This document shows positions 1-64,000 of a stretch of 64,000 bases of DNA, in pieces (the stretch's first letter is position 1; every line of letters begins with the position of its first letter). Origin of the DNA: Paraburkholderia flagellata (GTDB lineage: Bacteria; Pseudomonadota; Gammaproteobacteria; Burkholderiales; Burkholderiaceae); contig NZ_JAJEJT010000006.1 of the NCBI RefSeq assembly GCF_021390645.1, positions 124,001 to 188,000 on the forward strand, in the 5' to 3' direction. Both the position numbers and the translations under genes were made by a program. The notes under the pieces were generated by a model. The model was not told the origin of the DNA, ran no database searches, and saw only the letters and a program-made list of their open reading frames with translations.

Positions 1-1049
1 GAGAGCGCGATCCCGTCGATGCGGATCTCGCCCGCCGCCGCGCTTTTCAGCCCGAGCACGGTGGCCGCGAGCGTCGATTTGCCCGAGCCCGACTCGCCGA
101 CGATACCGAGCGTTTCACCACACCGCAGACTCAGGTCCGCTTCGTGCAAGGCACGGAACGTCGAGCTGCCGAACACCGAGCGCCAGCCCTTCGACGCCGT
201 GCGGTAGTCCACTGCGAGGCCCTTCACTTCGAGAATGGGCGGCGCATCCACCGCGACCGGAGCCACTTCGCGACGCGGCTCGCTATCAAGCAGGCGTTGG
301 GTGTAGGGATGCTGGGGGCTCGAGAACAGCGCCGCGGTCGTGTTCGTTTCGACGAGTACGCCCTTTTCCATCACCGCAACGCGCTGCGCAAAGCGCCGCA
401 CGAGATTCAGGTCATGCGTGATGAGCAATATCGCCATGCCCCGTGCTGCCGCCTCCTGCTCCTGCAGGTCGATCAGCAGATCGACAATCTGCTGGCGCAC
501 GGTCACGTCAAGTGCCGTCGTGGGCTCGTCGGCGAGCAGCAGGCGCGGGCGGCACGCGAGCGCCATCGCGATCATCGCACGCTGGCGCTGTCCGCCAGAC
601 AGCTGGTGTGGAAAGCTGTCGATGCGGCGCTCCGGCTCGGGAATGCCGGTCCGCCGCAGCAGGTCGATACCGCGCTCCCGCGCTGCGCCAGCGCTCAGAC
701 CTTCGTGGAGGCGCAGGCTTTCTGCAATTTGCTTGCCTACCGTGTATAGCGGATTCAGGGCAGTCATCGGCTCCTGAAAGACCATGGCAATATCGGCTCC
801 GCGAACGCCGCGCATCTGCTGCTCGGTCTTCTGCAGCAGATCCTCGCCGTCGAACAGCATACGTCCCGTGAACCGCGCACGCTCGACGAGGCCAAGGATC
901 GACAATGCAGTCACGCTCTTGCCCGAGCCCGACTCCCCGACGAGCGCCACGCGTTCGCCGCGTGCTATCGAAAGACTTAGTTGGCGCACGGCCACTTTCT
1001 CGCCGAAGCGCACGCTAAAACGCTCAATATCCAGCAAAGGACGATTCAT
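1..1049 (-). CDS. YejF-like ABC importer ATPase with two nucleotide-binding domains (3' end outside window)
   Basis: ATPase of an oligopeptide-type ABC importer that energises uptake through the two adjacent permeases. About 349 codons are visible. The first nucleotide-binding domain has a Walker A GESGSGKS at residues 38-45, a Q-loop in MVFQEPMTALNP, a signature LSGGQRQR and a Walker B LLLADEPT. A second Walker A (GESGSGKS) lies near the left edge, so this is a tandem ATPase like YejF (about 530 residues). The ATG at 1049 shares one base with the stop of the upstream permease (TAATG), which indicates translational coupling. The C-terminal part of the second domain lies outside the window. 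Family assignment is firm; the transported peptide is unknown. Confidence 0.92.
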   Translation of the reverse strand, partial: MNRPLLDIERFSVRFGEKVAVRQLSLSIARGERVALVGESGSGKSVTALSILGLVERARFTGRMLFDGEDLLQKTEQQMRGVRGADIAMVFQEPMTALNPLYTVGKQIAESLRLHEGLSAGAARERGIDLLRRTGIPEPERRIDSFPHQLSGGQRQRAMIAMALACRPRLLLADEPTTALDVTVRQQIVDLLIDLQEQEAAARGMAILLITHDLNLVRRFAQRVAVMEKGVLVETNTTAALFSSPQHPYTQRLLDSEPRREVAPVAVDAPPILEVKGLAVDYRTASKGWRSVFGSSTFRALHEADLSLRCGETLGIVGESGSGKSTLAATVLGLKSAAAGEIRIDGIAL

Positions 1050-2161
1050 TATTTACCTCCGCCGAATGCCGAGCCACGCGTACGCGTATCGAGTGCGTTA
1101 CGCAGTGCGTCGCCCATGAACGTCAGCAACAGCAGCGTAATCACGAGCGCCGCGAAAGCCGAAAGCGAGATCCACCACGCTTCGAGATTGTTCTTGCCCT
1201 CTTGCAGCAGCTCGCCAAGGCTCGGCGTAGGTGGCGGCACGCCCAGCCCGAGGAAGTCGAGACTCGTGAGCGAGAGAATGGCCGCACTCATGCGAAAAGG
1301 CAGGAACGTGATGACCGGCGTCAGGCTGTTGGGCAGGACGTGGCGCCACATGATCTGCCAGTTCGAGAGGCCCATCGTTCGCGCCGCCTTCACGTAGTCT
1401 AGCGAGCGGTTGCGCAGGAACTCAGCGCGTACGTAATCGGAAAGTACAAGCCATCCAAACATTGAAAGCAGGATAAACAGCAACCAAAGCGTAGGCTCGA
1501 AGATCGAGGCGAAGATAATGAGCAGATAGAGGTCCGGCATCGAACTCCAGATTTCGATGAGCCGTTGCCCGATGAGATCGGTGCGTCCTCCATGAAAGCC
1601 CTGCACCGCGCCCGTCAACACGCCCAATGCGACGCCGGAAACCGTTAGCGCCAGGGCCATCAGCACCGAAAGCCGGAAGCCGTAGAGCAATCGCGAAAGC
1701 ACGTCGCGGCCGAACTGATCGGTCCCAAGCCAGTTTGTCGCCGAGGGCGCGGACGGATACGGTCGCGCCGCGAAGTAGTCGATCGTGTCGTAATGAAAAT
1801 GATTGGCCGGATAGATTGCAAAATTGCCGTTCGACTCCAGCCGTTGCCGAATATACGGGTCGAGATAGTTAGTCCTCGCCGGGAAGTCGCCACCGAAAAT
1901 CGTCTCCGGATAGTCCTTGACGATCGGGAAGTAGTATTGACCGTCGTAACGCACGACGAGCGGCCGGTCATTTGCGAGCTCTTCGCCGAGCATGCTGATC
2001 GCAAACAGCGTGACGAAGATGATAAGACTCCAGTAGCCGAGCGGCTGCGCGCGAAATCGGCGCCACGTGCGGCGCCATGGCGAGACCGATGGCGCGTGCG
2101 GAACGGCCGCGGAATCAGCGGTCCAGGCGGTGGAACTGGATGCGGGGGTCGACGAGGACAT
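1049..2161 (-). CDS. YejE-like peptide ABC transporter permease
   Basis: Inner-membrane permease of the DppC/YejE family, about 370 residues. It has a first membrane segment near residues 35-60, then a roughly 100-residue periplasmic insert rich in Tyr and Pro, which is typical of YejE. The transport domain carries the EAA loop (YVKAARTMGLSNWQIMWRHVLPN) that docks on the ATPase. I chose the ATG at 2161; an in-frame TTG at 2176 is possible but weaker. The start lies inside the 3' end of the upstream permease gene (47-base overlap), and the stop overlaps the ATPase start by one base. The whole set is therefore one transcript. Confidence 0.92.
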   Translation of the reverse strand: MSSSTPASSSTAWTADSAAVPHAPSVSPWRRTWRRFRAQPLGYWSLIIFVTLFAISMLGEELANDRPLVVRYDGQYYFPIVKDYPETIFGGDFPARTNYLDPYIRQRLESNGNFAIYPANHFHYDTIDYFAARPYPSAPSATNWLGTDQFGRDVLSRLLYGFRLSVLMALALTVSGVALGVLTGAVQGFHGGRTDLIGQRLIEIWSSMPDLYLLIIFASIFEPTLWLLFILLSMFGWLVLSDYVRAEFLRNRSLDYVKAARTMGLSNWQIMWRHVLPNSLTPVITFLPFRMSAAILSLTSLDFLGLGVPPPTPSLGELLQEGKNNLEAWWISLSAFAALVITLLLLTFMGDALRNALDTRTRGSAFGGGK

Positions 2162-3167
2162 AGCAGACGTCAGCAATGAGTTTGGTTACGAGGCCAATCA
2201 GCGTGAACAGGAACAGCGAGCCAAGCACGACGGGGTAATCGCGGCGGATAACCGAGTCGTAAGACAGTTGGCCCATGCCGTCCAATGAGAACAGCGTTTC
2301 GATCAGCAGGTTGCCGTTCAGAAAAGCGCCCACGAATGCGGCGGGCAGGCCCGTGACGAGCGGAATGGCAGCGTTGCGCAATACGTGCTTCCACAGCACG
2401 TCGCGCTCGGGCGCGCCCTTTGCCCGCGCGGTCAGCACGTACTGACGGCCGATCTCTTCGAGGAAGGTATTCTTCGTGAGGATCGTGACGATCGCGAAGT
2501 TGCCGACCACAGAGGCCGTAACCGGCAGGACGATGTGCCAGAGGTAGTCGAGCACCTTACCCGCGAGGCTCAGGTCCGCGAAGTTGTCGGACGTGAGACC
2601 TCGCATGGGGAACACCTGCCAGAATGTGCCACCACCGAACAGCATCAGTAGGAGCACGCCGAGCACGAACCCCGGTACCGCATAGCCAGAGAGCACGAGT
2701 ACGCTTGTGACGGTGTCGAATCGCGACCCGTTGCGCACGGCCTTGGCGATGCCGAGCGGCACGGATATCACGTAAGTTAGCAGTACCGTCCACAAGCCGA
2801 GCGTGATGGAAACCGGCAACTTCGACCGAATTACGTTCCAGACGCTGTCGTGCTGGTAGTACGACTGTCCCAGATCGAACGTGGCGTAGTTCTTGAGCAT
2901 CATGAAGTAGCGCGTGAGCGGCGGCTTGTCGAAGCCGAACTCCTTCTTGATCTGCTCGATCTGTTGCGGATCCACGCCCTGGCTGCCGTGATAGCCGCCA
3001 CCTCCTGCCCCGGTCTCGCCGCCCCGCGCATTGCCATGGCGCAGTTGCGCCATGATCTGCTCGACCGGGCCACCCGGCACGAACTGCGTGACGACGAACG
3101 TGAGCGTGACGACGCCGATCAGCGTCGGCACCATCAGCAATAGACGTCGAAAAATGTAGGCGAACAT
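2115..3167 (-). CDS. YejB-like peptide ABC transporter permease
   Basis: Partner inner-membrane permease (350 residues) of the DppB/YejB family. The N-terminal MFAYIFRRLLLMVPTLIGV is the standard first helix of this family. A periplasmic stretch of Gly/His-rich sequence (about residues 43-62) precedes the conserved FGFDKPPLTRYF motif. The cytoplasmic EAA loop is TARAKGAPERDVLWKHVLRN. The start ATG lies 8 bases after the stop of the binding-protein gene. Together with the following permease it forms the heterodimeric channel of the importer. Confidence 0.93.
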   Translation of the reverse strand: MFAYIFRRLLLMVPTLIGVVTLTFVVTQFVPGGPVEQIMAQLRHGNARGGETGAGGGGYHGSQGVDPQQIEQIKKEFGFDKPPLTRYFMMLKNYATFDLGQSYYQHDSVWNVIRSKLPVSITLGLWTVLLTYVISVPLGIAKAVRNGSRFDTVTSVLVLSGYAVPGFVLGVLLLMLFGGGTFWQVFPMRGLTSDNFADLSLAGKVLDYLWHIVLPVTASVVGNFAIVTILTKNTFLEEIGRQYVLTARAKGAPERDVLWKHVLRNAAIPLVTGLPAAFVGAFLNGNLLIETLFSLDGMGQLSYDSVIRRDYPVVLGSLFLFTLIGLVTKLIADVCYVLVDPRIQFHRLDR

Positions 3168-3175
3168 GGTGCTCC

Positions 3176-5074
3176 TCAGTGGGGAGCCGCTTGCGCGGTC
3201 TGGGCGACCAGCGCGTTTTGCGGCTTGCGATACCAGTAGTCGACGATCCAGTCCTGGGCCTCGAACGATACGGGTACGACGGACGGAAAGCCGAGCGACG
3301 TCTTGTATGCGATGCGCGCGTTGGGAGCGTAGTACTCCGTCACGAGGTAGTACTCGTTCATCAGCACACGATCCAGAGCACGTGTGGCCGCTTCGAGGTC
3401 GTCGAGCGTGTTCGCGGCCTGCACTGCCTTCACGAGCGCGTCGACGACCTGCGAGCGCACGCCCGGATAGTTCTCCGAGCCCACCTCCGAGGCAGCTGCG
3501 CTACCAAAGCGACGTGCAAGCTCCGCGCCGGGAATCGTCACCGGGCTGTAGAGCCAGGTGGTCATGTCGTAGTCGAAGTTGTCCAGGCGCTTCTGGTACA
3601 GCGCACTGTCGATTTCGCGCAGATGCGAATTGATGCCCAGCGTCGCCAGTGCCTGCGTATAAGGGAGGATCACACGATCCATGCCAGGCTGGTCGTCGAG
3701 GATTTCGATGCTCATGGGCTCGCCCTCGGCATTGCGCAGCGCGCCGTCACGATAATGCCACCCGGCCTGCGCAAGCAGATCGCGCGCCTCGCGCAGATTG
3801 GCGCGTAACGAATCGGGCGGCAGCGTCGTAGGCTGCTTGATCATCGGCCCGAACACTTCCGGCTGCAGGCTCGCGCGCCACGGTTCGAGCAGCTTCAACT
3901 CCTTCTCGCCCGGCATGTCGGTCGCACCGAAAGGGCTCGCCTCGAAATAGCTGTGCAGGCGCAGGTACTGACCATAGAACATCATGCGGTTCATCCAGTC
4001 GTAGTCGAACGCGAGAGAAAGCGCATGGCGTACGCGCACGTCCTGAAACATCGGCTTGCGCAGGTTGAAAAGCATGCCCTGCATCTGTGCCGGACCGTCC
4101 GGGAAATTGGTCTGCTTCAGCATACCGTTACGGAAGTTCTTGCCCACGTACTTGCGTGCCCACTGCGTCGCGCTGTCTTCCACATGCACATCGGCGTCGC
4201 CGGCCTTGAACGCTTCGAGCTGCGTGTACAGGTCGAGGTAGAGCTTGAACGTGATGCGCTCGAAGTGGTACATGCCGCGGCGCGTGGGCAGGTTGACCGC
4301 CCAGTACGCAGGGTTGCGGCGATACGCAATCTGCTTGTCGTTCTTGCGTTCGGCGATCAGATAGGCACCGCTCGCGATGGGTGGTACGTTCGAAAGCTGG
4401 TCGAACGGAATACGCGTGCCGTCGGGTTTCATTCCCCACTTCGGCGAGAAAATGGGCAAGTCGCCTGCAATGAGCGGCGCATCGCGCTCCGCACGACGGA
4501 ACTCGAACCGGATCGTCGAAGGGTTCATCACGACCGCGTTTTTTATCACCGAAAACTGCGCATTGAAGAGCGGCGAAGCCTGAGGGCTCGTGAGCGTGTC
4601 GAACGAATATTTGACGTCGGCCGCGGTTATCGGATCGCCGTTCGAAAAGCGCGCAGCCGGATTGATATGGAACGTCGCAGACGAGAGGTCTGCCGCGACC
4701 TCAACGTTATCGGCGATCAGCGGGTATTCGGAGGCCAGTTCATCCCAGCTGCGTTGCATTAGCGTGTCGAACATCAGATTCTGGATGTCCGGCGCGGGGG
4801 CACCTCGCACAAGGAAGGGGTTCAGCGAATCGTAGCTTTGAAATTCATTGTAGTTTTCGAAGCTCAGGACGCCGTTCGACGGCGCATCAGGGTCCGCGTA
4901 CTCGAAATGGGTGAAGCCGGAAGCATACTTCGGCTGGTCGTACTGCGCGAGCGCCGTAGCCGCGTGCGCCAGTGGCGTCGCAAGCATGCCGACGCCAACT
5001 GCCAGGGCCATTGCGGACGCAGCACCTGACCAATGCGGCGACAATCGTGACAAGCTCAACTTCTTCATTCTCAT
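3176..5074 (-). CDS. YejA-like periplasmic peptide-binding protein (SBP family 5)
   Basis: Periplasmic solute-binding protein of 632 residues, close to the roughly 600 of YejA. A signal peptide covers about residues 1-38 (…MLATPLAHA). Family-5 features follow: SYDSLNPFLVRG, the ADVKYSFDTLTSP segment, and a C-terminal domain with RRFGSAAASEVGSENYPG. Such proteins deliver oligopeptides or peptide-like compounds to the permeases. The gene sits 163 bases downstream of a TonB-dependent receptor on the same strand, so receptor and binding protein probably handle the same ligand across the outer membrane and periplasm. The ATG at 5074 or the one two codons later could be used. Confidence 0.9.
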   Translation of the reverse strand: MRMKKLSLSRLSPHWSGAASAMALAVGVGMLATPLAHAATALAQYDQPKYASGFTHFEYADPDAPSNGVLSFENYNEFQSYDSLNPFLVRGAPAPDIQNLMFDTLMQRSWDELASEYPLIADNVEVAADLSSATFHINPAARFSNGDPITAADVKYSFDTLTSPQASPLFNAQFSVIKNAVVMNPSTIRFEFRRAERDAPLIAGDLPIFSPKWGMKPDGTRIPFDQLSNVPPIASGAYLIAERKNDKQIAYRRNPAYWAVNLPTRRGMYHFERITFKLYLDLYTQLEAFKAGDADVHVEDSATQWARKYVGKNFRNGMLKQTNFPDGPAQMQGMLFNLRKPMFQDVRVRHALSLAFDYDWMNRMMFYGQYLRLHSYFEASPFGATDMPGEKELKLLEPWRASLQPEVFGPMIKQPTTLPPDSLRANLREARDLLAQAGWHYRDGALRNAEGEPMSIEILDDQPGMDRVILPYTQALATLGINSHLREIDSALYQKRLDNFDYDMTTWLYSPVTIPGAELARRFGSAAASEVGSENYPGVRSQVVDALVKAVQAANTLDDLEAATRALDRVLMNEYYLVTEYYAPNARIAYKTSLGFPSVVPVSFEAQDWIVDYWYRKPQNALVAQTAQAAPH

Positions 5075-5237
5075 CGTCCGTCTGCATGAGGACGTACACC
5101 GGTGTGTGGCCGATGCACGGTTCGTCTGTCCGACGTGGTGGGAGTCTGCCGCCGTCGCTCGCCACTACGGGAAATATTCGAGGCAGGCGGCCAAAGCAGC
5201 CTGCCCCACCAACTACTCACTACATCGCGCCGAATGC

Positions 5238-7994
5238 TCAGAACTTGTACGTCGCTCCGATCTGCGCGAAACGGCCGATATAGTTGTACAGCGACGTGTC
5301 GTAGCCAGTCTGGTCGAGCGCACTGCTGGCAAAGATCGGATCGAACGGAGGCGTGCGGTTGAAGATGTTGTTGACGCCACCGTAGATCGTCCAGTGCTTG
5401 ATGCCCGTGTAGGTGACCATCAAGTTGAACTGGCTGTACGAGCCCACCTTGTCGGCGACGGGCGTGGGCGCCGCCACCGACAACGTCTGCGCATACGGGC
5501 CAGTGAACTGCCACGTGAGCGCCGCGTTCCAGCCGTGATATGCCCAGTCGATCGTCGTATTGCCTTTCCAGCGCGGGAAGCTGCCGCCGAACGGCTGCGT
5601 GATCGTGTAGTTGTTGCCCGCACCGTTGATCGGGCCCGTGGACTGCCCCAGCGTGAAGTCCTTCACGTACGCCCAGTCGGCCGACAGCGTGAACGTGCCG
5701 GCCTTCGTCGGCAACGACTGACGGAAGGTGCCTTCGAAGCCGTTCGTGTCGAGGTAGCCGAGGTTCTCGTACGGGAAAACTTCATAAACCACCTGGCCTT
5801 GTGCATTCGTCACGACCTGCGACGGCGAAGCCGCCTCGCCGATGACGTGATCGACACGGATCTTGTACCAGTCGAAGCCGAAATCGGTCGTGCGCGTCGG
5901 CGACGTCTGGAAGCCTAGGTTGATGTTGCGCGTGCGCTCCGGCTGCAAGTTCGGATTGCCCTCGGTGATCGTGGTAACCGTACCGGTGGCCGACTGCTGG
6001 ATACCGAGCGTCTGCGAAGTGCTGTTCTCGACGAATGTCGGTGCGCGGAAGCCGCGGTTATAGGAGCCGTACATCGTCAGCTCCTTGACGGGCTGGTAGC
6101 GCAGCGCGAAGCGTGGCGAGAACGCGCCCCCGAAGTCGCTATAGTGGTCGTATCGGCCCGACTGACTGAACGTCAGGTTGTGGATGATGGGCACATCGAC
6201 CTGGTAGTACACCGCCGCGACATTGCGCTGGCCGTTGACGGTCTGCAGCATCGGGTTCGCCACGAGGCCTTGGGAAAACTCTGCGCCCGGGTTGATGACT
6301 TCGCTCTGGTGCAGGAACTGCGCGCCGAAGCCGACACCGATATCGCCCGTGGGCAGATGGTACAGGTTCGGCGTGGCCAGCGTCGCGTCAACCGTATCGA
6401 GCTTCGAAATGCCCTGGTTGTTCGCATCCATGTACAGGCCGTTCAAGCCATTCGGCGTAGAGGACGGATTGGCGAAGTTGAACGTGCCGTTCTGGTAGAT
6501 GTTATTGAGCGCCGCTGTGTTGAGCTGGTTCGTGTAGGTGTTCGAGACGTTGCTCTGAGAGTGGCTGTACGAAGTCGACCAGTCCCAGTCCCCATACTTC
6601 GGCACAGTGAACGAACCGCGAATGCCCGTGGACGCGCGCCAAAAGTTCGCGTACGTCTCTTCTGCCACGGTATTCGGGAACGAATAGGTGAGCGGCGTCG
6701 CCACGCCATACGGGTTGTACCGATTGCTTGCCGGGACGACGTTGTTGAACGGCGTCAGACCGACGCCCGGTGTATAGGTCAGCGTCGGCGTTTGCGGGCT
6801 GCCGACGATGTTGTTCCAGAGACCGTCGTTCGTGGTCGTCTGGTTGTAGCTTTCCCACAGATCGGCAAAGGCAGTCGTCGTATCGTCGACCTTGAAGTCA
6901 GCGTGGACCTTCACGCTCGCGCGCGTCGTCTCCGGTGCGATCGACATGCCGTTGGCGGTGTTGAAGGCGCACACCGTGCCGCCCAGCCCCGCAGCCGCGC
7001 CCAGGAAATTGCTGCCGGCCGGGTGGACGGAGCCGCCGTATGGGCACCCGCTCAATGCCTGCGCCGTGTTGGGACCTGTTTGCCAATAGGACGGCGCGAG
7101 CAGCGAGAGGCCGCCCGGCTTGTCCGTGAAGTCCTGCGCCGCCGTGGAGTCGCGGTCGGCCAGCGTCGAGCCCGCCGAGTGATAGACGCTCGCGGATGCG
7201 GTGACGTTGAAGCGGTCCGCATTGAGGTCGCCGAAGCCCGCCAGAACGCCGAACTTCGTCGTACCGTTTCCGCCGCCGTCGCTCACCGAACTGCCGTAGC
7301 TGCCGTCGAACTGAAGGCCGCGGAAATCGTGCTTCGTGATGATGTTAACCACGCCCGCAATGGCGTCCGAGCCGTATTGCGACACGGCGCCGGTTTTCAC
7401 GATCTCGATGCGATCGATCGCGTTAAGCGGGATGGTATTGAGGTCGAAGAAACTGTCGGTGCTGTTCGAATAGAAGGCGAACGGTGCAACGCGCTGACCG
7501 TCGACGAGAACGAGGGTGTACTTCTCGCTCAAGCCGCGCAAGGCGATACCCGCCGCGCCGGCTGCGAAGTTGCCCGCCTGGCCTTCGCTCCAGCTATTGG
7601 CGGAGTTGGCCGAGACCGTACGCAAATAGTCGGCCACAGTCGTTGCGCCGCTGTTCTGGATGTCCTTCTGACTGATCGTTTGCACCTGCTGGAAGCCCGT
7701 CTTGTCCGATTGCCGGATCAGCGAACCGGTGACTTCGAACTTCTTCATCTGCTTGACGGTTGTGTTGCTCCCGGTCGTGGCCGCCGCGCTGCCTGTACTG
7801 GCCGCACCCGTTTGCGCGCTCGCGCCCGATTGCGGCGCCGCCGCTGCCGCGGTCGCATTATCTGCCGCGACCGCCGCACCGCCGTTAGTCACGGGCTGAC
7901 TCTGCGCAAATGCTGATACGGAAAACGCCGCCGAAAACGCCAGTTCAGCCCAGATTATTCTTCGAATGGCCACAGCCAATGCTCTTTGTTTCAC
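5238..7994 (-). CDS. TonB-dependent outer-membrane receptor
   Basis: Outer-membrane active transporter, about 918 residues from a GTG start at 7994 that is preceded by AAGGGGA. A signal peptide (KQRALAVAIRR… to SAFAQ) is followed by an unusual Ala/Thr/Gly/Ser-rich linker of about 55 residues. The plug domain contains VTGSLIRQSDKTG, GIALRGLSEKYTLVLVDGQR and GSDAIAGVVNIITK. The barrel ends in the typical C-terminal phenylalanine (IGATYKF). The dedicated ExbB/ExbD/TonB genes lie upstream and a Yej-type importer lies downstream, so a peptide-like ligand is likely. A hairpin (5182-5188 with 5199-5205) lies between this gene and the binding-protein gene. Confidence 0.95.
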   Translation of the reverse strand: MKQRALAVAIRRIIWAELAFSAAFSVSAFAQSQPVTNGGAAVAADNATAAAAAPQSGASAQTGAASTGSAAATTGSNTTVKQMKKFEVTGSLIRQSDKTGFQQVQTISQKDIQNSGATTVADYLRTVSANSANSWSEGQAGNFAAGAAGIALRGLSEKYTLVLVDGQRVAPFAFYSNSTDSFFDLNTIPLNAIDRIEIVKTGAVSQYGSDAIAGVVNIITKHDFRGLQFDGSYGSSVSDGGGNGTTKFGVLAGFGDLNADRFNVTASASVYHSAGSTLADRDSTAAQDFTDKPGGLSLLAPSYWQTGPNTAQALSGCPYGGSVHPAGSNFLGAAAGLGGTVCAFNTANGMSIAPETTRASVKVHADFKVDDTTTAFADLWESYNQTTTNDGLWNNIVGSPQTPTLTYTPGVGLTPFNNVVPASNRYNPYGVATPLTYSFPNTVAEETYANFWRASTGIRGSFTVPKYGDWDWSTSYSHSQSNVSNTYTNQLNTAALNNIYQNGTFNFANPSSTPNGLNGLYMDANNQGISKLDTVDATLATPNLYHLPTGDIGVGFGAQFLHQSEVINPGAEFSQGLVANPMLQTVNGQRNVAAVYYQVDVPIIHNLTFSQSGRYDHYSDFGGAFSPRFALRYQPVKELTMYGSYNRGFRAPTFVENSTSQTLGIQQSATGTVTTITEGNPNLQPERTRNINLGFQTSPTRTTDFGFDWYKIRVDHVIGEAASPSQVVTNAQGQVVYEVFPYENLGYLDTNGFEGTFRQSLPTKAGTFTLSADWAYVKDFTLGQSTGPINGAGNNYTITQPFGGSFPRWKGNTTIDWAYHGWNAALTWQFTGPYAQTLSVAAPTPVADKVGSYSQFNLMVTYTGIKHWTIYGGVNNIFNRTPPFDPIFASSALDQTGYDTSLYNYIGRFAQIGATYKF

Positions 7995-8021
7995 AGTTTC
8001 CCCTTCTCTCTCGTCGGTCAC

Positions 8022-8334
8022 GTGTACTTCGTTATGCGAAGCAAGGTCTCGTGAACCCCCGCATTAGATTTGACGACGCTGTCGCATCGCGCCACTTTTT
8101 ACCTGGATCCACCCTGCCCAGGGCTCTTCCATTTACAGCCGACCGCTTGCCTTCCCTGGAGAAAAGCGGCTTCTCCCCGCATCTGCCATCGCCGCTTGCC
8201 CAAAACTTCATGTTGCTTCACTTCTGACACATCAACCCCTGCCGAGTCCGACCGGACAAAGATCATCCAACATTTATTATGTATACCTAATTAACCAGCT
8301 AATATTGAAACGCCCTTGTTTATCGCTCAGGCGC
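8022..8334. other. Intergenic region upstream of the TonB-dependent receptor
   Basis: This stretch of about 310 bases has no convincing gene. Bases 8265-8325 are markedly AT-rich for this genome (TTTATTATGTATACCTAATT) and are the likely promoter region for the receptor gene on the minus strand. I could not recognise a Fur box or a cobalamin riboswitch here. Confidence 0.4.
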
Positions 8335-9540
8335 TCATGGCTTCGACGCCACCAGTATCCAGAGCTGCGCCAGATCAGCGCTGCCATCGTTGCCCTTGAC
8401 CGCCTTGAAAGCCTGGACCGCACGCGCTTTGTCTCCCGAGGCAAAGTAAGCCTCGCCGAGGCGAAGTCGCGCTAAGTCCTGGTGATCAAGGCCACCCTTC
8501 TCAATGAGCGATTCCATGGTCGCGAGACCCTGCTTCGCTTGCCCCGCATACACCTGATTGAAAGCCGCATCGAACGGTGCGACGGGATTGGCTGGGTCGG
8601 GCGCAGCACTGGCACGCGTCGCCGCTAGTGCCTGCAGGCGACGTTCGCGATCGGCCCCGGCATCGTGACCCAGCACGCCAGACGCAAAACCCTGATCGAT
8701 GATTTGCTTGCCCTCTGCCGTGGAGCCCGCAACGATCGCCAGTTGCGTCATCTCCATGTAGTCGTTGGCGCTCGACAGTGAACCCGTCGCGCGGCGCAGG
8801 CGATACGTGTCCAGATCGAGTGTGCCGAGATAGCCGGGCTTGCTGCGAATCGCGTGCAACAGGTCATCCCAATACGACTGCTTCGGGTGATAGGCCACGA
8901 GCTTTTCTAGCGCGCCGCGGTAGGCTTCCTGGTCGTTTGCATGCTGAGCGCACGTGCCGAGCAGCTGCAACTGCGCCTCGTCCGGCGTATGGCCACCGCG
9001 CACCTGGGCTTCGACGCTCGCATTCAGCAGGCGCGTCGCGCTGACGTAGTCGCCCGAGAGATAGTACGACTCGACCAGCAGGGTGGCCATCTGGGGATCG
9101 CTGCCGCCCGCCTTTTGGTAGCACTGTGCGACCTTGATGGCCTGGGCATAGTTCTTCTGCTGGAAGTAGATGCCCGCGAGCGCCGCCGTCGTGCGCTGCG
9201 CGTCCTCGCCCTTGAGCTGCCCGCTCGCGAGCAGCGATTCATACGCCTGCGCCGCCACGCCGTTCTGGCCCGCCGCCATGGCGGCAGCGCCCCGCATCTC
9301 CTCGACCATGTACGTTTCGTACGGCGTCTTGTTCGGAACGGCCGCGGCCTGTGCAATCTTGTTGAGCGCGTCCTCGTAGTGGTGCGCGCGGTACAGATTC
9401 TGCGCATCGTTCAGCGGCTTCGCCACGTCGGGACGCAGCGTGTCCGCGGCCTGCGCCGCTGTTGGCATCATGGCCAGCGCCGACAAGCCGGTCACCGCGA
9501 GCGCAACCACCGCCTTCTTGTATCGATAAGGAATGCTCAT
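8335..9540 (-). CDS. Exported TPR-repeat protein of the ExbB-ExbD cluster
   Basis: Exported protein of about 401 residues with a signal peptide (KKAVVALAVTGLSALAMMPTAAQA), then helical repeats with TPR character (for example DALNKIAQAAAVPNKTPYETYMVEEMRGAAAMAAGQNGVAAQAYESLL; ending GEAYFASGDKARAVQAFKAV). Proteins of this type often follow exbB-exbD-exbD in Burkholderiales and xanthomonads and probably act with the TonB motor in the periplasm; the exact role is unknown. I chose the ATG at 9540. Another ATG at 9558 overlaps the exbD stop (ATGA) and would indicate translational coupling. Confidence 0.82.
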   Translation of the reverse strand: MSIPYRYKKAVVALAVTGLSALAMMPTAAQAADTLRPDVAKPLNDAQNLYRAHHYEDALNKIAQAAAVPNKTPYETYMVEEMRGAAAMAAGQNGVAAQAYESLLASGQLKGEDAQRTTAALAGIYFQQKNYAQAIKVAQCYQKAGGSDPQMATLLVESYYLSGDYVSATRLLNASVEAQVRGGHTPDEAQLQLLGTCAQHANDQEAYRGALEKLVAYHPKQSYWDDLLHAIRSKPGYLGTLDLDTYRLRRATGSLSSANDYMEMTQLAIVAGSTAEGKQIIDQGFASGVLGHDAGADRERRLQALAATRASAAPDPANPVAPFDAAFNQVYAGQAKQGLATMESLIEKGGLDHQDLARLRLGEAYFASGDKARAVQAFKAVKGNDGSADLAQLWILVASKP

Positions 9541-9554
9541 CGCTTTCAAATTCC

Positions 9555-9986
9555 TCATTGCATGTACTGTTCGTTGCCGATCAAGCCGATCTTCGTCGCG
9601 CCTTCGCGCTGCGCCGCCGCCATTACTTCGGCCACGTCCTTGTACGGCGCAAGCCGGTTCGGACGCAGGTGAATTTCCGCCTGATCCGGTTCGGCCGCGA
9701 CCTGCGCGAACTTCCGCTCCAGCGTCGCCTGGTCGGGCACCGGTGTGCCGTTCCAGGTCATGGTGCCGTCGAAGTCGATGTCGATCTGCACCACCTCCGG
9801 CTGCACGGCCGGCGGTGGCGGATTGCCCACAGGCAGATTCATCTTGACCGCGTGCATCTGGATCGGAATGGTGATGATCAGCATGATCAGCAACACCAGC
9901 ATCACGTCGATCAGCGGCGTGGTGTTGATGTCCACCATCACTTCGGGTTCGCTGCTGCCGCCGCCCGACGATACGTTCATACCCAT
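9555..9986 (-). CDS. exbD: ExbD-type biopolymer transport protein (second copy)
   Basis: Energy-transducing subunit of 143 residues with one N-terminal membrane helix. The helix carries the conserved Asp in DINTTPLIDVMLVLLIM, which takes part in proton flow. A periplasmic ExbD fold follows (HLRPNRLAPYKDVAEVMAAAQREGATKIGLIGN). The start is 9 bases after the stop of the first exbD. Two different ExbD copies suggest a heteromeric motor, as described for Xanthomonas ExbD1/ExbD2. Confidence 0.93.
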   Translation of the reverse strand: MGMNVSSGGGSSEPEVMVDINTTPLIDVMLVLLIMLIITIPIQMHAVKMNLPVGNPPPPAVQPEVVQIDIDFDGTMTWNGTPVPDQATLERKFAQVAAEPDQAEIHLRPNRLAPYKDVAEVMAAAQREGATKIGLIGNEQYMQ

Positions 9987-9995
9987 AACCGCCCC

Positions 9996-10421
9996 TTATC
10001 CGCCGCGCGCTGGCGGCTCCGTAATGAATGACACTTTCGCGATTCCCGCGCGCTCGCACGATGTGATCACGCGCCCGATGGCCTCATAGCGCGTCTCCTG
10101 GTCGCCGCGGATATGCACTTCCGGCTGCGGCGTCTGGACGGACGCTGTCTTCAGGCGTGCCAGCAGCGTCGGAGCATCGACGTGTTGCTCGTACCAGAAG
10201 AAGTCGCCATCGCGATTCACTGCGATCTCGATGCTCTTCGGCTGCGTCTGCAGCGGCGCCACCGTCTGCTTCGGTAGCTGGAGCTGCACCGTATGCGTCA
10301 CCACCGGAATCGTGATCAGGAAGATGATCAGCAACACCAGCATCACATCGACGAGCGGCGTCGTGTTGATGGACGAGATGACCTCGTCGTCACCGCCCTC
10401 GCCTCCAACGCTCATGGCCAT
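9996..10421 (-). CDS. exbD: ExbD-type biopolymer transport protein (first copy)
   Basis: ExbD subunit of 141 residues. The membrane helix SINTTPLVDVMLVLLIIF has the conserved Asp. The periplasmic domain runs to SCERAGIAKVSFITEP. The gene starts 14 bases after exbB. It differs clearly in sequence from the next exbD, so the pair looks like an old duplication with divergence. Confidence 0.94.
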   Translation of the reverse strand: MAMSVGGEGGDDEVISSINTTPLVDVMLVLLIIFLITIPVVTHTVQLQLPKQTVAPLQTQPKSIEIAVNRDGDFFWYEQHVDAPTLLARLKTASVQTPQPEVHIRGDQETRYEAIGRVITSCERAGIAKVSFITEPPARGG

Positions 10422-10435
10422 GGTGTTCCCCTCGC

Positions 10436-11347
10436 TCAGTCGGCCATGACGGCGGCGCGCGGCGCGGTGCGCCCGACGCGCTTGCCGCCAGCCAGCAGGA
10501 CCGTATGCAGTTGCGCGCCGAAGCCGCGGACACGCTCCATCACCGCCTTGTTACGTCGCACGAGGAAGTTGTAGCCGAGCACCGCCGGCACGGCCACGCC
10601 CAGACCGATGGCAGTCATGATGAGCGCTTCGCCGACCGGGCCCGCGACTTTGTCGATCGAAGCCTGACCTGCAATACCGATGGCCGTCAGCGCGTGATAG
10701 ATGCCCCACACCGTACCGAACAGACCGACAAACGGCGCGGTCGAGCCCACGGTGCCGAGGAATGCCAGGCCGTCCTGCAGGCGGTTCGACACGTTGGTGA
10801 TCGCGCGCTCGACCGAAACGTCGATCCACGTGTTTCGATCGACCGCTTCGAGCAGCGCTTCGTCGTGATGCTCGCCAGCCTCGATCGCGGTTTCCGCGAT
10901 GAACCGGAACGGCGACGACTCCTCGAGCTGCTTTGCGCCTTCTGCGAGCGACGGCGCGCTCCAGAGCTGCTCGTCTGCGCTCTTCGCACGACGGTTGGCG
11001 CGGAACTGCTCGAAGAACTTGGTGATCATGATGTACCAGCTGCCCATCGACATCACCACGAGCAGCAACAGCACAAAGCGAGCGACGAAGTCGCCGTTCT
11101 TCCAGAGCGCGCCGAGGCCGTACGGGTTCGTGACCGTCTGCGAGGTGGCCGGTGCCGGGGGCGGCGCGGGCTGGTCCGCACTCGCGGCGGGTGATGGCGC
11201 GGCGTCGGCCGCTGTGGCGGTCGCTGACGCGACGGCCGTGGTGGCACTAGCCTGCGCGTTGGCGAGCTGCGGTGCGACAAAGGTATCGACCGTGGCTACG
11301 GCGATCAACATGCTTGCCGCGAGTGCGGCGTACGAACGCTTTTTCAT
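10436..11347 (-). CDS. exbB: ExbB (MotA/TolQ/ExbB proton channel)
   Basis: Proton-channel subunit of 303 residues. A signal-like N-terminus and an Ala/Pro-rich extension (about residues 1-80) are followed by the first membrane helix (FVARFVLLLLVVMSMGSWYIMI). The core ExbB/TolQ region contains GLAFLGTVGSTAPFVGLFGTVWGIYHAL and the last helix with GPVGEALIMTAIGLGVAVPAVLGYN. The long N-terminal extension resembles ExbB proteins of pseudomonads and xanthomonads. It drives TonB using proton motive force and is encoded between tonB and the two exbD genes. Confidence 0.95.
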   Translation of the reverse strand: MKKRSYAALAASMLIAVATVDTFVAPQLANAQASATTAVASATATAADAAPSPAASADQPAPPPAPATSQTVTNPYGLGALWKNGDFVARFVLLLLVVMSMGSWYIMITKFFEQFRANRRAKSADEQLWSAPSLAEGAKQLEESSPFRFIAETAIEAGEHHDEALLEAVDRNTWIDVSVERAITNVSNRLQDGLAFLGTVGSTAPFVGLFGTVWGIYHALTAIGIAGQASIDKVAGPVGEALIMTAIGLGVAVPAVLGYNFLVRRNKAVMERVRGFGAQLHTVLLAGGKRVGRTAPRAAVMAD

Positions 11348-11422
11348 GCCTGCTCCAATACATCCGTTGAACGTCTAAAAATCCGGGTAGTGACTCGCCA
11401 CCCGATGCTTGCAGTCCGCGCG

Positions 11423-12127
11423 TCAGTTAAGACTGAATGAGAACGGAACCTGCACGCGTACCGGCTGGCCTTGCGATATGCAGTTGAACCTCTTCACTGC
11501 GTTGAATGCAGCCGCATCCAGACTGTCGTCGTTGGCCGACTGCGCCACTCGCTCATTCGTAACGTGTCCTTGTGGATCCACCACGAATTCGATGAGCACG
11601 TCGCCAGTCACGCCGTTGTCCTGTGCCTCCTTCGGATAGCGGATCGACGAACGGATCTCATCCGAGTTTGGACACACGACGCCCACTTCGTGGCTTACCG
11701 GCTTCGCCTGTACAGCGGGGGCGGGCGGCGCAGGCGGCGCGGTGACGGGTGCGCTGACCACGGGCGCAGCCTGATGCACGATCGATTGCTGCGGTGGCGC
11801 CTGCACCGGTACTTCCGGCGGTGGCACGAACGGCGGCGGCGGCGGCGCGAACTTCGGCGGCGGCAGTTGCACGGTAGGCAGCGGCGGTGGCGGTGGGGGT
11901 GCCACGGGCTGGATGATCTTCGTTTCGATCGGATGCTGGATCACCTGCACGACCTTGTTTGCAAGACCATTGACCAACGCGTAGATGAGCGCAATGTGCA
12001 AAACGATTACCGCGCCAATTCCGCCGTAGCGACGCACAGGATTCTGATGCTTACGCCCGAATTCGCGTGGGCGGCCTGGTCCGCCCGACCGCACGCCTGC
12101 AACTGGCGCTCCCACTTGCACTTTCAT
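11423..12127 (-). CDS. tonB: TonB energy transducer
   Basis: TonB protein of about 234 residues from an ATG at 12127 preceded by AAGGTGGTG. It has one membrane anchor (IGAVIVLHIALIYALVNGLA), a long Pro-rich periplasmic spacer (about residues 70-130) and the C-terminal TonB fold (SIRYPKEAQDNGVTGDVLIEFVVDPQG). It couples the ExbB/ExbD motor to the outer-membrane receptor encoded further down the same strand. It is the first gene of the region, so the promoter should lie in the AT-rich gap upstream. Confidence 0.94.
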   Translation of the reverse strand: MKVQVGAPVAGVRSGGPGRPREFGRKHQNPVRRYGGIGAVIVLHIALIYALVNGLANKVVQVIQHPIETKIIQPVAPPPPPPLPTVQLPPPKFAPPPPPFVPPPEVPVQAPPQQSIVHQAAPVVSAPVTAPPAPPAPAVQAKPVSHEVGVVCPNSDEIRSSIRYPKEAQDNGVTGDVLIEFVVDPQGHVTNERVAQSANDDSLDAAAFNAVKRFNCISQGQPVRVQVPFSFSLN

Positions 12128-12905
12128 CACCACCTTCGCTCCCTCGGCGCAGTACGCCCCAATCCTGCCGCAGAAAACCCTCGTCACGTCATGACCACAA
12201 GTCCACGTGACCGAAACCCACTTGATGCGAAATTACATTCGCACTACGAATTACAAAATAAAGTCCACGCGGCAAATTTCGAGCCGCTCATGAACGCGCA
12301 ATGCTTCTTTGCTTATCAATGATTGATAGTTGTGCTAAAGCAATGGATTTCGCGCCGACGCCCACCCGGCCAACTCTCCGTCATTGCCATCCGCCCGGAT
12401 CCCCAAAAGGGTTTCGGGGGGTCCGCTCTATGTTTCAGTTTTGTTGAAGCGGATCGAAGATAGCAAAAAAAAATGCGGGTGAGAAAACTTTTTTTGATAG
12501 AGCAATATCATTTTTAGACATTTGCTCTCTTATTGCGAATGCCGGCACCAATGTGGTTCGAGCGCTTTCCCGTCAATCATCGTAATGGTGCAAATACTCA
12601 TTAATTACAAATTCATTGTTCAATGATTTCACGTTTACATCGTTAATTCAGGCGCCTCTGATGTCGGCACATGCGAGTTTTCGACGGGAGTGTATAGAGC
12701 CTCGATCTGCACCCGCCTGGTTCGCGAGTGCGTGGCCAGACGGCCCGCACCCTTGCGGGCAGGCATCGAAAAATGGAGATTCGCGGGCTCCAGAAGTGCT
12801 TGCGGCGACTCGGAGCACCGGCTTTCGGATGAGCGGCCTGATGTCGGCCATTGACCCTTGCATCGCCCCGGCCGCGGGGCCGAAAGCGATGTAACCGGCC
12901 AGAGA
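12128..12905. other. Long intergenic region between tonB and the chemoreceptor gene
   Basis: About 780 bases without a credible gene. Bases 12230-12340 and 12460-12650 are AT-rich with A/T runs, consistent with the tonB promoter area. A G+C-rich hairpin (12743-12749 with 12754-12760) and an inverted repeat near 12873-12890 occur closer to the chemoreceptor stop. Neither is followed by a T tract. Short reading frames here show no family resemblance. Confidence 0.35.
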
Positions 12906-14450
12906 CTATACGAACGCAGCCATTGCCTCACGCAAGCGCTGAGCGCGGTCCCGCAGACTCTCTGCCGCGGCAGCCGATTGACCGACCAGCGCCGCGTTGT
13001 GTTGCGTCGTCAGGTCGAGCTGCGCGATAGCGAGATTGACCTCGCCGATGGAACTGGACTGCTCGCTTGTAGCAGAGCTGATTTCGTCGATCATCGACGC
13101 AACGCGCGCGACGTCGGCAGTGATTCCGTCGATCGCTTCACCTGCACGATCGACCAGTCCGCTGCCTGCTTCGATTTTCTCGACGCTTTCGTTGATCAAT
13201 GCCTTGATTTCCTTCGCGGACTGGGCGCAGCGCTGAGCGAGTGTGCGCACCTCGCCTGCGACCACCGCGAAGCCACGACCGGCTTCACCGGCACGGGCAG
13301 CCTCGACTGCTGCATTCAGTGCGAGGATGTTGGTCTGAAAGGCGATGGTGTCGATCACGCCCACGATTTCGCCGATTCTGCGCCCGGACGACATGATCGT
13401 TGCCATGGTGTCGATAACGTGACGCATCGTCTCGCCGCCGCGCGTCGCCGAATGACTCGTCGCGCCGGCGATCGTGCTTGCATGATTGGCCGTTTGAGCG
13501 TTGTTGCCGACGGTGGTCCTCATTTCCTCCATCGCTGCCGCCGTCTGCTGTAGACTCGCCGCGGCTTCCTCGCTGCGAGCGCTCAGATCGAGGCTTCCTT
13601 GCACCATTTCGTCGCTCGTCGTCTGCAAGCCCGCTATCTGTTCGCCGATGTCATCGGTGAGGGAACGCAGGTTCAGACCAGCTTGCGCGACGGCGCGGGC
13701 CAACATCCCGATTTCGTCGATGCGGTTGAGCCTCAAATCCTCGCTTGGCTGGCCCGCCGCGACCCGGAGCGCCTGTCGCAGCACCTGTTCGATTGGGCGC
13801 GACACCTGCGCCGCCAGCCACCATGCTGCGAGCGACAGACTGACCAGGATTGACGCCCCCAGGCCGGCAAGCGCGCCGCCGCGAAGCCCGAGCCCATAGC
13901 CGCTCAACAAGAGCATCAATCCCGCGACTAGTAGTGCGATGTTCATTCGCGAACGCAACTGCACCGTTTGCAACGCCGACGTCCAGCCGCACAGCCCGGT
14001 CTGTACGATGAGGCCGCGATAGAATTTTCGGCTTCCGGCTTTCCCTTCACGAAAGCGCTTGTACCAGTGGTCCGCGACTTCGACATCCTTGCGGTCCGGC
14101 GGCGTGCGAACAGACAGGTACCCGACGAGCCTGCCGTCGCGCACGACCGGCGTGGCGTTGGCGCGGACCCAATAATGGTCGCCGTTCTTGCGCCGGTTCT
14201 TCACCAGGGCGCTCCACGACATCCCCTCACGCAGCGTCGCCCACATGTCGGCAAAGGCTTCGGGTGGCATGTCGGGATGCCGCAAGACGTTGTGCGGCTC
14301 GCCGATCAATTCGCTTTTGTCGAAGCCGCTGACGGCAATGAAACTTGCATTGGCATAGCGAATGCGGCTCTGAATGTCGGTGACCGACATCAGCGTCACA
14401 TCGTCTGCGAGTGCGTACTCGCGCTGTGTAACCAGACCGTTGTTACGCAT
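12906..14450 (-). CDS. Aer-like PAS-domain chemoreceptor
   Basis: Chemotaxis/aerotaxis transducer of about 514 residues (E. coli Aer has 506). The ATG at 14450 follows an AGGAGA ribosome-binding site. The N-terminal PAS domain (about residues 10-120) contains [14 protein letters not shown] and [18 protein letters not shown], the Aer-type FAD pocket. A hydrophobic stretch with two membrane segments follows, then HAMP and an MCP signalling domain with the hairpin [19 protein letters not shown]. No periplasmic ligand domain and no C-terminal methyltransferase-binding pentapeptide are seen. It probably senses redox or oxygen. Confidence 0.92.
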
Positions 14451-14827
14451 GATTGAGTCTCCTATCTCCCTGCTATCGCTGATGTGCCGTGTGAGTTTTG
14501 TCCAACCATTCTCCGGTGTCGGCCGGTCGCCAGCACGAGGTCGCATCTTTGGCGACTCGCTCGCATTGTGGGGGCCAGCAGGACGAAGCAACTTGAACGA
14601 AACTGCTGCTTTCGCATAGGGGAAACCCTTCTTTTTCGAAAGCGACGTTTTGTTTTTTTTGTTTCTGTGACGGCCTGATAGAATTCCGCGCCCGCGCGGT
14701 GCCAAATGCATTTGAGACCTTGGTTGCGCGGCTTCGGCAAGCTCGAATAACTCTTTCGAAATACTAACGACGCACTTTTTGCCGCGTGTCCGATCTCCGG
14801 CCAGCGGCGAGTTCGGCGAATCGGTTT
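14451..14827. other. Divergent promoter region between the Aer-like gene and an AraC-type gene
   Basis: About 375 bases between two divergent genes. It includes a T-rich block at 14640-14665 (GTTTTTTTTGTTTC) and no recognisable gene. Promoters for both directions are expected here, but I cannot place them with confidence. Confidence 0.3.
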
Positions 14828-15640
14828 ATGGACAATACGGTCGCGTCTCTTTCGATCTTGTCGGATCGCATTATTTACACTTCGCCCGACTTCGTGGCGA
14901 AGGCGACTTCGCGCCCAGTCATGGTTCTAGCAGTCTGTACCCGGGATGCGCTGCGGCTCGCGACCGCGCAGGAGCGCCACACGGGGCGGATCCTCCTCGT
15001 TGCCCCCAACGTCAGTCGCTCGATCGAAGCACGCAAAGCCGGGCTTTACAGTATTCAGCTGGAGCTGACGAACGCTTTTTCCCAGCACCTGCTCAAGCAC
15101 GTTTTAAAAGGAAGACAAATCGTCGATCTATCGGAACTCGCCGACGATCTCGTGATCCGAACCGCCGAAGCGGCGCTGGGTCAACCACAAGACTGCGAAC
15201 AAATGCGCGCCGGCTCGGAGCAGATTCTGTGCGCCCTGTTTCCGCTGGCCGCAAGATCGCAAGCGATCGATGCGCGCGTCGACGCGGTCGCCTCCTGGCT
15301 TTCGACGCACGTTCCGGTGCGCACGAATCCGCTGCAACTGGCCCGCTACTGCGGATTGTCGGAGAGCCGCCTCGCGCATCTCTTTGCGTCTGCGACAGGA
15401 AGTTCAATTCGCGAATATCTGCTCTGGGTGAAAATGCGCAAAGCGGCAGAGCTCTTCTGCGCAGGCTCGACGCTCACCGAAATAGCCCATGCCACGGGGT
15501 TCGCCGACCTGGCGCACTTGAGCAGGACATTCAAGCGTTACTTCGGCCTTACGCCGTCGTTTCTCTCCAACCCCGCGCATGTGCGCGTGCAGATCGGAAA
15601 GGAACTTACCCGCAACCGAAGTTTCACCGCGACGCGCTGA
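14828..15640 (+). CDS. AraC-family transcriptional regulator
   Basis: DNA-binding regulator of about 270 residues. The C-terminal AraC double helix-turn-helix includes LARYCGLSESRLAHLFASATG and ITEIAHATGFADLAHLSRTFKRYFGLTPS (first residue shown approximately). The N-terminal domain resembles the AraC N-binding/receiver-like type (GRILLVAPNVSRSIEARKAGLYSIQLE). I give the ATG at 14828; an in-frame GTG at 14786 could add 14 residues. Its target is unknown; neighbours are an Aer-like gene (divergent) and a TetR gene. Confidence 0.85.
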   Translation: MDNTVASLSILSDRIIYTSPDFVAKATSRPVMVLAVCTRDALRLATAQERHTGRILLVAPNVSRSIEARKAGLYSIQLELTNAFSQHLLKHVLKGRQIVDLSELADDLVIRTAEAALGQPQDCEQMRAGSEQILCALFPLAARSQAIDARVDAVASWLSTHVPVRTNPLQLARYCGLSESRLAHLFASATGSSIREYLLWVKMRKAAELFCAGSTLTEIAHATGFADLAHLSRTFKRYFGLTPSFLSNPAHVRVQIGKELTRNRSFTATR

Positions 15641-15791
15641 AAGCATGCGGCGTTAAGCAGTTTCTCTCACGCGGGTAGGTCATGGCAAAATTCGCTTGCG
15701 ACACTTGAGTCGTCCGCGCGGCATATATCCTCATGCGAGTGCACGCGCACAAGATCTGTGGTTAACGCAGCACTTCTCGTCAGGATTGGGT

Positions 15792-16517
15792 ATGCCAGAA
15801 TCGCACGATGACCATCGCCCTCGGGTAGCGGCCGAGCGTCGCCGGCGCATGCGCATGCGTTTGCTCGAAAGCGCCATGATCGTGTTTGCCCAGAAAGGCG
15901 TGGGTGCAAGCGTCATCGCCGACGTCGTCGAAGCAGCCGAGGTATCCAAAGGATCGTTCTACAACTACTTCCGCACCAACGAGGAGCTCTTTCAGGCCCT
16001 CGCCGCCGAGTTGAACCGTGACATCGTGAGGATGATCCAAGTGGCGATCTCCAACGTCGAAGACGATCCCAGCCTCAAGGTCGCCACCGCATTCCGATGT
16101 TATCTGCACCTGATTCGGTCTCACGAACTGGTTGCGCAGTTCGTGGCCGGTGCGGGCTTGCAACTCGTGAACCGCGACAGCGGGTTCTACGACTATCTCC
16201 CGCGCCACCTCAGGGCGGGGCAAAGACGCGGCCAGTTTAACGACGGCGCGGTCGGGACGATGATAGACGTCGTTACCGGCGCTGGCTTGATGGCGGTTCA
16301 TCGCATGGTCGCCGGCGGAACGTCTCGTCGTTACCCGGAGCAAGTGGTCGGACTAGTACTGGGTGCGCTTGGGGTGACGCCGCAGGACATCCCGAGGTTG
16401 ATTAATTTCCCCGTGCCCGAATTGAGCGTTTCGCCAGATTCGCTGCTGGCCCGCGCACAAGGCAGCGCCTTCGCGCACGACGCAATACAACAGACTCCGG
16501 ACCGAGCGGTCGAGTGA
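15792..16517 (+). CDS. TetR-family transcriptional regulator
   Basis: Repressor-type regulator of about 241 residues from an ATG at 15792. The helix-turn-helix is GVGASVIADVVEAAEVSKGSFYNYFRTNEELF (about residues 35-66). The remaining helical ligand-binding domain has no recognisable subfamily signature. It is convergent with the acetate-kinase operon and downstream of the AraC-type gene. The target is not evident from the sequence. Confidence 0.88.
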   Translation: MPESHDDHRPRVAAERRRRMRMRLLESAMIVFAQKGVGASVIADVVEAAEVSKGSFYNYFRTNEELFQALAAELNRDIVRMIQVAISNVEDDPSLKVATAFRCYLHLIRSHELVAQFVAGAGLQLVNRDSGFYDYLPRHLRAGQRRGQFNDGAVGTMIDVVTGAGLMAVHRMVAGGTSRRYPEQVVGLVLGALGVTPQDIPRLINFPVPELSVSPDSLLARAQGSAFAHDAIQQTPDRAVE

Positions 16518-16549
16518 TCGTTGTTCCGCGTCGCGTCGGGCCATCCCGC

Positions 16550-16831
16550 TCATTCTGTCCGGACCGTCATGATGATCGCTTCGACCGTGCGGTCGTTCCA
16601 GAAAACTCGATGGATCCTCGTCTGCAGGATTCGCAGGGCTTCCGGCTGAAGTTCATTGAACGCGAGCAGCACAGCCGGCCGGGATCCCGTACCTGCGATT
16701 CGCTCGATTGCCGTAAACGGCGGAAAGCCATAGTGACTCAAAAAGCCGGCGATATCGTCGTCGGATACCGTGTCCTCGATGGGTTGCAGCAGAAGCTCAG
16801 TCACGATGTCGTTTCTCCCGTAAAGCGTCAT
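16550..16831 (-). CDS. Small conserved-looking protein of the fabI/ackA operon, function unknown
   Basis: A 93-residue protein starting MTLYGRNDIVTELLLQP. Its ATG overlaps the fabI stop in an ATGA, strong evidence for translation and coupling. There are no signal peptide or membrane helices. The sequence is mixed alpha/beta in character (ITGFL-type hydrophobic pattern ending VFWNDRTVEAIIMTVRTE). I recognise no domain. As last gene of the operon it may assist one of the metabolic enzymes, but this is only guilt by association. Confidence 0.72.
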   Translation of the reverse strand: MTLYGRNDIVTELLLQPIEDTVSDDDIAGFLSHYGFPPFTAIERIAGTGSRPAVLLAFNELQPEALRILQTRIHRVFWNDRTVEAIIMTVRTE

Positions 16832-17619
16832 GCCATGATGTTCACGCCACCATCGACATACAGCGTTTCGCCCGAAACTCTGCGTGCATACGGCGTCGCG
16901 AGGAAAGCGCAGGTATAGCCGACGTCCATGATGTCGACGAGTTCGCCAAGCGGCGCGCGGTGGGCCGCCTCGTTGAGCAGCAGCCCGAAGTCCTTGAGCC
17001 CGGAAGCTGCGCGCGTCATCAGCGGACCCGGCGATATGGCGTGTACGCGGATGCCTTGCGGGCCCAGTTCGTAGGCGAGGTAGCGCGCGCATGCCTCGAG
17101 TGCTGCCTTGACCGGTCCCATGACGTTGTAGTTCGGCACCACCTTGATCGCGCCGTGATAACTCATGGTAAGCAGCGTGCCGCCCTTTTCCATGAGGGGC
17201 GCAGCAAGTGCGGCCATACGCACGAACGAGTGGCACGAAATGTCCATGGCCCGCGAAAAGCCCTCGCTCGAGCAGTGCAACAGGCCGCCCTGGAGATCGT
17301 CTTTCGGTGCCCACGCAATGGAGTGCAGGACGATGTCGAGACGCCCCCACTGCTGCCCTATGCGCGAGAACACGCCCTCGAGCTGACTCGCATCGGCGAC
17401 GTCCAGCGGCAATAACAGGTCGGCCTGCAATTCCTGCGCGAGCGGCTCGACCCACGACCTGCTCTTCTCCGTTGCGTACGTGATGGCAAGGTCTGCACCG
17501 AGTTCGCGAAACGCCTTCGCGCAGCCATACGCAATCGAATGCTCGTTGGCAATCCCGGTGACCAGCGCCTTCATGCCCTTGAGCACAGGGCTAGTGTGTC
17601 CGGTCTGTTCGGTTGACAT
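16828..17619 (-). CDS. fabI: FabI-type enoyl-[acyl-carrier-protein] reductase
   Basis: NAD(P)H-dependent reductase of 263 residues. The nucleotide-binding motif is TGIANEHSIAYG. The active-site tyrosines and lysine follow the FabI pattern: SYHG with Tyr154, and NYNVMGPVK with Tyr164 and Lys171. The C-terminus GETLYVDGGVNIMA is typical. The start at 17619 lies 4 bases after the ackA stop and follows a GGAG site. FabI normally reduces trans-2-enoyl-ACP in fatty-acid synthesis. Placement in an acetate kinase operon suggests this is a second, specialised copy. Confidence 0.92.
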   Translation of the reverse strand: MSTEQTGHTSPVLKGMKALVTGIANEHSIAYGCAKAFRELGADLAITYATEKSRSWVEPLAQELQADLLLPLDVADASQLEGVFSRIGQQWGRLDIVLHSIAWAPKDDLQGGLLHCSSEGFSRAMDISCHSFVRMAALAAPLMEKGGTLLTMSYHGAIKVVPNYNVMGPVKAALEACARYLAYELGPQGIRVHAISPGPLMTRAASGLKDFGLLLNEAAHRAPLGELVDIMDVGYTCAFLATPYARRVSGETLYVDGGVNIMA

Positions 17620-17623
17620 GGGC

Positions 17624-18802
17624 TTACTCCAGTACAGCGCGCGTATGTCGCGCAATCATCAGTTCCTCATTGGTCGGAATGACATACACCGGCACGCGGC
17701 TCGACGCCGTGCTCACAAGCGGTCCACCGTCGAGATTCGCGGTCACATTGAGGTCGGCGCCAAGCCACTGCGCCCGCCGCACCACGCCGTCGCGGATGGC
17801 CGCTGCGTGCTCACCGATGCCACCGGTAAAGACCACCGCGTCCAGTCCCTCCATTGCCGCAGCAAGGGAGCCGAGTTCGCGGCAGATACGGTACACGTAG
17901 AGGTCGATCGCGAAGCGAGCCCGAGGATCGTCGCTTTCCAGCAGAGTGCGCATGTCCCCGGAAATGCCCGATACGCCGAGCAGCCCGGAGTGATGATAGA
18001 GGAGGTCCTCGACGGCGCGCGCATCCATGCCGCGCTCTTCCATCAGGTACAGCACAACCCCGGGATCGAGATTGCCGCAGCGCGTGCCCATGGGCAGCCC
18101 GTCGACGGCCGTGAAGCCCATCGTACTGGCCACGCTCCTGCCCGCCACGAGTGCGCACATGCTGGCGCCGTTACCGAGGTGAGCCACCACCGTACGCCCG
18201 GCCGATGCCGCCGGCGCAACGTCGGGGAGCACGCTCGCGATGTATTCGTACGACAGTCCGTGAAAGCCATAGCGGCGCACACCCAGGTCAGTAATGGCGG
18301 CCGGCAACGCGAATGCCTGCGCGACGTCGGGCTGGGTACGATGAAACGCCGTGTCGAAGCAGACGACCTGCGGCACGTCCGGGTGCAACTGTTCGATCAG
18401 GCGTACCGGCTTGAGATTGTGCGGCTGATGCAGCGGTGCGAGTGGCGTCAGTTTTTCCAGTTCGTCGATCACGGCAGGCGTCACGCGAGCCGGACCGCCG
18501 AAACGCTGCCCGCCGTGCACCACGCGATGACCGACGGCCGCGAGCGTGTGCCCTTCGCGGTGCTCGCTCAGGAATACGGCGATCTGTTCCAGCCCGTGGC
18601 GATGGTCCAGTTCCTCGCTGGCGGTCCACTCCTTCGCGTGGCGCACGCCGTGGTGGTCCAGTGCCTCGAACCGGGCATGGTCGGTGTACAACCCATCCAC
18701 GTGACCGTGTACGACGAGTTCGAGCGCCGCCCCGCGCTCTTCGAATGTCGAGAACTTGATACTCGACGAACCGGCATTCACGACGAGAATCACGTCAGCC
18801 AT
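17624..18802 (-). CDS. ackA: Acetate kinase (acyl kinase)
   Basis: Kinase of about 392 residues that interconverts acetyl phosphate and ADP with acetate and ATP. Family signatures are the N-terminal VNAGSSSIKFS, VCFDTAFHRTQPDVA and GFHGLSYEY, with VAHLGNGASM in the phosphate-binding region and VFTGGIGEH near the C-terminus. The ATG at 18802 lies 4 bases after the stop of the phosphotransacylase gene, so the two work as the Pta-AckA pathway for substrate-level ATP formation. Confidence 0.96.
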   Translation of the reverse strand: MADVILVVNAGSSSIKFSTFEERGAALELVVHGHVDGLYTDHARFEALDHHGVRHAKEWTASEELDHRHGLEQIAVFLSEHREGHTLAAVGHRVVHGGQRFGGPARVTPAVIDELEKLTPLAPLHQPHNLKPVRLIEQLHPDVPQVVCFDTAFHRTQPDVAQAFALPAAITDLGVRRYGFHGLSYEYIASVLPDVAPAASAGRTVVAHLGNGASMCALVAGRSVASTMGFTAVDGLPMGTRCGNLDPGVVLYLMEERGMDARAVEDLLYHHSGLLGVSGISGDMRTLLESDDPRARFAIDLYVYRICRELGSLAAAMEGLDAVVFTGGIGEHAAAIRDGVVRRAQWLGADLNVTANLDGGPLVSTASSRVPVYVIPTNEELMIARHTRAVLE

Positions 18803-18806
18803 GGCA

Positions 18807-19745
18807 TCAACCCTCGATATGTCCGGCCGCCTGCCGCCCGTGCGCGACGAGCATGGCCACCGCGCAGGAGGCAAGGCGGGTCATGACCGAATCGGCCCGG
18901 CTCGTCAGGATGACAGGCACGCGCGCACCCAGCACGATGCCCGCCGCGTCGGCGCCCGCGAGGAACGACAGGCTCTTGGCCAGCATGTTGCCCGCCTCGA
19001 GGTCGGGCACCATCAGCACATTGGCGCGGCCCGCCACCGGCGAGTCGATGTGCTTGATACGTGCGGCCTCGGGATCGATTGCGTTGTCGAGTGCGAGCGG
19101 ACCATCGACGAGCGCGCCCGTCACCTGCCTGCGATCCACCATCTTGCACAGCGCAGCCGCTTCGAGCGTCGAGGGCACCTTCGGGTTCACGGTCTCCATG
19201 GCCGAAAGGATCGCCACCCGCACTTCCGGAAAACCGAGCGCATGACCAAGATCGATCGCGTTCTGAAGGATGTCGATCTTTTCTTCGAGCGTCGGCGCGA
19301 TGTTGACGGCCGCGTCGGTGATGATGAGCGGATCGGCGTAGGACGGCACGTCCATCACGAAGCAGTGACTGATGCGGCGGGCGGTACGCAGCCCGGCGTC
19401 GCGGCGCACGACCGCGGCCATCAGTTCGTCCGTGTGGAGGCTGCCCTTCATGAGCGCCTGCGCCTTGCCTTCTCGCACGAGCTGAACGGCGGAGGCCGCC
19501 GAAGCTTCACTGAACGGCGTATCGACGATGGGATAGTCGCCGATGGAGAGGCCGCATTCCGACGCAACCGACAGGATGCGCTCGCGCGGACCGACGAGCG
19601 TGGGCGCGATGAGCCCCTGCCGCGCGGCGTCGATCGCGCTCTCGAGAGAGCTCGCGTCGCAGGGATGGGCCACCGCGACGGGCAGCGGCGCGAGCGCCTG
19701 GCATTCTGCGATCAGACGGCGGTATTTGATGTGATTGGATTCCAT
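18807..19745 (-). CDS. Phosphate acetyl/butyryltransferase
   Basis: Phosphotransacylase of 312 residues, the short PTA/PTB type rather than the long P-loop form. Family segments include ALMKGSLHTDELMAAVV, HCFVMDVPSYADPLIITDAAVNIAPTLEEK and VPDLEAGNMLAKSL. It transfers the acyl group from CoA to phosphate for the acyl kinase encoded next. Whether the substrate is acetyl-CoA or a longer acyl-CoA such as butyryl- or 3-hydroxybutyryl-CoA cannot be decided here. Confidence 0.93.
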   Translation of the reverse strand: MESNHIKYRRLIAECQALAPLPVAVAHPCDASSLESAIDAARQGLIAPTLVGPRERILSVASECGLSIGDYPIVDTPFSEASAASAVQLVREGKAQALMKGSLHTDELMAAVVRRDAGLRTARRISHCFVMDVPSYADPLIITDAAVNIAPTLEEKIDILQNAIDLGHALGFPEVRVAILSAMETVNPKVPSTLEAAALCKMVDRRQVTGALVDGPLALDNAIDPEAARIKHIDSPVAGRANVLMVPDLEAGNMLAKSLSFLAGADAAGIVLGARVPVILTSRADSVMTRLASCAVAMLVAHGRQAAGHIEG

Positions 19746-19777
19746 GGAAGCTTTTCTCGCGAACAGATGGAAGACGC

Positions 19778-22120
19778 TCAGGCCGCCGCGACGTCGGCGC
19801 GCGGAACGCGCGGCTTGCGCGCTGGCGTTGCCATCGCCGCCGGCGCGCCGAGCACCGCACGGATCGCTTGAAGCGCCTGTTGTTGCTGCTCGGTCGGCTC
19901 GATGGCCTGAACGCGCCGGTCGGCCACCAGCTTGTCCAGCAAGGTCAGCAGCCGATTGCAGTCTTCAGGAGTCCCCAGCAGGTCGGGCAGCGTTTCGATT
20001 GCCCGCTGCGGCTCGAACGTCGCAATGATCTCCTGCTCGCCCCGAATGCGGCGCCAGTCGGCCGGCGGCAGCGTGGGCAGGTAATCGGCATATTCCTGCG
20101 CCAGTTCCCGAACCGTCTCGATGCGCGACAGCGGCAGCGGCTGCCCCTTGGGCGCAAGCAGAAATGCCGTGCGCGCGACTGCCTCGTCGTAGCCGCCGTG
20201 GCTGATCGTGGCCAGCGCTTCCCGGACGAACGGCATGCTGCGCGGGTCGGCGCTCGGCGCGGAATCTTCGCCATGCTCCTCTTGATGACCGAAGTCGTGC
20301 AGCCCGAGAAGATTCGCGTACACCGAGAAAAACAGCGCCTCGACGCCGGCATCGCGCACCGCGCGGTAGTGGTCGAGCGAAGCACTGAGCAGCTCAGAGC
20401 CGCGCCGCTCGACGTCACGCAACGGTTCGACGTCGTCCGCGCGTGCACGGCTTGCCCTGACCGTTTCGGCGAGCGGGCCGAGCGCGGCCAGCCAAGGATT
20501 CAAGTCCGAGAATGCCCACCGCTCGAAACGCAGCGGATGGAACGCGCGCAGGAGCCGCGCCGTCGTTTCGTTCGAAGCCCACCGCACATACGGTTGGACG
20601 AACAACTCATAGGCACGCTGATTGAATTCCGACACCGCGGACACGGCCTCGAACGGTTTTTCGTCCTTTCGTTGAAAAGACGGATTGAAGTACTCGACGG
20701 CCTCCTCGAGCCGATGCTCCTTGAGCGAGACGTCGTATTCGGTCTTGCCGTCCGGGCCCTTCACTTCCTTGATCGACATGCCGTAGAGGCCCGGTGCAAG
20801 CGTCTCGATCGTCTCCAGCACGTTGAATATCTGCGTGTATTCCTTCTTCGCCACCTTGCCCGAAACGAAGATGCCGAGATGGCCGATATCCCCATGCGTG
20901 AGGGCGACGATGACCTGACCGCGCGCCTTGATCTCTTCCGTGCTGCCGTACAGGTCGGCGACCCAGTTGAATGCCTGTTGCACCGGTGTGATGTTGTCGC
21001 CCATCGAAGCAAACAGAACGATGGGGACGCGGATCTCGCGCAGGTCGAACGACTTGCCGGACGGACCACGCACCTGCCCCGACCACAACCGGTTGCCGAC
21101 AAAGAGGTTATGGGTGATCCACTCGATCTCTTCCCGGTTCATCAGGTAGTAGGTGCCCCACCACCGCTCGAACTCGAGAAAACGCGCCGGCTCCGTTTCA
21201 ATATTGGCGAACACGTGATAGTACTTGTCCCACCACGTGTTCGCGGGGTTCAGATACTCGAAGTTGCTGACGAGGTTGGCGCCATCGAACTTGCCGTTGC
21301 CGAGATCCGCAGCCAGTGAGGAAAGCCAGGTGCCGCCGAGCATACCCCCGGCGTAACGCATCGGATTGGGCGCCTCGCCCTCGTTCCACGCACCGCTCCA
21401 GTAAGACATCGGAGCGCCGTTGACGACAATGGGGCCGGTATCTTCCGGGGAGGAACTGGCGAGCATCATCGCGGCCCAGCCGCCCTGACAATTCCCGACG
21501 ACTGCGGGCTTGGGGCTGTCCGGATGCAGTTCGCGCACTTTGCGCACGAACTGCTGCTCGGCTGCGCACACGTCCAGCAGCGTCTGTCCGGGTTCGGGCT
21601 CCCTGAAGAACGCGACGAAATAGACGGGATGTCCCCCGCGCAGCGCAACGCCGACCTGCGAATCGTCCTTGAAGCCGCCGATGCCCGGACCGTGTCCGGC
21701 GCGCGGATCGATGATCAGATAAGGACGCTTCTTCGCGTCGATCTCGACACCTTCCGGTGCCTTGATCGCCAACAGCACGTAGTTGACCGGACGCTCGAAG
21801 TGCCTCGCGTCGAGCACCACGTCATAGTCGAAATGCAGCGCTGGCTTGAGTCCTTCCCTGCTGCGCTCGATGAACTCGTTGCCGCGTTGGCGCAAGGTGT
21901 CCCAGAACAAGACCGAGCGCTGCGCGACATCGACTGCGTAGCGCCACGCAGTCGAGGCATCGAACTGCCCCGGGTTGGGAACGGATCCACTGTCACCGCT
22001 TATCGCGTCGCGCGTCCTCTGCCCGAAACGCTCCTGCCCCTCGCTCAGGCGCTTGCGAAGTAGTTCGAAGATCTTCAATGCAATCTCATTGTTTCGGGTC
22101 AGCTGTGTCACCTGATCCAT
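19778..22120 (-). CDS. DUF3141 protein, PHA-synthase-like alpha/beta hydrolase
   Basis: Protein of 780 residues of the DUF3141 family, with an alpha/beta-hydrolase core distantly like PhaC. A G-x-C-x-G-G nucleophile elbow (GNCQGG) has Cys211 where lipases have Ser. Asp375 in FASMGDNITP and His414 in HGDIGHLGIF complete a PHA-synthase-like Cys/Asp/His triad. PhaC proteins are about 590 residues, so roughly 200 C-terminal residues are extra. No signal peptide is seen. It leads the pta-ackA-fabI operon (32 bases to pta). A role in 3-hydroxyacyl-CoA or polyhydroxybutyrate metabolism coupled to acyl-phosphate formation is plausible but unproven. Confidence 0.88.
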   Translation of the reverse strand: MDQVTQLTRNNEIALKIFELLRKRLSEGQERFGQRTRDAISGDSGSVPNPGQFDASTAWRYAVDVAQRSVLFWDTLRQRGNEFIERSREGLKPALHFDYDVVLDARHFERPVNYVLLAIKAPEGVEIDAKKRPYLIIDPRAGHGPGIGGFKDDSQVGVALRGGHPVYFVAFFREPEPGQTLLDVCAAEQQFVRKVRELHPDSPKPAVVGNCQGGWAAMMLASSSPEDTGPIVVNGAPMSYWSGAWNEGEAPNPMRYAGGMLGGTWLSSLAADLGNGKFDGANLVSNFEYLNPANTWWDKYYHVFANIETEPARFLEFERWWGTYYLMNREEIEWITHNLFVGNRLWSGQVRGPSGKSFDLREIRVPIVLFASMGDNITPVQQAFNWVADLYGSTEEIKARGQVIVALTHGDIGHLGIFVSGKVAKKEYTQIFNVLETIETLAPGLYGMSIKEVKGPDGKTEYDVSLKEHRLEEAVEYFNPSFQRKDEKPFEAVSAVSEFNQRAYELFVQPYVRWASNETTARLLRAFHPLRFERWAFSDLNPWLAALGPLAETVRASRARADDVEPLRDVERRGSELLSASLDHYRAVRDAGVEALFFSVYANLLGLHDFGHQEEHGEDSAPSADPRSMPFVREALATISHGGYDEAVARTAFLLAPKGQPLPLSRIETVRELAQEYADYLPTLPPADWRRIRGEQEIIATFEPQRAIETLPDLLGTPEDCNRLLTLLDKLVADRRVQAIEPTEQQQQALQAIRAVLGAPAAMATPARKPRVPRADVAAA

Positions 22121-22705
22121 TCGTGGATCTCCTTAAGGGAAGCGATGTAACCTGGGCCATGTGCTCCCCATTGCCTGAAGCGCAGGGAGGAACGCCTGCT
22201 GCTGCGTCACTACGCCACGTGTCGCATGTCATTCCGACCATTTCGTCATTATGACCATGGAGGGATTATATGGCGACGACGATGAAAAAAAGATTAACTA
22301 CCGCACCCGCGTCGCTTCGACGCAGTATGGGAAATGCAAGCTGGTGCGATTGGGGGGCGCCGCCGGAAGATGACGTGCCGCGGTGTGCGGCAGACAAGGA
22401 TTTCGACGGTCAGTTGGGGATACAGCAGCGCATTCACGCACTCACGCGAAGACACCCGGGAAGATAGGCGGCTTCGATTGGAGCGGCGTTGAGGGGTGAA
22501 TGGGCCACGCATGCAGAAGATATACGAGCGGTGCGATCTCGCGCCGCTCACACCGGCTGTCAATAATTAGCCTTATAAATTACTGACAGATCCGTGCAAG
22601 CTGAAATGGGAGTCGATTTCCGAGGATGGCGTGCAGTCGATATGGCGCAGACGGGGCTGCATGCGCAGGGCAAGTGTGGCGAGCACGCGAGTCGCCAAAA
22701 CTCAC
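22121..22705. other. Intergenic region upstream of the DUF3141 operon
   Basis: The minus-strand promoter of the operon should lie here. A 65-codon plus-strand frame at 22270-22467 has a good-looking GGAGGG site six bases before its ATG, but its translation has no family resemblance, so I do not call it a gene. I found no FNR/Anr-type site (TTGAT-N4-ATCAA). Confidence 0.35.
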
Positions 22706-23311
22706 TCATCGCCCAACGCGGCGATCAGCCTTTCTCGAGTGGCCAGATATTCCGGTCCGGTTATACCGTGACTCTTTGCCGCCCTCCAGAAGCGATGTCT
22801 GCAACGCCGCGCAGATTGACCTGAATGGCATAACCGGGCCGCGGGTCGTCGCAAGTTCATAGACACGCGATTGAGCAGGCCCAAACAGCAAATGCAAATG
22901 TGAATCCCCGATCAGCAGCTTCGCGCGCCTCGCGAAACGCCCTTCGGGGTCTGCCTTGTCGGCCGGCTGGTACGCACCGGCATATTTCCGCATCCAGTCC
23001 GTGAACTTTGCCGCCGGCATCGGGCGTGCAATCGCATAGCCCTGAACGGCATCGGCCCCCAGCAGTGCAACTGCATCGATCAAGTCCGCCGTTTCGACGC
23101 CTTCCACCACCACGCTCTTACGAGCGCCTGACACAGGTTGGTTAACTGATAGATCGAACTCAGCACGTCGACGGGCGTTCGCTCGATGCCCAGCAACAGA
23201 CTACGGTCAAGCTTGATCACATCGAACGGCAACTTGCACAGACGCTCCAGCCCGTACGCCCGCACTCGCCAGTGCGACGCCAAGAACAAGAACCAGATGC
23301 TTGAGCTTCAC
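22706..23311 (-). pseudogene. Decayed EAL-domain (c-di-GMP phosphodiesterase) remnant behind a foreign signal peptide
   Basis: Reading the minus strand from 23311, a GTG start preceded by AGGAG opens KLKHLVLVLGVALASAGVRA, a good signal peptide. Around 23250 the coding sense switches to the C-terminal half of an EAL domain in another frame (GLERLCKLPFDVIKLDRSLL). A further frameshift near 23110 leads to SVVVEGVETADLIDAVALLGADAVQGYAIARPMP, the conserved EAL end. The EAL catalytic motif itself is missing. This is a deletion junction joining the 5' end of an exported-protein gene to the 3' end of an EAL gene. It is not expected to make an active enzyme. Confidence 0.78.
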
Positions 23312-23685
23312 GGTTTGTGGTCTCCTGCAGTTTTTGAAGTTTTCGGTATTCATGTCCCCGCGATCGGTTATGGAATGGATACGACATCTCGCCGCGCAAA
23401 GCGCTGCGCAGTAGAAGCGTGCCCGCCGTTGTGTCAGATTGTGTAGCAGGCCGGACAGAATTCCTTGAATGAAACTTCTGCGGCGCCCCCCCGGAAAGCC
23501 CTTCACCACGCGCGAGCGAGGCGACGGTGTGAAGCCGCTAGCAAACCGCATTTCGGTTGCCAGAGACGCCCTTGTTAATCTGGACACAGCCTAAGGGAGG
23601 AATACTAAGGAATGATGGCGTGAGGTTGAAGTAGCGCTTGAACACGCCACGCTACGTTTTGCATTCCCAAATGAAATCGCAAACG
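23312..23685. other. Intergenic region, nothing recognisable
   Basis: Between the EAL remnant and the porin terminator I see no gene, RNA or clear repeat. The sequence upstream of the GTG at 23311 could hold the old promoter of the truncated exported-protein gene. Confidence 0.3.
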
Positions 23686-23717
23686 AAAAAAGCGCGCCGG
23701 TGGCTAAACCGGCGCGC
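23686..23717 (-). terminator. Rho-independent terminator of the porin gene
   Basis: On the minus strand a perfect 10-bp stem (GCGCGCCGGT with its complement, 23692-23701 and 23708-23717) with a six-base loop is followed by a run of six T. It lies about 100 bases after the porin stop. Confidence 0.93.
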
Positions 23718-23820
23718 ACTAAACGTCAACCATACAGGCAGACGGGGAGGTGTGGAGAATCACGTCGACGCCAGTGGGCGTCTGTGCTTATTAGTGTTTT
23801 CCGCCTTTCCGGAAACGACC

Positions 23821-24972
23821 TTAGAACCGATGACGCATGCCGACCGTTACAGCGACCTGGCTCTGCGTTGTCGATGCGGGCAGCAGCCCAGCGATACTGG
23901 CCGTGGTGTCAACAACGGTAGTACCGTTATTGTAGACATCACCCGAAGCGTGCTGATAGGCGCCGGCCAGATAGACGTCCGATCGCTTGCTAAGCGAGTA
24001 GTCCGCGGCGAGGACCGCCGAGTGCCACTTCGGATCGCTCGAAGACGTTCCCGCGCCGGTCGTCTTGCCATAGGTGTAGGTATAGTTACCGACAAGCGCG
24101 AGCGCCGGCGTGAGGCTATATGTGCCATTGACTTCGATATTGTCGAAGCGCGCGTTCAGGCCACTCACGCCGAACTGCATCGCACCCTGAATGCGGGTAT
24201 GCGTCCAGAGCACGCCTGCGGTGCCCGGACCGAACGCATAGTTCGCGCCAACGCCGACCGTACGTTTGACGTTGCCGCCCAACGGCACCGTGGCCGCAGC
24301 GCTTCCGTTGGCCGCAGCGTTAGTGTCGGTATTCGTCTGGTCATAGGCAGCAGCGACCGTCAGCGGACCTGCCGAGTAGCCAGCGCCGACGCTCCAGGCG
24401 CGGCCATTGGCGAACTGGCCCGGATCGTTGCTGAAGCCGTACAAGCCCCCGAAGTGGAAGCCGGAATAGTTGGCGCTTTCGTACTTGACGGCGTTGTTGA
24501 TCGAGTATTGCGCGCCGATATTGTCGTTGTTCAGCGGGTGCGCTGCGAGATTGACAACGCCTGCCTGACCCGCCAGCGACAGCGGCGAGAGGTAATCCAC
24601 AACGGAGTCGTATTGCTTGCCGAGCGTCAGCGTGCCGTATTGTGCGCTCTCGATGCCGACATAGGCCTGACGGTTAAACATCGTGCTGTTGTTGCTGAAC
24701 TTGCCGTTCGAAAGATTGAAACCGGATTCCAGCTTGAAGATTGCCTTCATGCCACCGCCGAGGTCTTCAGCGCCCTTCAAACCGAAATAGGTATTCGAGA
24801 GCAGGCTGCTCGACTGAAGCCATGCGCTATGACCGCCAGCGTTATTGACATACGCGATACCGGCATCCAGCGACCCATAGAGGGTAACGCTGCTCTGGGC
24901 GTGTGCAGCGGCGCTGAATGCGCCAAGTGCAGCAACAGCAATCAAGGCCTTGTTGAGATTCACTTTCATCAT
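23821..24972 (-). CDS. Burkholderia-type general porin (Gram-negative porin family)
   Basis: Trimeric outer-membrane porin of 383 residues. A signal peptide (LNKALIAVAALGAFSAAAHA) is followed by the family hallmark QSSVTLYGSLDAG and the FGLKGAEDLGGGMKAIFKLESGF segment. The C-terminus is VGMRHRF, the usual terminal Phe for barrel assembly. The start follows an AAGGAACG site. The gene has its own terminator and an 18-bp palindrome about 50 bases upstream, so it is probably a single-gene unit. Confidence 0.95.
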   Translation of the reverse strand: MMKVNLNKALIAVAALGAFSAAAHAQSSVTLYGSLDAGIAYVNNAGGHSAWLQSSSLLSNTYFGLKGAEDLGGGMKAIFKLESGFNLSNGKFSNNSTMFNRQAYVGIESAQYGTLTLGKQYDSVVDYLSPLSLAGQAGVVNLAAHPLNNDNIGAQYSINNAVKYESANYSGFHFGGLYGFSNDPGQFANGRAWSVGAGYSAGPLTVAAAYDQTNTDTNAAANGSAAATVPLGGNVKRTVGVGANYAFGPGTAGVLWTHTRIQGAMQFGVSGLNARFDNIEVNGTYSLTPALALVGNYTYTYGKTTGAGTSSSDPKWHSAVLAADYSLSKRSDVYLAGAYQHASGDVYNNGTTVVDTTASIAGLLPASTTQSQVAVTVGMRHRF

Positions 24973-25021
24973 GCACGTTCCTTTTCTGGGGCATCCACTT
25001 ATTTACAGAGCACAAAAAACA

Positions 25022-25039
25022 AGCTAGAGCGCTCTAGCT
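25022..25039. promoter_or_regulatory. Perfect 18-bp palindrome upstream of the porin gene
   Basis: AGCTAGAGC followed directly by its complement GCTCTAGCT, centred about 58 bases upstream of the porin ATG. This is a likely operator for a dimeric regulator. The rest of 24973-25330, between the divergent porin and creatininase-like genes, shows no gene and should hold both promoters. Confidence 0.5.
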
Positions 25040-25330
25040 CTGACGGCACGAAATATATCCCCACTCCCCTGCTCAAGGAGTTGTAATCGCACAACTCCTC
25101 GGCTTAATACCGGTTTGCATTGAGCAAACGCAATTATCTGACTGCGAGCGGGAACGCTTTCGAAAGGCGTGGTGGCTGTAAGGCTGCGCTTACCGTGCAT
25201 CGAATTGCCGCAGGCCGGCACGAGATTTCCGGTCAACCTTGAACGGTTCGTAACCGTTGCTTTCGAACAAGGCGAAAGCGTCGCTGCGCCATTCGCGTGG
25301 ACAAAACCATCTATCAGTTGAGGCTCTGCG

Positions 25331-26146
25331 ATGAAAACTATCGTGCGACAAGCTGCCGCTGCAGTTGTTTTTTTTGCTCTCAGTCAAGCCTCTTTCGCGC
25401 AGGTACCGGCAACGGTGCAACTGGAGGATCTGACGTGGACAGAACTGCGCGACCAGATTCACGCGGGCAAGACGACGATCATCGTCCCGATTGGCGGTAC
25501 TGAGCAAAGCGGACCGTATGTCGCGCTCGGAAAGCACAACATGCGCGTCAAGGTACTCTCGGAGCGCATTGCGCAAGGGCTCGGCAACGCGATCGTCGCG
25601 CCGGTCATCGCCTATGTGCCCGAGGGCAGCTACGCACCGCCGACGTCACATATGCGATTCCCTGGCACGATCACCGTAACCGACGACGTGTTCGAGAAGA
25701 CGCTGATGTCGGCGGCCAACAGCTTCAATATTCATGGCTTCAGAAATATTGTCTTTCTCGGCGATCACGGCGGCTACCAGAAGGATATCCATAACGTCGT
25801 CGCCCAGTTGAACTCGGCCTGGGCCGGCTCGGGCGTGCGCGCATTCGCGCCGCCGGAATACTACGGCACGAGTTCGGATGGCTACACGCAGATCCTTCGT
25901 CAACATGGCGTACCCGACAACGAAATCGGCACGCACGCCGGCCTTGCGGATACGTCGCTTCTGCTCGCCGTCGCACCCGGGATGGTGAGGAGCGACAGCT
26001 TGCGCAACGCGCCACGGCCGGGCACCGCCGACGGTGTTTATGGCGGGGATCCGCGGCACTCGAGCGTCGAGCTCGGCAAACTCGGCACCGATGCGATCGT
26101 GTCGCGCACCATCGAGAGCATCAGAAAGGAAGTCGCCGCACACTGA
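25331..26146 (+). CDS. Exported creatininase-family protein
   Basis: Protein of 271 residues with a signal peptide (KTIVRQAAAAVVFFALSQASFA), so it acts in the periplasm or outside. The creatininase fold is shown by IIVPIGGTEQSGPYVALGKHN, SHMRFPGTITVTDDVFEKTL, VFLGDHGGYQ and HAGLADTSLLLAV. In cytoplasmic family members the first motif is EQHGPH…GTD, which supplies metal ligands. Here the His is replaced by Ser and the GTD by GKH, so metal binding or chemistry may differ. Creatininases hydrolyse cyclic amides. The gene is 69 bases before a beta-propeller gene on the same strand. Confidence 0.87.
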   Translation: MKTIVRQAAAAVVFFALSQASFAQVPATVQLEDLTWTELRDQIHAGKTTIIVPIGGTEQSGPYVALGKHNMRVKVLSERIAQGLGNAIVAPVIAYVPEGSYAPPTSHMRFPGTITVTDDVFEKTLMSAANSFNIHGFRNIVFLGDHGGYQKDIHNVVAQLNSAWAGSGVRAFAPPEYYGTSSDGYTQILRQHGVPDNEIGTHAGLADTSLLLAVAPGMVRSDSLRNAPRPGTADGVYGGDPRHSSVELGKLGTDAIVSRTIESIRKEVAAH

Positions 26147-26215
26147 GCGAACGCAAGCATCACCGCTACCGATCGGCTCATCCGATCCATCCAATATCCG
26201 ATAAGGAGCCTTGTC

Positions 26216-27382
26216 ATGAATTTGAGTCTGCGGCACTTCGCGGGCATCGCATCCGCCGTGTTCGTCGCACTTGGGGGCTACGCCACAAGCGCGTCGGCAG
26301 CCCAGGCAGTGACCACCGTGCAGGGCATGCCGCCCGTGGTCAATCCGGATAATCTGTACAGCGAAGCAATGGCCGGCCATCTGAGTCCCGCGGTCTCGAG
26401 CGCGATTTTGCGCGTCTACGTGCCGAACCTGCGTTCGAAGGATGTCTATGTGATCGACCCGACCACCTACAAAGTCGTCGACCGGTTCCCCGTTGGGTAC
26501 AGTCCGCAACACATCGTGCCGTCCTGGGATCTCCAAACGCTCTGGGTCGCGAACAATGCGGAAGGCCGCACCGACGGGAGCCTGACGCCGATCGACCCGA
26601 AAACCGGCAAGCCGGGCAAGGAAGTCATGGTGGACGATCCGTACAACATGTACTTCACACCTGACGGCAAGGAAGCCATCGTGGTGGCCGAAGCTCACGC
26701 GCGGCTGGACTTCCGCGACGCACATACGATGGCGCTGAAATCCAGCCTCGATGTGCCGCAATGCAAGGGCATCAATCACGCCGATTTTTCGATTGACGGA
26801 AAATACGCGATCTTCACGTGCGAATTCGGTGGCCAACTCGCCAAAATTGATCTCGTGAACCGTAAAGTGGTCGGCTATCTGGAGATCAACAAGAAGGGCA
26901 TGCCGCAGGACATCCGCATCTCGCCAGATGGTAAGGTGTTCTATGTTGCAGACATGATGGCCGACGGCGTGTTCCTCGTCGACGGCGACAGCTTCAAAAA
27001 GATCGGCTTCATCCACACGGGCGTCGGCGCGCATGGACTCTATACGAGCCGCGACGGCACGAAGCTGTATGTTGCCAATCGCGGCTCGAATGAAATTCAT
27101 GGGTCGCGCCATGGCAAGGGCGGCGTGTCGGTGATCGACTTCGCGACGCGCAAGGTGCTCGTGACCTGGCCGATCCCGGGCGGCGGCAGTCCCGACATGG
27201 GTAACGTGAGCGCCGACGGGAAGGAGCTGTGGCTGTCGGGACGCTTCGACGACGTCGTGTATGCGATCAACACGACGACGGGCGCCGTCAACTCGATCCC
27301 CGTGGGGATGGAGCCGCACGGATTGACCGTGTGGCCGCAGCCCGGCCGTTATTCGCTCGGACACACCGGAAACACGCGGTAG
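26216..27382 (+). CDS. Exported YncE-like beta-propeller protein
   Basis: Secreted seven-bladed beta-propeller protein of 388 residues with a signal peptide ending ATSASA. Repeating blade motifs include VYVIDPTTYKVVDRFPVGYSPQHIVP, LWVANNAEG, YNMYFTPDGKEAIVV, DIRISPDGKVFYVAD, TKLYVANRGSNEIHG and GNVSADGKELWLSGR. An AAGGAG site precedes the ATG. Such proteins bind small ligands, cofactors or proteins but often have no known reaction. Pairing with the exported creatininase-like gene suggests a shared periplasmic function. Confidence 0.88.
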   Translation: MNLSLRHFAGIASAVFVALGGYATSASAAQAVTTVQGMPPVVNPDNLYSEAMAGHLSPAVSSAILRVYVPNLRSKDVYVIDPTTYKVVDRFPVGYSPQHIVPSWDLQTLWVANNAEGRTDGSLTPIDPKTGKPGKEVMVDDPYNMYFTPDGKEAIVVAEAHARLDFRDAHTMALKSSLDVPQCKGINHADFSIDGKYAIFTCEFGGQLAKIDLVNRKVVGYLEINKKGMPQDIRISPDGKVFYVADMMADGVFLVDGDSFKKIGFIHTGVGAHGLYTSRDGTKLYVANRGSNEIHGSRHGKGGVSVIDFATRKVLVTWPIPGGGSPDMGNVSADGKELWLSGRFDDVVYAINTTTGAVNSIPVGMEPHGLTVWPQPGRYSLGHTGNTR

Positions 27383-27461
27383 TCGAAACATAACGGATCG
27401 GAAACATGCCCTGCGGCAGGCGCAATCGGGAATCCGGGCCGCTTCGAGCACCGCGAGCTGT

Positions 27462-27775
27462 GAATCTTCGCGCCGCCGAAGATGTCGAGCGACGGTCCGT
27501 CGAAGTTGCCTTGCGAGATGTCGTTGAACATCTACCGCGTCGCGCCTGTCGTAGCGCAGGGATCGACGTTCCGCTCCTGGGATTGCATCAAGAAAGGTCC
27601 CAGCCCTGCGATCGACGCGAGTCAGAGTGGCATTCTCCAAATCGTCCAGAACAGGATCAGCTATGTTGCCGACGACCCTTTGACTCAAGTTCTGCCTGGG
27701 GGCGCCGTTTACTACGCCAATAGATTGATAACTTTATCACCTACGCGATTGCGGCAATCGAGTCCCCCGAAATGA
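27462..27775 (+). other. Unassigned reading frame, possible gene remnant
   Basis: After an in-frame stop at 27461 a frame encodes sequence including SLNIYRVAPVVAQGSTFRSW and ILQIVQNRISYVADDPLTQ, ending just inside the next gene. It looks protein-like but I cannot assign a family, and the ATGs at 27482 or 27518 have no strong ribosome-binding site. It may be the 3' remnant of a lost gene. The rest of 27383-27461 shows nothing. Confidence 0.3.
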
Positions 27776-29373
27776 AGCTCTCCCTGTACAAAAATCTCAG
27801 CATTCGTCTGCGTCTTGCGCTGGTAATGGGTTTTCTTGGAGTCCTGCTGGTCATCGGAGGCGCCATGGGTATCGTTGGCGTGTCAATGAGCAACCACGAT
27901 CTGCGGGAGTTGTATTCCAGCCGGCTGGCATCTTCCGAAGCTCTCGGGCAGACGAACGTGGCGCTAGCCAAGAGCCGCCTCTGGCTGTATCGCATCGCGC
28001 TTGATCCCGCCAGTCCAGATGTGCCTCACGAAACGCAGACCGCCCGCGATCTGCTCACGGCGTCAAGGAAGGCGTGGGACGCCTATCGCGCGCTGCCATT
28101 CTCCGGAACGGACGAAGCCACCGCCGCGGCCGACGTCAATACGAAGCTCGACGCTCTCGTGGCAAACGGCCTTGAGCCGATGTTCAGCGCCATTGCCACT
28201 CATGATGCGGCGCAGATCCGCGAGGTTTGGCTTCACATACCGCCGGATCTGTTCAACGATGTGTCCGTGGGCATGAATTCACTTGGCCTGATCCAGGTCA
28301 CCGCTGCGCGGGAAACGTTTGATGCCGCACAGGTCCGGTTCCACTGGTTCGTGGGCGTAGCGATCGCTGGTGTGCTATTTGCGCTCAGCGCGGCCACGCT
28401 CGCATGGTGGTTGCTACAACGGGCCATCGGCGCGCCGCTCGCCCAGGCGCTGCACCATTTCAGGTCGATTGCCGACGGCGACTTGACCACCAGCATCGAG
28501 GTTCGCTCGAACGACGAGATGGGGCAGTTGATGGCTGGCCTGCAGGCCATGCAAAGCAAGCTGAGTCTGGCCATCAATGTGGTGAGAGAGGGTTCGCGGT
28601 CAATTGACACCGCTGCCCACGAAATTTCGGCGGGCAACCTCGACTTGTCGCAACGGACCGAAGAACAGGCCGCATCGCTGGAAGAAACGGCCTCGTCCAT
28701 GGAGGAACTGACTTCGGCGGTGCGTCAGAACGCCGACAACGCGAAGCAGGCCAACCAGGTGGTGACCAGTACAGCGCTGCTGACTGAGCGGGGCAATCAG
28801 GCGACACAGGAAGTCGTGCAGACAATGCGCGGCCTGTCCGACTCATCGGGGAAAATTGCGGAAATCATCAGCGTGATCGAAGGCGTCGCATTCCAGACCA
28901 ATATCCTGTCACTGAATGCGGCTGTAGAAGCAGCACGGGCTGGCGAGCAGGGTCGCGGGTTTGCCGTGGTGGCTGGCGAAGTCCGCACGCTCGCGCAACG
29001 GAGCGCAACTGCGTCCAGAGAGATCAAGGAACTGATTACGGATTCGCTGAGCCGCGTCGAAACCGGCGTACGGCAGGTCGATCGGGCCACACAGTCGATG
29101 ACGGAGATTCTGTCTTCGGTACGCAAAGTCAGCGCCCTGATGGGCGAGATCTCCGCGGCGTCCGAAGAACAGTCGAAGGGTATCGAACAGGTCAATGTCG
29201 CGGTCGCACAAATGGACCAGGTGACGCAGCAGAATGCTGCGTTGGTCGAGCAGGCGTCCGCAGCCGCGCTGTCGCTCACGGAGCAGGCGAGCCAGCTCGA
29301 GAGCGCTGTTTCAGCCTTTCGCGTCCGCGCATGGATGAATCGCGAACTGGCCAACTCATCGTCAGGAAGCTGA
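27772..29373 (+). CDS. Methyl-accepting chemotaxis protein
   Basis: Transmembrane chemoreceptor of 533 residues. The first membrane helix is about residues 11-33 (LRLALVMGFLGVLLVIGGAM). A periplasmic helical ligand domain of about 155 residues follows (starting SNHDLRELYSSRLASSEALGQ), then a second helix (FVGVAIAGVLFALSAATLAWW). HAMP comes next, and a cytoplasmic domain with the tip [37 protein letters not shown]. The methylation helices contain LDLSQRTEEQAASLEETASSMEEL. No C-terminal NWETF-type pentapeptide is seen. The periplasmic domain is of the four-helix-bundle type; its ligand is unknown. Confidence 0.93.
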   Translation: MKLSLYKNLSIRLRLALVMGFLGVLLVIGGAMGIVGVSMSNHDLRELYSSRLASSEALGQTNVALAKSRLWLYRIALDPASPDVPHETQTARDLLTASRKAWDAYRALPFSGTDEATAAADVNTKLDALVANGLEPMFSAIATHDAAQIREVWLHIPPDLFNDVSVGMNSLGLIQVTAARETFDAAQVRFHWFVGVAIAGVLFALSAATLAWWLLQRAIGAPLAQALHHFRSIADGDLTTSIEVRSNDEMGQLMAGLQAMQSKLSLAINVVREGSRSIDTAAHEISAGNLDLSQRTEEQAASLEETASSMEELTSAVRQNADNAKQANQVVTSTALLTERGNQATQEVVQTMRGLSDSSGKIAEIISVIEGVAFQTNILSLNAAVEAARAGEQGRGFAVVAGEVRTLAQRSATASREIKELITDSLSRVETGVRQVDRATQSMTEILSSVRKVSALMGEISAASEEQSKGIEQVNVAVAQMDQVTQQNAALVEQASAAALSLTEQASQLESAVSAFRVRAWMNRELANSSSGS

Positions 29374-30036
29374 CGGCAAGGATACTCGCGTCCAGCGCGC
29401 GAAGTCGCGAGGCGCGAGCGGACGCGAGATCAGAAACCCTTGATAGAGATGGCAGCCGTGCGTGGCCAGAAAGTCGCGCTGCGCATGCGTTTCAACCCCT
29501 TCCGCAGTCACGGTCAGCTTCAGGATCTTGCCGATGTGGATGAGCGTTTGTGCCAGCGATTCTGCCATTGCGTTCCTGCCGATGCCTTGCACGCTCTTGT
29601 CGATTTTTAGTTCCTTGACGGGGAACCGGTGGAGGTAGCTCAGGGATGAGTAGCCGGTGCCGAAATCGTCGATCGACAGTGCGATGCCCATGGCATGGAT
29701 GGCATCGAGCGACTTGCGGATGTCGGCGACCGATTCATCGAACAGGACGCGCTCAGTCATTTCGAGCGTCAGGTCCGCAGCGACCAGGCCATAAGACTGC
29801 AGCATATCGTTGACGAAGCCCGGGTAGTCCGGATGCTTGAAGTCGGCGGCGCAAACGTTCACCGACATCTTGGGTACGTCAAGGCCCTCGGCTCGCCACT
29901 GCGCAAATTGCCTGCATGCCTCACGCATCACCCAGGCATCCATCTCCGCGATCAGGCCGCTTTCCTCCGATCGCGATGAAGCGATCCGGCGCAATGACGC
30001 CGTGCCCGCCGTTGTCCCAGCGCACGAGCGCCTCGA
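29362..30036 (-). pseudogene. Truncated, frameshifted EAL-domain phosphodiesterase
   Basis: On the minus strand the catalytic EAL motif is present as VEALVRW (Glu-Ala-Leu codons at 30034-30026), followed by HGVIAPDRFIAI. An apparent two-base loss near 29970 then shifts the frame. The other frame continues as EESGLIAEMDAWVMREAC…, with MSVNVCAADF, DDFGTGYSSLSYLHRFPV and TAEGVETHAQ to the normal end at 29362. A stop codon lies just upstream of the EAL motif, so the N-terminal part is gone. About 220 residues of the domain remain. The 3' end overlaps the convergent chemoreceptor gene by 12 bases. Confidence 0.8.
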
Positions 30037-30117
30037 CTCAACCTAGCGCAGTTGATATACGATTCCCGCGGACTCGACGGACAATGCGGTGTCATTCGTG
30101 GTCGAGCGGCGGGGAAC

Positions 30118-31017
30118 TTACATGGCCCGTTCAAAGAACTCTGCGGTATGGTCGATAAATGCCCTGACCTTTGCGGGCAAAAGCGCGCGCCCCATATAGG
30201 CCAGTCGGACTTCAGCCGCCGTGTCTACGATCTCGAACTCCTCCAGCAGACGTACGAGTCGACCCGCCTTGATGTCCTGCTCCACAAGCGCGAAAGGAAG
30301 CAAACCCACACCGAATCCTTCGAGAATGATGTCGCGATTGAATATCGGGTTATTCGAGGCAATTTCGTATTTGATGGGAACCGCGACGTTTTCCTGGTCG
30401 ATCTGAAACGTAAGCGTTGGCTTGTGCATCGACGGCGGCACCGTGACGAACACATGATCTGCCAGCTCTGCAGGATCCCGCGGCGGCGGACGCCTGCCCA
30501 GGTACGCCTGCGTTGTGACGATGACCAGGGGCAGCCGCTGAAGAAGGCGCGTGACAGCCAGATCGGTCGCCAGCATGAACGGTAGCACGATGCCCAGGTC
30601 GTACCCGTCGGCCGTCAGGTCGACAGATCGCTCGGTCAATGTGATATCGAGACTGATATTCGGATGTTTGCGCTTGAACGACGCCATCAACGGCGCAAGC
30701 CACGTCAACGCAGCCGTAGTGTGCGCGACCACGCGTAATACGCCTGCCGGCAATCTTCCATGACCTGCGGCGCTCGCTTCCAGGGAGTCCAGATCGTCGA
30801 GAACGCGACAGCATCCCTCGTAAAAGCGCTCCGCGGCTTCCGTGAGAGAAAACTGCCGTGTCGAACGGTGAAACAGTCGTGTTCCAAGACGCTCTTCCAG
30901 CGAGGCTATCGAGCGTGAAACGACCGATGGTGAGAGGTCCTTCATTTCGCCCGCGCGCCGGAAGTTTTTTACTTCGACGATCGTGCGGAAGAGACGCAAG
31001 CTTTCTATGTATTCCAT
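30118..31017 (-). CDS. LysR-family transcriptional regulator
   Basis: Regulator of 299 residues with an N-terminal winged helix (LFRTIVEVKNFRRAGEMKDLSPSVVSRSIASLEERLGTRLFHRSTRQFSLTEAAERFY) and a periplasmic-binding-protein-like effector domain (GVLRVVAHTTAALTWLAPLM…). It resembles the CrgA/DsdC-like LysR subgroup common in Burkholderia. It lies downstream of a TetR gene on the same strand and is not divergent to an obvious target. Confidence 0.92.
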   Translation of the reverse strand: MEYIESLRLFRTIVEVKNFRRAGEMKDLSPSVVSRSIASLEERLGTRLFHRSTRQFSLTEAAERFYEGCCRVLDDLDSLEASAAGHGRLPAGVLRVVAHTTAALTWLAPLMASFKRKHPNISLDITLTERSVDLTADGYDLGIVLPFMLATDLAVTRLLQRLPLVIVTTQAYLGRRPPPRDPAELADHVFVTVPPSMHKPTLTFQIDQENVAVPIKYEIASNNPIFNRDIILEGFGVGLLPFALVEQDIKAGRLVRLLEEFEIVDTAAEVRLAYMGRALLPAKVRAFIDHTAEFFERAM

Positions 31018-31072
31018 GGTCTAGTTTTCGAGCATCTGGACGCACTGCTATCGCGACACATCGCGATCTCGT

Positions 31073-31741
31073 TCAACGATTCTCGACGGTGCGGCACTCG
31101 TGCGATCGTATCGGTGGCGTTTTTTCCGTTGACTGCCGATACAGTACGGACGAAGCAAATTCCGCGAGCACTGCCTGATTCAACGGCTCGGTCGCACTCT
31201 GCGGATAGCACAGACTAACGAGCTGCATGCCTTCGAAAAGGCTCACGAAGCCGAGTGCGAGCGCGTCCGCCCGCAGCGGCAATGCGTTGTCGCTTTCCGT
31301 CAAGAGCGTTTGAATATGGGCGCTGACCTGCAAAAGCGTCTCGTGCCGCAACGCGTGAACGTGCTCCTGAAAAGCGCTGTCGCGGCGTGCGAGGAGGTAC
31401 GCCTCCACCCAAAGCGGAAAGCATTCATGTTCACTGCAGGAGCGGACGAAATGAGCAATCATGCGCGCCCTCGCTAGCTCAGTCGTGCCCTTCTCTTGAA
31501 AGATCGCCCGCAGACCCGCCTGCGCCTCTTCGGCATCGCGCCGTAACAGTTCCACCAGCAGGTCCTGTTTGCTCCTGAAATTGGAGTAGAACGCGCCCCT
31601 CGTGTACCCAGCGGCCTCGACGATGTCCTCCACGCTCGTGGCAGCGAAGCCCTTCTCGAGGAACATGGTCCTTGCGGCGCCGTACAGGCGCTCACGGGTC
31701 TGCTCTTTTCTGCGCGCGTGGCTCAGGCGTTCGGGCTTCAT
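31073..31741 (-). CDS. TetR-family regulator next to the molybdoenzyme operon
   Basis: Regulator of about 222 residues. Helix-turn-helix residues are FAATSVEDIVEAAGYTRGAFYSNFRSKQDLL (about residues 30-60). The ATG at 31741 (KPERLSHARRKEQTRERL) is preferred over an in-frame TTG four codons earlier. Upstream lies a minus-strand promoter (TTGACA-N17-TGTAAT) embedded in a 33-bp element shared with two other TetR loci in this window. The gene follows the Fe-S subunit gene on the same strand. It is likely the local regulator of the aromatic-degradation locus. Confidence 0.9.
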   Translation of the reverse strand: MKPERLSHARRKEQTRERLYGAARTMFLEKGFAATSVEDIVEAAGYTRGAFYSNFRSKQDLLVELLRRDAEEAQAGLRAIFQEKGTTELARARMIAHFVRSCSEHECFPLWVEAYLLARRDSAFQEHVHALRHETLLQVSAHIQTLLTESDNALPLRADALALGFVSLFEGMQLVSLCYPQSATEPLNQAVLAEFASSVLYRQSTEKTPPIRSHECRTVENR

Positions 31742-31857
31742 GGCGTGGCTCAAGGCGATCTCTCCGTCCGCGCTCGGCAGCGCAAAGACGAACCTGTGAA
31801 ATCGCCGTTTCTCGATGGTCCCGCTGAAGCCGGCTCTAGGCTCCTCAGCGGATACTC

Positions 31858-31890
31858 GACATTACACTCACAACTGATCGCATTGTCAAT
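31858..31890. promoter_or_regulatory. Shared 33-bp promoter/operator element, copy C
   Basis: Read on the plus strand: GACATTACACTCA, 3 bases, CTGAT, 4 bases, TTGTCAAT. On the minus strand it contains a good sigma-70 promoter: TTGACA at 31889-31884, a 17-base spacer and TGTAAT at 31866-31861, directed at the TetR gene that starts at 31741. It matches two other copies at 42607 and 53580 at nearly every position outside the two short variable gaps. Confidence 0.78.
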
Positions 31891-31970
31891 ATCTAAAATT
31901 GAGGGCGCGGGCGAGGCCTAAAGCGGTTGCACCACTCCGCCGGCTCAGGCACCGGTGTGAGATTGGCGCA

Positions 31971-32834
31971 TCAGTTGACCTCAACCTTGCTTGGCGCCAG
32001 CGCGAGGCTGATTTCGCCCAGGTACACACTTTCGCCGACCACACACTCGCGCGACGCATTGCCAAGAGCGTGACGAATCTCGATCCGGTACATGCCACTA
32101 TTTTTCTCGAGACCACCGAACCGAAAATCGCCGAACGCGTCCGAGACAGTTTCTGCGACCCGCCGCTCGCCCGAGTACAGAACAATCGCTGCATCAACGA
32201 CGCATTCAACTACGCCCCCGACCGCAGCACTGACGCTCCCGCCTATGAAGCAGCTTTTCCAGCGTTTCAAGCCGCGGTACCACACGCGAGGTCTTGTTTC
32301 CAGATTGGGCAGCAAAACCTCGAGCCCTTCACGTCGGGCTTTCTCCGCCATCGCGGCGTCATCGAGCTTGACGGCCTCGAAAACGCCAGTGGGACAAGCC
32401 TGCTCGCAACGCGGATGCTGCCACCCCTGGTCGAGCAGTTGCGCGTCGAAGATCCAGGTCTGCGGCAGTTGCAGTTCCTCGTTCCAGACGATCGCCTTGT
32501 ACGGACAGGACTTGACGATGTCTTTGCGCCCTCGCGCCTTTTCCGGATCGATGATGACGATGCCGTCGGATCGTTTGCGGATTGCATCGCCACCGACGCG
32601 CATGCACGGCGCGTCGTCGCAGTGATTGCACATCACCGGCAAGTACGTCGTTTCGACCATGTGGGCGTCGCCCTGCACACGGCGCAGGATGCGAATTGGG
32701 CTTTCGGCACTGACCGCTGCAGGCGCGGCGTACCCAGGAAAGTCATTGCCGACGTGTTCATCGCGTGCAGCGATGACGCAGTTCTGGCAGTTCTCACACT
32801 GCCCGACCTTGATAACCAGATTCCACTTGCTCAT
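31971..32834 (-). CDS. Fe-S subunit of a transhydroxylase/resorcinol-hydroxylase-like molybdoenzyme
   Basis: Electron-transfer subunit of 287 residues, close to the roughly 275 of the pyrogallol transhydroxylase small subunit. Cysteine motifs are QCENCQNC (Cys13, 16, 19), MCNHCDDAPC, SCPYKAI and RCEQACP. A C-terminal transthyretin/Cna-like beta domain (AAIVLYSGERRVAETVSDAFGDFRFGGL) is typical of this subunit family. Compared with the family pattern, the fourth Cys of motif I is Ala, and the Cys-x-x-Cys of the last motif reads Trp-Ile-Phe-Asp. This leaves ligands for two [4Fe-4S] clusters instead of three. The gene starts 10 bases after the large-subunit gene, with a GAGGAG site. Confidence 0.88.
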   Translation of the reverse strand: MSKWNLVIKVGQCENCQNCVIAARDEHVGNDFPGYAAPAAVSAESPIRILRRVQGDAHMVETTYLPVMCNHCDDAPCMRVGGDAIRKRSDGIVIIDPEKARGRKDIVKSCPYKAIVWNEELQLPQTWIFDAQLLDQGWQHPRCEQACPTGVFEAVKLDDAAMAEKARREGLEVLLPNLETRPRVWYRGLKRWKSCFIGGSVSAAVGGVVECVVDAAIVLYSGERRVAETVSDAFGDFRFGGLEKNSGMYRIEIRHALGNASRECVVGESVYLGEISLALAPSKVEVN

Positions 32835-32844
32835 CGTGTGCTCC

Positions 32845-35835
32845 TCACGCCGCGCGACGGATCATGAAAGCGTCCGCGCCTTTCCACTTTTCAATCTGCA
32901 CAAGACATGAATTCGGACTCATGCTGCTTGTACCCGCCGTCTGGGGCCGATCGGGGGTCAGCAGGTTCATGCAACCGCCAATTTCCACGCACTCACCGTC
33001 TATTTCGATCATCTGGAATTCAGCACTCGCCTCATAAGACTTGACTACACCGGTGGTGACCAGAGGCGATACATCCGCCGCACAGATAACCGCAGCCCGG
33101 TCGTTGTACACCTTGACGAGATCTCGATGGGCAATGCCACGGGCCGCCGCGTCGACGGGACCGAGTCGCAACAGCCAGAAACGATGTCCGCCAATCAATG
33201 CACGATGATCTTCGATGCTGTTGACCGACGAGTTCTTGCCGTCGCAATGGGTATGGAAACTGTAACGGCTATGCGTGGCGATCAGTTGCAGTGGATACCG
33301 CTGGGCCAGTGGGGAGCGCAAGCCCTCCCACGACGGGATGTACCGGTTCACTGGCGGCCGCTCGGGGTTATCGGCCGTGTGCCGCTTCAGCAGCTCGGGT
33401 ACGAACTCGATCTTGCCGCTAGGCGTCTGCAGGCCCATGCCGAATTTTTCGGCATATTGCGACGGCATCGGATGCGGTTCCTGCAGATCCTTGCGCCGGC
33501 CTTCCGCGAACCAGCGCATATCCACCGGATGCCGCAATTCCGGCTTTTCGGTCGGCACAACGAAATAGCCCTTGCGGCAGAACTCGCGCCACGAAATGTG
33601 ATCCGGCAAATCCGACGAGTTGAATGCGCGCTTGACCCAGTCGAGTTCACTGCAGCCCTCGGTGAACACGCTGCCGAGTCCCAGACGGGTCAGAATGGCG
33701 GTGAAGATGTCGTAGTCGGAGCGAGATTCGCCCAAAGGTTCGATGCATTTATGTTGCAGCGTAATCATACGGTGGTTGACCGTGTTGAAGCCGTGATGCG
33801 CGTAGCCGCCGGAATTCGACCATTCGCCGATGTCCCACCGCTCCAGCGATGTGCATGCAGGCAGAATGATGTCGGCGAACTGCGCTTCGCCTTCCATCCA
33901 GATCGACTGATTGACCACGAACTCGATGCTCGGGTGACGGTAAGCGTCGGCCCAGCGCCCCGATTTCGTGACCGTGCTGAAGGCAGAACCGCCATAGCGA
34001 TAGATCATGTGGATCGGCGAATAACCGGGCATCGGGTAACTGAACGGTGCGAACTGCGCTTCCTGGGACAGGCCGTCCCACAGGTAGCCTGTCGCATGCC
34101 CGTTGATGATGGCATCGGGCAACTGCTGCCGCGGCACCATCTGCTTGACCGGATTCATGGTCAGGATGTGCGGCATGCGTTGATAGTTGTTCACGGCATT
34201 CGCGGTCCACGCGAGCTCGCCCGACATCCCACCGTCCGCGTAGCCCGGGAAGTAGAAGTTGAGGTCGTGCGGAACGCCGATTTCGAGGCAGCCGAAATTC
34301 ACGCCCGGCTTGCCCCATCCCTGCATCGCCATCATCATGATCATGCAACGCGCCCATTGGGCCCCCGTCGCACCGCGTCCAGCCCCGCCGAATCCTGCGC
34401 CCGTCATTCCGACGGCGAGATACACCTTCCTCGTCCCCCACCGCCGTGCGAGGGCTCGAACGTCCTTGGCGGGCACGCCGGTTTCCAGCTCCTGCCATTC
34501 GGGCGTTTTGGGCACGCCATCCGTCTCGCCCGTCAGGTAGGCCCGCCATTCGTCGAACCCGGTCGTCCGGTTGGCAACGTAATCCTTGTCATACAGCCCT
34601 TCCGTGAGCCACACATACATGATGGCGGTGGCGAGGGCCGCGTCCGTTTGCGGTCGGACCGGAATCCATCGGCCGCCCAGCAACTGGGCGGTCGGATTGC
34701 AATGCGGATCGATATGGACGAACTCGATTCCCAGTTCCTTGGCCCACAGACGCCGCGGCGTGCCTTCGAATCCGGCGTAGGCGCCATTCGTGCTTTCCGG
34801 GTCGCTGGACCAGAAGACGATCATTTCGGCTTCCTTAAGACAGTCCTCGATTCCGCCATAGCCGGAAGGCACGCCAACGCGCATCGAGTTGCCGAAGTGA
34901 TGCATGGCGCCCCAGTACCAACCCTCCCAGCTGTCCGGATTCGCGGCCACCCGTGTGAAGCCAATCAGGTTGGCAAAACGCGTGAGCGCGCTGAGGTAGT
35001 AGCCGATATTGCCCCACTGGTGGTGCGACGACATGGGAAACGTGATCGAGCCCGGACCGTGAACACGCTTTTGCCGGTTGATCTCTTTCGTGACAATGTC
35101 CAACGCCTCGTCCCAGCTGATCGGCACATAGCCGGACTTGCCACGGTTTTGCGGATTGCGTTCGCCGTCGGGGTCGAAATCGATCCGCTTCATCGGTTGA
35201 AGGATGCGCTTCTCAGAATAGACGAGCGATTTGATCGACAAGGCGTGCGGTGCGACCAGGCCGCGCCGTGGCGGGCTGAATCGGCGCCCGCGCGCTTCGA
35301 TCTCCCAGCTCGGCGCATCCTTGCTGTCGAGATCGACCGGCGTCACGCGAACGATGCGTCCATCTTTCACGTACACGAACAAAGGGCCGCCGTTGGTGCA
35401 CGTGGTGTAGCGCTGCGTGCCGTCGCGCATGCTCGTGCCCATCGGCAGGCTGATGGTTTGCATCATGCTCAGCGTTTGCATGAACCACACGAGCAGCTCA
35501 TCGTCGCCCTCAGTCACCACCTTGAAATTTTTCGCCGCGTGGATGATCTCCAGGTAGTCCGGAGTGGCGGAGAGAAATTTCAGGGCGGTGGGTACGTCCT
35601 TGAACAGCATGCGCACGTCCGGCTGCGGATGTCTGCCGGCACACGACCGGATGCGGCCATTCTTGAGCTTGATGACGCGACCGATGCTTTGATCCATGAG
35701 CCCGATCCACGCGACGAGATCGCGCTCCTTCAGCCGATCGCGATAGGCAGGGAAGCGGCGTGCCGTCAGGTCGAGGACCTTGGGCACGGCAAAGAGAATG
35801 GTCTTGAGGATCTGTCGTTTCACTTTTTGATCCAA
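32845..35835 (-). CDS. SCP2-fused molybdopterin oxidoreductase, transhydroxylase/resorcinol-hydroxylase-like large subunit
   Basis: DMSO-reductase-family protein of about 996 residues. Residues from about 135 onward follow the large subunit of pyrogallol-phloroglucinol transhydroxylase and resorcinol hydroxylase: GGPLFVYVKDGRIVRVTPVD, SSHHQWGNIGY (269-279), NPDSWEGW (299-306), MIVFWSSDPES, LPACTSLERWDIGEWSN, HKCIEPLGESRSDYDIF, LQTPSGKIEFV and MNLLTPDR. There is no N-terminal Fe-S motif, as in that family. The first 130 residues are an extra SCP2-like domain (IKLKNGRIRSC, HPQPDVRMLFKD, IHAAKNFKVVTEGDDELLVWF), so the protein is longer than the roughly 875-residue relative. Inferred role is water-derived hydroxylation of a phenolic ring. 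The start is non-ATG: TTG at 35835 or GTG at 35823. Confidence 0.9.
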   Translation of the reverse strand: MDQKVKRQILKTILFAVPKVLDLTARRFPAYRDRLKERDLVAWIGLMDQSIGRVIKLKNGRIRSCAGRHPQPDVRMLFKDVPTALKFLSATPDYLEIIHAAKNFKVVTEGDDELLVWFMQTLSMMQTISLPMGTSMRDGTQRYTTCTNGGPLFVYVKDGRIVRVTPVDLDSKDAPSWEIEARGRRFSPPRRGLVAPHALSIKSLVYSEKRILQPMKRIDFDPDGERNPQNRGKSGYVPISWDEALDIVTKEINRQKRVHGPGSITFPMSSHHQWGNIGYYLSALTRFANLIGFTRVAANPDSWEGWYWGAMHHFGNSMRVGVPSGYGGIEDCLKEAEMIVFWSSDPESTNGAYAGFEGTPRRLWAKELGIEFVHIDPHCNPTAQLLGGRWIPVRPQTDAALATAIMYVWLTEGLYDKDYVANRTTGFDEWRAYLTGETDGVPKTPEWQELETGVPAKDVRALARRWGTRKVYLAVGMTGAGFGGAGRGATGAQWARCMIMMMAMQGWGKPGVNFGCLEIGVPHDLNFYFPGYADGGMSGELAWTANAVNNYQRMPHILTMNPVKQMVPRQQLPDAIINGHATGYLWDGLSQEAQFAPFSYPMPGYSPIHMIYRYGGSAFSTVTKSGRWADAYRHPSIEFVVNQSIWMEGEAQFADIILPACTSLERWDIGEWSNSGGYAHHGFNTVNHRMITLQHKCIEPLGESRSDYDIFTAILTRLGLGSVFTEGCSELDWVKRAFNSSDLPDHISWREFCRKGYFVVPTEKPELRHPVDMRWFAEGRRKDLQEPHPMPSQYAEKFGMGLQTPSGKIEFVPELLKRHTADNPERPPVNRYIPSWEGLRSPLAQRYPLQLIATHSRYSFHTHCDGKNSSVNSIEDHRALIGGHRFWLLRLGPVDAAARGIAHRDLVKVYNDRAAVICAADVSPLVTTGVVKSYEASAEFQMIEIDGECVEIGGCMNLLTPDRPQTAGTSSMSPNSCLVQIEKWKGADAFMIRRAA

Positions 35836-35932
35836 TGGGAAGGCTGCGCAGGTGCAAACATCAGGGAATTACGGACCGGCTCCGCCGAGCGGGCATGCCG
35901 CTCAGGCGGGCACGATCATGTCTGGTGGTGGT

Positions 35933-36847
35933 TCAAAGACCCGGGAAAGCCGGGCCCCATTGCAACAATGTGTCTCGGCCGAACGGATAGCTCAAGGTAG
36001 GCGAGTCGCTGTTGACGAGGTCGCCGTCCACGTAGTGCTCCACATGGAAGCCGGCGGGATCGGTCCAGTAATCGAAAATCTGGCTGCCGTGGAAATGGCG
36101 GCCGATGCCCCAGCGGTGCTTGTAGCCCTTATCTGCCATGACCATGTGGCCAATGCCCACGTCATCGATATCGCGACATTCAAAGGAGGCGTGGTCCAGG
36201 CCTACCGCCTTGCCGCCGACGATGGCCAGTGTGTGGTGGTCGGTCCATGCCGCGCCTGTTTCCAGGTGCATGAAGGCGGCCACGACGTTTTTCTCGTCGC
36301 CCTGGTAGATCAGTTCCGACGTCTTCATGCCGAGCGTCTCGCGATACCACGAGATCAATCCCTGCGGGTCCGGCGAGAAGACGGCCGCATGGCCAAGCCG
36401 CTGAACGTGCGACGGGCCGAAGGCCGGGCGCTGGAAGTGGCCCAGCCGGTTTTTGGCATGGGAGTCATTCCATACAATCGGAGCGCCGCCCGACGGAATG
36501 ACTGGCAGACGTTCGGCGCCGAATACGAACTCCAGCCGACGGCCATCGGGATCGGCCCCCACCGTGTACAGGCCTCCGCCCGGATGCGGGCAATCGGTCA
36601 CAGGCGAATCAAAGCGGGCCGCCAATGTGTCGAGCGCCTCGCGAGAGCTCACGCGGAACCCGACACCGACAAATGCCGCCTCGCCTTGCGTCGAGACGTA
36701 GGAGAAAGGTGCGTCGCCGTAGCTGCGCAGATAAAGCGCGTCGCCGCCCTGTTGCCGATCCAGCAAACCGTAGTCGACCATGAAGTCGCGAACGGCAGCC
36801 AGGTCCGGGTGGCGAAAGATGACGTATTCGATGTCTTCGATGAGCAT
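35933..36847 (-). CDS. Type I extradiol ring-cleavage dioxygenase (VOC superfamily)
   Basis: Two-domain VOC protein of 304 residues. The C-terminal domain carries the Fe(II) triad: His153 in RLGHAAV, His219 in GLDHASF and Glu270 in GFHVEHYVDGD. The family motif RWGIGRHFHGSQIFDYWTDP precedes the Glu. Such enzymes cleave catechol-type rings next to the hydroxyls with O2. It lies between ompW and the molybdoenzyme large-subunit gene, 97 bases upstream of the latter. A hydroxylated product of that enzyme would be a fitting substrate. Confidence 0.9.
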   Translation of the reverse strand: MLIEDIEYVIFRHPDLAAVRDFMVDYGLLDRQQGGDALYLRSYGDAPFSYVSTQGEAAFVGVGFRVSSREALDTLAARFDSPVTDCPHPGGGLYTVGADPDGRRLEFVFGAERLPVIPSGGAPIVWNDSHAKNRLGHFQRPAFGPSHVQRLGHAAVFSPDPQGLISWYRETLGMKTSELIYQGDEKNVVAAFMHLETGAAWTDHHTLAIVGGKAVGLDHASFECRDIDDVGIGHMVMADKGYKHRWGIGRHFHGSQIFDYWTDPAGFHVEHYVDGDLVNSDSPTLSYPFGRDTLLQWGPAFPGL

Positions 36848-36923
36848 GGAAAATCTCGCGATTGATGCGTTGGCGGCACGACCCGCCGCCAGGATTGATG
36901 TCAGGAAATGGTGGTCGTCCCCG

Positions 36924-37664
36924 CTAGAATGTGTAGGCGACGTTCACAAAAACGTTAATGGGTTCGATCCGGAGCGTCGACTTCGAAACGATCTGCGTTC
37001 CGTTTGCGGTTTGTCCGTATATGGTCATGTGCGTCTGGATCGGCATATAGCCAACTGACGCTCCGACCGACCAGTGTTTGGCAAACGCGTAGCTTGCCCC
37101 GACCTCGAACACGGGGTTCCACGATGCACTGAGGGTCGCGTGTATGGATCCGCCAGGACCGACACTATCGGTGATGAACTGGCTGTTGGTTGCGCGAACC
37201 TGGGTGAACCACGTGTAGTTCACGCCCAATCCGACGAAAGGACGAAATTTCGACTGAGCCTCGAACAGGTGATATCGAAGCTCGATCGCGGGCGGCATCG
37301 GCCTCGTCGTGCCGAGGGTGCCGTACTTCGAGAGCGTCCCATCTCCAACCAGATTCACTGTTAGGGGCAGGCCAAAGAGAGTGGCGATGCCGATGTGGTC
37401 GGTCACGTAGTACTCGGTCGTAATGCCGAGCGTATTCGTCGACGACGCGTGCGCACCAGTTCCCGCTAATTGCTGATTGACCGGCATACCACCCACGCTT
37501 TCCACGGTAAGCGGCGTGGCATGACCCTGTGGCGCTACGTAAAGCCACCCTGTCGCCAGCGTAAAGCTTCCGGCTGATTGCGCATTCGCGTTTCCAGCAA
37601 GCGCAGCCGAACAGATAAAACCTGCCATCACGGCAGGCCGAACATTTTTCCTGTAGTTCCTCAC
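36924..37664 (-). CDS. OmpW-family outer-membrane protein
   Basis: Eight-stranded OmpW-type barrel of 246 residues. A signal peptide (…MAGFICSAALAGNANA) and repeated beta-strands follow, including the characteristic PPAIELRYHLFEAQSKFRPFVGLGVNYTWF, with C-terminal VFVNVAYTF. The start is a GTG at 37664 with a GGAGAA site. OmpW proteins let hydrophobic molecules pass and are often encoded in hydrocarbon or aromatic degradation clusters. It is the first gene of the set that includes the dioxygenase and molybdoenzyme. Confidence 0.91.
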   Translation of the reverse strand: MRNYRKNVRPAVMAGFICSAALAGNANAQSAGSFTLATGWLYVAPQGHATPLTVESVGGMPVNQQLAGTGAHASSTNTLGITTEYYVTDHIGIATLFGLPLTVNLVGDGTLSKYGTLGTTRPMPPAIELRYHLFEAQSKFRPFVGLGVNYTWFTQVRATNSQFITDSVGPGGSIHATLSASWNPVFEVGASYAFAKHWSVGASVGYMPIQTHMTIYGQTANGTQIVSKSTLRIEPINVFVNVAYTF

Positions 37665-37948
37665 GCGTCTTCTCCTGCCTCATCGGTCAACTATCTTTTT
37701 TATCGTGCACACGGCTTTGCGAACCGCCCATTGGTCAACCTCGCTGGATCGGCAGTCGTATGTTTATGCCGGATCCAAAAAAATCATCTCCCCCTATTAA
37801 ATAGGCATACTAAATACATCGACATGAGTTATCCCGATCCCAGCGTTGCTTCCTGCCTGTTCGCCGTATCGAGTCCCGACCAGCGAACGTCTCTTACTTC
37901 TCTTCGCCCTTCTGAACGGTTGCCAGGTTTGGCAAGCCGTCCGGCATC

Positions 37949-38188
37949 TCAGTGAACACGCATCACGAGCCGCTCGGCCTGCGGCGGGAACACGCTCCAC
38001 GAACCGTCGCGGTGCCGGAAAAAAAACAGCCCAACCGGCCTTGTCGGCAAAAGCAGCTCAATATGCACACAGTTTCCCGCATGCGACTGGGGATGACTTA
38101 ACCGGGTAATGCGCACCGGGGTCCCGGAAGTCGGCGCAAGCCATTTTTCAACAAGCGAACGTAAGGATCTCTCTGATGCAATACCCAT
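37949..38188 (-). CDS. Small conserved-looking hypothetical protein
   Basis: Putative 79-residue cytoplasmic protein beginning GIASERSLRSLVEKWLAP and ending FFFRHRDGSWSVFPPQAERL. The ATG at 38188 has a GGGGAAG site about nine bases upstream. The composition is that of a real protein and similar short proteins occur in Burkholderia, as far as I recall; no function is known. It is flanked by non-coding sequence (37665-37948 and 38189-38307). In 37665-37948 lies the ompW promoter area, AT-rich near 37770-37820, with nothing else recognisable. Confidence 0.55.
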   Translation of the reverse strand: MGIASERSLRSLVEKWLAPTSGTPVRITRLSHPQSHAGNCVHIELLLPTRPVGLFFFRHRDGSWSVFPPQAERLVMRVH

Positions 38189-38307
38189 CTTCTTCCCCAA
38201 CCAAAAACCAGTGACATTCGCGATTCAGCCGTGCCATCACCGCGCATGCGAGTGACTGGACACTTGCGTCGATGCGAGAAACCATGTCACTTCGAAATCT
38301 TGTGCGT

Positions 38308-40296
38308 CTATGACACTCCGTTGCCGTCACCGCTGCTGCCCGAACCCTGCGCGACAGCGATCGAAAACTCGAACGGAAAGCGCCCGAGCGCGGAAGCCGC
38401 CAATGATTCGAGTTCCGAGCCGGGAAGTTCGACGTGAACTGAAATCCCACACAAGGCATCGTCAGCGATGCTAACGGTTGCGCCCTCGATGCCAGCGTCC
38501 ACGAGCGCCGACCGCAGGGCGTCTACCGTTTCAAGCCGCTTCAGCGCGGGCTTGAATATCTTGCCGACACCCGTCAGGGGCATGGCTTCAACGATCCGGA
38601 TGCCCTTGGGGAACGCAGCTCGCTCGCTGATCTCGTCGCGCAGGAACGCGGCCATTTCTGCTTCATTTGCCGATGTGCCTGGCTTGAGCTGCACGTAGGC
38701 GACTGGCAGTTCGCCCGCGTGCATGTCAGGACGCCCCACCGCCGCGGCAACCTGGACCGCTGGATGGCGGTGCAACGCTTCTTCGATCGCTGCAGGGTCG
38801 ATGTTGTGTCCGCCACGAATAATCAGTTCCTTCTTACGTCCTGTGAGCCAGAAGTAACCGTCTGCGTCGCAGCGACCGAGATCGCCTGTATTGAGCCATC
38901 TGCCGCCATCAGCCAGGTCCAGCCAGATGCCGTTGTTCTGCTCCGGCCGCATATAGCCGATGAAAACATTCGGACCGGAGATCACGAGTTGACCAACCTC
39001 GTCAGCAACGCAGTCTCGTACATAACAGCCCGCTTCATCGACCATCACGGCTTTCATGGCCTGGCCCGGAACACGAAGGCCGATTGAGCCGACCCGCCGT
39101 TCGCCAAGTGGCGGATTGATGCTGCTAATGCAGGTACCTTCCGTGAGGCCATAGCCTTCGAGGATCCTGATTCCGGTTTGCGCCTGAAACGCACGCAGCA
39201 ACTCCACTGGCATCGGCGCGGCGCCGCACAACCCGTATTCAAGCGAACCGATATCGCGCTCGTCAACGGGAACGTCCAGCAGCGAGCCATAGAGGGTCGG
39301 CACGCCGCTGAAAAAGTTGATACGGTAATGCGCGACGATATCCCAGAAGCGTTGGACAACGCCTTCTCCGCGATAGCCTTGCGGCGTGCCCATCACGACA
39401 TGCGCGCCGCGTGAAAACGGCAGCAGACCGGTCACCATGACGGCGTTGACGTGGAAGAGCGGCAATCCGCAGAAGATCGTCTTGCCCGGACCCACGCTTT
39501 CACCGAGGAATTGTCCGGCGCTCCATGCATTGGCCACCTCGTTGCCGTGCCGGCGCATCGCGATTTTTGGCAGGCCTGTAGTGCCGCCCGTGCAGAAGTA
39601 GGACGATGCGTCATCGCTGGTCACCCGGTGCGGGGTGGAGAGCGCCATGCCCGGCTCCCGTGCGACGGCTTCGCCGAAGTCGTGGATGCTGATGTGCGTA
39701 GGAACCGCGCCTCGCACACCTTCCTCGCCATGCAACCTCGAGCATTCGCCGCGCTGAAGCATTCGGGCCGCAAATCGCTGTTCACCCGGCGCATGGTCGG
39801 CAAGATTGATCAGCACGAGATGCTTGAGCGACGCAACCTTGTGCAAGACCGCCTGCGCTTTCGGCCACAGGTCCGTCCCGGGATACGGCGCCAAAGTGAC
39901 AAGCACGCTGGCACCCGAGGCAGTGAGCAACTCGCCTATCGCGCCGCTTTCGAGCAGTGGATTGATCGCGCAGACAATGCCGACCGCCTCGCCGCCCCAG
40001 ACCACAAAGTGCGTTTCGGGCAGATTCGGCAACACATAGGCGACGACCGTGTCTCGCTGCACACCCAGTCGTGACAACATGTTCGCTGTGCGCGTGATAT
40101 CGCGCACCAGTTCGCTGTAAGTCCAGCGCTCCGGATTCGCGTAGTCGTCCGCGGTTGCGAAGAACGAAAGCGCGGGTGCCGATGGATTGATCGCGGCGCC
40201 CCGGCAGATCATTTCGTAGGTGCTCGACGGAAGATCCGTCGGCTGCCCCTGCGATTCGATAGCGAGGACATCCTGCTCGTTAGCGACGGCTTTCAT
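38308..40296 (-). CDS. Acyl-CoA synthetase (AMP-forming)
   Basis: Adenylating CoA ligase of 662 residues. The phosphate-binding loop is SSYFCTGGTTGLPKIAMRRH, the A5-type motif is LEGYGLTEGTC, the A7/A8 region is WLNTGDLGRCDADGYFWLTGRKKELIIRGGHNI, and the catalytic Lys region is LTGVGKIFKPALKR. The roughly 100-residue C-terminal extension after this Lys is longer than usual. Its ATG overlaps the FAH stop in ATGA. It probably activates a carboxylic acid formed by ring cleavage, or the starting aromatic/alkyl acid. The substrate is not determinable from sequence. Confidence 0.93.
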   Translation of the reverse strand: MKAVANEQDVLAIESQGQPTDLPSSTYEMICRGAAINPSAPALSFFATADDYANPERWTYSELVRDITRTANMLSRLGVQRDTVVAYVLPNLPETHFVVWGGEAVGIVCAINPLLESGAIGELLTASGASVLVTLAPYPGTDLWPKAQAVLHKVASLKHLVLINLADHAPGEQRFAARMLQRGECSRLHGEEGVRGAVPTHISIHDFGEAVAREPGMALSTPHRVTSDDASSYFCTGGTTGLPKIAMRRHGNEVANAWSAGQFLGESVGPGKTIFCGLPLFHVNAVMVTGLLPFSRGAHVVMGTPQGYRGEGVVQRFWDIVAHYRINFFSGVPTLYGSLLDVPVDERDIGSLEYGLCGAAPMPVELLRAFQAQTGIRILEGYGLTEGTCISSINPPLGERRVGSIGLRVPGQAMKAVMVDEAGCYVRDCVADEVGQLVISGPNVFIGYMRPEQNNGIWLDLADGGRWLNTGDLGRCDADGYFWLTGRKKELIIRGGHNIDPAAIEEALHRHPAVQVAAAVGRPDMHAGELPVAYVQLKPGTSANEAEMAAFLRDEISERAAFPKGIRIVEAMPLTGVGKIFKPALKRLETVDALRSALVDAGIEGATVSIADDALCGISVHVELPGSELESLAASALGRFPFEFSIAVAQGSGSSGDGNGVS

Positions 40297-41249
40297 GCGG
40301 CCTCTGCGATGACGACGTTGCGCTGGGTGCCAAGATCGATCGAGCCATCCTGGCTAACGATACGTGCTTCGACCACATCGCCATCCTGAAGGTACTGTGC
40401 TCGCCCGGCTTGCAACGCGAGAAAGAGACGCCATTTCTCCGCTTCGGGCAGCTGCGCCGCGGCGCGTTGCTTTTCCGGTGACGGAATGATCAGCGCGCAA
40501 CCGGACGGCGTCCCCGTTGCGAGCAGGTCGCCGACGTGCAGGTCTTGAACGCCGGACAGCTCGGTCAATGTCTCTGCCGGACCGTACACAAGACCCGAAG
40601 TGGAATCGTTCTGCCGAACCGTTCCGTTGACGGTCAGCGTCAGCACGAACTCCTTGAGCTTCGGCATGTCGTGCTTTTCGAGCAGGCAAAGATACGGGCC
40701 GACCGGGCCGAACGTACGAAAACTCTTGCCCTTGTAGAACTGCATCTGTGGAATCTGCACATCGCGCGCGGAATAGTCGTTCACGATCACGGCGCCGGCG
40801 ACGTAGTCGTGCAGGTTCTCGTCGGTAATCGTTGTGCGGGTCGTGACGTCGCGCTTGAGGACAAGACCGAGTTCGATCTCGTAGTCGAGGAACCGCACTG
40901 AATTCGGCTTCACCAGCTTCGAGTCCGCAGGAACGATGCAGCTCGTGGCCTTCGTGAAGATCATGTTGAATTTCTTCGCATCCGGGTCCATGCCGGATTC
41001 GATCATGTGCTGGCGGTAATTCGCGCCCTGGCAGATGAACTGCTGATTGGCGGTTACGGGCGAGAGCCATTGCACGTCCGCTTCGGGAAGCGTGGGACCA
41101 TCCAGCGTCAATAACCGCTCGACCGGATTGGCGTGGATAAACTCGGCGGTCGTCTTGAACTCGCCGGGAATCGGCGTGATAGCGTTGTTGGCCACTACGC
41201 CCCACTGGGCGCGGCCATCGTGCAGATAATGCAGAACATGAATTGCCAT
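40293..41249 (-). CDS. Fumarylacetoacetate-hydrolase-family protein
   Basis: FAH-fold enzyme of 318 residues. Metal-binding residues occur in FLDYEIELGLVL (E-x-E) and in the downstream VNDYSARDVQIPQ (Asp). QGANYRQHM and TGTPSGCALIIPSPEK are further family motifs. Members hydrolyse or decarboxylate beta-diketone or 2-oxo acid products of ring cleavage. The gene is 33 bases after an extradiol dioxygenase gene and overlaps the CoA-ligase start by four bases. I infer that it acts on the meta-cleavage product. Confidence 0.93.
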   Translation of the reverse strand: MAIHVLHYLHDGRAQWGVVANNAITPIPGEFKTTAEFIHANPVERLLTLDGPTLPEADVQWLSPVTANQQFICQGANYRQHMIESGMDPDAKKFNMIFTKATSCIVPADSKLVKPNSVRFLDYEIELGLVLKRDVTTRTTITDENLHDYVAGAVIVNDYSARDVQIPQMQFYKGKSFRTFGPVGPYLCLLEKHDMPKLKEFVLTLTVNGTVRQNDSTSGLVYGPAETLTELSGVQDLHVGDLLATGTPSGCALIIPSPEKQRAAAQLPEAEKWRLFLALQAGRAQYLQDGDVVEARIVSQDGSIDLGTQRNVVIAEAA

Positions 41250-41282
41250 GTTGTCTGTCTCCGGATTCGATAAAGGGGTGCG

Positions 41283-42353
41283 TCAGGCAAAAATCTTGAG
41301 CAGTGCCCGAAGCCTCGCCAGCGTGACGTCGGGGCTTCGGCGCAGGTTTGCGATCAGCGCCGCGATGCTCGCAAGCGTCAATCGGGGCTTGGTGAAGCTG
41401 CTCGGCATCGTCGGCCCCCATTGGGCCATCGCCTCGCGGCTCACGGCGTGGATTCCCGTGGGTGCGTCGCTGGTGAAAAGATCGCCGTCGCAGTAGTGCT
41501 CATGCTTGTCTCCCCACGGGTCCTGCCAGTAGTCGAAAATCTGGCTCCCGAGGATATGTCGGCCGATGCCCCACGCATGTGTCCATCCGCTCTTGCGCAG
41601 GATGCGCTGGCCCATACCGACTGCGTCCGCATCGACGAGCTCGTATGCGCTATGGCTGTATTTCGGGGCGAACGTCTGGGCGAGCGCGAGCGTGTGATGA
41701 TCGGCGGGTTTGTCTCCGAGATCGAGCCGCATGAACGCGACAGCCGGTGACCCATCGGGCAGCACCTGCACGTCGCTGGGGATAAAACCAAACTGGCGCG
41801 TGTACCACGCACAGGTTTCCTGATAATCGGCGAGTTCCAGCACCACATGCCCAAGCCTGATGATCTCAGGGGCGCTCTCGGGGGGGCGCTGCGTGCCGTT
41901 GACGCGAACGGCGGCATCGACGGAATTGAACGCCAGGGATAGCCGGTGCGGCAACGCAGAGGCGGGCGCCTGGCCCCAGATCGCATCGACACGAAAACCG
42001 GACGGATCCTCCAACTCCACCACGTAGCCGCCGCCCGGCAGCGCGGACGCTTTCACCGCCGAAGCGCCCGGCAGCCTGGCGAGCGCCTGCAGTTCGGCTT
42101 CGCTGCCGACCTGCAGGCCGAAGCCGACAAATCGCGCTTTGGACGCCTTTCGTACGACATAACAGAAGTGCGACGCAGCCGTACCGCGCAGAAGCAGCAT
42201 CTCTTCGCCACGCGTTACCGTTCGGAGCCCGAAATCATTGAGAAACCGTTCGGCTTGCCCGACGTCCGGCCGATCGAATATGAGGTAGGCCAACGCGGTC
42301 GCTTTTGCCGTGGGATCCGGGTGACGAGCCGGCTGTGCAGTAGTCAGTTTCAT
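41283..42353 (-). CDS. Type I extradiol ring-cleavage dioxygenase (VOC superfamily), second copy
   Basis: VOC-fold dioxygenase of 356 residues, homologous to the enzyme at 35933-36847. Likely Fe(II) ligands are His169 (RLGHVVL), His234 (KYSHSAY) and Glu285 (DKHEHYCDGD), with the shared motif WGIGRHILGSQIFDYWQDP. It has N- and C-terminal extensions relative to the first copy. It leads the VOC-FAH-CoA ligase operon. The 330 bases upstream contain a palindromic leader and a promoter/operator shared with a divergent TetR gene. Confidence 0.9.
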   Translation of the reverse strand: MKLTTAQPARHPDPTAKATALAYLIFDRPDVGQAERFLNDFGLRTVTRGEEMLLLRGTAASHFCYVVRKASKARFVGFGLQVGSEAELQALARLPGASAVKASALPGGGYVVELEDPSGFRVDAIWGQAPASALPHRLSLAFNSVDAAVRVNGTQRPPESAPEIIRLGHVVLELADYQETCAWYTRQFGFIPSDVQVLPDGSPAVAFMRLDLGDKPADHHTLALAQTFAPKYSHSAYELVDADAVGMGQRILRKSGWTHAWGIGRHILGSQIFDYWQDPWGDKHEHYCDGDLFTSDAPTGIHAVSREAMAQWGPTMPSSFTKPRLTLASIAALIANLRRSPDVTLARLRALLKIFA

Positions 42354-42390
42354 GGCGGACGGTAATCAGGTGGTTGGGATCGGTGACGCA

Positions 42391-42445
42391 GCGCGCAGCG
42401 CTGGCGCGCCGCACCCCGTGCGCCTGCGAGCGCTCGCAGGCGCAC
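42391..42445. repeat. Two adjacent strong hairpins in the VOC operon leader
   Basis: A perfect 28-bp palindrome at 42418-42445 (half-site GTGCGCCTGCGAGC) stands next to a near-perfect inverted repeat at 42391-42409 (GCGCGC around AGCGCT). Both lie in the presumed 5' leader of the minus-strand operon, between its promoter (about 42615-42638) and the ATG at 42353. They would fold very stably in RNA, as an attenuator or mRNA stabiliser, or could bind a dimeric protein as DNA. Confidence 0.6.
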
Positions 42446-42606
42446 CGGACGGGCAATTCGCCGGCGCTAGATCGATTGCGGGTCGCAATGCCCGGATCGT
42501 CGGATGGGTAAGGTGATGCCGGTCGCTGGGCGCGATTCCGATTCCGATTGCTGTCTCCACAGCCACTCCGTCTGTTTTAGTTAGACCGGCTTCTGATGCC
42601 GATGAT

Positions 42607-42660
42607 GACATTAAACTCATCGCTGATCGTTTTGTCAATAAAGACATTAGAATCTATACT
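42607..42660. promoter_or_regulatory. Shared promoter/operator element, copy A (divergent)
   Basis: Plus-strand: GACATTAAACTCA, 3 bases, CTGAT, 4 bases, TTGTCAAT (42607-42639). The minus-strand promoter is TTGACA (42638-42633), 17 bases, TTTAAT (42615-42610), for the VOC-FAH-ligase operon. The plus-strand promoter is TTGTCA (42632-42637), 17 bases, TATACT (42655-42660), for the TetR gene at 42688. The two -35 boxes overlap, and TGTC-N6-GACA forms an inverted repeat over them, a natural TetR operator position. Confidence 0.8.
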
Positions 42661-42687
42661 GTGGTTATACCCAGACTTGGATCCACC

Positions 42688-43443
42688 ATGACAACCACGA
42701 CAAAGCGCGCAGCAGCGAAGCGTGCCGCGCCTGCGGCGCCCGCCTCCCCGGCTCCCGTCATCGAAGAAAAAGAGCCTCGCGGTGCGCGCCGCAAGCGCGA
42801 GACGCGCGCCCGTCTGCTCGACGCCGCTCTCAGGCTGATGGCCGAAAGGGGCATGGAGGGCGTGGCGATCAATGAAATCACGGAGGCCGCCGATGTCGGC
42901 TTTGGCTCGTTCTACAACCACTTCGAGTCGAAGGAAGCGATCTACGCGACGCTAGTCGACAACGTTTTCGAGGAGTTTGCGGACGTCCTCGATCGCCTCG
43001 CGGGGGGCATCTCCGACCCCGCGGAAGTGGTGGCCGTCTCGGTGCGCCACACTGTCCTGCGTGCGCGGCACGATCCCGTGTGGGGACGCTTTCTGATTCG
43101 CGAAGGGTTTTCGGCGCCTGCGCTGAGTCGCGGGCTAGGCCAGCGGCTCCTGCGCGACATTCGAAACGGCATTACGGCAAAGCGATTTGTCGTTGCCGAC
43201 CCGTTTGTCGGCTATCTTGCGGTGGGTGGCACAGTGCTCTCCGCCATCGCGGCCGAGTTGAACTATGTCGCGCCGGGCGCAAGCGCCGCGGGCATGCTGA
43301 AGGAACTGGGTTTCAGCGGCGAGCACTTTCCGGAGCGCACGGCAGCCATGCTGCTGCAGATACTCGGCCTGAAGCGCGCGGAGGCCGAAAAGATCGCCGC
43401 GCGTCCACTCCCCGTCGTCGAGGCAGCCGACGAGGCAGTTTGA
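42688..43443 (+). CDS. TetR-family regulator of the VOC/FAH/CoA-ligase operon
   Basis: Regulator of about 251 residues from the ATG at 42688. An Ala/Pro/Lys-rich N-terminal tail precedes the helix-turn-helix (VAINEITEAADVGFGSFYNHFESKEAIY). It is clearly paralogous to the TetR at 53662: both have SDPAE(V/A) followed by VAVSVRHT(V/L)LRA, PVWG..LIREG and LSRGLGQRL. It is divergent from the dioxygenase operon, with overlapping promoters. It probably represses both directions until an aromatic ligand binds. Confidence 0.93.
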   Translation: MTTTTKRAAAKRAAPAAPASPAPVIEEKEPRGARRKRETRARLLDAALRLMAERGMEGVAINEITEAADVGFGSFYNHFESKEAIYATLVDNVFEEFADVLDRLAGGISDPAEVVAVSVRHTVLRARHDPVWGRFLIREGFSAPALSRGLGQRLLRDIRNGITAKRFVVADPFVGYLAVGGTVLSAIAAELNYVAPGASAAGMLKELGFSGEHFPERTAAMLLQILGLKRAEAEKIAARPLPVVEAADEAV

Positions 43444-43512
43444 GGTCGGCCAGTCGTGAGGGGAGCGTTTCTCGCGATCGGTCCCCGTCCCGACTGGCAA
43501 CGGGCCGCAAAT

Positions 43513-44253
43513 TTATACGCCGGAGCGCGGAGCCGCCGCCCTGTCAACCGCCGTTTGGGCACCGCCTGAAAATGGCGGGCAGGACAGCGTTGTCATTCCC
43601 GTTTTGCTGGACGCACCCGCCGGGCCAGACGGCCGATCCGCCGCGGTCGCAGCGAAGGCGCGCACGACCTTGGCTATCTGAGCAGCGATTGCGTCGATCG
43701 CACGACGATGCCCGTCGACGATCGCCTGATACCCGTCAGACACGGGCTCGCTCACGGTGCTGTGGCAAGTCAGGGTCTCCTGGCCCGCAGACCTGCTTAC
43801 ACTCCATACGGCGTCAACCAGTACATGTGAACCGGGCCACGATTCAAAGCGCTGAATGTCGACGCCGACCTGATAGACGGGACCCTCCCCACCACGGCCA
43901 ACCGCGCTGGCAGCGGATGCGCCCGCCTGCTGGCTCACGCGAGCAGCAAGTGCATAGCGTATCTCGTCCGGAAGGGCCGATGACCAGCGATCGTCTTCCA
44001 GCACCTGCACCTGGGCCGGGTTGACCTGTACCACAAGCTGACTTCTCGCGACCGCGGCCGGCACTTTCACCGGGCGCACGTCGATCTGCAAAGCGGGGCT
44101 TGTCGTATTCCTCGCGATGGTCGGCTCTGCGTCGGTTCCGAGCGTATAGAAGCGCGTCGCGGGCGTTGCGCACGCCCCCAGCAGGGCGAGCCCGACGACA
44201 GAAACGAGTGTCCTCACCGTGGTGCGGAAAGAGCGGGATTGCCTTGCGATCAT
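43513..44253 (-). CDS. pqiC: PqiC-like lipoprotein
   Basis: Lipoprotein of 246 residues of the PqiC/DUF330 family (ABC-type transport auxiliary lipoprotein). The lipobox is LALLGAC (Cys28). The mature part has the family opening TRFYTLGTDAEP and VDVRPVKVPAAVARSQLVVQV-like strands, with LEDDRWSSALPDEIRYALAAR. Its ATG overlaps the pqiB stop (ATGA). With PqiA and PqiB it should form a bridge for lipids across the periplasm, sitting on the outer membrane side. Confidence 0.91.
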   Translation of the reverse strand: MIARQSRSFRTTVRTLVSVVGLALLGACATPATRFYTLGTDAEPTIARNTTSPALQIDVRPVKVPAAVARSQLVVQVNPAQVQVLEDDRWSSALPDEIRYALAARVSQQAGASAASAVGRGGEGPVYQVGVDIQRFESWPGSHVLVDAVWSVSRSAGQETLTCHSTVSEPVSDGYQAIVDGHRRAIDAIAAQIAKVVRAFAATAADRPSGPAGASSKTGMTTLSCPPFSGGAQTAVDRAAAPRSGV

Positions 44254-45845
44254 TGCTGGTCTCCTTTTTTGCCAAACAGCAGCGCCTGCGGATGCCGCTC
44301 CAGGTATTCGGAGAGCGCATTGAGCGACTGCAGCGTGCGCGTGAGCTGCTGCATGGCGTCCTGAACGTCCGACTGCATCGGCGCAGTCTGCCGCAGCGTC
44401 GATTCCGCGGTCGCGAATGTCTTTTGCGCGGCAGCGAGCGTGTCGCGTGCCTGCGGCACGACCTCGGTGTCCATATGTCCGAACAGCCTGCTGGCGTTCT
44501 CCAGCGCACCGTCGAGATGGGCGCCGATCCGGTCGAACGGCACCTGGTTCAGTTTCCTTGCGATGTCGGCCACCTGCACCTGGAGCTCGTCGAGCGTGTT
44601 CGGCACAGTCGGCAGTTCGATCGGATTGCTGTGCACGTCGACGCTCGCGCGAGGCGCTTTCGGGAACATGTCCAGCGCGACATACAACTGTCCCGTCAGG
44701 AGATTGCCGGTCCGCAATTGCCCGCGCAGCCCTTCCGTCACCAGGTGCTGCAGCATTTCGTGCCCGCCTGCCGTGTCTGGCGCAGGCAGCGCCTCGCTGG
44801 AGCGCCGGCTGAGCCGGTCAGGGTAAAGCGCCATCGCCACCTTCATGCTGAAGCTCTTCTGCTTTTCGTCGTACTCGATACCAATCTCGGTCACCTGCCC
44901 CAGCGCAATCCCGCGAAGATCGACGGGTGCGCCAACAGACAGCCCACGCAACGACTGATCAAAACGCATGACCACATTGAGCGGCTGGCCGTCGGGCTCG
45001 CGCATGGCATCCGATTCGTCCGTGGCGAGCCGGAACTCCGCCCTATCCGCTGCCGGTCGTCCAGCTTCCTGCCCGGCCGGAGACTGGAATGCCAGCCCTC
45101 CAACGACGACCGTCGCGAGCGATTGCGTATTGAGCTTCAGTCCGTTGGAATCGAGACGCAGATCGACGCCGCTTGCGTGCCACCACCGCGTATTGGTACC
45201 GACGTACTGGTCGTACGGTGCATTCACGAAGACATTCACGATGACGCCCGCGCCGTGAGGATCGAGCGAGTAGCCAATCACCTGGCCCGCCTGGATACGG
45301 TGGTAGAAGATGGGGGCACCGATATCGATCGAGCCCAGCGACTCGCCGCGCAGCGTGTACTGATGCCCTGGCTGCCCCGTGGTGACAATGGGCGGGCTTT
45401 CAAGACCGAGGAACGCGGTTTGCCTCTCGGTCGAGCGCCCGATGTCCACGCCGATGTACGCGCCAGAGAGCAGCGTACCGAGGCCCGAGATGCCGTTGGC
45501 GCCAACGCGCGGGCGTACCACCCAGAACCGCGTGCCTTGCGTCGCAAATTTCCCTGCGTCCTTGCTCAACTGGATACTCGCGCTGACGCGCCGCAAATCC
45601 GTGGACAACGCAATGCCTTGCACGACACCGATTTCAACGTCCTTGTACTTTACCTTCGTCTTGCCTGCCTCAATGCCATCGGCATTATTGAAGGTAACCG
45701 TCACGACAGGCCCTCTTTCTGCAACGGATTTGACCACCAGACCAACACCGATCAATGCGGAGATCAGAGGTACTAACCAGATGAGGGATGGCAGCCAACG
45801 TTTGCGCGGCTTGAGTTCAGGGCGGGATAGTTTGGAAAGATGCAT
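44250..45845 (-). CDS. pqiB: PqiB-like MCE-domain protein
   Basis: Periplasm-spanning MlaD/MCE protein of 531 residues (E. coli PqiB 546). An N-terminal membrane anchor (WLPSLIWLVPLISALIGVGLVV) is followed by three MCE domains, with recurring G-x-x-V/I-x-x-G patterns (VKYKDVEIGVVQGIALS, IQAGQVIGYSLD, VDLRGIALGQVTEIGI). The C-terminal helical region is expected to form a needle. It starts 8 bases after pqiA. Confidence 0.94.
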   Translation of the reverse strand: MHLSKLSRPELKPRKRWLPSLIWLVPLISALIGVGLVVKSVAERGPVVTVTFNNADGIEAGKTKVKYKDVEIGVVQGIALSTDLRRVSASIQLSKDAGKFATQGTRFWVVRPRVGANGISGLGTLLSGAYIGVDIGRSTERQTAFLGLESPPIVTTGQPGHQYTLRGESLGSIDIGAPIFYHRIQAGQVIGYSLDPHGAGVIVNVFVNAPYDQYVGTNTRWWHASGVDLRLDSNGLKLNTQSLATVVVGGLAFQSPAGQEAGRPAADRAEFRLATDESDAMREPDGQPLNVVMRFDQSLRGLSVGAPVDLRGIALGQVTEIGIEYDEKQKSFSMKVAMALYPDRLSRRSSEALPAPDTAGGHEMLQHLVTEGLRGQLRTGNLLTGQLYVALDMFPKAPRASVDVHSNPIELPTVPNTLDELQVQVADIARKLNQVPFDRIGAHLDGALENASRLFGHMDTEVVPQARDTLAAAQKTFATAESTLRQTAPMQSDVQDAMQQLTRTLQSLNALSEYLERHPQALLFGKKGDQQ

Positions 45846-45853
45846 CGTCTGTT

Positions 45854-47239
45854 TCAGGATATGCGGTTTGCAGGAAGGGAAGCAGCCAGAGCTTCATCGT
45901 TCGCTGTTGGGGTGCGACGCTGCCGCGCATTCACGTTGTCCCAGTTGAACCGCGGATCGAACTGATGCGATGCGAGCATGGTCAGGATCACGACCGCTCC
46001 GAAAGCGAGGGCGGCAGGCCCCGCAGTGATGACGGCAAGCGAGCCGAAATGCACCAGTGTGACCGTCAGTGCAACGACGAAGACGTCGAGCATCGACCAT
46101 CGGCCAATGCGCTCGACGATCCGGTACAGCGTTGCTCTTTCACGAGCGCGCCAGCCCGAACCGCGAGAAGCGGCTACCGTGAGAAGCGTGAGAACAACGA
46201 GCTTGAGAACCGGGACGAGAACGCTGGCGACAAAGACGACGACAGCAAGGGGCCAGTCTCCCGACGTCCAGAAATACGCGACGCCGCCAAGGATCGTGTC
46301 GTCCTCCGAACCGCCCACGGATGAGGCGTGCATGATCGGCAGCAGGTTCGCCGGGATATAGGCAAACGCGGCGGCAAGAAGCAGACTGGCCGTTCGCGCC
46401 AGGCTGTCAGGCCTGCGTTCGTGCAGCACATGCTCGCATCGGGAGCAGCGCTGGTGGGCCTCCCCTTCGATACGCGTCTGAACGAGTCCGCACGCGTGAC
46501 AGCCGACAAGTCCGGCGCGTTTAGCCGTGATCGCGGGAGGTGAGCCAGCTTTGCGCGCCCCCAATGGCCGTGTGAAACGCCCTCGCCTTGTGCTCGCTCT
46601 TGACCAGCGAACGTCCGCCATTCGAGAACGCCTGATTTCGTCAGGGACCGCCCAGAGCCGGCTCGGGTCGAAGGAAGCCACAACGCCCAGCATGAGGGTC
46701 AGCGCGCCCGTTGCGAACAATCCCGGTCCCGGGATCACTTGCGCGATGCTGACCATTTTCACGATGGTCACCAGCACGCCGAGCATGAACACCTCGACCA
46801 TGCCCCACGGCCGAACGAGCTGCACGAGACGCACCATCGCATTGAAACGGGGTGGCAGTTTGCCTAGCCGGAGCGGCACCAGCACATATAGCAATGCGAG
46901 CAGTTCGATCAACGGGAAAAGCACAGCCGAGCAGAACACCATGATCGCGACAACGCGCATGTTGCCGGACCAAAGCGAGCGCACGGCGCCAAACAGCGTC
47001 GCCTCGGAAGTCATGCCGTTCGCGCGAAGCTCGATCACAGGGAAACTCTGCGCGATACAAAAAACGATCAATGCGGCGAGCGTCACAGCGCAGATCCAGT
47101 CCAGGGGCCATCCGCTACCCGGTAACGCTGTCATGCCCGCGCCGCAGCGCGAACAGGTCGCACGACGCCCTTTGACGCTGAAAGGCTTGCGAAACAGCAG
47201 ATCGCATTCGTGGCAGACAATGAGTCTCTGATATTCCAT
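45854..47239 (-). CDS. pqiA: PqiA-like inner-membrane protein
   Basis: Inner-membrane protein of about 461 residues from an ATG at 47239. It contains two PqiA domains, each opened by zinc-ribbon-like cysteines (CHECDLLF…CSRCGAG; GCHACGLVQ…CSRCEHVL) followed by four membrane helices. It is the membrane partner of the MCE protein for lipid transport. Pqi genes respond to redox-cycling and membrane stress in E. coli. Here they follow an RND efflux operon on the same strand with a 172-base gap. Confidence 0.93.
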   Translation of the reverse strand: MEYQRLIVCHECDLLFRKPFSVKGRRATCSRCGAGMTALPGSGWPLDWICAVTLAALIVFCIAQSFPVIELRANGMTSEATLFGAVRSLWSGNMRVVAIMVFCSAVLFPLIELLALLYVLVPLRLGKLPPRFNAMVRLVQLVRPWGMVEVFMLGVLVTIVKMVSIAQVIPGPGLFATGALTLMLGVVASFDPSRLWAVPDEIRRSRMADVRWSRASTRRGRFTRPLGARKAGSPPAITAKRAGLVGCHACGLVQTRIEGEAHQRCSRCEHVLHERRPDSLARTASLLLAAAFAYIPANLLPIMHASSVGGSEDDTILGGVAYFWTSGDWPLAVVVFVASVLVPVLKLVVLTLLTVAASRGSGWRARERATLYRIVERIGRWSMLDVFVVALTVTLVHFGSLAVITAGPAALAFGAVVILTMLASHQFDPRFNWDNVNARQRRTPTANDEALAASLPANRIS

Positions 47240-47411
47240 ACAGAAATAAACCGGAAATACGGGATTTTCATACTGGCGCAACGGCCGAATCACACGGCCG
47301 GCGTGGCGGCCCTTCAATCGATGTGTCCAACGGCTATCGCGTGGCTCGACCCGGTGCTCAACGGCGCGGGCGTTCCTGTCGGTTCGCCCTCGCGTTTCAC
47401 GAACGCCTGAG

Positions 47412-48887
47412 TCAATGCGTTGATGCTGCCGTCTGCTGAGTCTGCTGAGGCGGTGGCAGTTCCCCCATCGCCTGGAACAGTGCGGCCGTATCGCTCATGC
47501 GCTGGCCCGCTGCACGCACTGCGCCTATCTCAGCGTTGAGATACCGCGACTCGCTGGCGTGCGTCGCGGCGGAAGGCAGCGAGCCGAGGCGCTGGCGCGA
47601 TGACGTGTCCTCGAATGCCGTGCGCGCGGCGTCGGCGGCGACTTCGCTCGACGCCTGGGTCTGTGCGTCGTTCTCCAGCGCGGCGAGCGAATTCGCCACG
47701 TCCTGGAACGCCGAGAGCACAGTGGACTTGTAGTGCAGCACCGTGGCGTCGTAAGTATCGATCGACGCGCGGCGCTGCGCGAACAGGGCGCCGCCATGGA
47801 AGATCGGTTGCGAGAGGCTCGCGCCGATGGCCCAAAGGCCGCCCGCGCCCGAAACCACTGCTGGCCAGCTGAAGCCGCCGCGCCCCATCGCGCCCGTCAG
47901 CGAAAGGCTCGGGAAGAGTTGTGCCGTTGCCTCGCCCACATCGGCAGCCGCCGCCTTGACGGCGGCGTCGGCTGCCTGGATGTCCGGGCGCGAGCGCAAC
48001 AGATCCGAAGGCACGGCGACGGGCACGTGCTCGGGCAGCGAGAGGCTGTCCAGATCCGGCACGCTCGGGGCATTGTCCGGCGTACGGCCCATCAGCACCG
48101 CGAGTGCATGAACCGCCGTCGCGCGTTGCTGACGCAACTCCGGCAACGTCGCCGCAATGGAAGCCGCGTCCTGTTTCGACTCGAGCGCCTGTACACGTGA
48201 AACGGAGCCGAGCGCGGAGCGCTGCGCATCTTCGTTCGCCGCATCGTTCGATACCGTAACGAGCCGCTCGGTGAGCGCAATCTCCCGATCGAGTGCCGCC
48301 ACATTGATCGTGGCCGCCACGATGTTTGCAGCGAGCGCACGGCGCGACGCTTCCAGTTCAAACGCCTGCACATTCACACGGGCCGCGCTCGCCGAATTCA
48401 TGTAGCGCGTTTGGCCAAAGAGGTCGAACGTATAGTGCGCGAGCAACTGCCCGGCAAAGAAGTTGTATTGCACTTGCTCGGGGAGGCCAAGCTGGGGCGC
48501 GACCGGCGTGCGCGCGCGCTGGACCTGCGCGGCGCCGTCGATCGATGGCAGCGTCGATGAGCCGATCTGCGCGCGCAGTTGCTCTTGCGCCGCTGCGAGC
48601 GTGCGCTGCGTCGCCGCAAGCGTCGGGCTGTTGCGCAGTCCTTCTTCGACGAGCGCATCCAGCGGGGCGCAACGGTAGAGCCGCCACCATTGCGGCCCGG
48701 GAGTCGCGCCGACATCGAACGTCTGCACAACGCCACCCGCGGCCACCGTCTTCGCCGGCTGCGCCTGCGCACCGTAGTGCTTGGGCGACGGCATTGCCGG
48801 CGCCTCGCCGCTCGGCCCGAACGAGCACGCCGTCAGAGCGAGTCCTGCGGCCACGGCCAGCACGGTTGTCTTGTAGGTAAAAGTCAT
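47412..48887 (-). CDS. OprM-type outer-membrane factor of the RND efflux system
   Basis: TolC/OprM-family lipoprotein of about 491 residues. The lipobox is LALTACS. The mature protein has the duplicated outer-membrane efflux repeat (WRLYRCAPLDALVEEGLRNSPTLAATQRTLAAAQEQLRAQIG; then ADVGEATAQLFPSLSLTGAMGRGG). The start at 48887 lies 2 bases after the RND-gene stop, with GGAGGG upstream. It forms the exit duct of the tripartite pump. Confidence 0.93.
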   Translation of the reverse strand: MTFTYKTTVLAVAAGLALTACSFGPSGEAPAMPSPKHYGAQAQPAKTVAAGGVVQTFDVGATPGPQWWRLYRCAPLDALVEEGLRNSPTLAATQRTLAAAQEQLRAQIGSSTLPSIDGAAQVQRARTPVAPQLGLPEQVQYNFFAGQLLAHYTFDLFGQTRYMNSASAARVNVQAFELEASRRALAANIVAATINVAALDREIALTERLVTVSNDAANEDAQRSALGSVSRVQALESKQDAASIAATLPELRQQRATAVHALAVLMGRTPDNAPSVPDLDSLSLPEHVPVAVPSDLLRSRPDIQAADAAVKAAAADVGEATAQLFPSLSLTGAMGRGGFSWPAVVSGAGGLWAIGASLSQPIFHGGALFAQRRASIDTYDATVLHYKSTVLSAFQDVANSLAALENDAQTQASSEVAADAARTAFEDTSSRQRLGSLPSAATHASESRYLNAEIGAVRAAGQRMSDTAALFQAMGELPPPQQTQQTAASTH

Positions 48888-48889
48888 GA

Positions 48890-51800
48890 TCAACCCTCCG
48901 TATGCTCGACGACGACCTCTTGCGCGCCGCGCTCGTCGCGACGGACCCTGAAGCACGTCGCGTAAAGCGCGGGCAGGAAAAACACCGTCAGCACCGTGGC
49001 GATGGTGATGCCGCCCATCAGCGCGGTCGCCATGGGCCCGAAGAAGCCCGAGCGCAGCAGCGGAATCAGCGCGAGCACGGCGGCAGCGGCCGTCAGCATG
49101 ATCGGCCTGAAACGCCGCACCGTTGCGCCGATAATGGCGTCGAAGCGCGCGTGGCCCGCCGCGATGTCCTGATCGATCTGGTCCACCAGAATCACGGAGT
49201 TGCGCATGATGATCCCGAACATCGCGATCACACCAAGCAGCGCGACGAAGCCAAACGGTTTGCCGAACAGCAAGAGCGCAGTCACCACGCCGATCAGACC
49301 CAGCGGTGCGGTAAGAACGACGATGAAGGTGCGTGCGAAGTTTTTCAGCTGGATCATCAACAGTGTCAGCACCGCGATAATCATCAGCGGCATTTCCGCG
49401 TTGATCGACGTCTGGCCCTTTACGCTCTCTTCGACCGCCCCGCCCACCTCGATCCGGTACCCCACAGGCAGCTTCGCGCGCACGGCCGTGAGTGCGTGCT
49501 CGATGTCGCGCGTCACGTCGATGCCCTGCGCCTCGCCGCGCACGTCGGCCTGCACGGTGATGGTCGGCTGGCGATCGCGCTCCCAGATCACGCCGTACTC
49601 GAGCGTGTCCCGCACACGTCCGAGCGAGCCGAGTGGAACCGGGCCGCTCGGTGTCGGAATCGCAAGGCTCGTGAGCTTTGCGGGATCGATGCGCTCGCTC
49701 TTCGGCGCACGCAGATCGACGTTGATGAGCTTGTCGCGCTCGCGGTACTGCGTCACGGTGTAGCCGGACAGCGTCATAGCGAGGAAGCTCGAAACGTCCT
49801 CTGACGTGACGCCAAGCTGGCGCGCCCGGTTCTGGTCGATCTCGAACGAGATTGAACGTTCGGCCGGTTCGTCCCAGTCGAACTGGACGTTGCGCGTGCG
49901 GGAGTCGGCGCGGACCGTCTCTGCGACCGTTTCCGCGATCGATCGCACCGTCGCGATGTCGTCACCGCTCACGCGGAACTTGATCGGGAAGCCCACGGGC
50001 GGCCCGTTTTCGAGTCGTGCCACACGTGTGCGGACACCGGAAAAGTCCTTCTCCAGTTTCGCGTCGAGCCAGTGCATCAGTTGCTCGCGTGTTTCGACGT
50101 CCTTTGCGGTGATGACGAACTGCGCGAAGTTGGGCTGCTGGAGTTGCTGGTCGAGCGGCAGGTAAAAGCGCGGTGCACCTGTGCCGACGAAGTCGACGAA
50201 ATGCGCGATCTCGGGCTTGCTGTCCAGGACCTTCTCGAGGCGCTTTGCCTCGCGCAATGTCGCCTCGAACGAAGCGCCCTCCGGCAACCTGACGTCGACC
50301 AGCAGTTCGGGCCGCTCGGAGTTCGGGAAGAACTGTTGCGGCACGCGCGTGAAGGCCCCCATCGCAATGACGAAGAGCACGACGGTGACGCCGAGCACGA
50401 CCCAGCGTCGGTCGATACAACACGCGACCCAGCCCGACAGGCGCCGGTAAAAGCCCGTGTTGTAGACATCGTGTTCATGGCCGTGGCCACCGCTCGCGTG
50501 AGCCTTGCGCTCCGCAAGCAGATGGAAGCCCAGCAACGGCACCAGCACGACGGCAGCGAACCACGAAACGATGAGCGCAATGGCCGATACCTCGAAGATC
50601 GAGCGTGTGTACTCACCCGTGCTCGATTTCGCGAGCGCGATCGGCAGGAAGCCCGAGACCGTGACGAGTGTGCCCGTCAGCATCGGGAATGCGGTGCTCG
50701 TGTAGGCAAAGGCCGCCGCGCGCATGCGGCTCCAGCCCTGCTCCAGCTTCACGGCCATCATTTCGACGGCGATGATGGCATCGTCGACGAGCAGCCCGAG
50801 CGCGAGCACGAGCGTGCCGAGCGAAACCTTGTCCAGGCCGATACCGAATAAATGCATGCACAGCGCCGTCACCGCCAGCACAATCGGAATCGTGATGACG
50901 ACGACCATGCCGGTGCGCAGGCCGAGCGAAACGAGGCTGACAACCAGCACGATCGCCACCGCTTCGCCAACCGCCTCGACGAAGTCGTCCACCGAGTGCT
51001 TGACCGCGTGTGGCATGCTCGAGACCGGATCGAGCTTCAGGCCGGCCGGCAGCGACGCCTGCAATTGCGCCGTCTTCGCGTCGAGTGCCTTGCCGAGGTC
51101 GATGACGTCGCCTCCCTTCTGCATCGTGACACCGATGCCGAGCACTGCGTGGCCGCCAACGCGCATCTGCGTCACGGGCGGATCGTCATAGCCGCGCTTG
51201 ATGGTTGCGATTTCACCAAGACGGAACGAGCGGTTGTTGACCGTGATCAGCGTGTCCGCGAGCGCCTGTTCATTCTTGAACGCGCCGCTCGGCCGCACGA
51301 ATACGCGGTCGTCCGCCGTCGTAATGTTGCCGACGGGTGCGACGGTGTTCTGCGCGTCGATTGCACGAGCGAGTTGCTGCGGCGAGATCGACAGGCGCGT
51401 GAGTTGCGCATTCGAGATCTCGACGAAGATATGCTGATCAGGGTCGCCGAAGTAGTCGACCTTCGCGACGCCCGGCACGCGCAGCAGAACCGTACGCAGC
51501 TGGTCCGCATAGTCGTGCATTTGCGCGGGCGTAAAGCCATCGCCTTCGAGCGCGTAGATATTCGTGTAGACGTCACCGAACTCATCGTTGAAGAACGGTC
51601 CGACCGTTCCCCTCGGCAGCGTCGCCGCGATGTCGCCCACCTTCTTGCGGACCTGGTACCAGGTCTCGGGCACCTCCTTGACAGGCGCCGAGTCCTTCAT
51701 CGCGAAGAAGATCATCGACTCGCCAGGACGCGAGTAGCTCTTGATGTTGTCGACATACGGTGCCGCCTGCAGCTGGCGGCCAATCCGGTCCGTGATCTGT

Positions 51801-52063
51801 TCCTGCACTTCGCGGGCGGTCGCGCCCGGCCAGTACGTCTTGATGACCATCGTCCGGAACGTGAACGGCGGGTCTTCGGATTGCGCAAGACGGGTATAGC
51901 CGATCACCCCAAAAAGCGTGGCCAGGCCGATCAGAAAAATCACCAGCTGCTGGTGCCGCAGCGCCCATGAAGAGAGGTTAAAGCCCGTTCCGCTGGCGCT
52001 TGCCTCGCCAGAAGCGTTCGCCGGCGCGCTGTCGAGCGCGTGTTCGTGGTCGCGCGCGTTCAT
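48890..52063 (-). CDS. RND efflux transporter, inner-membrane pump
   Basis: Twelve-helix proton-driven pump of 1057 residues. The fourth helix has the proton-relay Asp pair in LGLLVDDAIIAVEMM. A second half with QFFPNSERPELLVDVRLPEG and FGIIMRNSVILVDQIDQDI follows. A short His/Gly-rich loop (HASGGHGHEHD) lies in the central cytoplasmic region. It is closer to the broad HAE1-like/VexF-type family than to AcrB. It forms a tripartite system with the adaptor (ATGA overlap) and the OprM-type gene. Its regulation by a TetR related to that of the aromatic operon suggests export of aromatic compounds. Confidence 0.95.
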   Translation of the reverse strand: MNARDHEHALDSAPANASGEASASGTGFNLSSWALRHQQLVIFLIGLATLFGVIGYTRLAQSEDPPFTFRTMVIKTYWPGATAREVQEQITDRIGRQLQAAPYVDNIKSYSRPGESMIFFAMKDSAPVKEVPETWYQVRKKVGDIAATLPRGTVGPFFNDEFGDVYTNIYALEGDGFTPAQMHDYADQLRTVLLRVPGVAKVDYFGDPDQHIFVEISNAQLTRLSISPQQLARAIDAQNTVAPVGNITTADDRVFVRPSGAFKNEQALADTLITVNNRSFRLGEIATIKRGYDDPPVTQMRVGGHAVLGIGVTMQKGGDVIDLGKALDAKTAQLQASLPAGLKLDPVSSMPHAVKHSVDDFVEAVGEAVAIVLVVSLVSLGLRTGMVVVITIPIVLAVTALCMHLFGIGLDKVSLGTLVLALGLLVDDAIIAVEMMAVKLEQGWSRMRAAAFAYTSTAFPMLTGTLVTVSGFLPIALAKSSTGEYTRSIFEVSAIALIVSWFAAVVLVPLLGFHLLAERKAHASGGHGHEHDVYNTGFYRRLSGWVACCIDRRWVVLGVTVVLFVIAMGAFTRVPQQFFPNSERPELLVDVRLPEGASFEATLREAKRLEKVLDSKPEIAHFVDFVGTGAPRFYLPLDQQLQQPNFAQFVITAKDVETREQLMHWLDAKLEKDFSGVRTRVARLENGPPVGFPIKFRVSGDDIATVRSIAETVAETVRADSRTRNVQFDWDEPAERSISFEIDQNRARQLGVTSEDVSSFLAMTLSGYTVTQYRERDKLINVDLRAPKSERIDPAKLTSLAIPTPSGPVPLGSLGRVRDTLEYGVIWERDRQPTITVQADVRGEAQGIDVTRDIEHALTAVRAKLPVGYRIEVGGAVEESVKGQTSINAEMPLMIIAVLTLLMIQLKNFARTFIVVLTAPLGLIGVVTALLLFGKPFGFVALLGVIAMFGIIMRNSVILVDQIDQDIAAGHARFDAIIGATVRRFRPIMLTAAAAVLALIPLLRSGFFGPMATALMGGITIATVLTVFFLPALYATCFRVRRDERGAQEVVVEHTEG

Positions 52064-53265
52064 ACCGATGCGTCCTCTGAATGCAGCGGAGGCACCACTT
52101 GCACATGCTGCCCGGCACTCACGGCATGCACGCCCTGCAGGACCACGCGGTCGCCATCGTGCAGTCCCGAACTGAACGAGACAGTACGCTCGCCGTACCG
52201 CTCGATCGTGACCGGACGCAACTCGAGCGTGTCACCGCCTGTACGCACCACCCACACGGCCGGATTTTCACCCTTATGGAAGAGCGCAGTTACCGGCAGC
52301 GTGAAGACCTGGCCCGCATCGTCCGCTGCGCTGAATGCCACGTTCGCGGTCATGCCAAGACGCACCTCGGGACTCGGTGCCGTCAGCGTGAGCTTCACGC
52401 GCCACGTGCGGCTTTGCGGGTCGGCCGCCGCCGAAACCTCGCGCACGCGCGCTTCGAAAGTCTTGCCGGGCAGCGCGGGCAAAGTGACGCGCGCGTTGCT
52501 GCCGACGGCGAGCGCGTTCAGCGTTCTTTCAGGCGCGTCACAAACGACATCGACGTCGCCCGTCCAGTCGAGGTGATACACAGCCTGGGTTGCCTGAACG
52601 TTCTGGCCGGTATCCACATCCTCGGAAGTGATGACGCCGTCGTGATCCGCGGTCAGCGTCGCGTAGCGCAGGTGATCCGTCGCGAGCGCCATCTGGGCGA
52701 GCGCGGAAGTGCGCTGCGCAAGCGCCGAAGCGTAGGCATCTTCGGTCTGCTCCAGTTGCGCGGGAGCAATCAGGTTCGCACGTGCCTGAGCCTGATCGCG
52801 GTCGAGCTGCTGCCTGGCAAAAACGAGACGATGCTCGGCGGCGTCGAGCTGCGCGCGCGCATTGACGAGGTTGTTCTGCAGATCCGTCGGGTCGAGCAAC
52901 GCAACCACCTGCCCCGCCTTGACCGTATCGCCGATACGCACTCGCCGCTCGATGACCTTTCCTCCCACCCGGAATGACAGGGGCGTGGAATAACGCGCCT
53001 GTACCTGTGCCGGCAGCGAGTTGCTTTCAACGCGCCCATCCGGATGAACCGCAAGCGCAACGACAGGCTTGGCCTCCGGGACGGCTGCGTCATGCTGGTG
53101 GCACGCTGAAAGCGCGAAGGCGCTGCACGCCGCAACGACGACAGTCAACTTGTGCGTCGATTGAAAGAAGGAAGGTAACAGGGAGCGCACTCGTTTCAGC
53201 TCGACAAGACCGGGTTGTTTCACGATGTTCACAAGGCAGGTGATCAATACAGGTTGAAAAGTCAT
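52060..53265 (-). CDS. RND efflux periplasmic adaptor subunit
   Basis: Membrane-fusion protein of about 401 residues. A lipoprotein-like signal (FALSACHQ) is preceded by an unusually long N-terminus (about 53 residues), so the true start may be a later GTG. The biotinyl-lipoyl hybrid motif (VRIGDTVKAGQVVALLDPTDLQNNL), the alpha-hairpin (LVFARQQLDRDQAQARANLIAPAQLEQTEDAYASAL), a beta-barrel and a membrane-proximal domain follow. Its stop overlaps the pump start. It is the first gene of the efflux operon, downstream of the shared promoter/operator at 53580. Confidence 0.92.
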   Translation of the reverse strand: MTFQPVLITCLVNIVKQPGLVELKRVRSLLPSFFQSTHKLTVVVAACSAFALSACHQHDAAVPEAKPVVALAVHPDGRVESNSLPAQVQARYSTPLSFRVGGKVIERRVRIGDTVKAGQVVALLDPTDLQNNLVNARAQLDAAEHRLVFARQQLDRDQAQARANLIAPAQLEQTEDAYASALAQRTSALAQMALATDHLRYATLTADHDGVITSEDVDTGQNVQATQAVYHLDWTGDVDVVCDAPERTLNALAVGSNARVTLPALPGKTFEARVREVSAAADPQSRTWRVKLTLTAPSPEVRLGMTANVAFSAADDAGQVFTLPVTALFHKGENPAVWVVRTGGDTLELRPVTIERYGERTVSFSSGLHDGDRVVLQGVHAVSAGQHVQVVPPLHSEDASV

Positions 53266-53579
53266 CGGCGCCGTCGGCTCGTCGCGCCTGCAAAAAGCGG
53301 GCGTTGCCAGGAGCGCGAAAACAAAGCCATTGGTGCGGAGCGGGTCCTCTTTGACGCCCCGGTGGAACGGCGACCTGCGCTTTATTGACAGGCCATCGCA
53401 GCCGGTACGCCACGCGCGTCTCGAAGCGGAGCAGCACCATTTGACGGCCGCATTCGCTGATGCCTGCGCTTATCTGCACGGCCTCCGCGGACATGGGTAC
53501 CGGCTAGCTCCCAACGTCTGCGAGACGCTCAAGCTGTCCCTGGATTCCGGCTGTTCTCCGCATCCACCGTCGTACAGAT

Positions 53580-53633
53580 GACATTAAACCCATTACTGAT
53601 ACACTTGTCAATCATGACATATGAATCTAAAAT
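53580..53633. promoter_or_regulatory. Shared promoter/operator element, copy B (divergent)
   Basis: Plus-strand: GACATTAAACCCA, 3 bases, CTGAT, 4 bases, TTGTCAAT (53580-53612). The minus-strand promoter is TTGACA (53611-53606), 17 bases, TTTAAT (53588-53583), for the efflux operon. The plus-strand promoter is TTGTCA (53605-53610), 17 bases, TAAAAT (53628-53633), for the TetR gene. The palindrome TGTCAATCATGACA (53606-53619) covers the overlapping -35 boxes. The rest of 53266-53661 shows no gene. Confidence 0.82.
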
Positions 53634-53661
53634 CTAACGATATATGGTTCCAGGAGATAAC

Positions 53662-54432
53662 ATGCCCAATGCCCCGACTTCCCGCTCGAGTCGTCGGTCA
53701 CTGGCGAAGGTGCCAGCGGCCGGTCGCGAGTCCACCGCAACACGATCGCCGCGCGTCGCCCGACGCAAGCTCGAAACGCGGCTTCGTTTGCTCGATGCAG
53801 CGTTTGCGCTAGCGGCGGAAAAGGGAATCGACAGCGTCACGATCACCGAGATTACGAACGCCGCCGACGTGGGATCCGGGTCCTTCTACAACCACTTCGA
53901 CTCAAAGGAAGGGATCTTCGCCGCGCTCGTCGAATGGTTATTCGAGGAATTCGCGACGACGCTCGATCGTCTCGCAACCGGGTTGTCCGACCCGGCCGAA
54001 GCGATCGCGGTGTCGGTGCGTCATACGCTTTTGCGGGCCTACCAGGAGCCGGTTTGGGGCCAGCTACTGATACGCGAAGGGCTATCCACGCGAGTGTTGA
54101 GCAGGGGGCTGGGGCAGCGGCTGATGCGGGACGCGAAGAGAGGGGTTTCGGAACGCCGCTTCATGGTCGCGGACGAACTGATGTGTGTGTTTTCCGTGAT
54201 TGGCACTGTTGTCGCTGCAATCGCTGCCGAGCTTCACCTCTCCGGATCTTCAAAGCGGGCGGTTCGCGCACGAAAGGCCCTTCGATCGAGGCACGAAAAG
54301 TTCGCCGAGAGCACGGCGGCCATTGTGTTGCAGGCGTTCGGCCTCAAACGCACCGAAGCCGAAAGGATTGCGCACCGTCCACTCCCGGCGCCCCCTCAAG
54401 CGGCGAGCGTCTCAAGCGATACGGCGGCATGA
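53662..54432 (+). CDS. TetR-family regulator of the RND efflux operon
   Basis: Regulator of about 256 residues starting at an ATG preceded by AGGAGATAAC. The helix-turn-helix is VTITEITNAADVGSGSFYNHFDSKEGIF. It is a paralog of the TetR at 42688, with long stretches of identity over the ligand-binding domain and the same C-terminal AFGLKRTEAERIAHRPLP ending. It is divergent from the efflux operon. It probably binds the palindrome at 53606-53619. Confidence 0.94.
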   Translation: MPNAPTSRSSRRSLAKVPAAGRESTATRSPRVARRKLETRLRLLDAAFALAAEKGIDSVTITEITNAADVGSGSFYNHFDSKEGIFAALVEWLFEEFATTLDRLATGLSDPAEAIAVSVRHTLLRAYQEPVWGQLLIREGLSTRVLSRGLGQRLMRDAKRGVSERRFMVADELMCVFSVIGTVVAAIAAELHLSGSSKRAVRARKALRSRHEKFAESTAAIVLQAFGLKRTEAERIAHRPLPAPPQAASVSSDTAA

Positions 54433-54519
54433 AGCCAGACACGGCAGGCACTTGCAGCCGATCGAGCGTCATTCATTGCATGCCGGTGCGGCGCGCAGCG
54501 ACAACCGGTCGCCAAACCA

Positions 54520-55575
54520 TCAGTCCCGGTAAAGGGTGCTGGCAAGATAGCCCCGTCGTAGTTCTCGCAACGCCGAAGCAACGACGGCACTCACAGGCAG
54601 CGCAAGCAGCACGCCGAAGAAACCGAACAGTTGCCCAAACGCCAGCAACGAGAAAATCACCGCCAGCGGATGCAGGCCAATGCGCTCGCCAACGAGCCTG
54701 GGTGTAAGAACAACGCTCTCGAGTACCTGCCCGATTCCGTATACGGCGACCACCGCCGCGAAGCCGTACCAGTTCCCAAATTGCAGAAACGCAGCGAGAA
54801 GCGCAAGCACCAGCGCGCTCGAGAATCCAATATAAGGGACGAGCACGGCAAGCGCGGTAAGAAGGCCGACAGGCAGTGCAATGTCCAGTCCGGCGATAGC
54901 CAGCGCTGTGGGATAAAACACCGCAAGGATCACGACGACGAGCAGTTGCCCGTGGAGATACTGCGCCAGCATGTGATCGATCTCCGCAACGAAGTGCCGG
55001 GTTCTTCCGAGCCAGCGCCGCGGCACGAAACTCTCCATGCGCTCGAGCGCCTCGTGCCTGTCGTAGAGAAGGTAGAAAAGGACGAGCGGCACTAGCACGA
55101 CATTGCCGACGATGCTCATCATCATGTCGCCGCTCGTACGCACGTACTGCCACGCAGCGAGGACAGCGCCTTGCTCGTCTGATATCAGTCGCGCTGTCAA
55201 GGCGTCGCGGACATTCGCCAGATCGAGCGAGTAGTGGATTCCCAGAAAAGCCAGCCGGGGTTGCAGCGTTGCGTCCAGCTTGGTCACCAGCGAAGGCACC
55301 TGTTTTGCGAGTTCGGGCCCTTCCCTCTGGATGACCACGAATAGCAGCAAAATGAGCAGCATGACGAGAAACGCGAACACGGAAATCATGACAAACGCGG
55401 CAAGACCGCGGGGTACGCGATGACGTACCAGCCATTCCACGCCCGGCTGCAAAACGTACGCGATCATGGCACCGAGCAGAAACGGCGTGAGGACGGGACG
55501 CAGGGTCCATAGCAGGACGCCAGCCGACAGCGCAACGGCTCCCCAAAACAATGATTGGCGGTGGTAGGCAGTCAT
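54520..55575 (-). CDS. AI-2E family transporter/permease
   Basis: Inner-membrane protein of about 351 residues with the AI-2E/PerM topology: FLLGAMIAYVLQPGVEWLVRHRVPRG near the N-terminus, a central amphipathic part (MESFVPRRWLGRTRHFVAEIDHMLAQYLHGQLLVVVILAVFY), and the C-terminal LVGERIGLHPLAVIFSLLAFGQLFGFFGVLLALP. The ATG at 55575 is chosen because the first membrane helix follows directly. Family members export varied substrates or act as ion antiporters; the specificity is unknown. Confidence 0.91.
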   Translation of the reverse strand: MTAYHRQSLFWGAVALSAGVLLWTLRPVLTPFLLGAMIAYVLQPGVEWLVRHRVPRGLAAFVMISVFAFLVMLLILLLFVVIQREGPELAKQVPSLVTKLDATLQPRLAFLGIHYSLDLANVRDALTARLISDEQGAVLAAWQYVRTSGDMMMSIVGNVVLVPLVLFYLLYDRHEALERMESFVPRRWLGRTRHFVAEIDHMLAQYLHGQLLVVVILAVFYPTALAIAGLDIALPVGLLTALAVLVPYIGFSSALVLALLAAFLQFGNWYGFAAVVAVYGIGQVLESVVLTPRLVGERIGLHPLAVIFSLLAFGQLFGFFGVLLALPVSAVVASALRELRRGYLASTLYRD

Positions 55576-55758
55576 CGGTAAGCCCTTCCGGCGTTGGAGG
55601 ATCTGTTCGGCACACGAGCGGCGCCGGTCATGGTTTGAATCCGCGCATCGCCGATAGTCCTGCCGAACCATGGAAGCTTGCATGCGCCGCCTGTACCCTT
55701 GGTGTGATCACCATGCATTGCGCGCACCTGCAGCGGGGACACCAGCGTCAAACTTAAA

Positions 55759-55772
55759 TGATAATGTTATCA
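55759..55772. repeat. Perfect 14-bp palindrome TGATAATGTTATCA
   Basis: Located between the AI-2E gene start and the small gene at 55826-56008, in an AT-rich patch. This is a typical operator size; no binding protein can be named. Confidence 0.4.
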
Positions 55773-55825
55773 CTTTTGCGTTGTTATTGCGTCTGTTTTC
55801 AGCCGGCCGCGTGGGCCGATGGCGT

Positions 55826-56008
55826 TCAGTGCACCCGCTCACTATTCAGTGCAAGCAGGCGCTCCAGCTCCAGCAGCGCATCGCCAAGCAGGTCGATGGC
55901 GCCGTTCGGCGTCGACGCCGTAGCAGCACTGCGAAGCGCGTCCTGGACGATCTCGTGGGCGCTTTCTGGTTTGGCTTTACCGATCCTCGCGATGAATTGC
56001 TTTTCCAT
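55826..56008 (-). CDS. Small hypothetical protein (60 residues) with strong ribosome-binding site
   Basis: A 60-residue soluble protein starting EKQFIARIGKAKPESAHE after Met and ending LLELERLLALNSERVH, predicted mostly helical. The ATG at 56008 follows an AAGGAG site seven bases upstream, which argues for real translation. Length, charge pattern and isolation resemble small stress- or biofilm-related proteins of Burkholderia, but I recognise no family. Confidence 0.62.
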   Translation of the reverse strand: MEKQFIARIGKAKPESAHEIVQDALRSAATASTPNGAIDLLGDALLELERLLALNSERVH

Positions 56009-56128
56009 GAGTACTCCTTCGCGGATGAGGTAACGGCGGAAAGTATATGCGCCGCAGACGGTTGAATCGACGCTCGCAATTGTTTGTTTCCATCTCGCCA
56101 ACACGCGAGCAAGGCAGTTAATGCGCTA

Positions 56129-56145
56129 TATCATCATTTATGATA
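56129..56145. repeat. Inverted repeat TATCAT-N5-ATGATA upstream of the mechanosensitive-channel gene
   Basis: Lies about 130 bases upstream of the MscS-type gene and upstream of the divergent 60-residue gene. It shares the TGATA/TATCA half-site with the palindrome at 55759, so the two may be sites for the same regulator. Confidence 0.38.
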
Positions 56146-56272
56146 CAGTCGTCACTTTCCACATCCGACCGCTAACGTCTGTCCATTACGGCATGGGCAC
56201 ATTGATGGATGGCGCCTGCTGCGCCATCAGGCATGCAACGACGTTCTGCGCGTCTATTCCCATGCCCGAGCT

Positions 56273-58876
56273 ATGCAACAAGCACTTCTGGCCGCTTTCC
56301 GCCTCATCGTCCTTGCATTGTCTGGCCTGGTTGCGGCCGTAGCGTGCGCGGCCGGCACCTCGCCTCCCGGGGCGGACAGTGGCTATTTTGTGCCCGTCTC
56401 CGGCGTCGGTTCCGATGCGGCGGAAGCACTCAATGCGCTTCAGGCCAGGGAAGACGCCATCAGGCAGCGCGCATCGACGGCAACCGGTGATGCCGAACTG
56501 ATCGAGCTGGACTCGCTGAGCCGGCGCATAGCCGACGACGTCGACAGACTGCTCGCAACCTCGCTGCAGCCTGAGCTCGGCAGGACGCATGCGCAGCTCG
56601 ACGTGCTGGGAGCGGCGCCCGTTGCCGGCACGAGTTCGGAAACACCCGCCGTCGCCCAGCAACGCAACGCCCTCACGGCGCAGAAAACGCGACTTGATGC
56701 GCAAGTCAGACAGGCGGAAGGCATCAAAGGCAATCTCGTCAATGTTGACGCACAGATTGCACGATTGCTTCATGCACATCTGAAAGACCAGCTCGCGCTG
56801 CGCACCGACAGCATTCTAAGCGCCGCGTTCTGGGCGCCCATGGTTCACCCGGAAGCGGCTGACTATCAGAGTCTGCGAGCGTTTGGCGAGCAGGTCGAAA
56901 AGCTGATTCGATCGATGTGGCAACCGGGACGCTTCCTCGCCACGGCGATCCTTCTGCTGGCCGCGCTAGCCTGCGCAACAGTTGGTGCTAGCCTTCTTGA
57001 ACGAACGCTAGGATTGATTTGTCTTCGACGTCTGCCGGAAGGACGGCTGCGGCGCAGTGCCTTCGCGATATCGACCGTGTTCGCGACGCTGGCAGCCACG
57101 ATGGTTGCGATGCACCTGGTCAGCATGGCCATCGTCAATCAACAAAGCTTGTCACCCGCCCTTCAGACCTTCACTGACGAGCTTGTCAAGCACATCGTCA
57201 ATTGTGCGTTGGTCCTCGCGCTTGGCAGGGCGTTCCTGTGCACCCGGCATCCTACCTGGCGCCTGCCTGCTATCGCTGATCCGGTTGCGCAGGCGCTCAG
57301 ATCTTTTCCGCGGACGTTGGCCGCACTCCTGCTGTTTTCAGGGGCGATAGAGCAAATCCACCGAGCTGTCGACACCAGCCTTCAGCTCACCATTTTCACT
57401 CGCGGTCTCGTCGCGTTGGTCGTCGCGTTGACCATCGGCGCGTCGTTGCTTCATGCGAACCGGGTACGTACCGCACTTGCCGCAGCCGGCAATTCGCCTG
57501 AAGGTCGGTCGACACTTGCGGGTTTGATTCATGCTGCCGCATGCATCGTCGTAGTGGGCGCCCTGGCTGCGTTAGTCTGCGGGTACATTTCCGTTGCGCG
57601 CTTCCTGACCTACGAGCTCGTGTGGTTCGACATCGTCCTGTGCAGCCTCTATTTTCTCGTGATGCTTACGCGCGATGTATGCGAAAGCATCTTTTCCCCA
57701 GCACATGCAAGCGGCAATACGATCAAGCATCTGTTTGGCCTCGAAAATGCCCATCTCGCACAGATCTCGACGGTATTTACCGGGGTTTGCCGAAGCGCAC
57801 TCATCATCGCCGCAGTCATTGCACTGCTCACAGGCGGTCTCGGAAGCACGCCCGCGGAGCTCATCGACAGCATTCTCGAAGTGCTGGGCGGCGACCGGCT
57901 GCGTGCGCTCAATATCGTCCCCGATCATATCTTCAGCGCCCTGCTCACATCCGGCATTGGAATATATCTGGTGCGGTCCGTGCGCAAATGGTTCGACAGG
58001 GAGTTGTTGCCGAAGACAGAAATGAGTCCCGGCATGCGCGCGTCGTTGCTGACCTTGTTTGCAAATATCGGTTACGTACTCGTCGTGCTGCAAACCTTGT
58101 CTGTGCTAGGAGTCAGATGGCACAACCTCGCATGGATAGTCAGTGCATTGTCGGTGGGAATCGGTTTTGGTCTGCAGGAGATCGTAAAGAACTTTATTTC
58201 CGGGCTCATCTTGCTCGCGGAGCGACCGGTGAAGGTAGGCGACATGATCAGTATCGCCGGCATCGAGGGCGACATACGGCGCATTAGCGTACGTGCCACC
58301 CAGATCCAGCTTGCGGACAAGTCGACCGTGATCGTGCCGAACTCGCAGCTCATCTCGCAGAACGTCCGCAACGTCACGATGGGAAACACCACGCAAGGTA
58401 TCGCCGCCCTGGTGCTTACATTCGCGCTGGATGTCGACCCGGAGCGCGTCCGCGAAATTCTTCTCGATGTCTACAGGGATCACCCTTCGGTTCTCGCGCA
58501 TCCGGCGCCGTCCGTCATGTTCAGTCAGTTGACCCCCGAAGGCATCACGCTCACGGTCACGGGGCATGTCAGGAGCCCCAGGATCGCTGCCGACACCAAA
58601 AGTGAACTCCTGTTCGCCATCCTGAAGCGGCTCCGTGCCGCGGATATCCCTTTGTCGAACCCACGAACGGTTTTGGTCCATGCACCGCACGGTTACCTTC
58701 CCAATGGGCCTGGGGCCGCTTCGGGCGGGTCGCCGAATAGCAGTTCTCCGTTACCCGGCGCAACGAGCGTATCGGCGAACCGCGCTCTCGGCACGGCCGC
58801 CCGATCAGAACACGTGGCGGATACCGACGTCCGCGCCAACTGTCGATCCCTGCACACCGAAGAGCGCCCCGTGTAA
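56273..58876 (+). CDS. DUF3772 and MscS domain mechanosensitive channel
   Basis: Large MscS-family channel of 867 residues. A signal peptide (…ALSGLVAAVACAAG) is followed by a periplasmic DUF3772 region with coiled-coil character (about residues 50-200). About ten membrane helices come next, then the MscS core: GIGFGLQEIVKNFISGLILLAERPVKVGDMI and the beta domain with VIVPNSQLISQNVRN. It releases solutes on osmotic downshift. The C-terminal 90 residues are low-complexity and read through the 3' end of the convergent porin gene (72-base overlap). Confidence 0.93.
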   Translation: MQQALLAAFRLIVLALSGLVAAVACAAGTSPPGADSGYFVPVSGVGSDAAEALNALQAREDAIRQRASTATGDAELIELDSLSRRIADDVDRLLATSLQPELGRTHAQLDVLGAAPVAGTSSETPAVAQQRNALTAQKTRLDAQVRQAEGIKGNLVNVDAQIARLLHAHLKDQLALRTDSILSAAFWAPMVHPEAADYQSLRAFGEQVEKLIRSMWQPGRFLATAILLLAALACATVGASLLERTLGLICLRRLPEGRLRRSAFAISTVFATLAATMVAMHLVSMAIVNQQSLSPALQTFTDELVKHIVNCALVLALGRAFLCTRHPTWRLPAIADPVAQALRSFPRTLAALLLFSGAIEQIHRAVDTSLQLTIFTRGLVALVVALTIGASLLHANRVRTALAAAGNSPEGRSTLAGLIHAAACIVVVGALAALVCGYISVARFLTYELVWFDIVLCSLYFLVMLTRDVCESIFSPAHASGNTIKHLFGLENAHLAQISTVFTGVCRSALIIAAVIALLTGGLGSTPAELIDSILEVLGGDRLRALNIVPDHIFSALLTSGIGIYLVRSVRKWFDRELLPKTEMSPGMRASLLTLFANIGYVLVVLQTLSVLGVRWHNLAWIVSALSVGIGFGLQEIVKNFISGLILLAERPVKVGDMISIAGIEGDIRRISVRATQIQLADKSTVIVPNSQLISQNVRNVTMGNTTQGIAALVLTFALDVDPERVREILLDVYRDHPSVLAHPAPSVMFSQLTPEGITLTVTGHVRSPRIAADTKSELLFAILKRLRAADIPLSNPRTVLVHAPHGYLPNGPGAASGGSPNSSSPLPGATSVSANRALGTAARSEHVADTDVRANCRSLHTEERPV

Positions 58877-59890
58877 TGAAAGACCCGTATTCATCTTGCC
58901 GTGATTATTGACGTACCCAACCTGCCCATAGAGCTGCGTCGCTTTCGACAGGCTGTATGTCAAGCCTGCCGCGGCCAGAATGGAATGGTTTGACGTATCG
59001 TTGCCGTCGCTCGTATACCACACGCCTCCATTGAGGTTCGCCGCGGGCGTGACCAAATAGCTTGCGCCTGCGCCGTACACCCGGTTGTCGAACGAACCCG
59101 CGACCTTGTAGTTGACGTAGTTCAACTTCACAGTCAAGTCGCCTGCCTGATAGCTCGCGCCGATCGTGCGCCCGGAAAACTGCACCGTGCTCGGGATTGG
59201 CGTCGTTGTTGCCGTGCCGCCCGCGTTGCCGCTGTACATTGCGGCGCTCACCGCAAAAGGACCGGCATGGTAGTCTAGGCTTGCCGAATACTGGCGGCCA
59301 GCCTGAAAATTGCCCGGCGTGCCTCCGAATGCGAAGAGCGCGCTGCCCTGAAATCCCGCAATCGTCGGCGAAGTGTATGAAACGGCATTCGCATTGAATA
59401 CGCCTGTGACAAACACGTTGCCGATATAGAGCGGCACACCGCTACCGAAAGACGAAGTGTTGCGCGGATCCATCGCAATGATCGAAAGCGCGAAAGGCGA
59501 ATACTGGAGACCGGCTTTCACGGTGCCGAAACCTCCCGCGACACCGACCCATGCCTGGCGGCCAAACAGATTGCCGTTCGAATCGTTGAAGCCGCCGTTC
59601 GCCATGTCGATGCCACTTTCGAGCGCGAACATCGTTTGAAAGCCGCCGCCCAGGTCTTCCGTTCCTCTCAGCCCGAACAGCGACGGCCCCACTCCGCCCG
59701 AGATGAACGAAAACTGATGTCCGGCGTTGTTTCCAGTGGCTGGATCGAGCGTTCGGCTGGTGTAGAGCAGCCCTGTGTCGACTATCCCATAGAGTGTCAC
59801 GCTGCTTTGCGCGTAGGCCGTGGTTACGCTGCTACCCAGCAACAGAGCCACCAATGCGATGTTACGGGTCCGTGAATACGTCGATGCCAT
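58805..59890 (-). CDS. Burkholderia-type general porin
   Basis: Outer-membrane porin of 361 residues. A signal peptide (IALVALLLGSSVTTAYA) is followed by QSSVTLYGIVDTGL, FGLRGTEDLGGGFQTMFALESG and a C-terminal DVGIRHVF. The ATG at 59890 follows GGAGAC. It is paralogous to the porin at 23821-24972. It is the last gene of the minus-strand set with the acyl-CoA ligase (76-base gap), suggesting uptake of the substrate of that pathway. Confidence 0.95.
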   Translation of the reverse strand: MASTYSRTRNIALVALLLGSSVTTAYAQSSVTLYGIVDTGLLYTSRTLDPATGNNAGHQFSFISGGVGPSLFGLRGTEDLGGGFQTMFALESGIDMANGGFNDSNGNLFGRQAWVGVAGGFGTVKAGLQYSPFALSIIAMDPRNTSSFGSGVPLYIGNVFVTGVFNANAVSYTSPTIAGFQGSALFAFGGTPGNFQAGRQYSASLDYHAGPFAVSAAMYSGNAGGTATTTPIPSTVQFSGRTIGASYQAGDLTVKLNYVNYKVAGSFDNRVYGAGASYLVTPAANLNGGVWYTSDGNDTSNHSILAAAGLTYSLSKATQLYGQVGYVNNHGKMNTGLSLHGALFGVQGSTVGADVGIRHVF

Positions 59891-59966
59891 AACTAGTCTC
59901 CGGGTCCTATCGTTGTGTTTGTCCGCACGTGGCGAACACGCGTCATGCCGCGCGATGAATTCCGTT

Positions 59967-61622
59967 TTACTCAACGTTCGTTGAGGCGCTCTGGTACCTG
60001 GCCCTGAGTCGCTTCTTGTCGATCTTGCCGACGCTCGTCTTGTCGATCTGCTCGACGAAAACGACGCGATCAGGCACCGCATATCTGGAGATCACGCCGC
60101 GAGCGGCAAATCCCTTCAAGTGCTCGAGGATCTGTTCCTCATCGGCGTGCTTGTCCGGTTTGAGCACCACCAAGGGCATGGGCCGCTCGCCCCACCTGGC
60201 GTCTTTGACACAGATCACCGCCACTTCGCTAACGGCAGGGTGGCGCGAGACGAGATCCTCCAGTTCTAGCGACGAGACCCACTCCCCGCCTGTCTTGATG
60301 ACATCCTTGATGCGGTCGGTAACCTGCAGGTAGCCCTTGCTGTCAATCGCACCGATATCGCTCGTGTGCAGATAGCCGCCGCGCCAGAGCGCTTCCGATG
60401 CGGCGGGATCCCCAACGTAGCCCTGCGTCAGCCAGGGCGCTCGCGCCACGATTTCGCCGGTGGACTTGCCGTCGTGGGCGACATCGTTAATCGACGTATC
60501 GACGACGCGAAGATCGACGAGCGGAATAGGCAGCCCCGTTTTCGTGCGAATGTCGAGATCGCGCTCTGCGTCGTCCGGCATCGACGACTTGTGCTGCGCG
60601 AGTGTCAGGATCGGGCAGGTCTCGGACATGCCATAACCCGTGAAGATATCGATGCCCCGCTCGACCGCCGCGCGGGCAAGGCCGCGCGGCAGCGCCGAAC
60701 CGCCCACTATCACCTTCCAGCCCTTCATGTCGACATTCGCGGCGGCGGGGCTGGATAGCACCATGTGCATCAATGTCGGCACCCCGTGCGAGAACGTGAC
60801 TTTCTCGCGTTTCAGCAGGTCGATAAGCGTCTCGGGCACGTACCGGCCTGGGTACACCTGCTTCAGCCCGAGCAACGTCGCGACATACGGCATTCCCCAC
60901 GCGTGTACGTGGAACATCGGCGTCATTGGCATATATACGTCGTCGCGGTGGATGCGTCCCTGTTGCGGTGCGCTCGACAGCGCCGCCGCCAGAGAAAGCG
61001 TGTGCAGGACGAGTTGCCGGTGACTGAAATAAACGCCCTTCGGTTGGCCGGTCGTGCCCGTGGTGTAAAAGGTCGTCGCACGCGCGTTCTCGTCGAAATC
61101 CTCGAACACGTAGTCCGGCGATGCCGCAGCGAGCAACGACTCGTATTCGCCAACGAATCCGGCGGGCATCTCGCACGGATCGTTATCGTCAAGTAGTACT
61201 AAGCGATCAGGACAAACAAGATGAGTACGTGCGGCATCGAGTACCGCCATGAACCCGGTGTTGACCAGCAGCACCTTCGCGCGCGAGTGGCTCAATGTGT
61301 AGGCGATCTGCTCGGGGGAAAGCCGCACGTTGACGGTCATCAGCACGGCACCCATCATCGGAACGGCGAAATAGGACTCCAGGTAGCGGTTGCTATCCCA
61401 GTCCATGATCGCGACCGTGTCGCCTGGGCCGATCCCGATCGCTCGCAATCCGCTTGCCAGCCGGCCGATGCGATCGCGCAGCGTGCGATAGGTATAGCGC
61501 GTGCGGTCTCGATAGACGATCTGCTGCTCCGGGTTCACCGCGAGCGGCGTGAGCAACAACTGCCTGATCAGCAGTGGGTATGCGTAAGCGGCTTTGGCAC
61601 CATCGAAAGGTGTGGATGTCAT
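59967..61622 (-). CDS. Medium/long-chain fatty-acid-type CoA ligase
   Basis: AMP-forming acyl-CoA ligase of 551 residues. The P-loop is ATTFYTTGTTGQPKGVYFSHRQ, followed by MFHVHAWGMPYVATLLGLKQVYPGRY, the acceptor motif TGYGMSETCP, and DRIKDVIKTGGEWVSSLELEDL with the final Lys in IDKTSVGKIDKKRLR. This pattern matches the AlkK-like ligases. It belongs to a minus-strand operon with two SDR enzymes and a serine hydrolase. The substrate could be a fatty, alicyclic or steroid side-chain acid. Confidence 0.94.
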   Translation of the reverse strand: MTSTPFDGAKAAYAYPLLIRQLLLTPLAVNPEQQIVYRDRTRYTYRTLRDRIGRLASGLRAIGIGPGDTVAIMDWDSNRYLESYFAVPMMGAVLMTVNVRLSPEQIAYTLSHSRAKVLLVNTGFMAVLDAARTHLVCPDRLVLLDDNDPCEMPAGFVGEYESLLAAASPDYVFEDFDENARATTFYTTGTTGQPKGVYFSHRQLVLHTLSLAAALSSAPQQGRIHRDDVYMPMTPMFHVHAWGMPYVATLLGLKQVYPGRYVPETLIDLLKREKVTFSHGVPTLMHMVLSSPAAANVDMKGWKVIVGGSALPRGLARAAVERGIDIFTGYGMSETCPILTLAQHKSSMPDDAERDLDIRTKTGLPIPLVDLRVVDTSINDVAHDGKSTGEIVARAPWLTQGYVGDPAASEALWRGGYLHTSDIGAIDSKGYLQVTDRIKDVIKTGGEWVSSLELEDLVSRHPAVSEVAVICVKDARWGERPMPLVVLKPDKHADEEQILEHLKGFAARGVISRYAVPDRVVFVEQIDKTSVGKIDKKRLRARYQSASTNVE

Positions 61623-61728
61623 ATTTGCTACCGGAATGGGTTGTACTAGTGACGTCGCACGGAGCGAGCCGTGAGCCCGTCGTCGTTACGACTATCGGCC
61701 GAGCGTGCGACGTCGAGGCTTGCGCTCT

Positions 61729-62493
61729 TCAAGCCGCGCCTGAAGCGTCGTCAAAGCCCCACACGATCGCCCCTGCGGTCTGGCCGCCATCGACAATGAA
61801 CTCGGAGCCGGTCGAGAAAGCCGACTCGTCACTTGCGAGGTATACGACGAGGTTGCCGACCTCCGCGGGTTCGCCCATGCGGCGCAACGGAATGGCGTCG
61901 GTTGACGGTGCCGGACCGGCCATCGATAGCGGTGTCCTGATAAAGCCGGGATGGACGGAGTTGACCCGTATGCCATCCCGGGCGAGCTCGAGTGCCGCCG
62001 CCTTTGTGAGGCCGCGAACGCCGAATTTCGACGCAACGTAGGCCGGCAGGCCGGTGTAACCGAGCATCCCCGCCGCCGACGAAATGTTGACGATTGAGCC
62101 CCCGCCCGCGCTTCTCATTGCGGGAATCGCCGCCCTGATGCCTCGGAATACGCCCGACAGGTTGACCGCGAGTGTTTTTTCCCAATCGTGGTCGTCCAGA
62201 TGCTCGATGAGTCCGTAGGTCGAAATGCCCGCGTTGTTCACCAGCACATTCAGCTTGCCGAACGCGTTGACCGCGGACTCGACCGCTTTTTGCCAGTCGG
62301 CGGATTTCGTGACGTCCAGATGCACATACCGCGCACCACTTCCGATTGCTTCCGCGAATGTCTGCCCTTCGCCATCGAGCACATCGGCGATGAGCACTTT
62401 CGCACCGGCGTCGGCCATCGCCTTCGCAATGGCCGCACCTATGCCGCGAGCCGCACCCGTAACTAATGCTACTTTCCCCTCGAGTCGGGACAT
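61729..62493 (-). CDS. Short-chain dehydrogenase/reductase
   Basis: Classical SDR of 254 residues. The cofactor motif is TGAARGIG (13-20) with Asp37 and Asp60, suggesting NAD(H). NNAG is at 86-89. Catalytic residues are Ser139, Tyr152 and Lys156 (AYVASK). The closest relatives by pattern are the 3-alpha/20-beta-hydroxysteroid dehydrogenase and FabG-like enzymes. It oxidises or reduces a hydroxy/keto group in the pathway of its operon. Confidence 0.93.
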   Translation of the reverse strand: MSRLEGKVALVTGAARGIGAAIAKAMADAGAKVLIADVLDGEGQTFAEAIGSGARYVHLDVTKSADWQKAVESAVNAFGKLNVLVNNAGISTYGLIEHLDDHDWEKTLAVNLSGVFRGIRAAIPAMRSAGGGSIVNISSAAGMLGYTGLPAYVASKFGVRGLTKAAALELARDGIRVNSVHPGFIRTPLSMAGPAPSTDAIPLRRMGEPAEVGNLVVYLASDESAFSTGSEFIVDGGQTAGAIVWGFDDASGAA

Positions 62494-62584
62494 GTTCCTT
62501 CTCCTTGGACAAATTTGCAGTGGACCCTGCGGCGCGCATGAAACCGCCGCTGGGGCGCCAACCGGCAGCCGTCAGTCCGCCTGA

Positions 62585-63799
62585 TCAGTTCGTTATGGCC
62601 GCCAGCACCAGCGTTGCAATGGTGGACATGCGCTCCAGGTGGCGGCTGTCCTCCATCAGGCCAGTCGAGAGGAACGCGATCGTGAGGTCACGCTGCGGAT
62701 CGATGCTGAACTCGTTGCATCCTGCGCCAAACCCGCCGAAGGCCTTCGCCGAATGCAGCGCGCTGAAGTGATGACCCGGGAGATTGCCGTCGCCCCGAAC
62801 GAAGAAGCCGACGCCGATGGCCGCGGGATACGTCATCCAGTTACGCATGCCGCAGGTCGTGTCGAAGAAGACGTTGCGCATGTCGCCCGTATGGTTTCGC
62901 GCGCAAAAGTCGATCATCGCCGGCGACAGCACGCGCACGCCATCCAGCGCACCGCCCTGCCGCAACATCTCGGCGAAGCGCAGTACGTCGTTGATCGTCG
63001 TCATGCATCCGCCACCCGGGATCTCGCAGCCCGGCATAGCGATCAGCGCGCCCACGCCCTCGACCGCCTCCTTGGGGGTCAGCGACGGCATGTTCTCGTA
63101 CGCTACGCGCACCGGGCATAGACGTTCGAGGAGATCGGCTCGTGGGCCGAGACTGGTGTCGCTCATGCGAAGCGGCTCGAACAGCTCCTCGCGCAGCATG
63201 TCGGCAAAACGCCGGCCACGACCGCCGACACGCAGGCACATCGCTGCGATGATCGAATGACCGAGCAACAGCGAATAATTGACACGTTCGCCGGGCTGCG
63301 ATTCGAGAGGCAGTCCGCAAGCGTAATGCACCATCGCGTCGATGTTCGTCAGCACCTCGGGCGGCACGTTCGGCACAGCCGACAGGACACCGCTCGTATG
63401 CGTGAGCAGGTGGTAGAGGTTGACCCGCTCCTTGCCGAGCGTGCCGAACTCCGGGATCACCTCCGCCACGGGCGCGTGCAGCTTGAGCAAACCGCGCTCG
63501 ACCAGCGACAACGCGAGCACGTTGGTGAACTGTTTCGCGACCGACATCGATGCAAAAACTGAGTCCGGCTGTAGACGAGTGCCAGCTGCACGGTCTGCAT
63601 GGCCTTCGCACAAATCGAGCACCGTCGTGCCCCGACGTGCGACGCGCATGGCGACGCCGTGGCAACGCCCCTGCTCGACGTCCGATATGACGGCTTCGCG
63701 CACGCGCGCGAGGCGCGACGCGTCGAAGCCATATGCCTGCAGCGCATCACGATCTGCTGCGACGGATGCCTTGCGGCTGCTGTTTGCAACTTCAGTCAT
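62585..63799 (-). CDS. Serine hydrolase of the beta-lactamase/EstB family
   Basis: Enzyme of about 404 residues. The catalytic S-x-x-K is SVAK (Ser86, Lys89). A Tyr motif, VNYSLLLGH, and the family segments LYHLLTHTSGVLSAVP and GGGCMTTINDVLRFAEML follow. No signal peptide is present, so this is likely a cytoplasmic esterase/hydrolase rather than a beta-lactamase. The ATG at 63799 follows a GGAG site; an in-frame GTG at 63811 is possible. It sits between two SDR genes. Confidence 0.92.
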   Translation of the reverse strand: MTEVANSSRKASVAADRDALQAYGFDASRLARVREAVISDVEQGRCHGVAMRVARRGTTVLDLCEGHADRAAGTRLQPDSVFASMSVAKQFTNVLALSLVERGLLKLHAPVAEVIPEFGTLGKERVNLYHLLTHTSGVLSAVPNVPPEVLTNIDAMVHYACGLPLESQPGERVNYSLLLGHSIIAAMCLRVGGRGRRFADMLREELFEPLRMSDTSLGPRADLLERLCPVRVAYENMPSLTPKEAVEGVGALIAMPGCEIPGGGCMTTINDVLRFAEMLRQGGALDGVRVLSPAMIDFCARNHTGDMRNVFFDTTCGMRNWMTYPAAIGVGFFVRGDGNLPGHHFSALHSAKAFGGFGAGCNEFSIDPQRDLTIAFLSTGLMEDSRHLERMSTIATLVLAAITN

Positions 63800-63822
63800 G
63801 ACAAGCTCCACTGAGGGTTCAT

Positions 63823-64000
63823 TTACAGAGGCTTCCCGACCAGTTGTGTGGGGAACATCCCGCGCACCGTGGCCGCGCCGTCCGCCACATGGACCTGGCC
63901 GGTCACGTACGACGCCGCATCCGAGCAGAGGAAGAGGACGGACCCCGCCATCTCTTCCGGCCGCGCCGGCCGGCCGATCGGCGCGGCTTCGCGCAGTCGC
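63823..64000 (-). CDS. Short-chain dehydrogenase/reductase, C-terminal part only
   Basis: The last about 58 residues of an SDR are visible, ending RPARPEEMAGSVLFLCSDAASYVTGQ followed by the usual V-x-x-DGG-like HVADGAA and a short tail GMFPTQLVGKPL. The 5' part lies outside the window. The stop is 23 bases before the hydrolase start, so they are co-transcribed. Confidence 0.88.
   Translation of the reverse strand, partial: RLREAAPIGRPARPEEMAGSVLFLCSDAASYVTGQVHVADGAATVRGMFPTQLVGKPL

What the first reader, a model, noticed from the sequence alone, without database searches (positions are those of the whole stretch)
31971..42353. Putative aerobic aromatic-degradation system combining a water-using molybdenum hydroxylase with two extradiol dioxygenases
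The gene set reads as a pathway: OmpW entry, a transhydroxylase/resorcinol-hydroxylase-type molybdoenzyme, two VOC extradiol dioxygenases with complete His-His-Glu triads, an FAH-family hydrolase, a CoA ligase and TetR regulators. Transhydroxylase-type enzymes are known from anaerobic phenolic degradation (Pelobacter, Azoarcus, Thauera). Coupling one to O2-dependent ring cleavage would be an unusual hybrid strategy. The motifs are seen directly. Family roles are established knowledge. Joining them into one pathway is inference.
Basis: partly seen in the sequence, partly recalled or inferred. Interest (0 to 1): 0.85.

Follow-up and report, generated by a model that had tools for sequence, protein, structure and literature searches.

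The report
Mo hydroxylase swapped into ring-cleavage operon
A soil bacterium carries a gene cassette that appears to break open phenol-type rings with oxygen but prepares them with a molybdenum enzyme related to one known from oxygen-free metabolism, and relatives carry the same cassette with an oxygen-using flavin enzyme instead, sometimes beside the remains of the other enzyme.

Summary
The window encodes a resorcinol-hydroxylase-type (Reh-type) molybdoenzyme L/S, two type I extradiol dioxygenases (VOC1, VOC2) with complete catalytic residues, an FAH-family hydrolase, an acyl-CoA ligase and OmpW, flanked by TetR genes. L is 64.5% identical to the homologue of Aromatoleum anaerobium LuFRes1 and 50% to Pelobacter AthL. 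VOC and FAH genes lie near L in 61 of 73 related loci and in 0 of 20 control stretches. Main new result, from 52 cassettes of this genus: TetR-[flavin monooxygenase]-VOC2-FAH-CoA ligase-OmpW-[VOC1]-L-S. Thirty-four carry L/S only, 14 the flavin gene only, 4 both (one with an interrupted L), none neither. Ten L/S cassettes keep fragments of the flavin gene; two flavin cassettes keep fragments of L. L/S therefore most likely does the ring hydroxylation that an O2- and NAD(P)H-using flavoprotein does elsewhere. The two dioxygenases look like a merger of two modules, VOC1 being lost. Nearby beta-keto-acid genes in other clades suggest a resorcinol-type ring. Substrate, use of water and electron acceptor are inferred, not shown.

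The parts
31073..31753 (-). TetR1, TetR-family regulator downstream of S
   Evidence: PF00440 1.5e-15; similar gene in part of the related loci
31971..32834 (-). S, iron-sulfur small subunit of the Reh-type molybdoenzyme
   Evidence: AthS (4v4c_B) 1.2e-56; keeps 9 of AthS's 12 N-terminal cysteines, lacks those at AthS positions 23, 126, 129
32845..35835 (-). L, catalytic large subunit, AthL/Reh type
   Evidence: PF21423, PF00384, PF01568; AthL 2.3e-274; seven of nine AthL positions compared are kept, Ser Mo ligand included
35416..35835 (-). N-terminal domain of L (residues 1-140), SCP2-like, absent from AthL
   Evidence: 24-row alignment; model pLDDT 78.5; Foldseek matches to alkylsulfatases, UbiJ-SCP2 and SCP2 at 7e-6 to 1e-3, TM about 0.5; Pfam SCP2 only weakly in 5 of 24 rows, not in the window row
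35933..36847 (-). VOC1, type I extradiol dioxygenase, dispensable in relatives
   Evidence: PF00903 3.9e-12; catalytic residues; intact in 5 of 52 cassettes, fragment in 4
36924..37664 (-). OmpW outer-membrane channel
   Evidence: PF03922 2.7e-27
38308..40296 (-). Acyl-CoA ligase
   Evidence: PF00501, PF13193; NCBIfam PRK07529 936.5 bits, cut-off 632
40293..41249 (-). FAH-family hydrolase
   Evidence: PF01557 2.1e-46
41283..42353 (-). VOC2, type I extradiol dioxygenase of the cassette core
   Evidence: PF00903 1.2e-6; catalytic residues
42354..42660 (.). Slot in which sister cassettes carry the flavin monooxygenase; empty here
   Evidence: 308 bases here against about 1.8 kb where the flavin gene is present; no flavin match in the window cassette at E 1e-4
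42661..43443 (+). TetR2, divergent TetR-family regulator
   Evidence: PF00440, PF21306; matched in 50 of 52 cassettes

Best explanation
A catabolic cassette for a hydrophobic phenol, most likely with a meta-dihydroxy (resorcinol-type) ring. (1) The substrate enters through OmpW. (2) The Reh-type molybdoenzyme L/S adds an OH group from water, making a vicinal diol, and passes two electrons to an unknown acceptor. (3) VOC2 (or VOC1) cleaves the ring beside the diol with O2. (4) FAH hydrolyses the polyoxo acid to pyruvate and a beta-keto acid with the side chain. (5) The CoA ligase activates the released acid. In sister cassettes a group A-type flavin monooxygenase (O2 plus NAD(P)H) takes step 2, and the two hydroxylases have replaced each other repeatedly. 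The two dioxygenases are a merger scar: a VOC1-L-S module joined a VOC2-FAH-CoA ligase-OmpW cassette; afterwards the flavin gene and VOC1 tend to decay. Shown: gene content, families, conserved active sites, co-occurrence, reciprocal replacement with remnants. Inferred: each reaction, substrate, use of water, electron flow, order of the merger.
For: Active site and clade of L. VOC+FAH beside L in 61 of 73 loci, 0 of 20 controls; 10 of 17 after thinning to under 80% identity. 52 cassettes: 34 L only, 14 flavin gene only, 4 both, 0 neither; 10 flavin-gene remnants beside intact L and 2 L remnants beside an intact flavin gene. Flavin-type cassettes also in Burkholderia, Streptomyces, Rhodococcus, Microvirga and Sphingopyxis records. 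Beta-keto-acid-related neighbours in other clades. VOC1 directly upstream of L also in Crenobacter and Pseudomonas, 75-77% identical.
Against: No activity data. 12 of 73 loci lack VOC, FAH or both. Four cassettes carry both hydroxylases (one L interrupted), so the two may not be fully redundant. D174 of AthL is Ile in 6 of 91 L rows, and positions 354 and 557 differ in the window. The own genome has narG, so L/S could also serve oxygen-free metabolism. Two of the three Kce-family hits and the decarboxylase hit are below NCBIfam cut-offs.
Confidence: 0.72

Rival explanations
1. L/S and the VOC/FAH genes serve different substrates or conditions and are only co-regulated neighbours; for example L/S oxidises a phenol without oxygen (nitrate respiration) while the dioxygenases act on another catechol.
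For: The own genome encodes NarG (2160 bits). The LuFRes1 homologue sits with E1/E2 dehydrogenase genes and no VOC. Four cassettes carry both hydroxylases.
Against: Exchange of L/S and the flavin gene in an otherwise constant VOC2-FAH-CoA ligase-OmpW cassette, with remnants in both directions; L linked to VOC and FAH in several gene orders.
Confidence: 0.15
2. L/S is a redox-neutral transhydroxylase as in Pelobacter, moving OH between polyphenols, and the dioxygenases remove the product.
For: Seven of nine AthL active-site positions compared are kept in the window.
Against: Nearer to the LuFRes1 homologue (64.5%) than to AthL (50%); the SCP2-like domain and the reduced cysteine set set the Reh type apart from AthLS.
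Confidence: 0.07
3. L/S removes an OH group (reductive dehydroxylation), like gut catechol dehydroxylases.
For: Same large enzyme superfamily.
Against: PMC7028382 (passages) puts catechol dehydroxylases apart from pyrogallol hydroxytransferase; L is in the AthL clade and its slot-mate belongs to hydroxylating flavoproteins. No catechol dehydroxylase was put in my tree.
Confidence: 0.03

Closest known systems
Resorcinol hydroxylase of Aromatoleum (Azoarcus) anaerobium LuFRes1 (homologue at locus L074; that it is RehL is inferred from the strain)
   Same: L 64.5% identical, SCP2-like N-terminal domain, same reduced cysteine set in S.
   Different: Neighbours are E1/E2 dehydrogenase genes and a sigma-54 activator with no VOC or FAH found; the window has oxygen-dependent cleavage genes instead.
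Pyrogallol-phloroglucinol transhydroxylase AthLS, Pelobacter (PDB 4v4c)
   Same: PF21423, Ser Mo ligand, His/Asp/Tyr active-site positions.
   Different: 50% identity; AthL lacks the SCP2-like domain (its match begins at window residue 142); AthS has three cysteines missing from all 77 homologues aligned.
fde (naringenin) and ifc (isoflavone) clusters
   Same: Hydroxylase followed by a glyoxalase-family protein acting on the flavonoid A-ring (PMC11069340 passages).
   Different: There a group A flavin monooxygenase hydroxylates and an alpha/beta hydrolase is named; here a molybdoenzyme and an FAH-family hydrolase. I made no sequence comparison with FdeE, FdeC or IfcA.
Orcinol pathway of Pseudomonas putida ORC (recalled; only a reference title seen)
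   Same: Proposed logic: hydroxylate a resorcinol-type ring, extradiol cleavage, hydrolysis of a trioxo acid.
   Different: Its first enzyme is a flavoprotein (recalled).

Membership tests
AthL/RehL family of DMSO-reductase-type molybdoenzymes | PF21423 first domain | tested here: met
   1.2e-27, 95.7 bits over cut-off 27; absent from 14 control genomes
AthL/RehL family of DMSO-reductase-type molybdoenzymes | Grouping with AthL against other DMSO-reductase families | tested here: met
   SH-aLRT 100 against TorA, DmsA, BisC; AthL is a long branch, its exact place unsure
AthL/RehL family of DMSO-reductase-type molybdoenzymes | Active-site residues of AthL (roles recalled) | tested here: met
   H144, Y152, D174, S175, W176, Y404, Y560 kept; W354 is F and C557 is S in the window
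AthLS transhydroxylase proper | Twelve N-terminal cysteines (three clusters) in the small subunit | tested here: not met
   Three of the twelve missing in the window and in 77 of 77 homologues aligned
AthLS transhydroxylase proper | Redox-neutral OH transfer with a polyphenol co-substrate | not testable with these tools
   needs enzyme assay
Resorcinol hydroxylase (Reh type) | SCP2-like N-terminal domain and reduced cysteine set, as in the LuFRes1 homologue | tested here: met
   (the definition by these two features is mine)
Resorcinol hydroxylase (Reh type) | Neighbouring hydroxyhydroquinone dehydrogenase (E1/E2 type) genes | tested here: not met
   none among the cassette proteins scanned; present at L074
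Resorcinol hydroxylase (Reh type) | Hydroxylation of resorcinol with water | not testable with these tools
   needs enzyme assay and labelling
Type I extradiol dioxygenases (VOC) | His-His-Glu iron site plus second-sphere His, His, Tyr (roles recalled) | tested here: met
   Invariant in 10 chosen rows, VOC2 positions 169, 234, 285 and 220, 266, 275; profile finds XylE, HPCD, BphC
Named dioxygenases HpaD, catechol 2,3-dioxygenase, BphC | NCBIfam equivalog cut-off | tested here: not met
   VOC1 best 77 bits against 321.4, VOC2 best 63.2
FAH superfamily | PF01557 | tested here: met
   2.1e-46
fde/ifc-type flavonoid A-ring cassette | Flavin monooxygenase as first enzyme | tested here: not met
   absent from both own cassettes; best homologues elsewhere in the genome 36-38% identical

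The most novel reading that the evidence does not exclude
An oxygen-independent molybdenum hydroxylase and an oxygen- and NAD(P)H-dependent flavin hydroxylase are interchangeable parts of one aerobic ring-cleavage cassette and have displaced each other several times within one genus. The swap turns the first step from one that consumes O2 and electrons into one that yields two electrons, which Reh-type enzymes deliver to the quinone pool with the help of their SCP2-like domain (nearest solved folds include the ubiquinone-synthesis protein UbiJ; the redox-neutral AthL lacks the domain), an adaptation to low oxygen.
Probability: 0.35. Interest if true: 0.87.

Novelty: new variant of a known kind. 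Interest (0 to 1): 0.74.

Why it matters
Oxygen-free (water-using) and aerobic (oxygenase) ways of attacking phenols are usually treated as separate. Here one cassette appears to take either type of hydroxylase for the same step, with gene remnants recording exchange in both directions. That gives a natural, testable system for why a bacterium would trade an oxygenase for a molybdoenzyme, extends Reh-type enzymes to many presumably aerobic soil and root bacteria, and supplies candidate genes for the breakdown of resorcinol-type plant compounds.

Tried and rejected
Rejected: a chance gathering of genes (61 of 73 loci against 0 of 20 controls); L as a DMSO/TMAO-type reductase; both VOC proteins as core (VOC1 missing or fragmentary in 47 of 52 cassettes; VOC2 itself was the search key of that set); an ordinary meta-cleavage route (no alpha/beta hydrolase, hydratase or aldolase family among the ten proteins scanned). 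Led nowhere: a sample of the phylum found no second carrier of PF21423 over the cut-off among 398 genomes, own included, with at most 16 candidates scored per genome; promoter-like sites were fewer, and terminator-like sites about as many, as in shuffled sequence; Pfam did not name the N-terminal domain of the window protein. Literature: ten searches listed no paper that I recognised as describing this combination; the library holds open-licence papers only, and PMC511022 and PMC1913315 (AthLS structure, resorcinol genes) are not held.

Papers: PMC10100899, PMC7028382, PMC6394551 and PMC12442788 seen as passages; PMC11069340 abstract and passages; all others as search listings only. Recalled, from no call: roles and numbering of AthL and BphC/XylE residues (the letters at the AthL positions were checked), which cysteines share a cluster, biochemistry of RehLS and of its E1/E2 partner, the orcinol pathway, the chemistry of beta-keto-acid cleavage enzymes.
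Full report
What is there. The window comes from a 9.0-Mb genome in 6 contigs, Paraburkholderia-like: the best L homologues with a name are 97% identical, in P. sacchari and Paraburkholderia sp. CNPSo 3274. On the minus strand, in reading order, lie VOC2, FAH, CoA ligase, OmpW, VOC1, L and S. Gaps are 33 (VOC2-FAH), -4 (FAH-CoA ligase), 643 (CoA ligase-OmpW), 76 (OmpW-VOC1), 97 (VOC1-L) and 10 bases (L-S), which suggests two transcription units. TetR2 diverges upstream; TetR1 lies downstream. The same genome has a second cassette (L103), L 90.7% identical, without VOC1.

The molybdoenzyme. L carries PF21423 and both molybdopterin domains. Its best solved relative is AthL, 916 bits against 230 for DMSO reductase. 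Of nine AthL active-site positions compared, seven are kept in the window (H144, Y152, D174, S175, W176, Y404, Y560); W354 is Phe (Phe in 83 of 91 L rows) and C557 is Ser; D174 is Ile in 6 of 91 rows. In a 34-row quick tree the L proteins and AthL form one side with SH-aLRT 100 against TorA, DmsA and BisC; AthL and the outgroups are long branches, so AthL's exact place is unsure. Within it a 17-row set (SH-aLRT 100) holds the window; 14 of its rows have VOC+FAH nearby, and the three without are L048 and L061 (contigs under 5 kb) and L065 (22.6 kb, no VOC or FAH). The homologue on the LuFRes1 plasmid (L074, 64.5%) lies outside that set; its neighbours include E1 and E2 dehydrogenase genes and a sigma-54 activator. 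PMC10100899 (passages) lists resorcinol hydroxylase as a cytoplasmic Ser-ligand enzyme that makes hydroxyhydroquinone in anaerobic respiration.

Two features separate the Reh type from AthLS. Residues 1-140 of L form a domain present in all 24 rows that I chose to align, LuFRes1 included, and missing from AthL. Its model (pLDDT 78.5, pTM 0.69) matches alkylsulfatases, the ubiquinone-synthesis protein UbiJ and SCP2 proteins at 7e-6 to 1e-3 with TM-scores near 0.5; by sequence the SCP2 family appears only weakly, in 5 of 24 rows. And S lacks three of AthS's twelve N-terminal cysteines (AthS positions 23, 126, 129) in 77 of 77 aligned sequences, window included, and a fourth (145) in two, the pattern expected if one of three clusters is gone.

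The ring-cleavage enzymes. VOC1 and VOC2 are 36% identical. In a 10-row alignment the three iron ligands and three further catalytic positions are invariant; a profile of it finds catechol 2,3-dioxygenase, homoprotocatechuate 2,3-dioxygenase and 2,3-dihydroxybiphenyl dioxygenase. No named equivalog cut-off is reached, so the family does not give the substrate.

Co-occurrence. A protein search found 4347 relatives of L at 1e-50 among 8000 candidates scored. A scan of species genomes gave 320 relatives; the 80 best were kept, so the sample leans to close kin. With plasmid and own-genus loci added, 73 loci had at least 7.5 kb before and 6 kb after L in locus coordinates. By profile search 63 had VOC, 62 FAH and 61 both, anywhere in the locus; 0 of 20 stretches of 20 kb from the own genome had either. 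The profiles were built from cassette members, which favours the loci. Without two loci known to be duplicates the figure is 59 of 71. One row per 80% identity cluster of L gives 10 of 17. The 12 loci without both are L065, L072, L074, L080, L082, L083 and L091 (VOC only), L093, L098 (FAH only), L104, L108 and L109. L072 and L080 share the E2-family gene of L074. Gene orders differ: VOC2-FAH-CoA ligase-OmpW-(VOC1)-L-S in Paraburkholderia and kin; VOC1-L-S-VOC-FAH in Crenobacter and Pseudomonas benzenivorans; VOC-FAH-L-S in Hydrogenophaga, Ramlibacter and Pelomonas; L-S-CoA ligase-VOC-VOC-FAH-FadL in Ensifer and Rhizobium. Four Pseudomonas loci also carry a moaA-family gene, checked in one (L051, 370 bits over 284).

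The swap. VOC2 matched 93 plasmid records; I opened six whose cassette I had not yet seen. In Burkholderia multivorans the order is TetR, FAD monooxygenase, VOC2 (73%), FAH, acyl-CoA synthetase, OmpW, with no L/S. Streptomyces, Rhodococcus, Microvirga and Sphingopyxis likewise pair VOC and FAH with a FAD monooxygenase (PF01494 checked in all of these but Rhodococcus); B. cenocepacia has a looser arrangement. I then searched 144 genomes of the window's genus with VOC2: 44 match at 1e-80 or better, at 53 places. I examined 52, the window and L103 included; one 45%-identical place in G019 was left out. Result: 34 with L only, 14 with the flavin gene only, 4 with both, none with neither. The 14 include L193, whose flavin gene is in two distant pieces, and L227, whose flavin match is only 34% identical; I counted both as flavin by hand. 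The 4 are L192, L217, L221 and L209, the last with an apparent frame break in L. The slot between TetR2 and VOC2 is 1.81-1.92 kb in 15 of 17 cassettes with a flavin gene and 0.15-0.46 kb in 22 of 24 cassettes with L and no trace of it (exceptions L222, L227; L224, L111); with remnants it is 0.34-0.82 kb in 8 of 9 (exception L219) (50 of 52 had a TetR2 match). The nearest solved relatives of the flavin enzyme are aromatic and related flavin monooxygenases, 2-hydroxybiphenyl 3-monooxygenase among them. The own genome has only 36-38% identical homologues of it elsewhere (best two of eight).

Remnants show both directions. Ten cassettes with intact L keep flavin-gene fragments of 27 to 139 residues, all on the same strand within about 0.75 kb upstream of VOC2. 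Two with an intact flavin gene (L207, L212) keep L fragments of 43 and 53 residues downstream of the CoA ligase. On a quick tree of VOC2+FAH+CoA ligase the L/flavin label needs at least 6 changes with carriers of both left out; counting well-supported branches only, at least 6 for the L group and 4 for the flavin group. Fisher's test of mutual exclusion gives 1.7e-9 without correction for kinship. Six of the eight genomes with two examined cassettes hold both hydroxylase types between them. The simplest reading is that both enzymes do the same job ahead of extradiol cleavage.

Why two dioxygenases. VOC1 is intact in 5 of 52 cassettes (window, L180, L199, L208, L215) and fragmentary in 4 (L182-L185), between OmpW and L; it occurs in 9 of 38 cassettes with L and 0 of 14 without (p 0.09, suggestive only). 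In Crenobacter, two Pseudomonas and one betaproteobacterial genome a 75-77% identical VOC1 also lies directly upstream of L. So VOC1-L-S looks like a module that joined a VOC2-FAH-CoA ligase-OmpW cassette and left a redundant dioxygenase that is being lost.

Substrate. Neighbours in other clades suggest beta-keto acids or malonic semialdehyde: a dioxohexanoate-cleavage-type enzyme in L050 (512.8 bits over 430); Kce-family proteins below cut-off in L075 and L079; an acetoacetate-decarboxylase-family protein in L069 (Pfam 3.6e-24; below the NCBIfam cut-off); malonic-semialdehyde-reductase-family proteins in L069, L073 and L092 (281-284 bits over 152; L092 shows no VOC or FAH); and by annotation acetoacetate-CoA ligase and malonic semialdehyde reductase in the Streptomyces flavin cassette and Kce-type proteins in Sphingopyxis and B. 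cenocepacia. Pyruvate plus a beta-keto acid is what hydrolysis of the trioxo acid from a cleaved trihydroxybenzene would give (chemistry recalled), hence a meta-dihydroxy substrate. Outer-membrane partners point to a hydrophobic compound: OmpW; FadL/TodX in Rhizobium; and a DUF1302-DUF1329-BNR-MMPL set in other clades, whose counterpart AmeA-D in Castellaniella is an efflux system tied to monoterpene metabolism (PMC6394551 passages). Candidates are alkylresorcinols and flavonoids. In fde/ifc clusters a group A flavin monooxygenase and a glyoxalase-family protein attack the flavonoid A-ring (PMC11069340 passages). I could not choose between these.

Limits. Everything functional is inference from sequence. 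Use of water and release of electrons follow from family knowledge. The genome has narG, so respiration without oxygen is possible, though extradiol cleavage needs O2.

Noticed in passing
locus L103 (G000:C5:372001-392000): Second cassette in the same genome: TetR, VOC2 (85%), FAH, CoA ligase, OmpW, L (91%), S, without VOC1.
   Followed up: partly
43513-48956: PqiC-like lipoprotein, MlaD, PqiA and outer-membrane efflux genes beyond TetR2; the MlaD family recurs in 17 of the loci clustered, so a lipid-transport or efflux unit often flanks the cassette.
   Followed up: partly
35416-35835: The SCP2-like domain of Reh-type L, present in the LuFRes1 homologue and absent from AthL, has no explained role.
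   Followed up: partly
31971-32834: Three cysteines of the AthS cluster set are missing from all 77 homologous small subunits aligned.
   Followed up: yes
L083:8749-9873 and L091: Rugamonas loci have a divergent BphC-type VOC gene next to L but no FAH match.
   Followed up: partly
25331-27382: Creatininase-family protein and a YNCE-like beta-propeller protein side by side, plus strand.
   Followed up: no
L104, L108, L098: A second L type in the genus (61-64% identical to the window L) with MarR and Gfo/Idh/MocA-type neighbours and no VOC+FAH pair.
   Followed up: no
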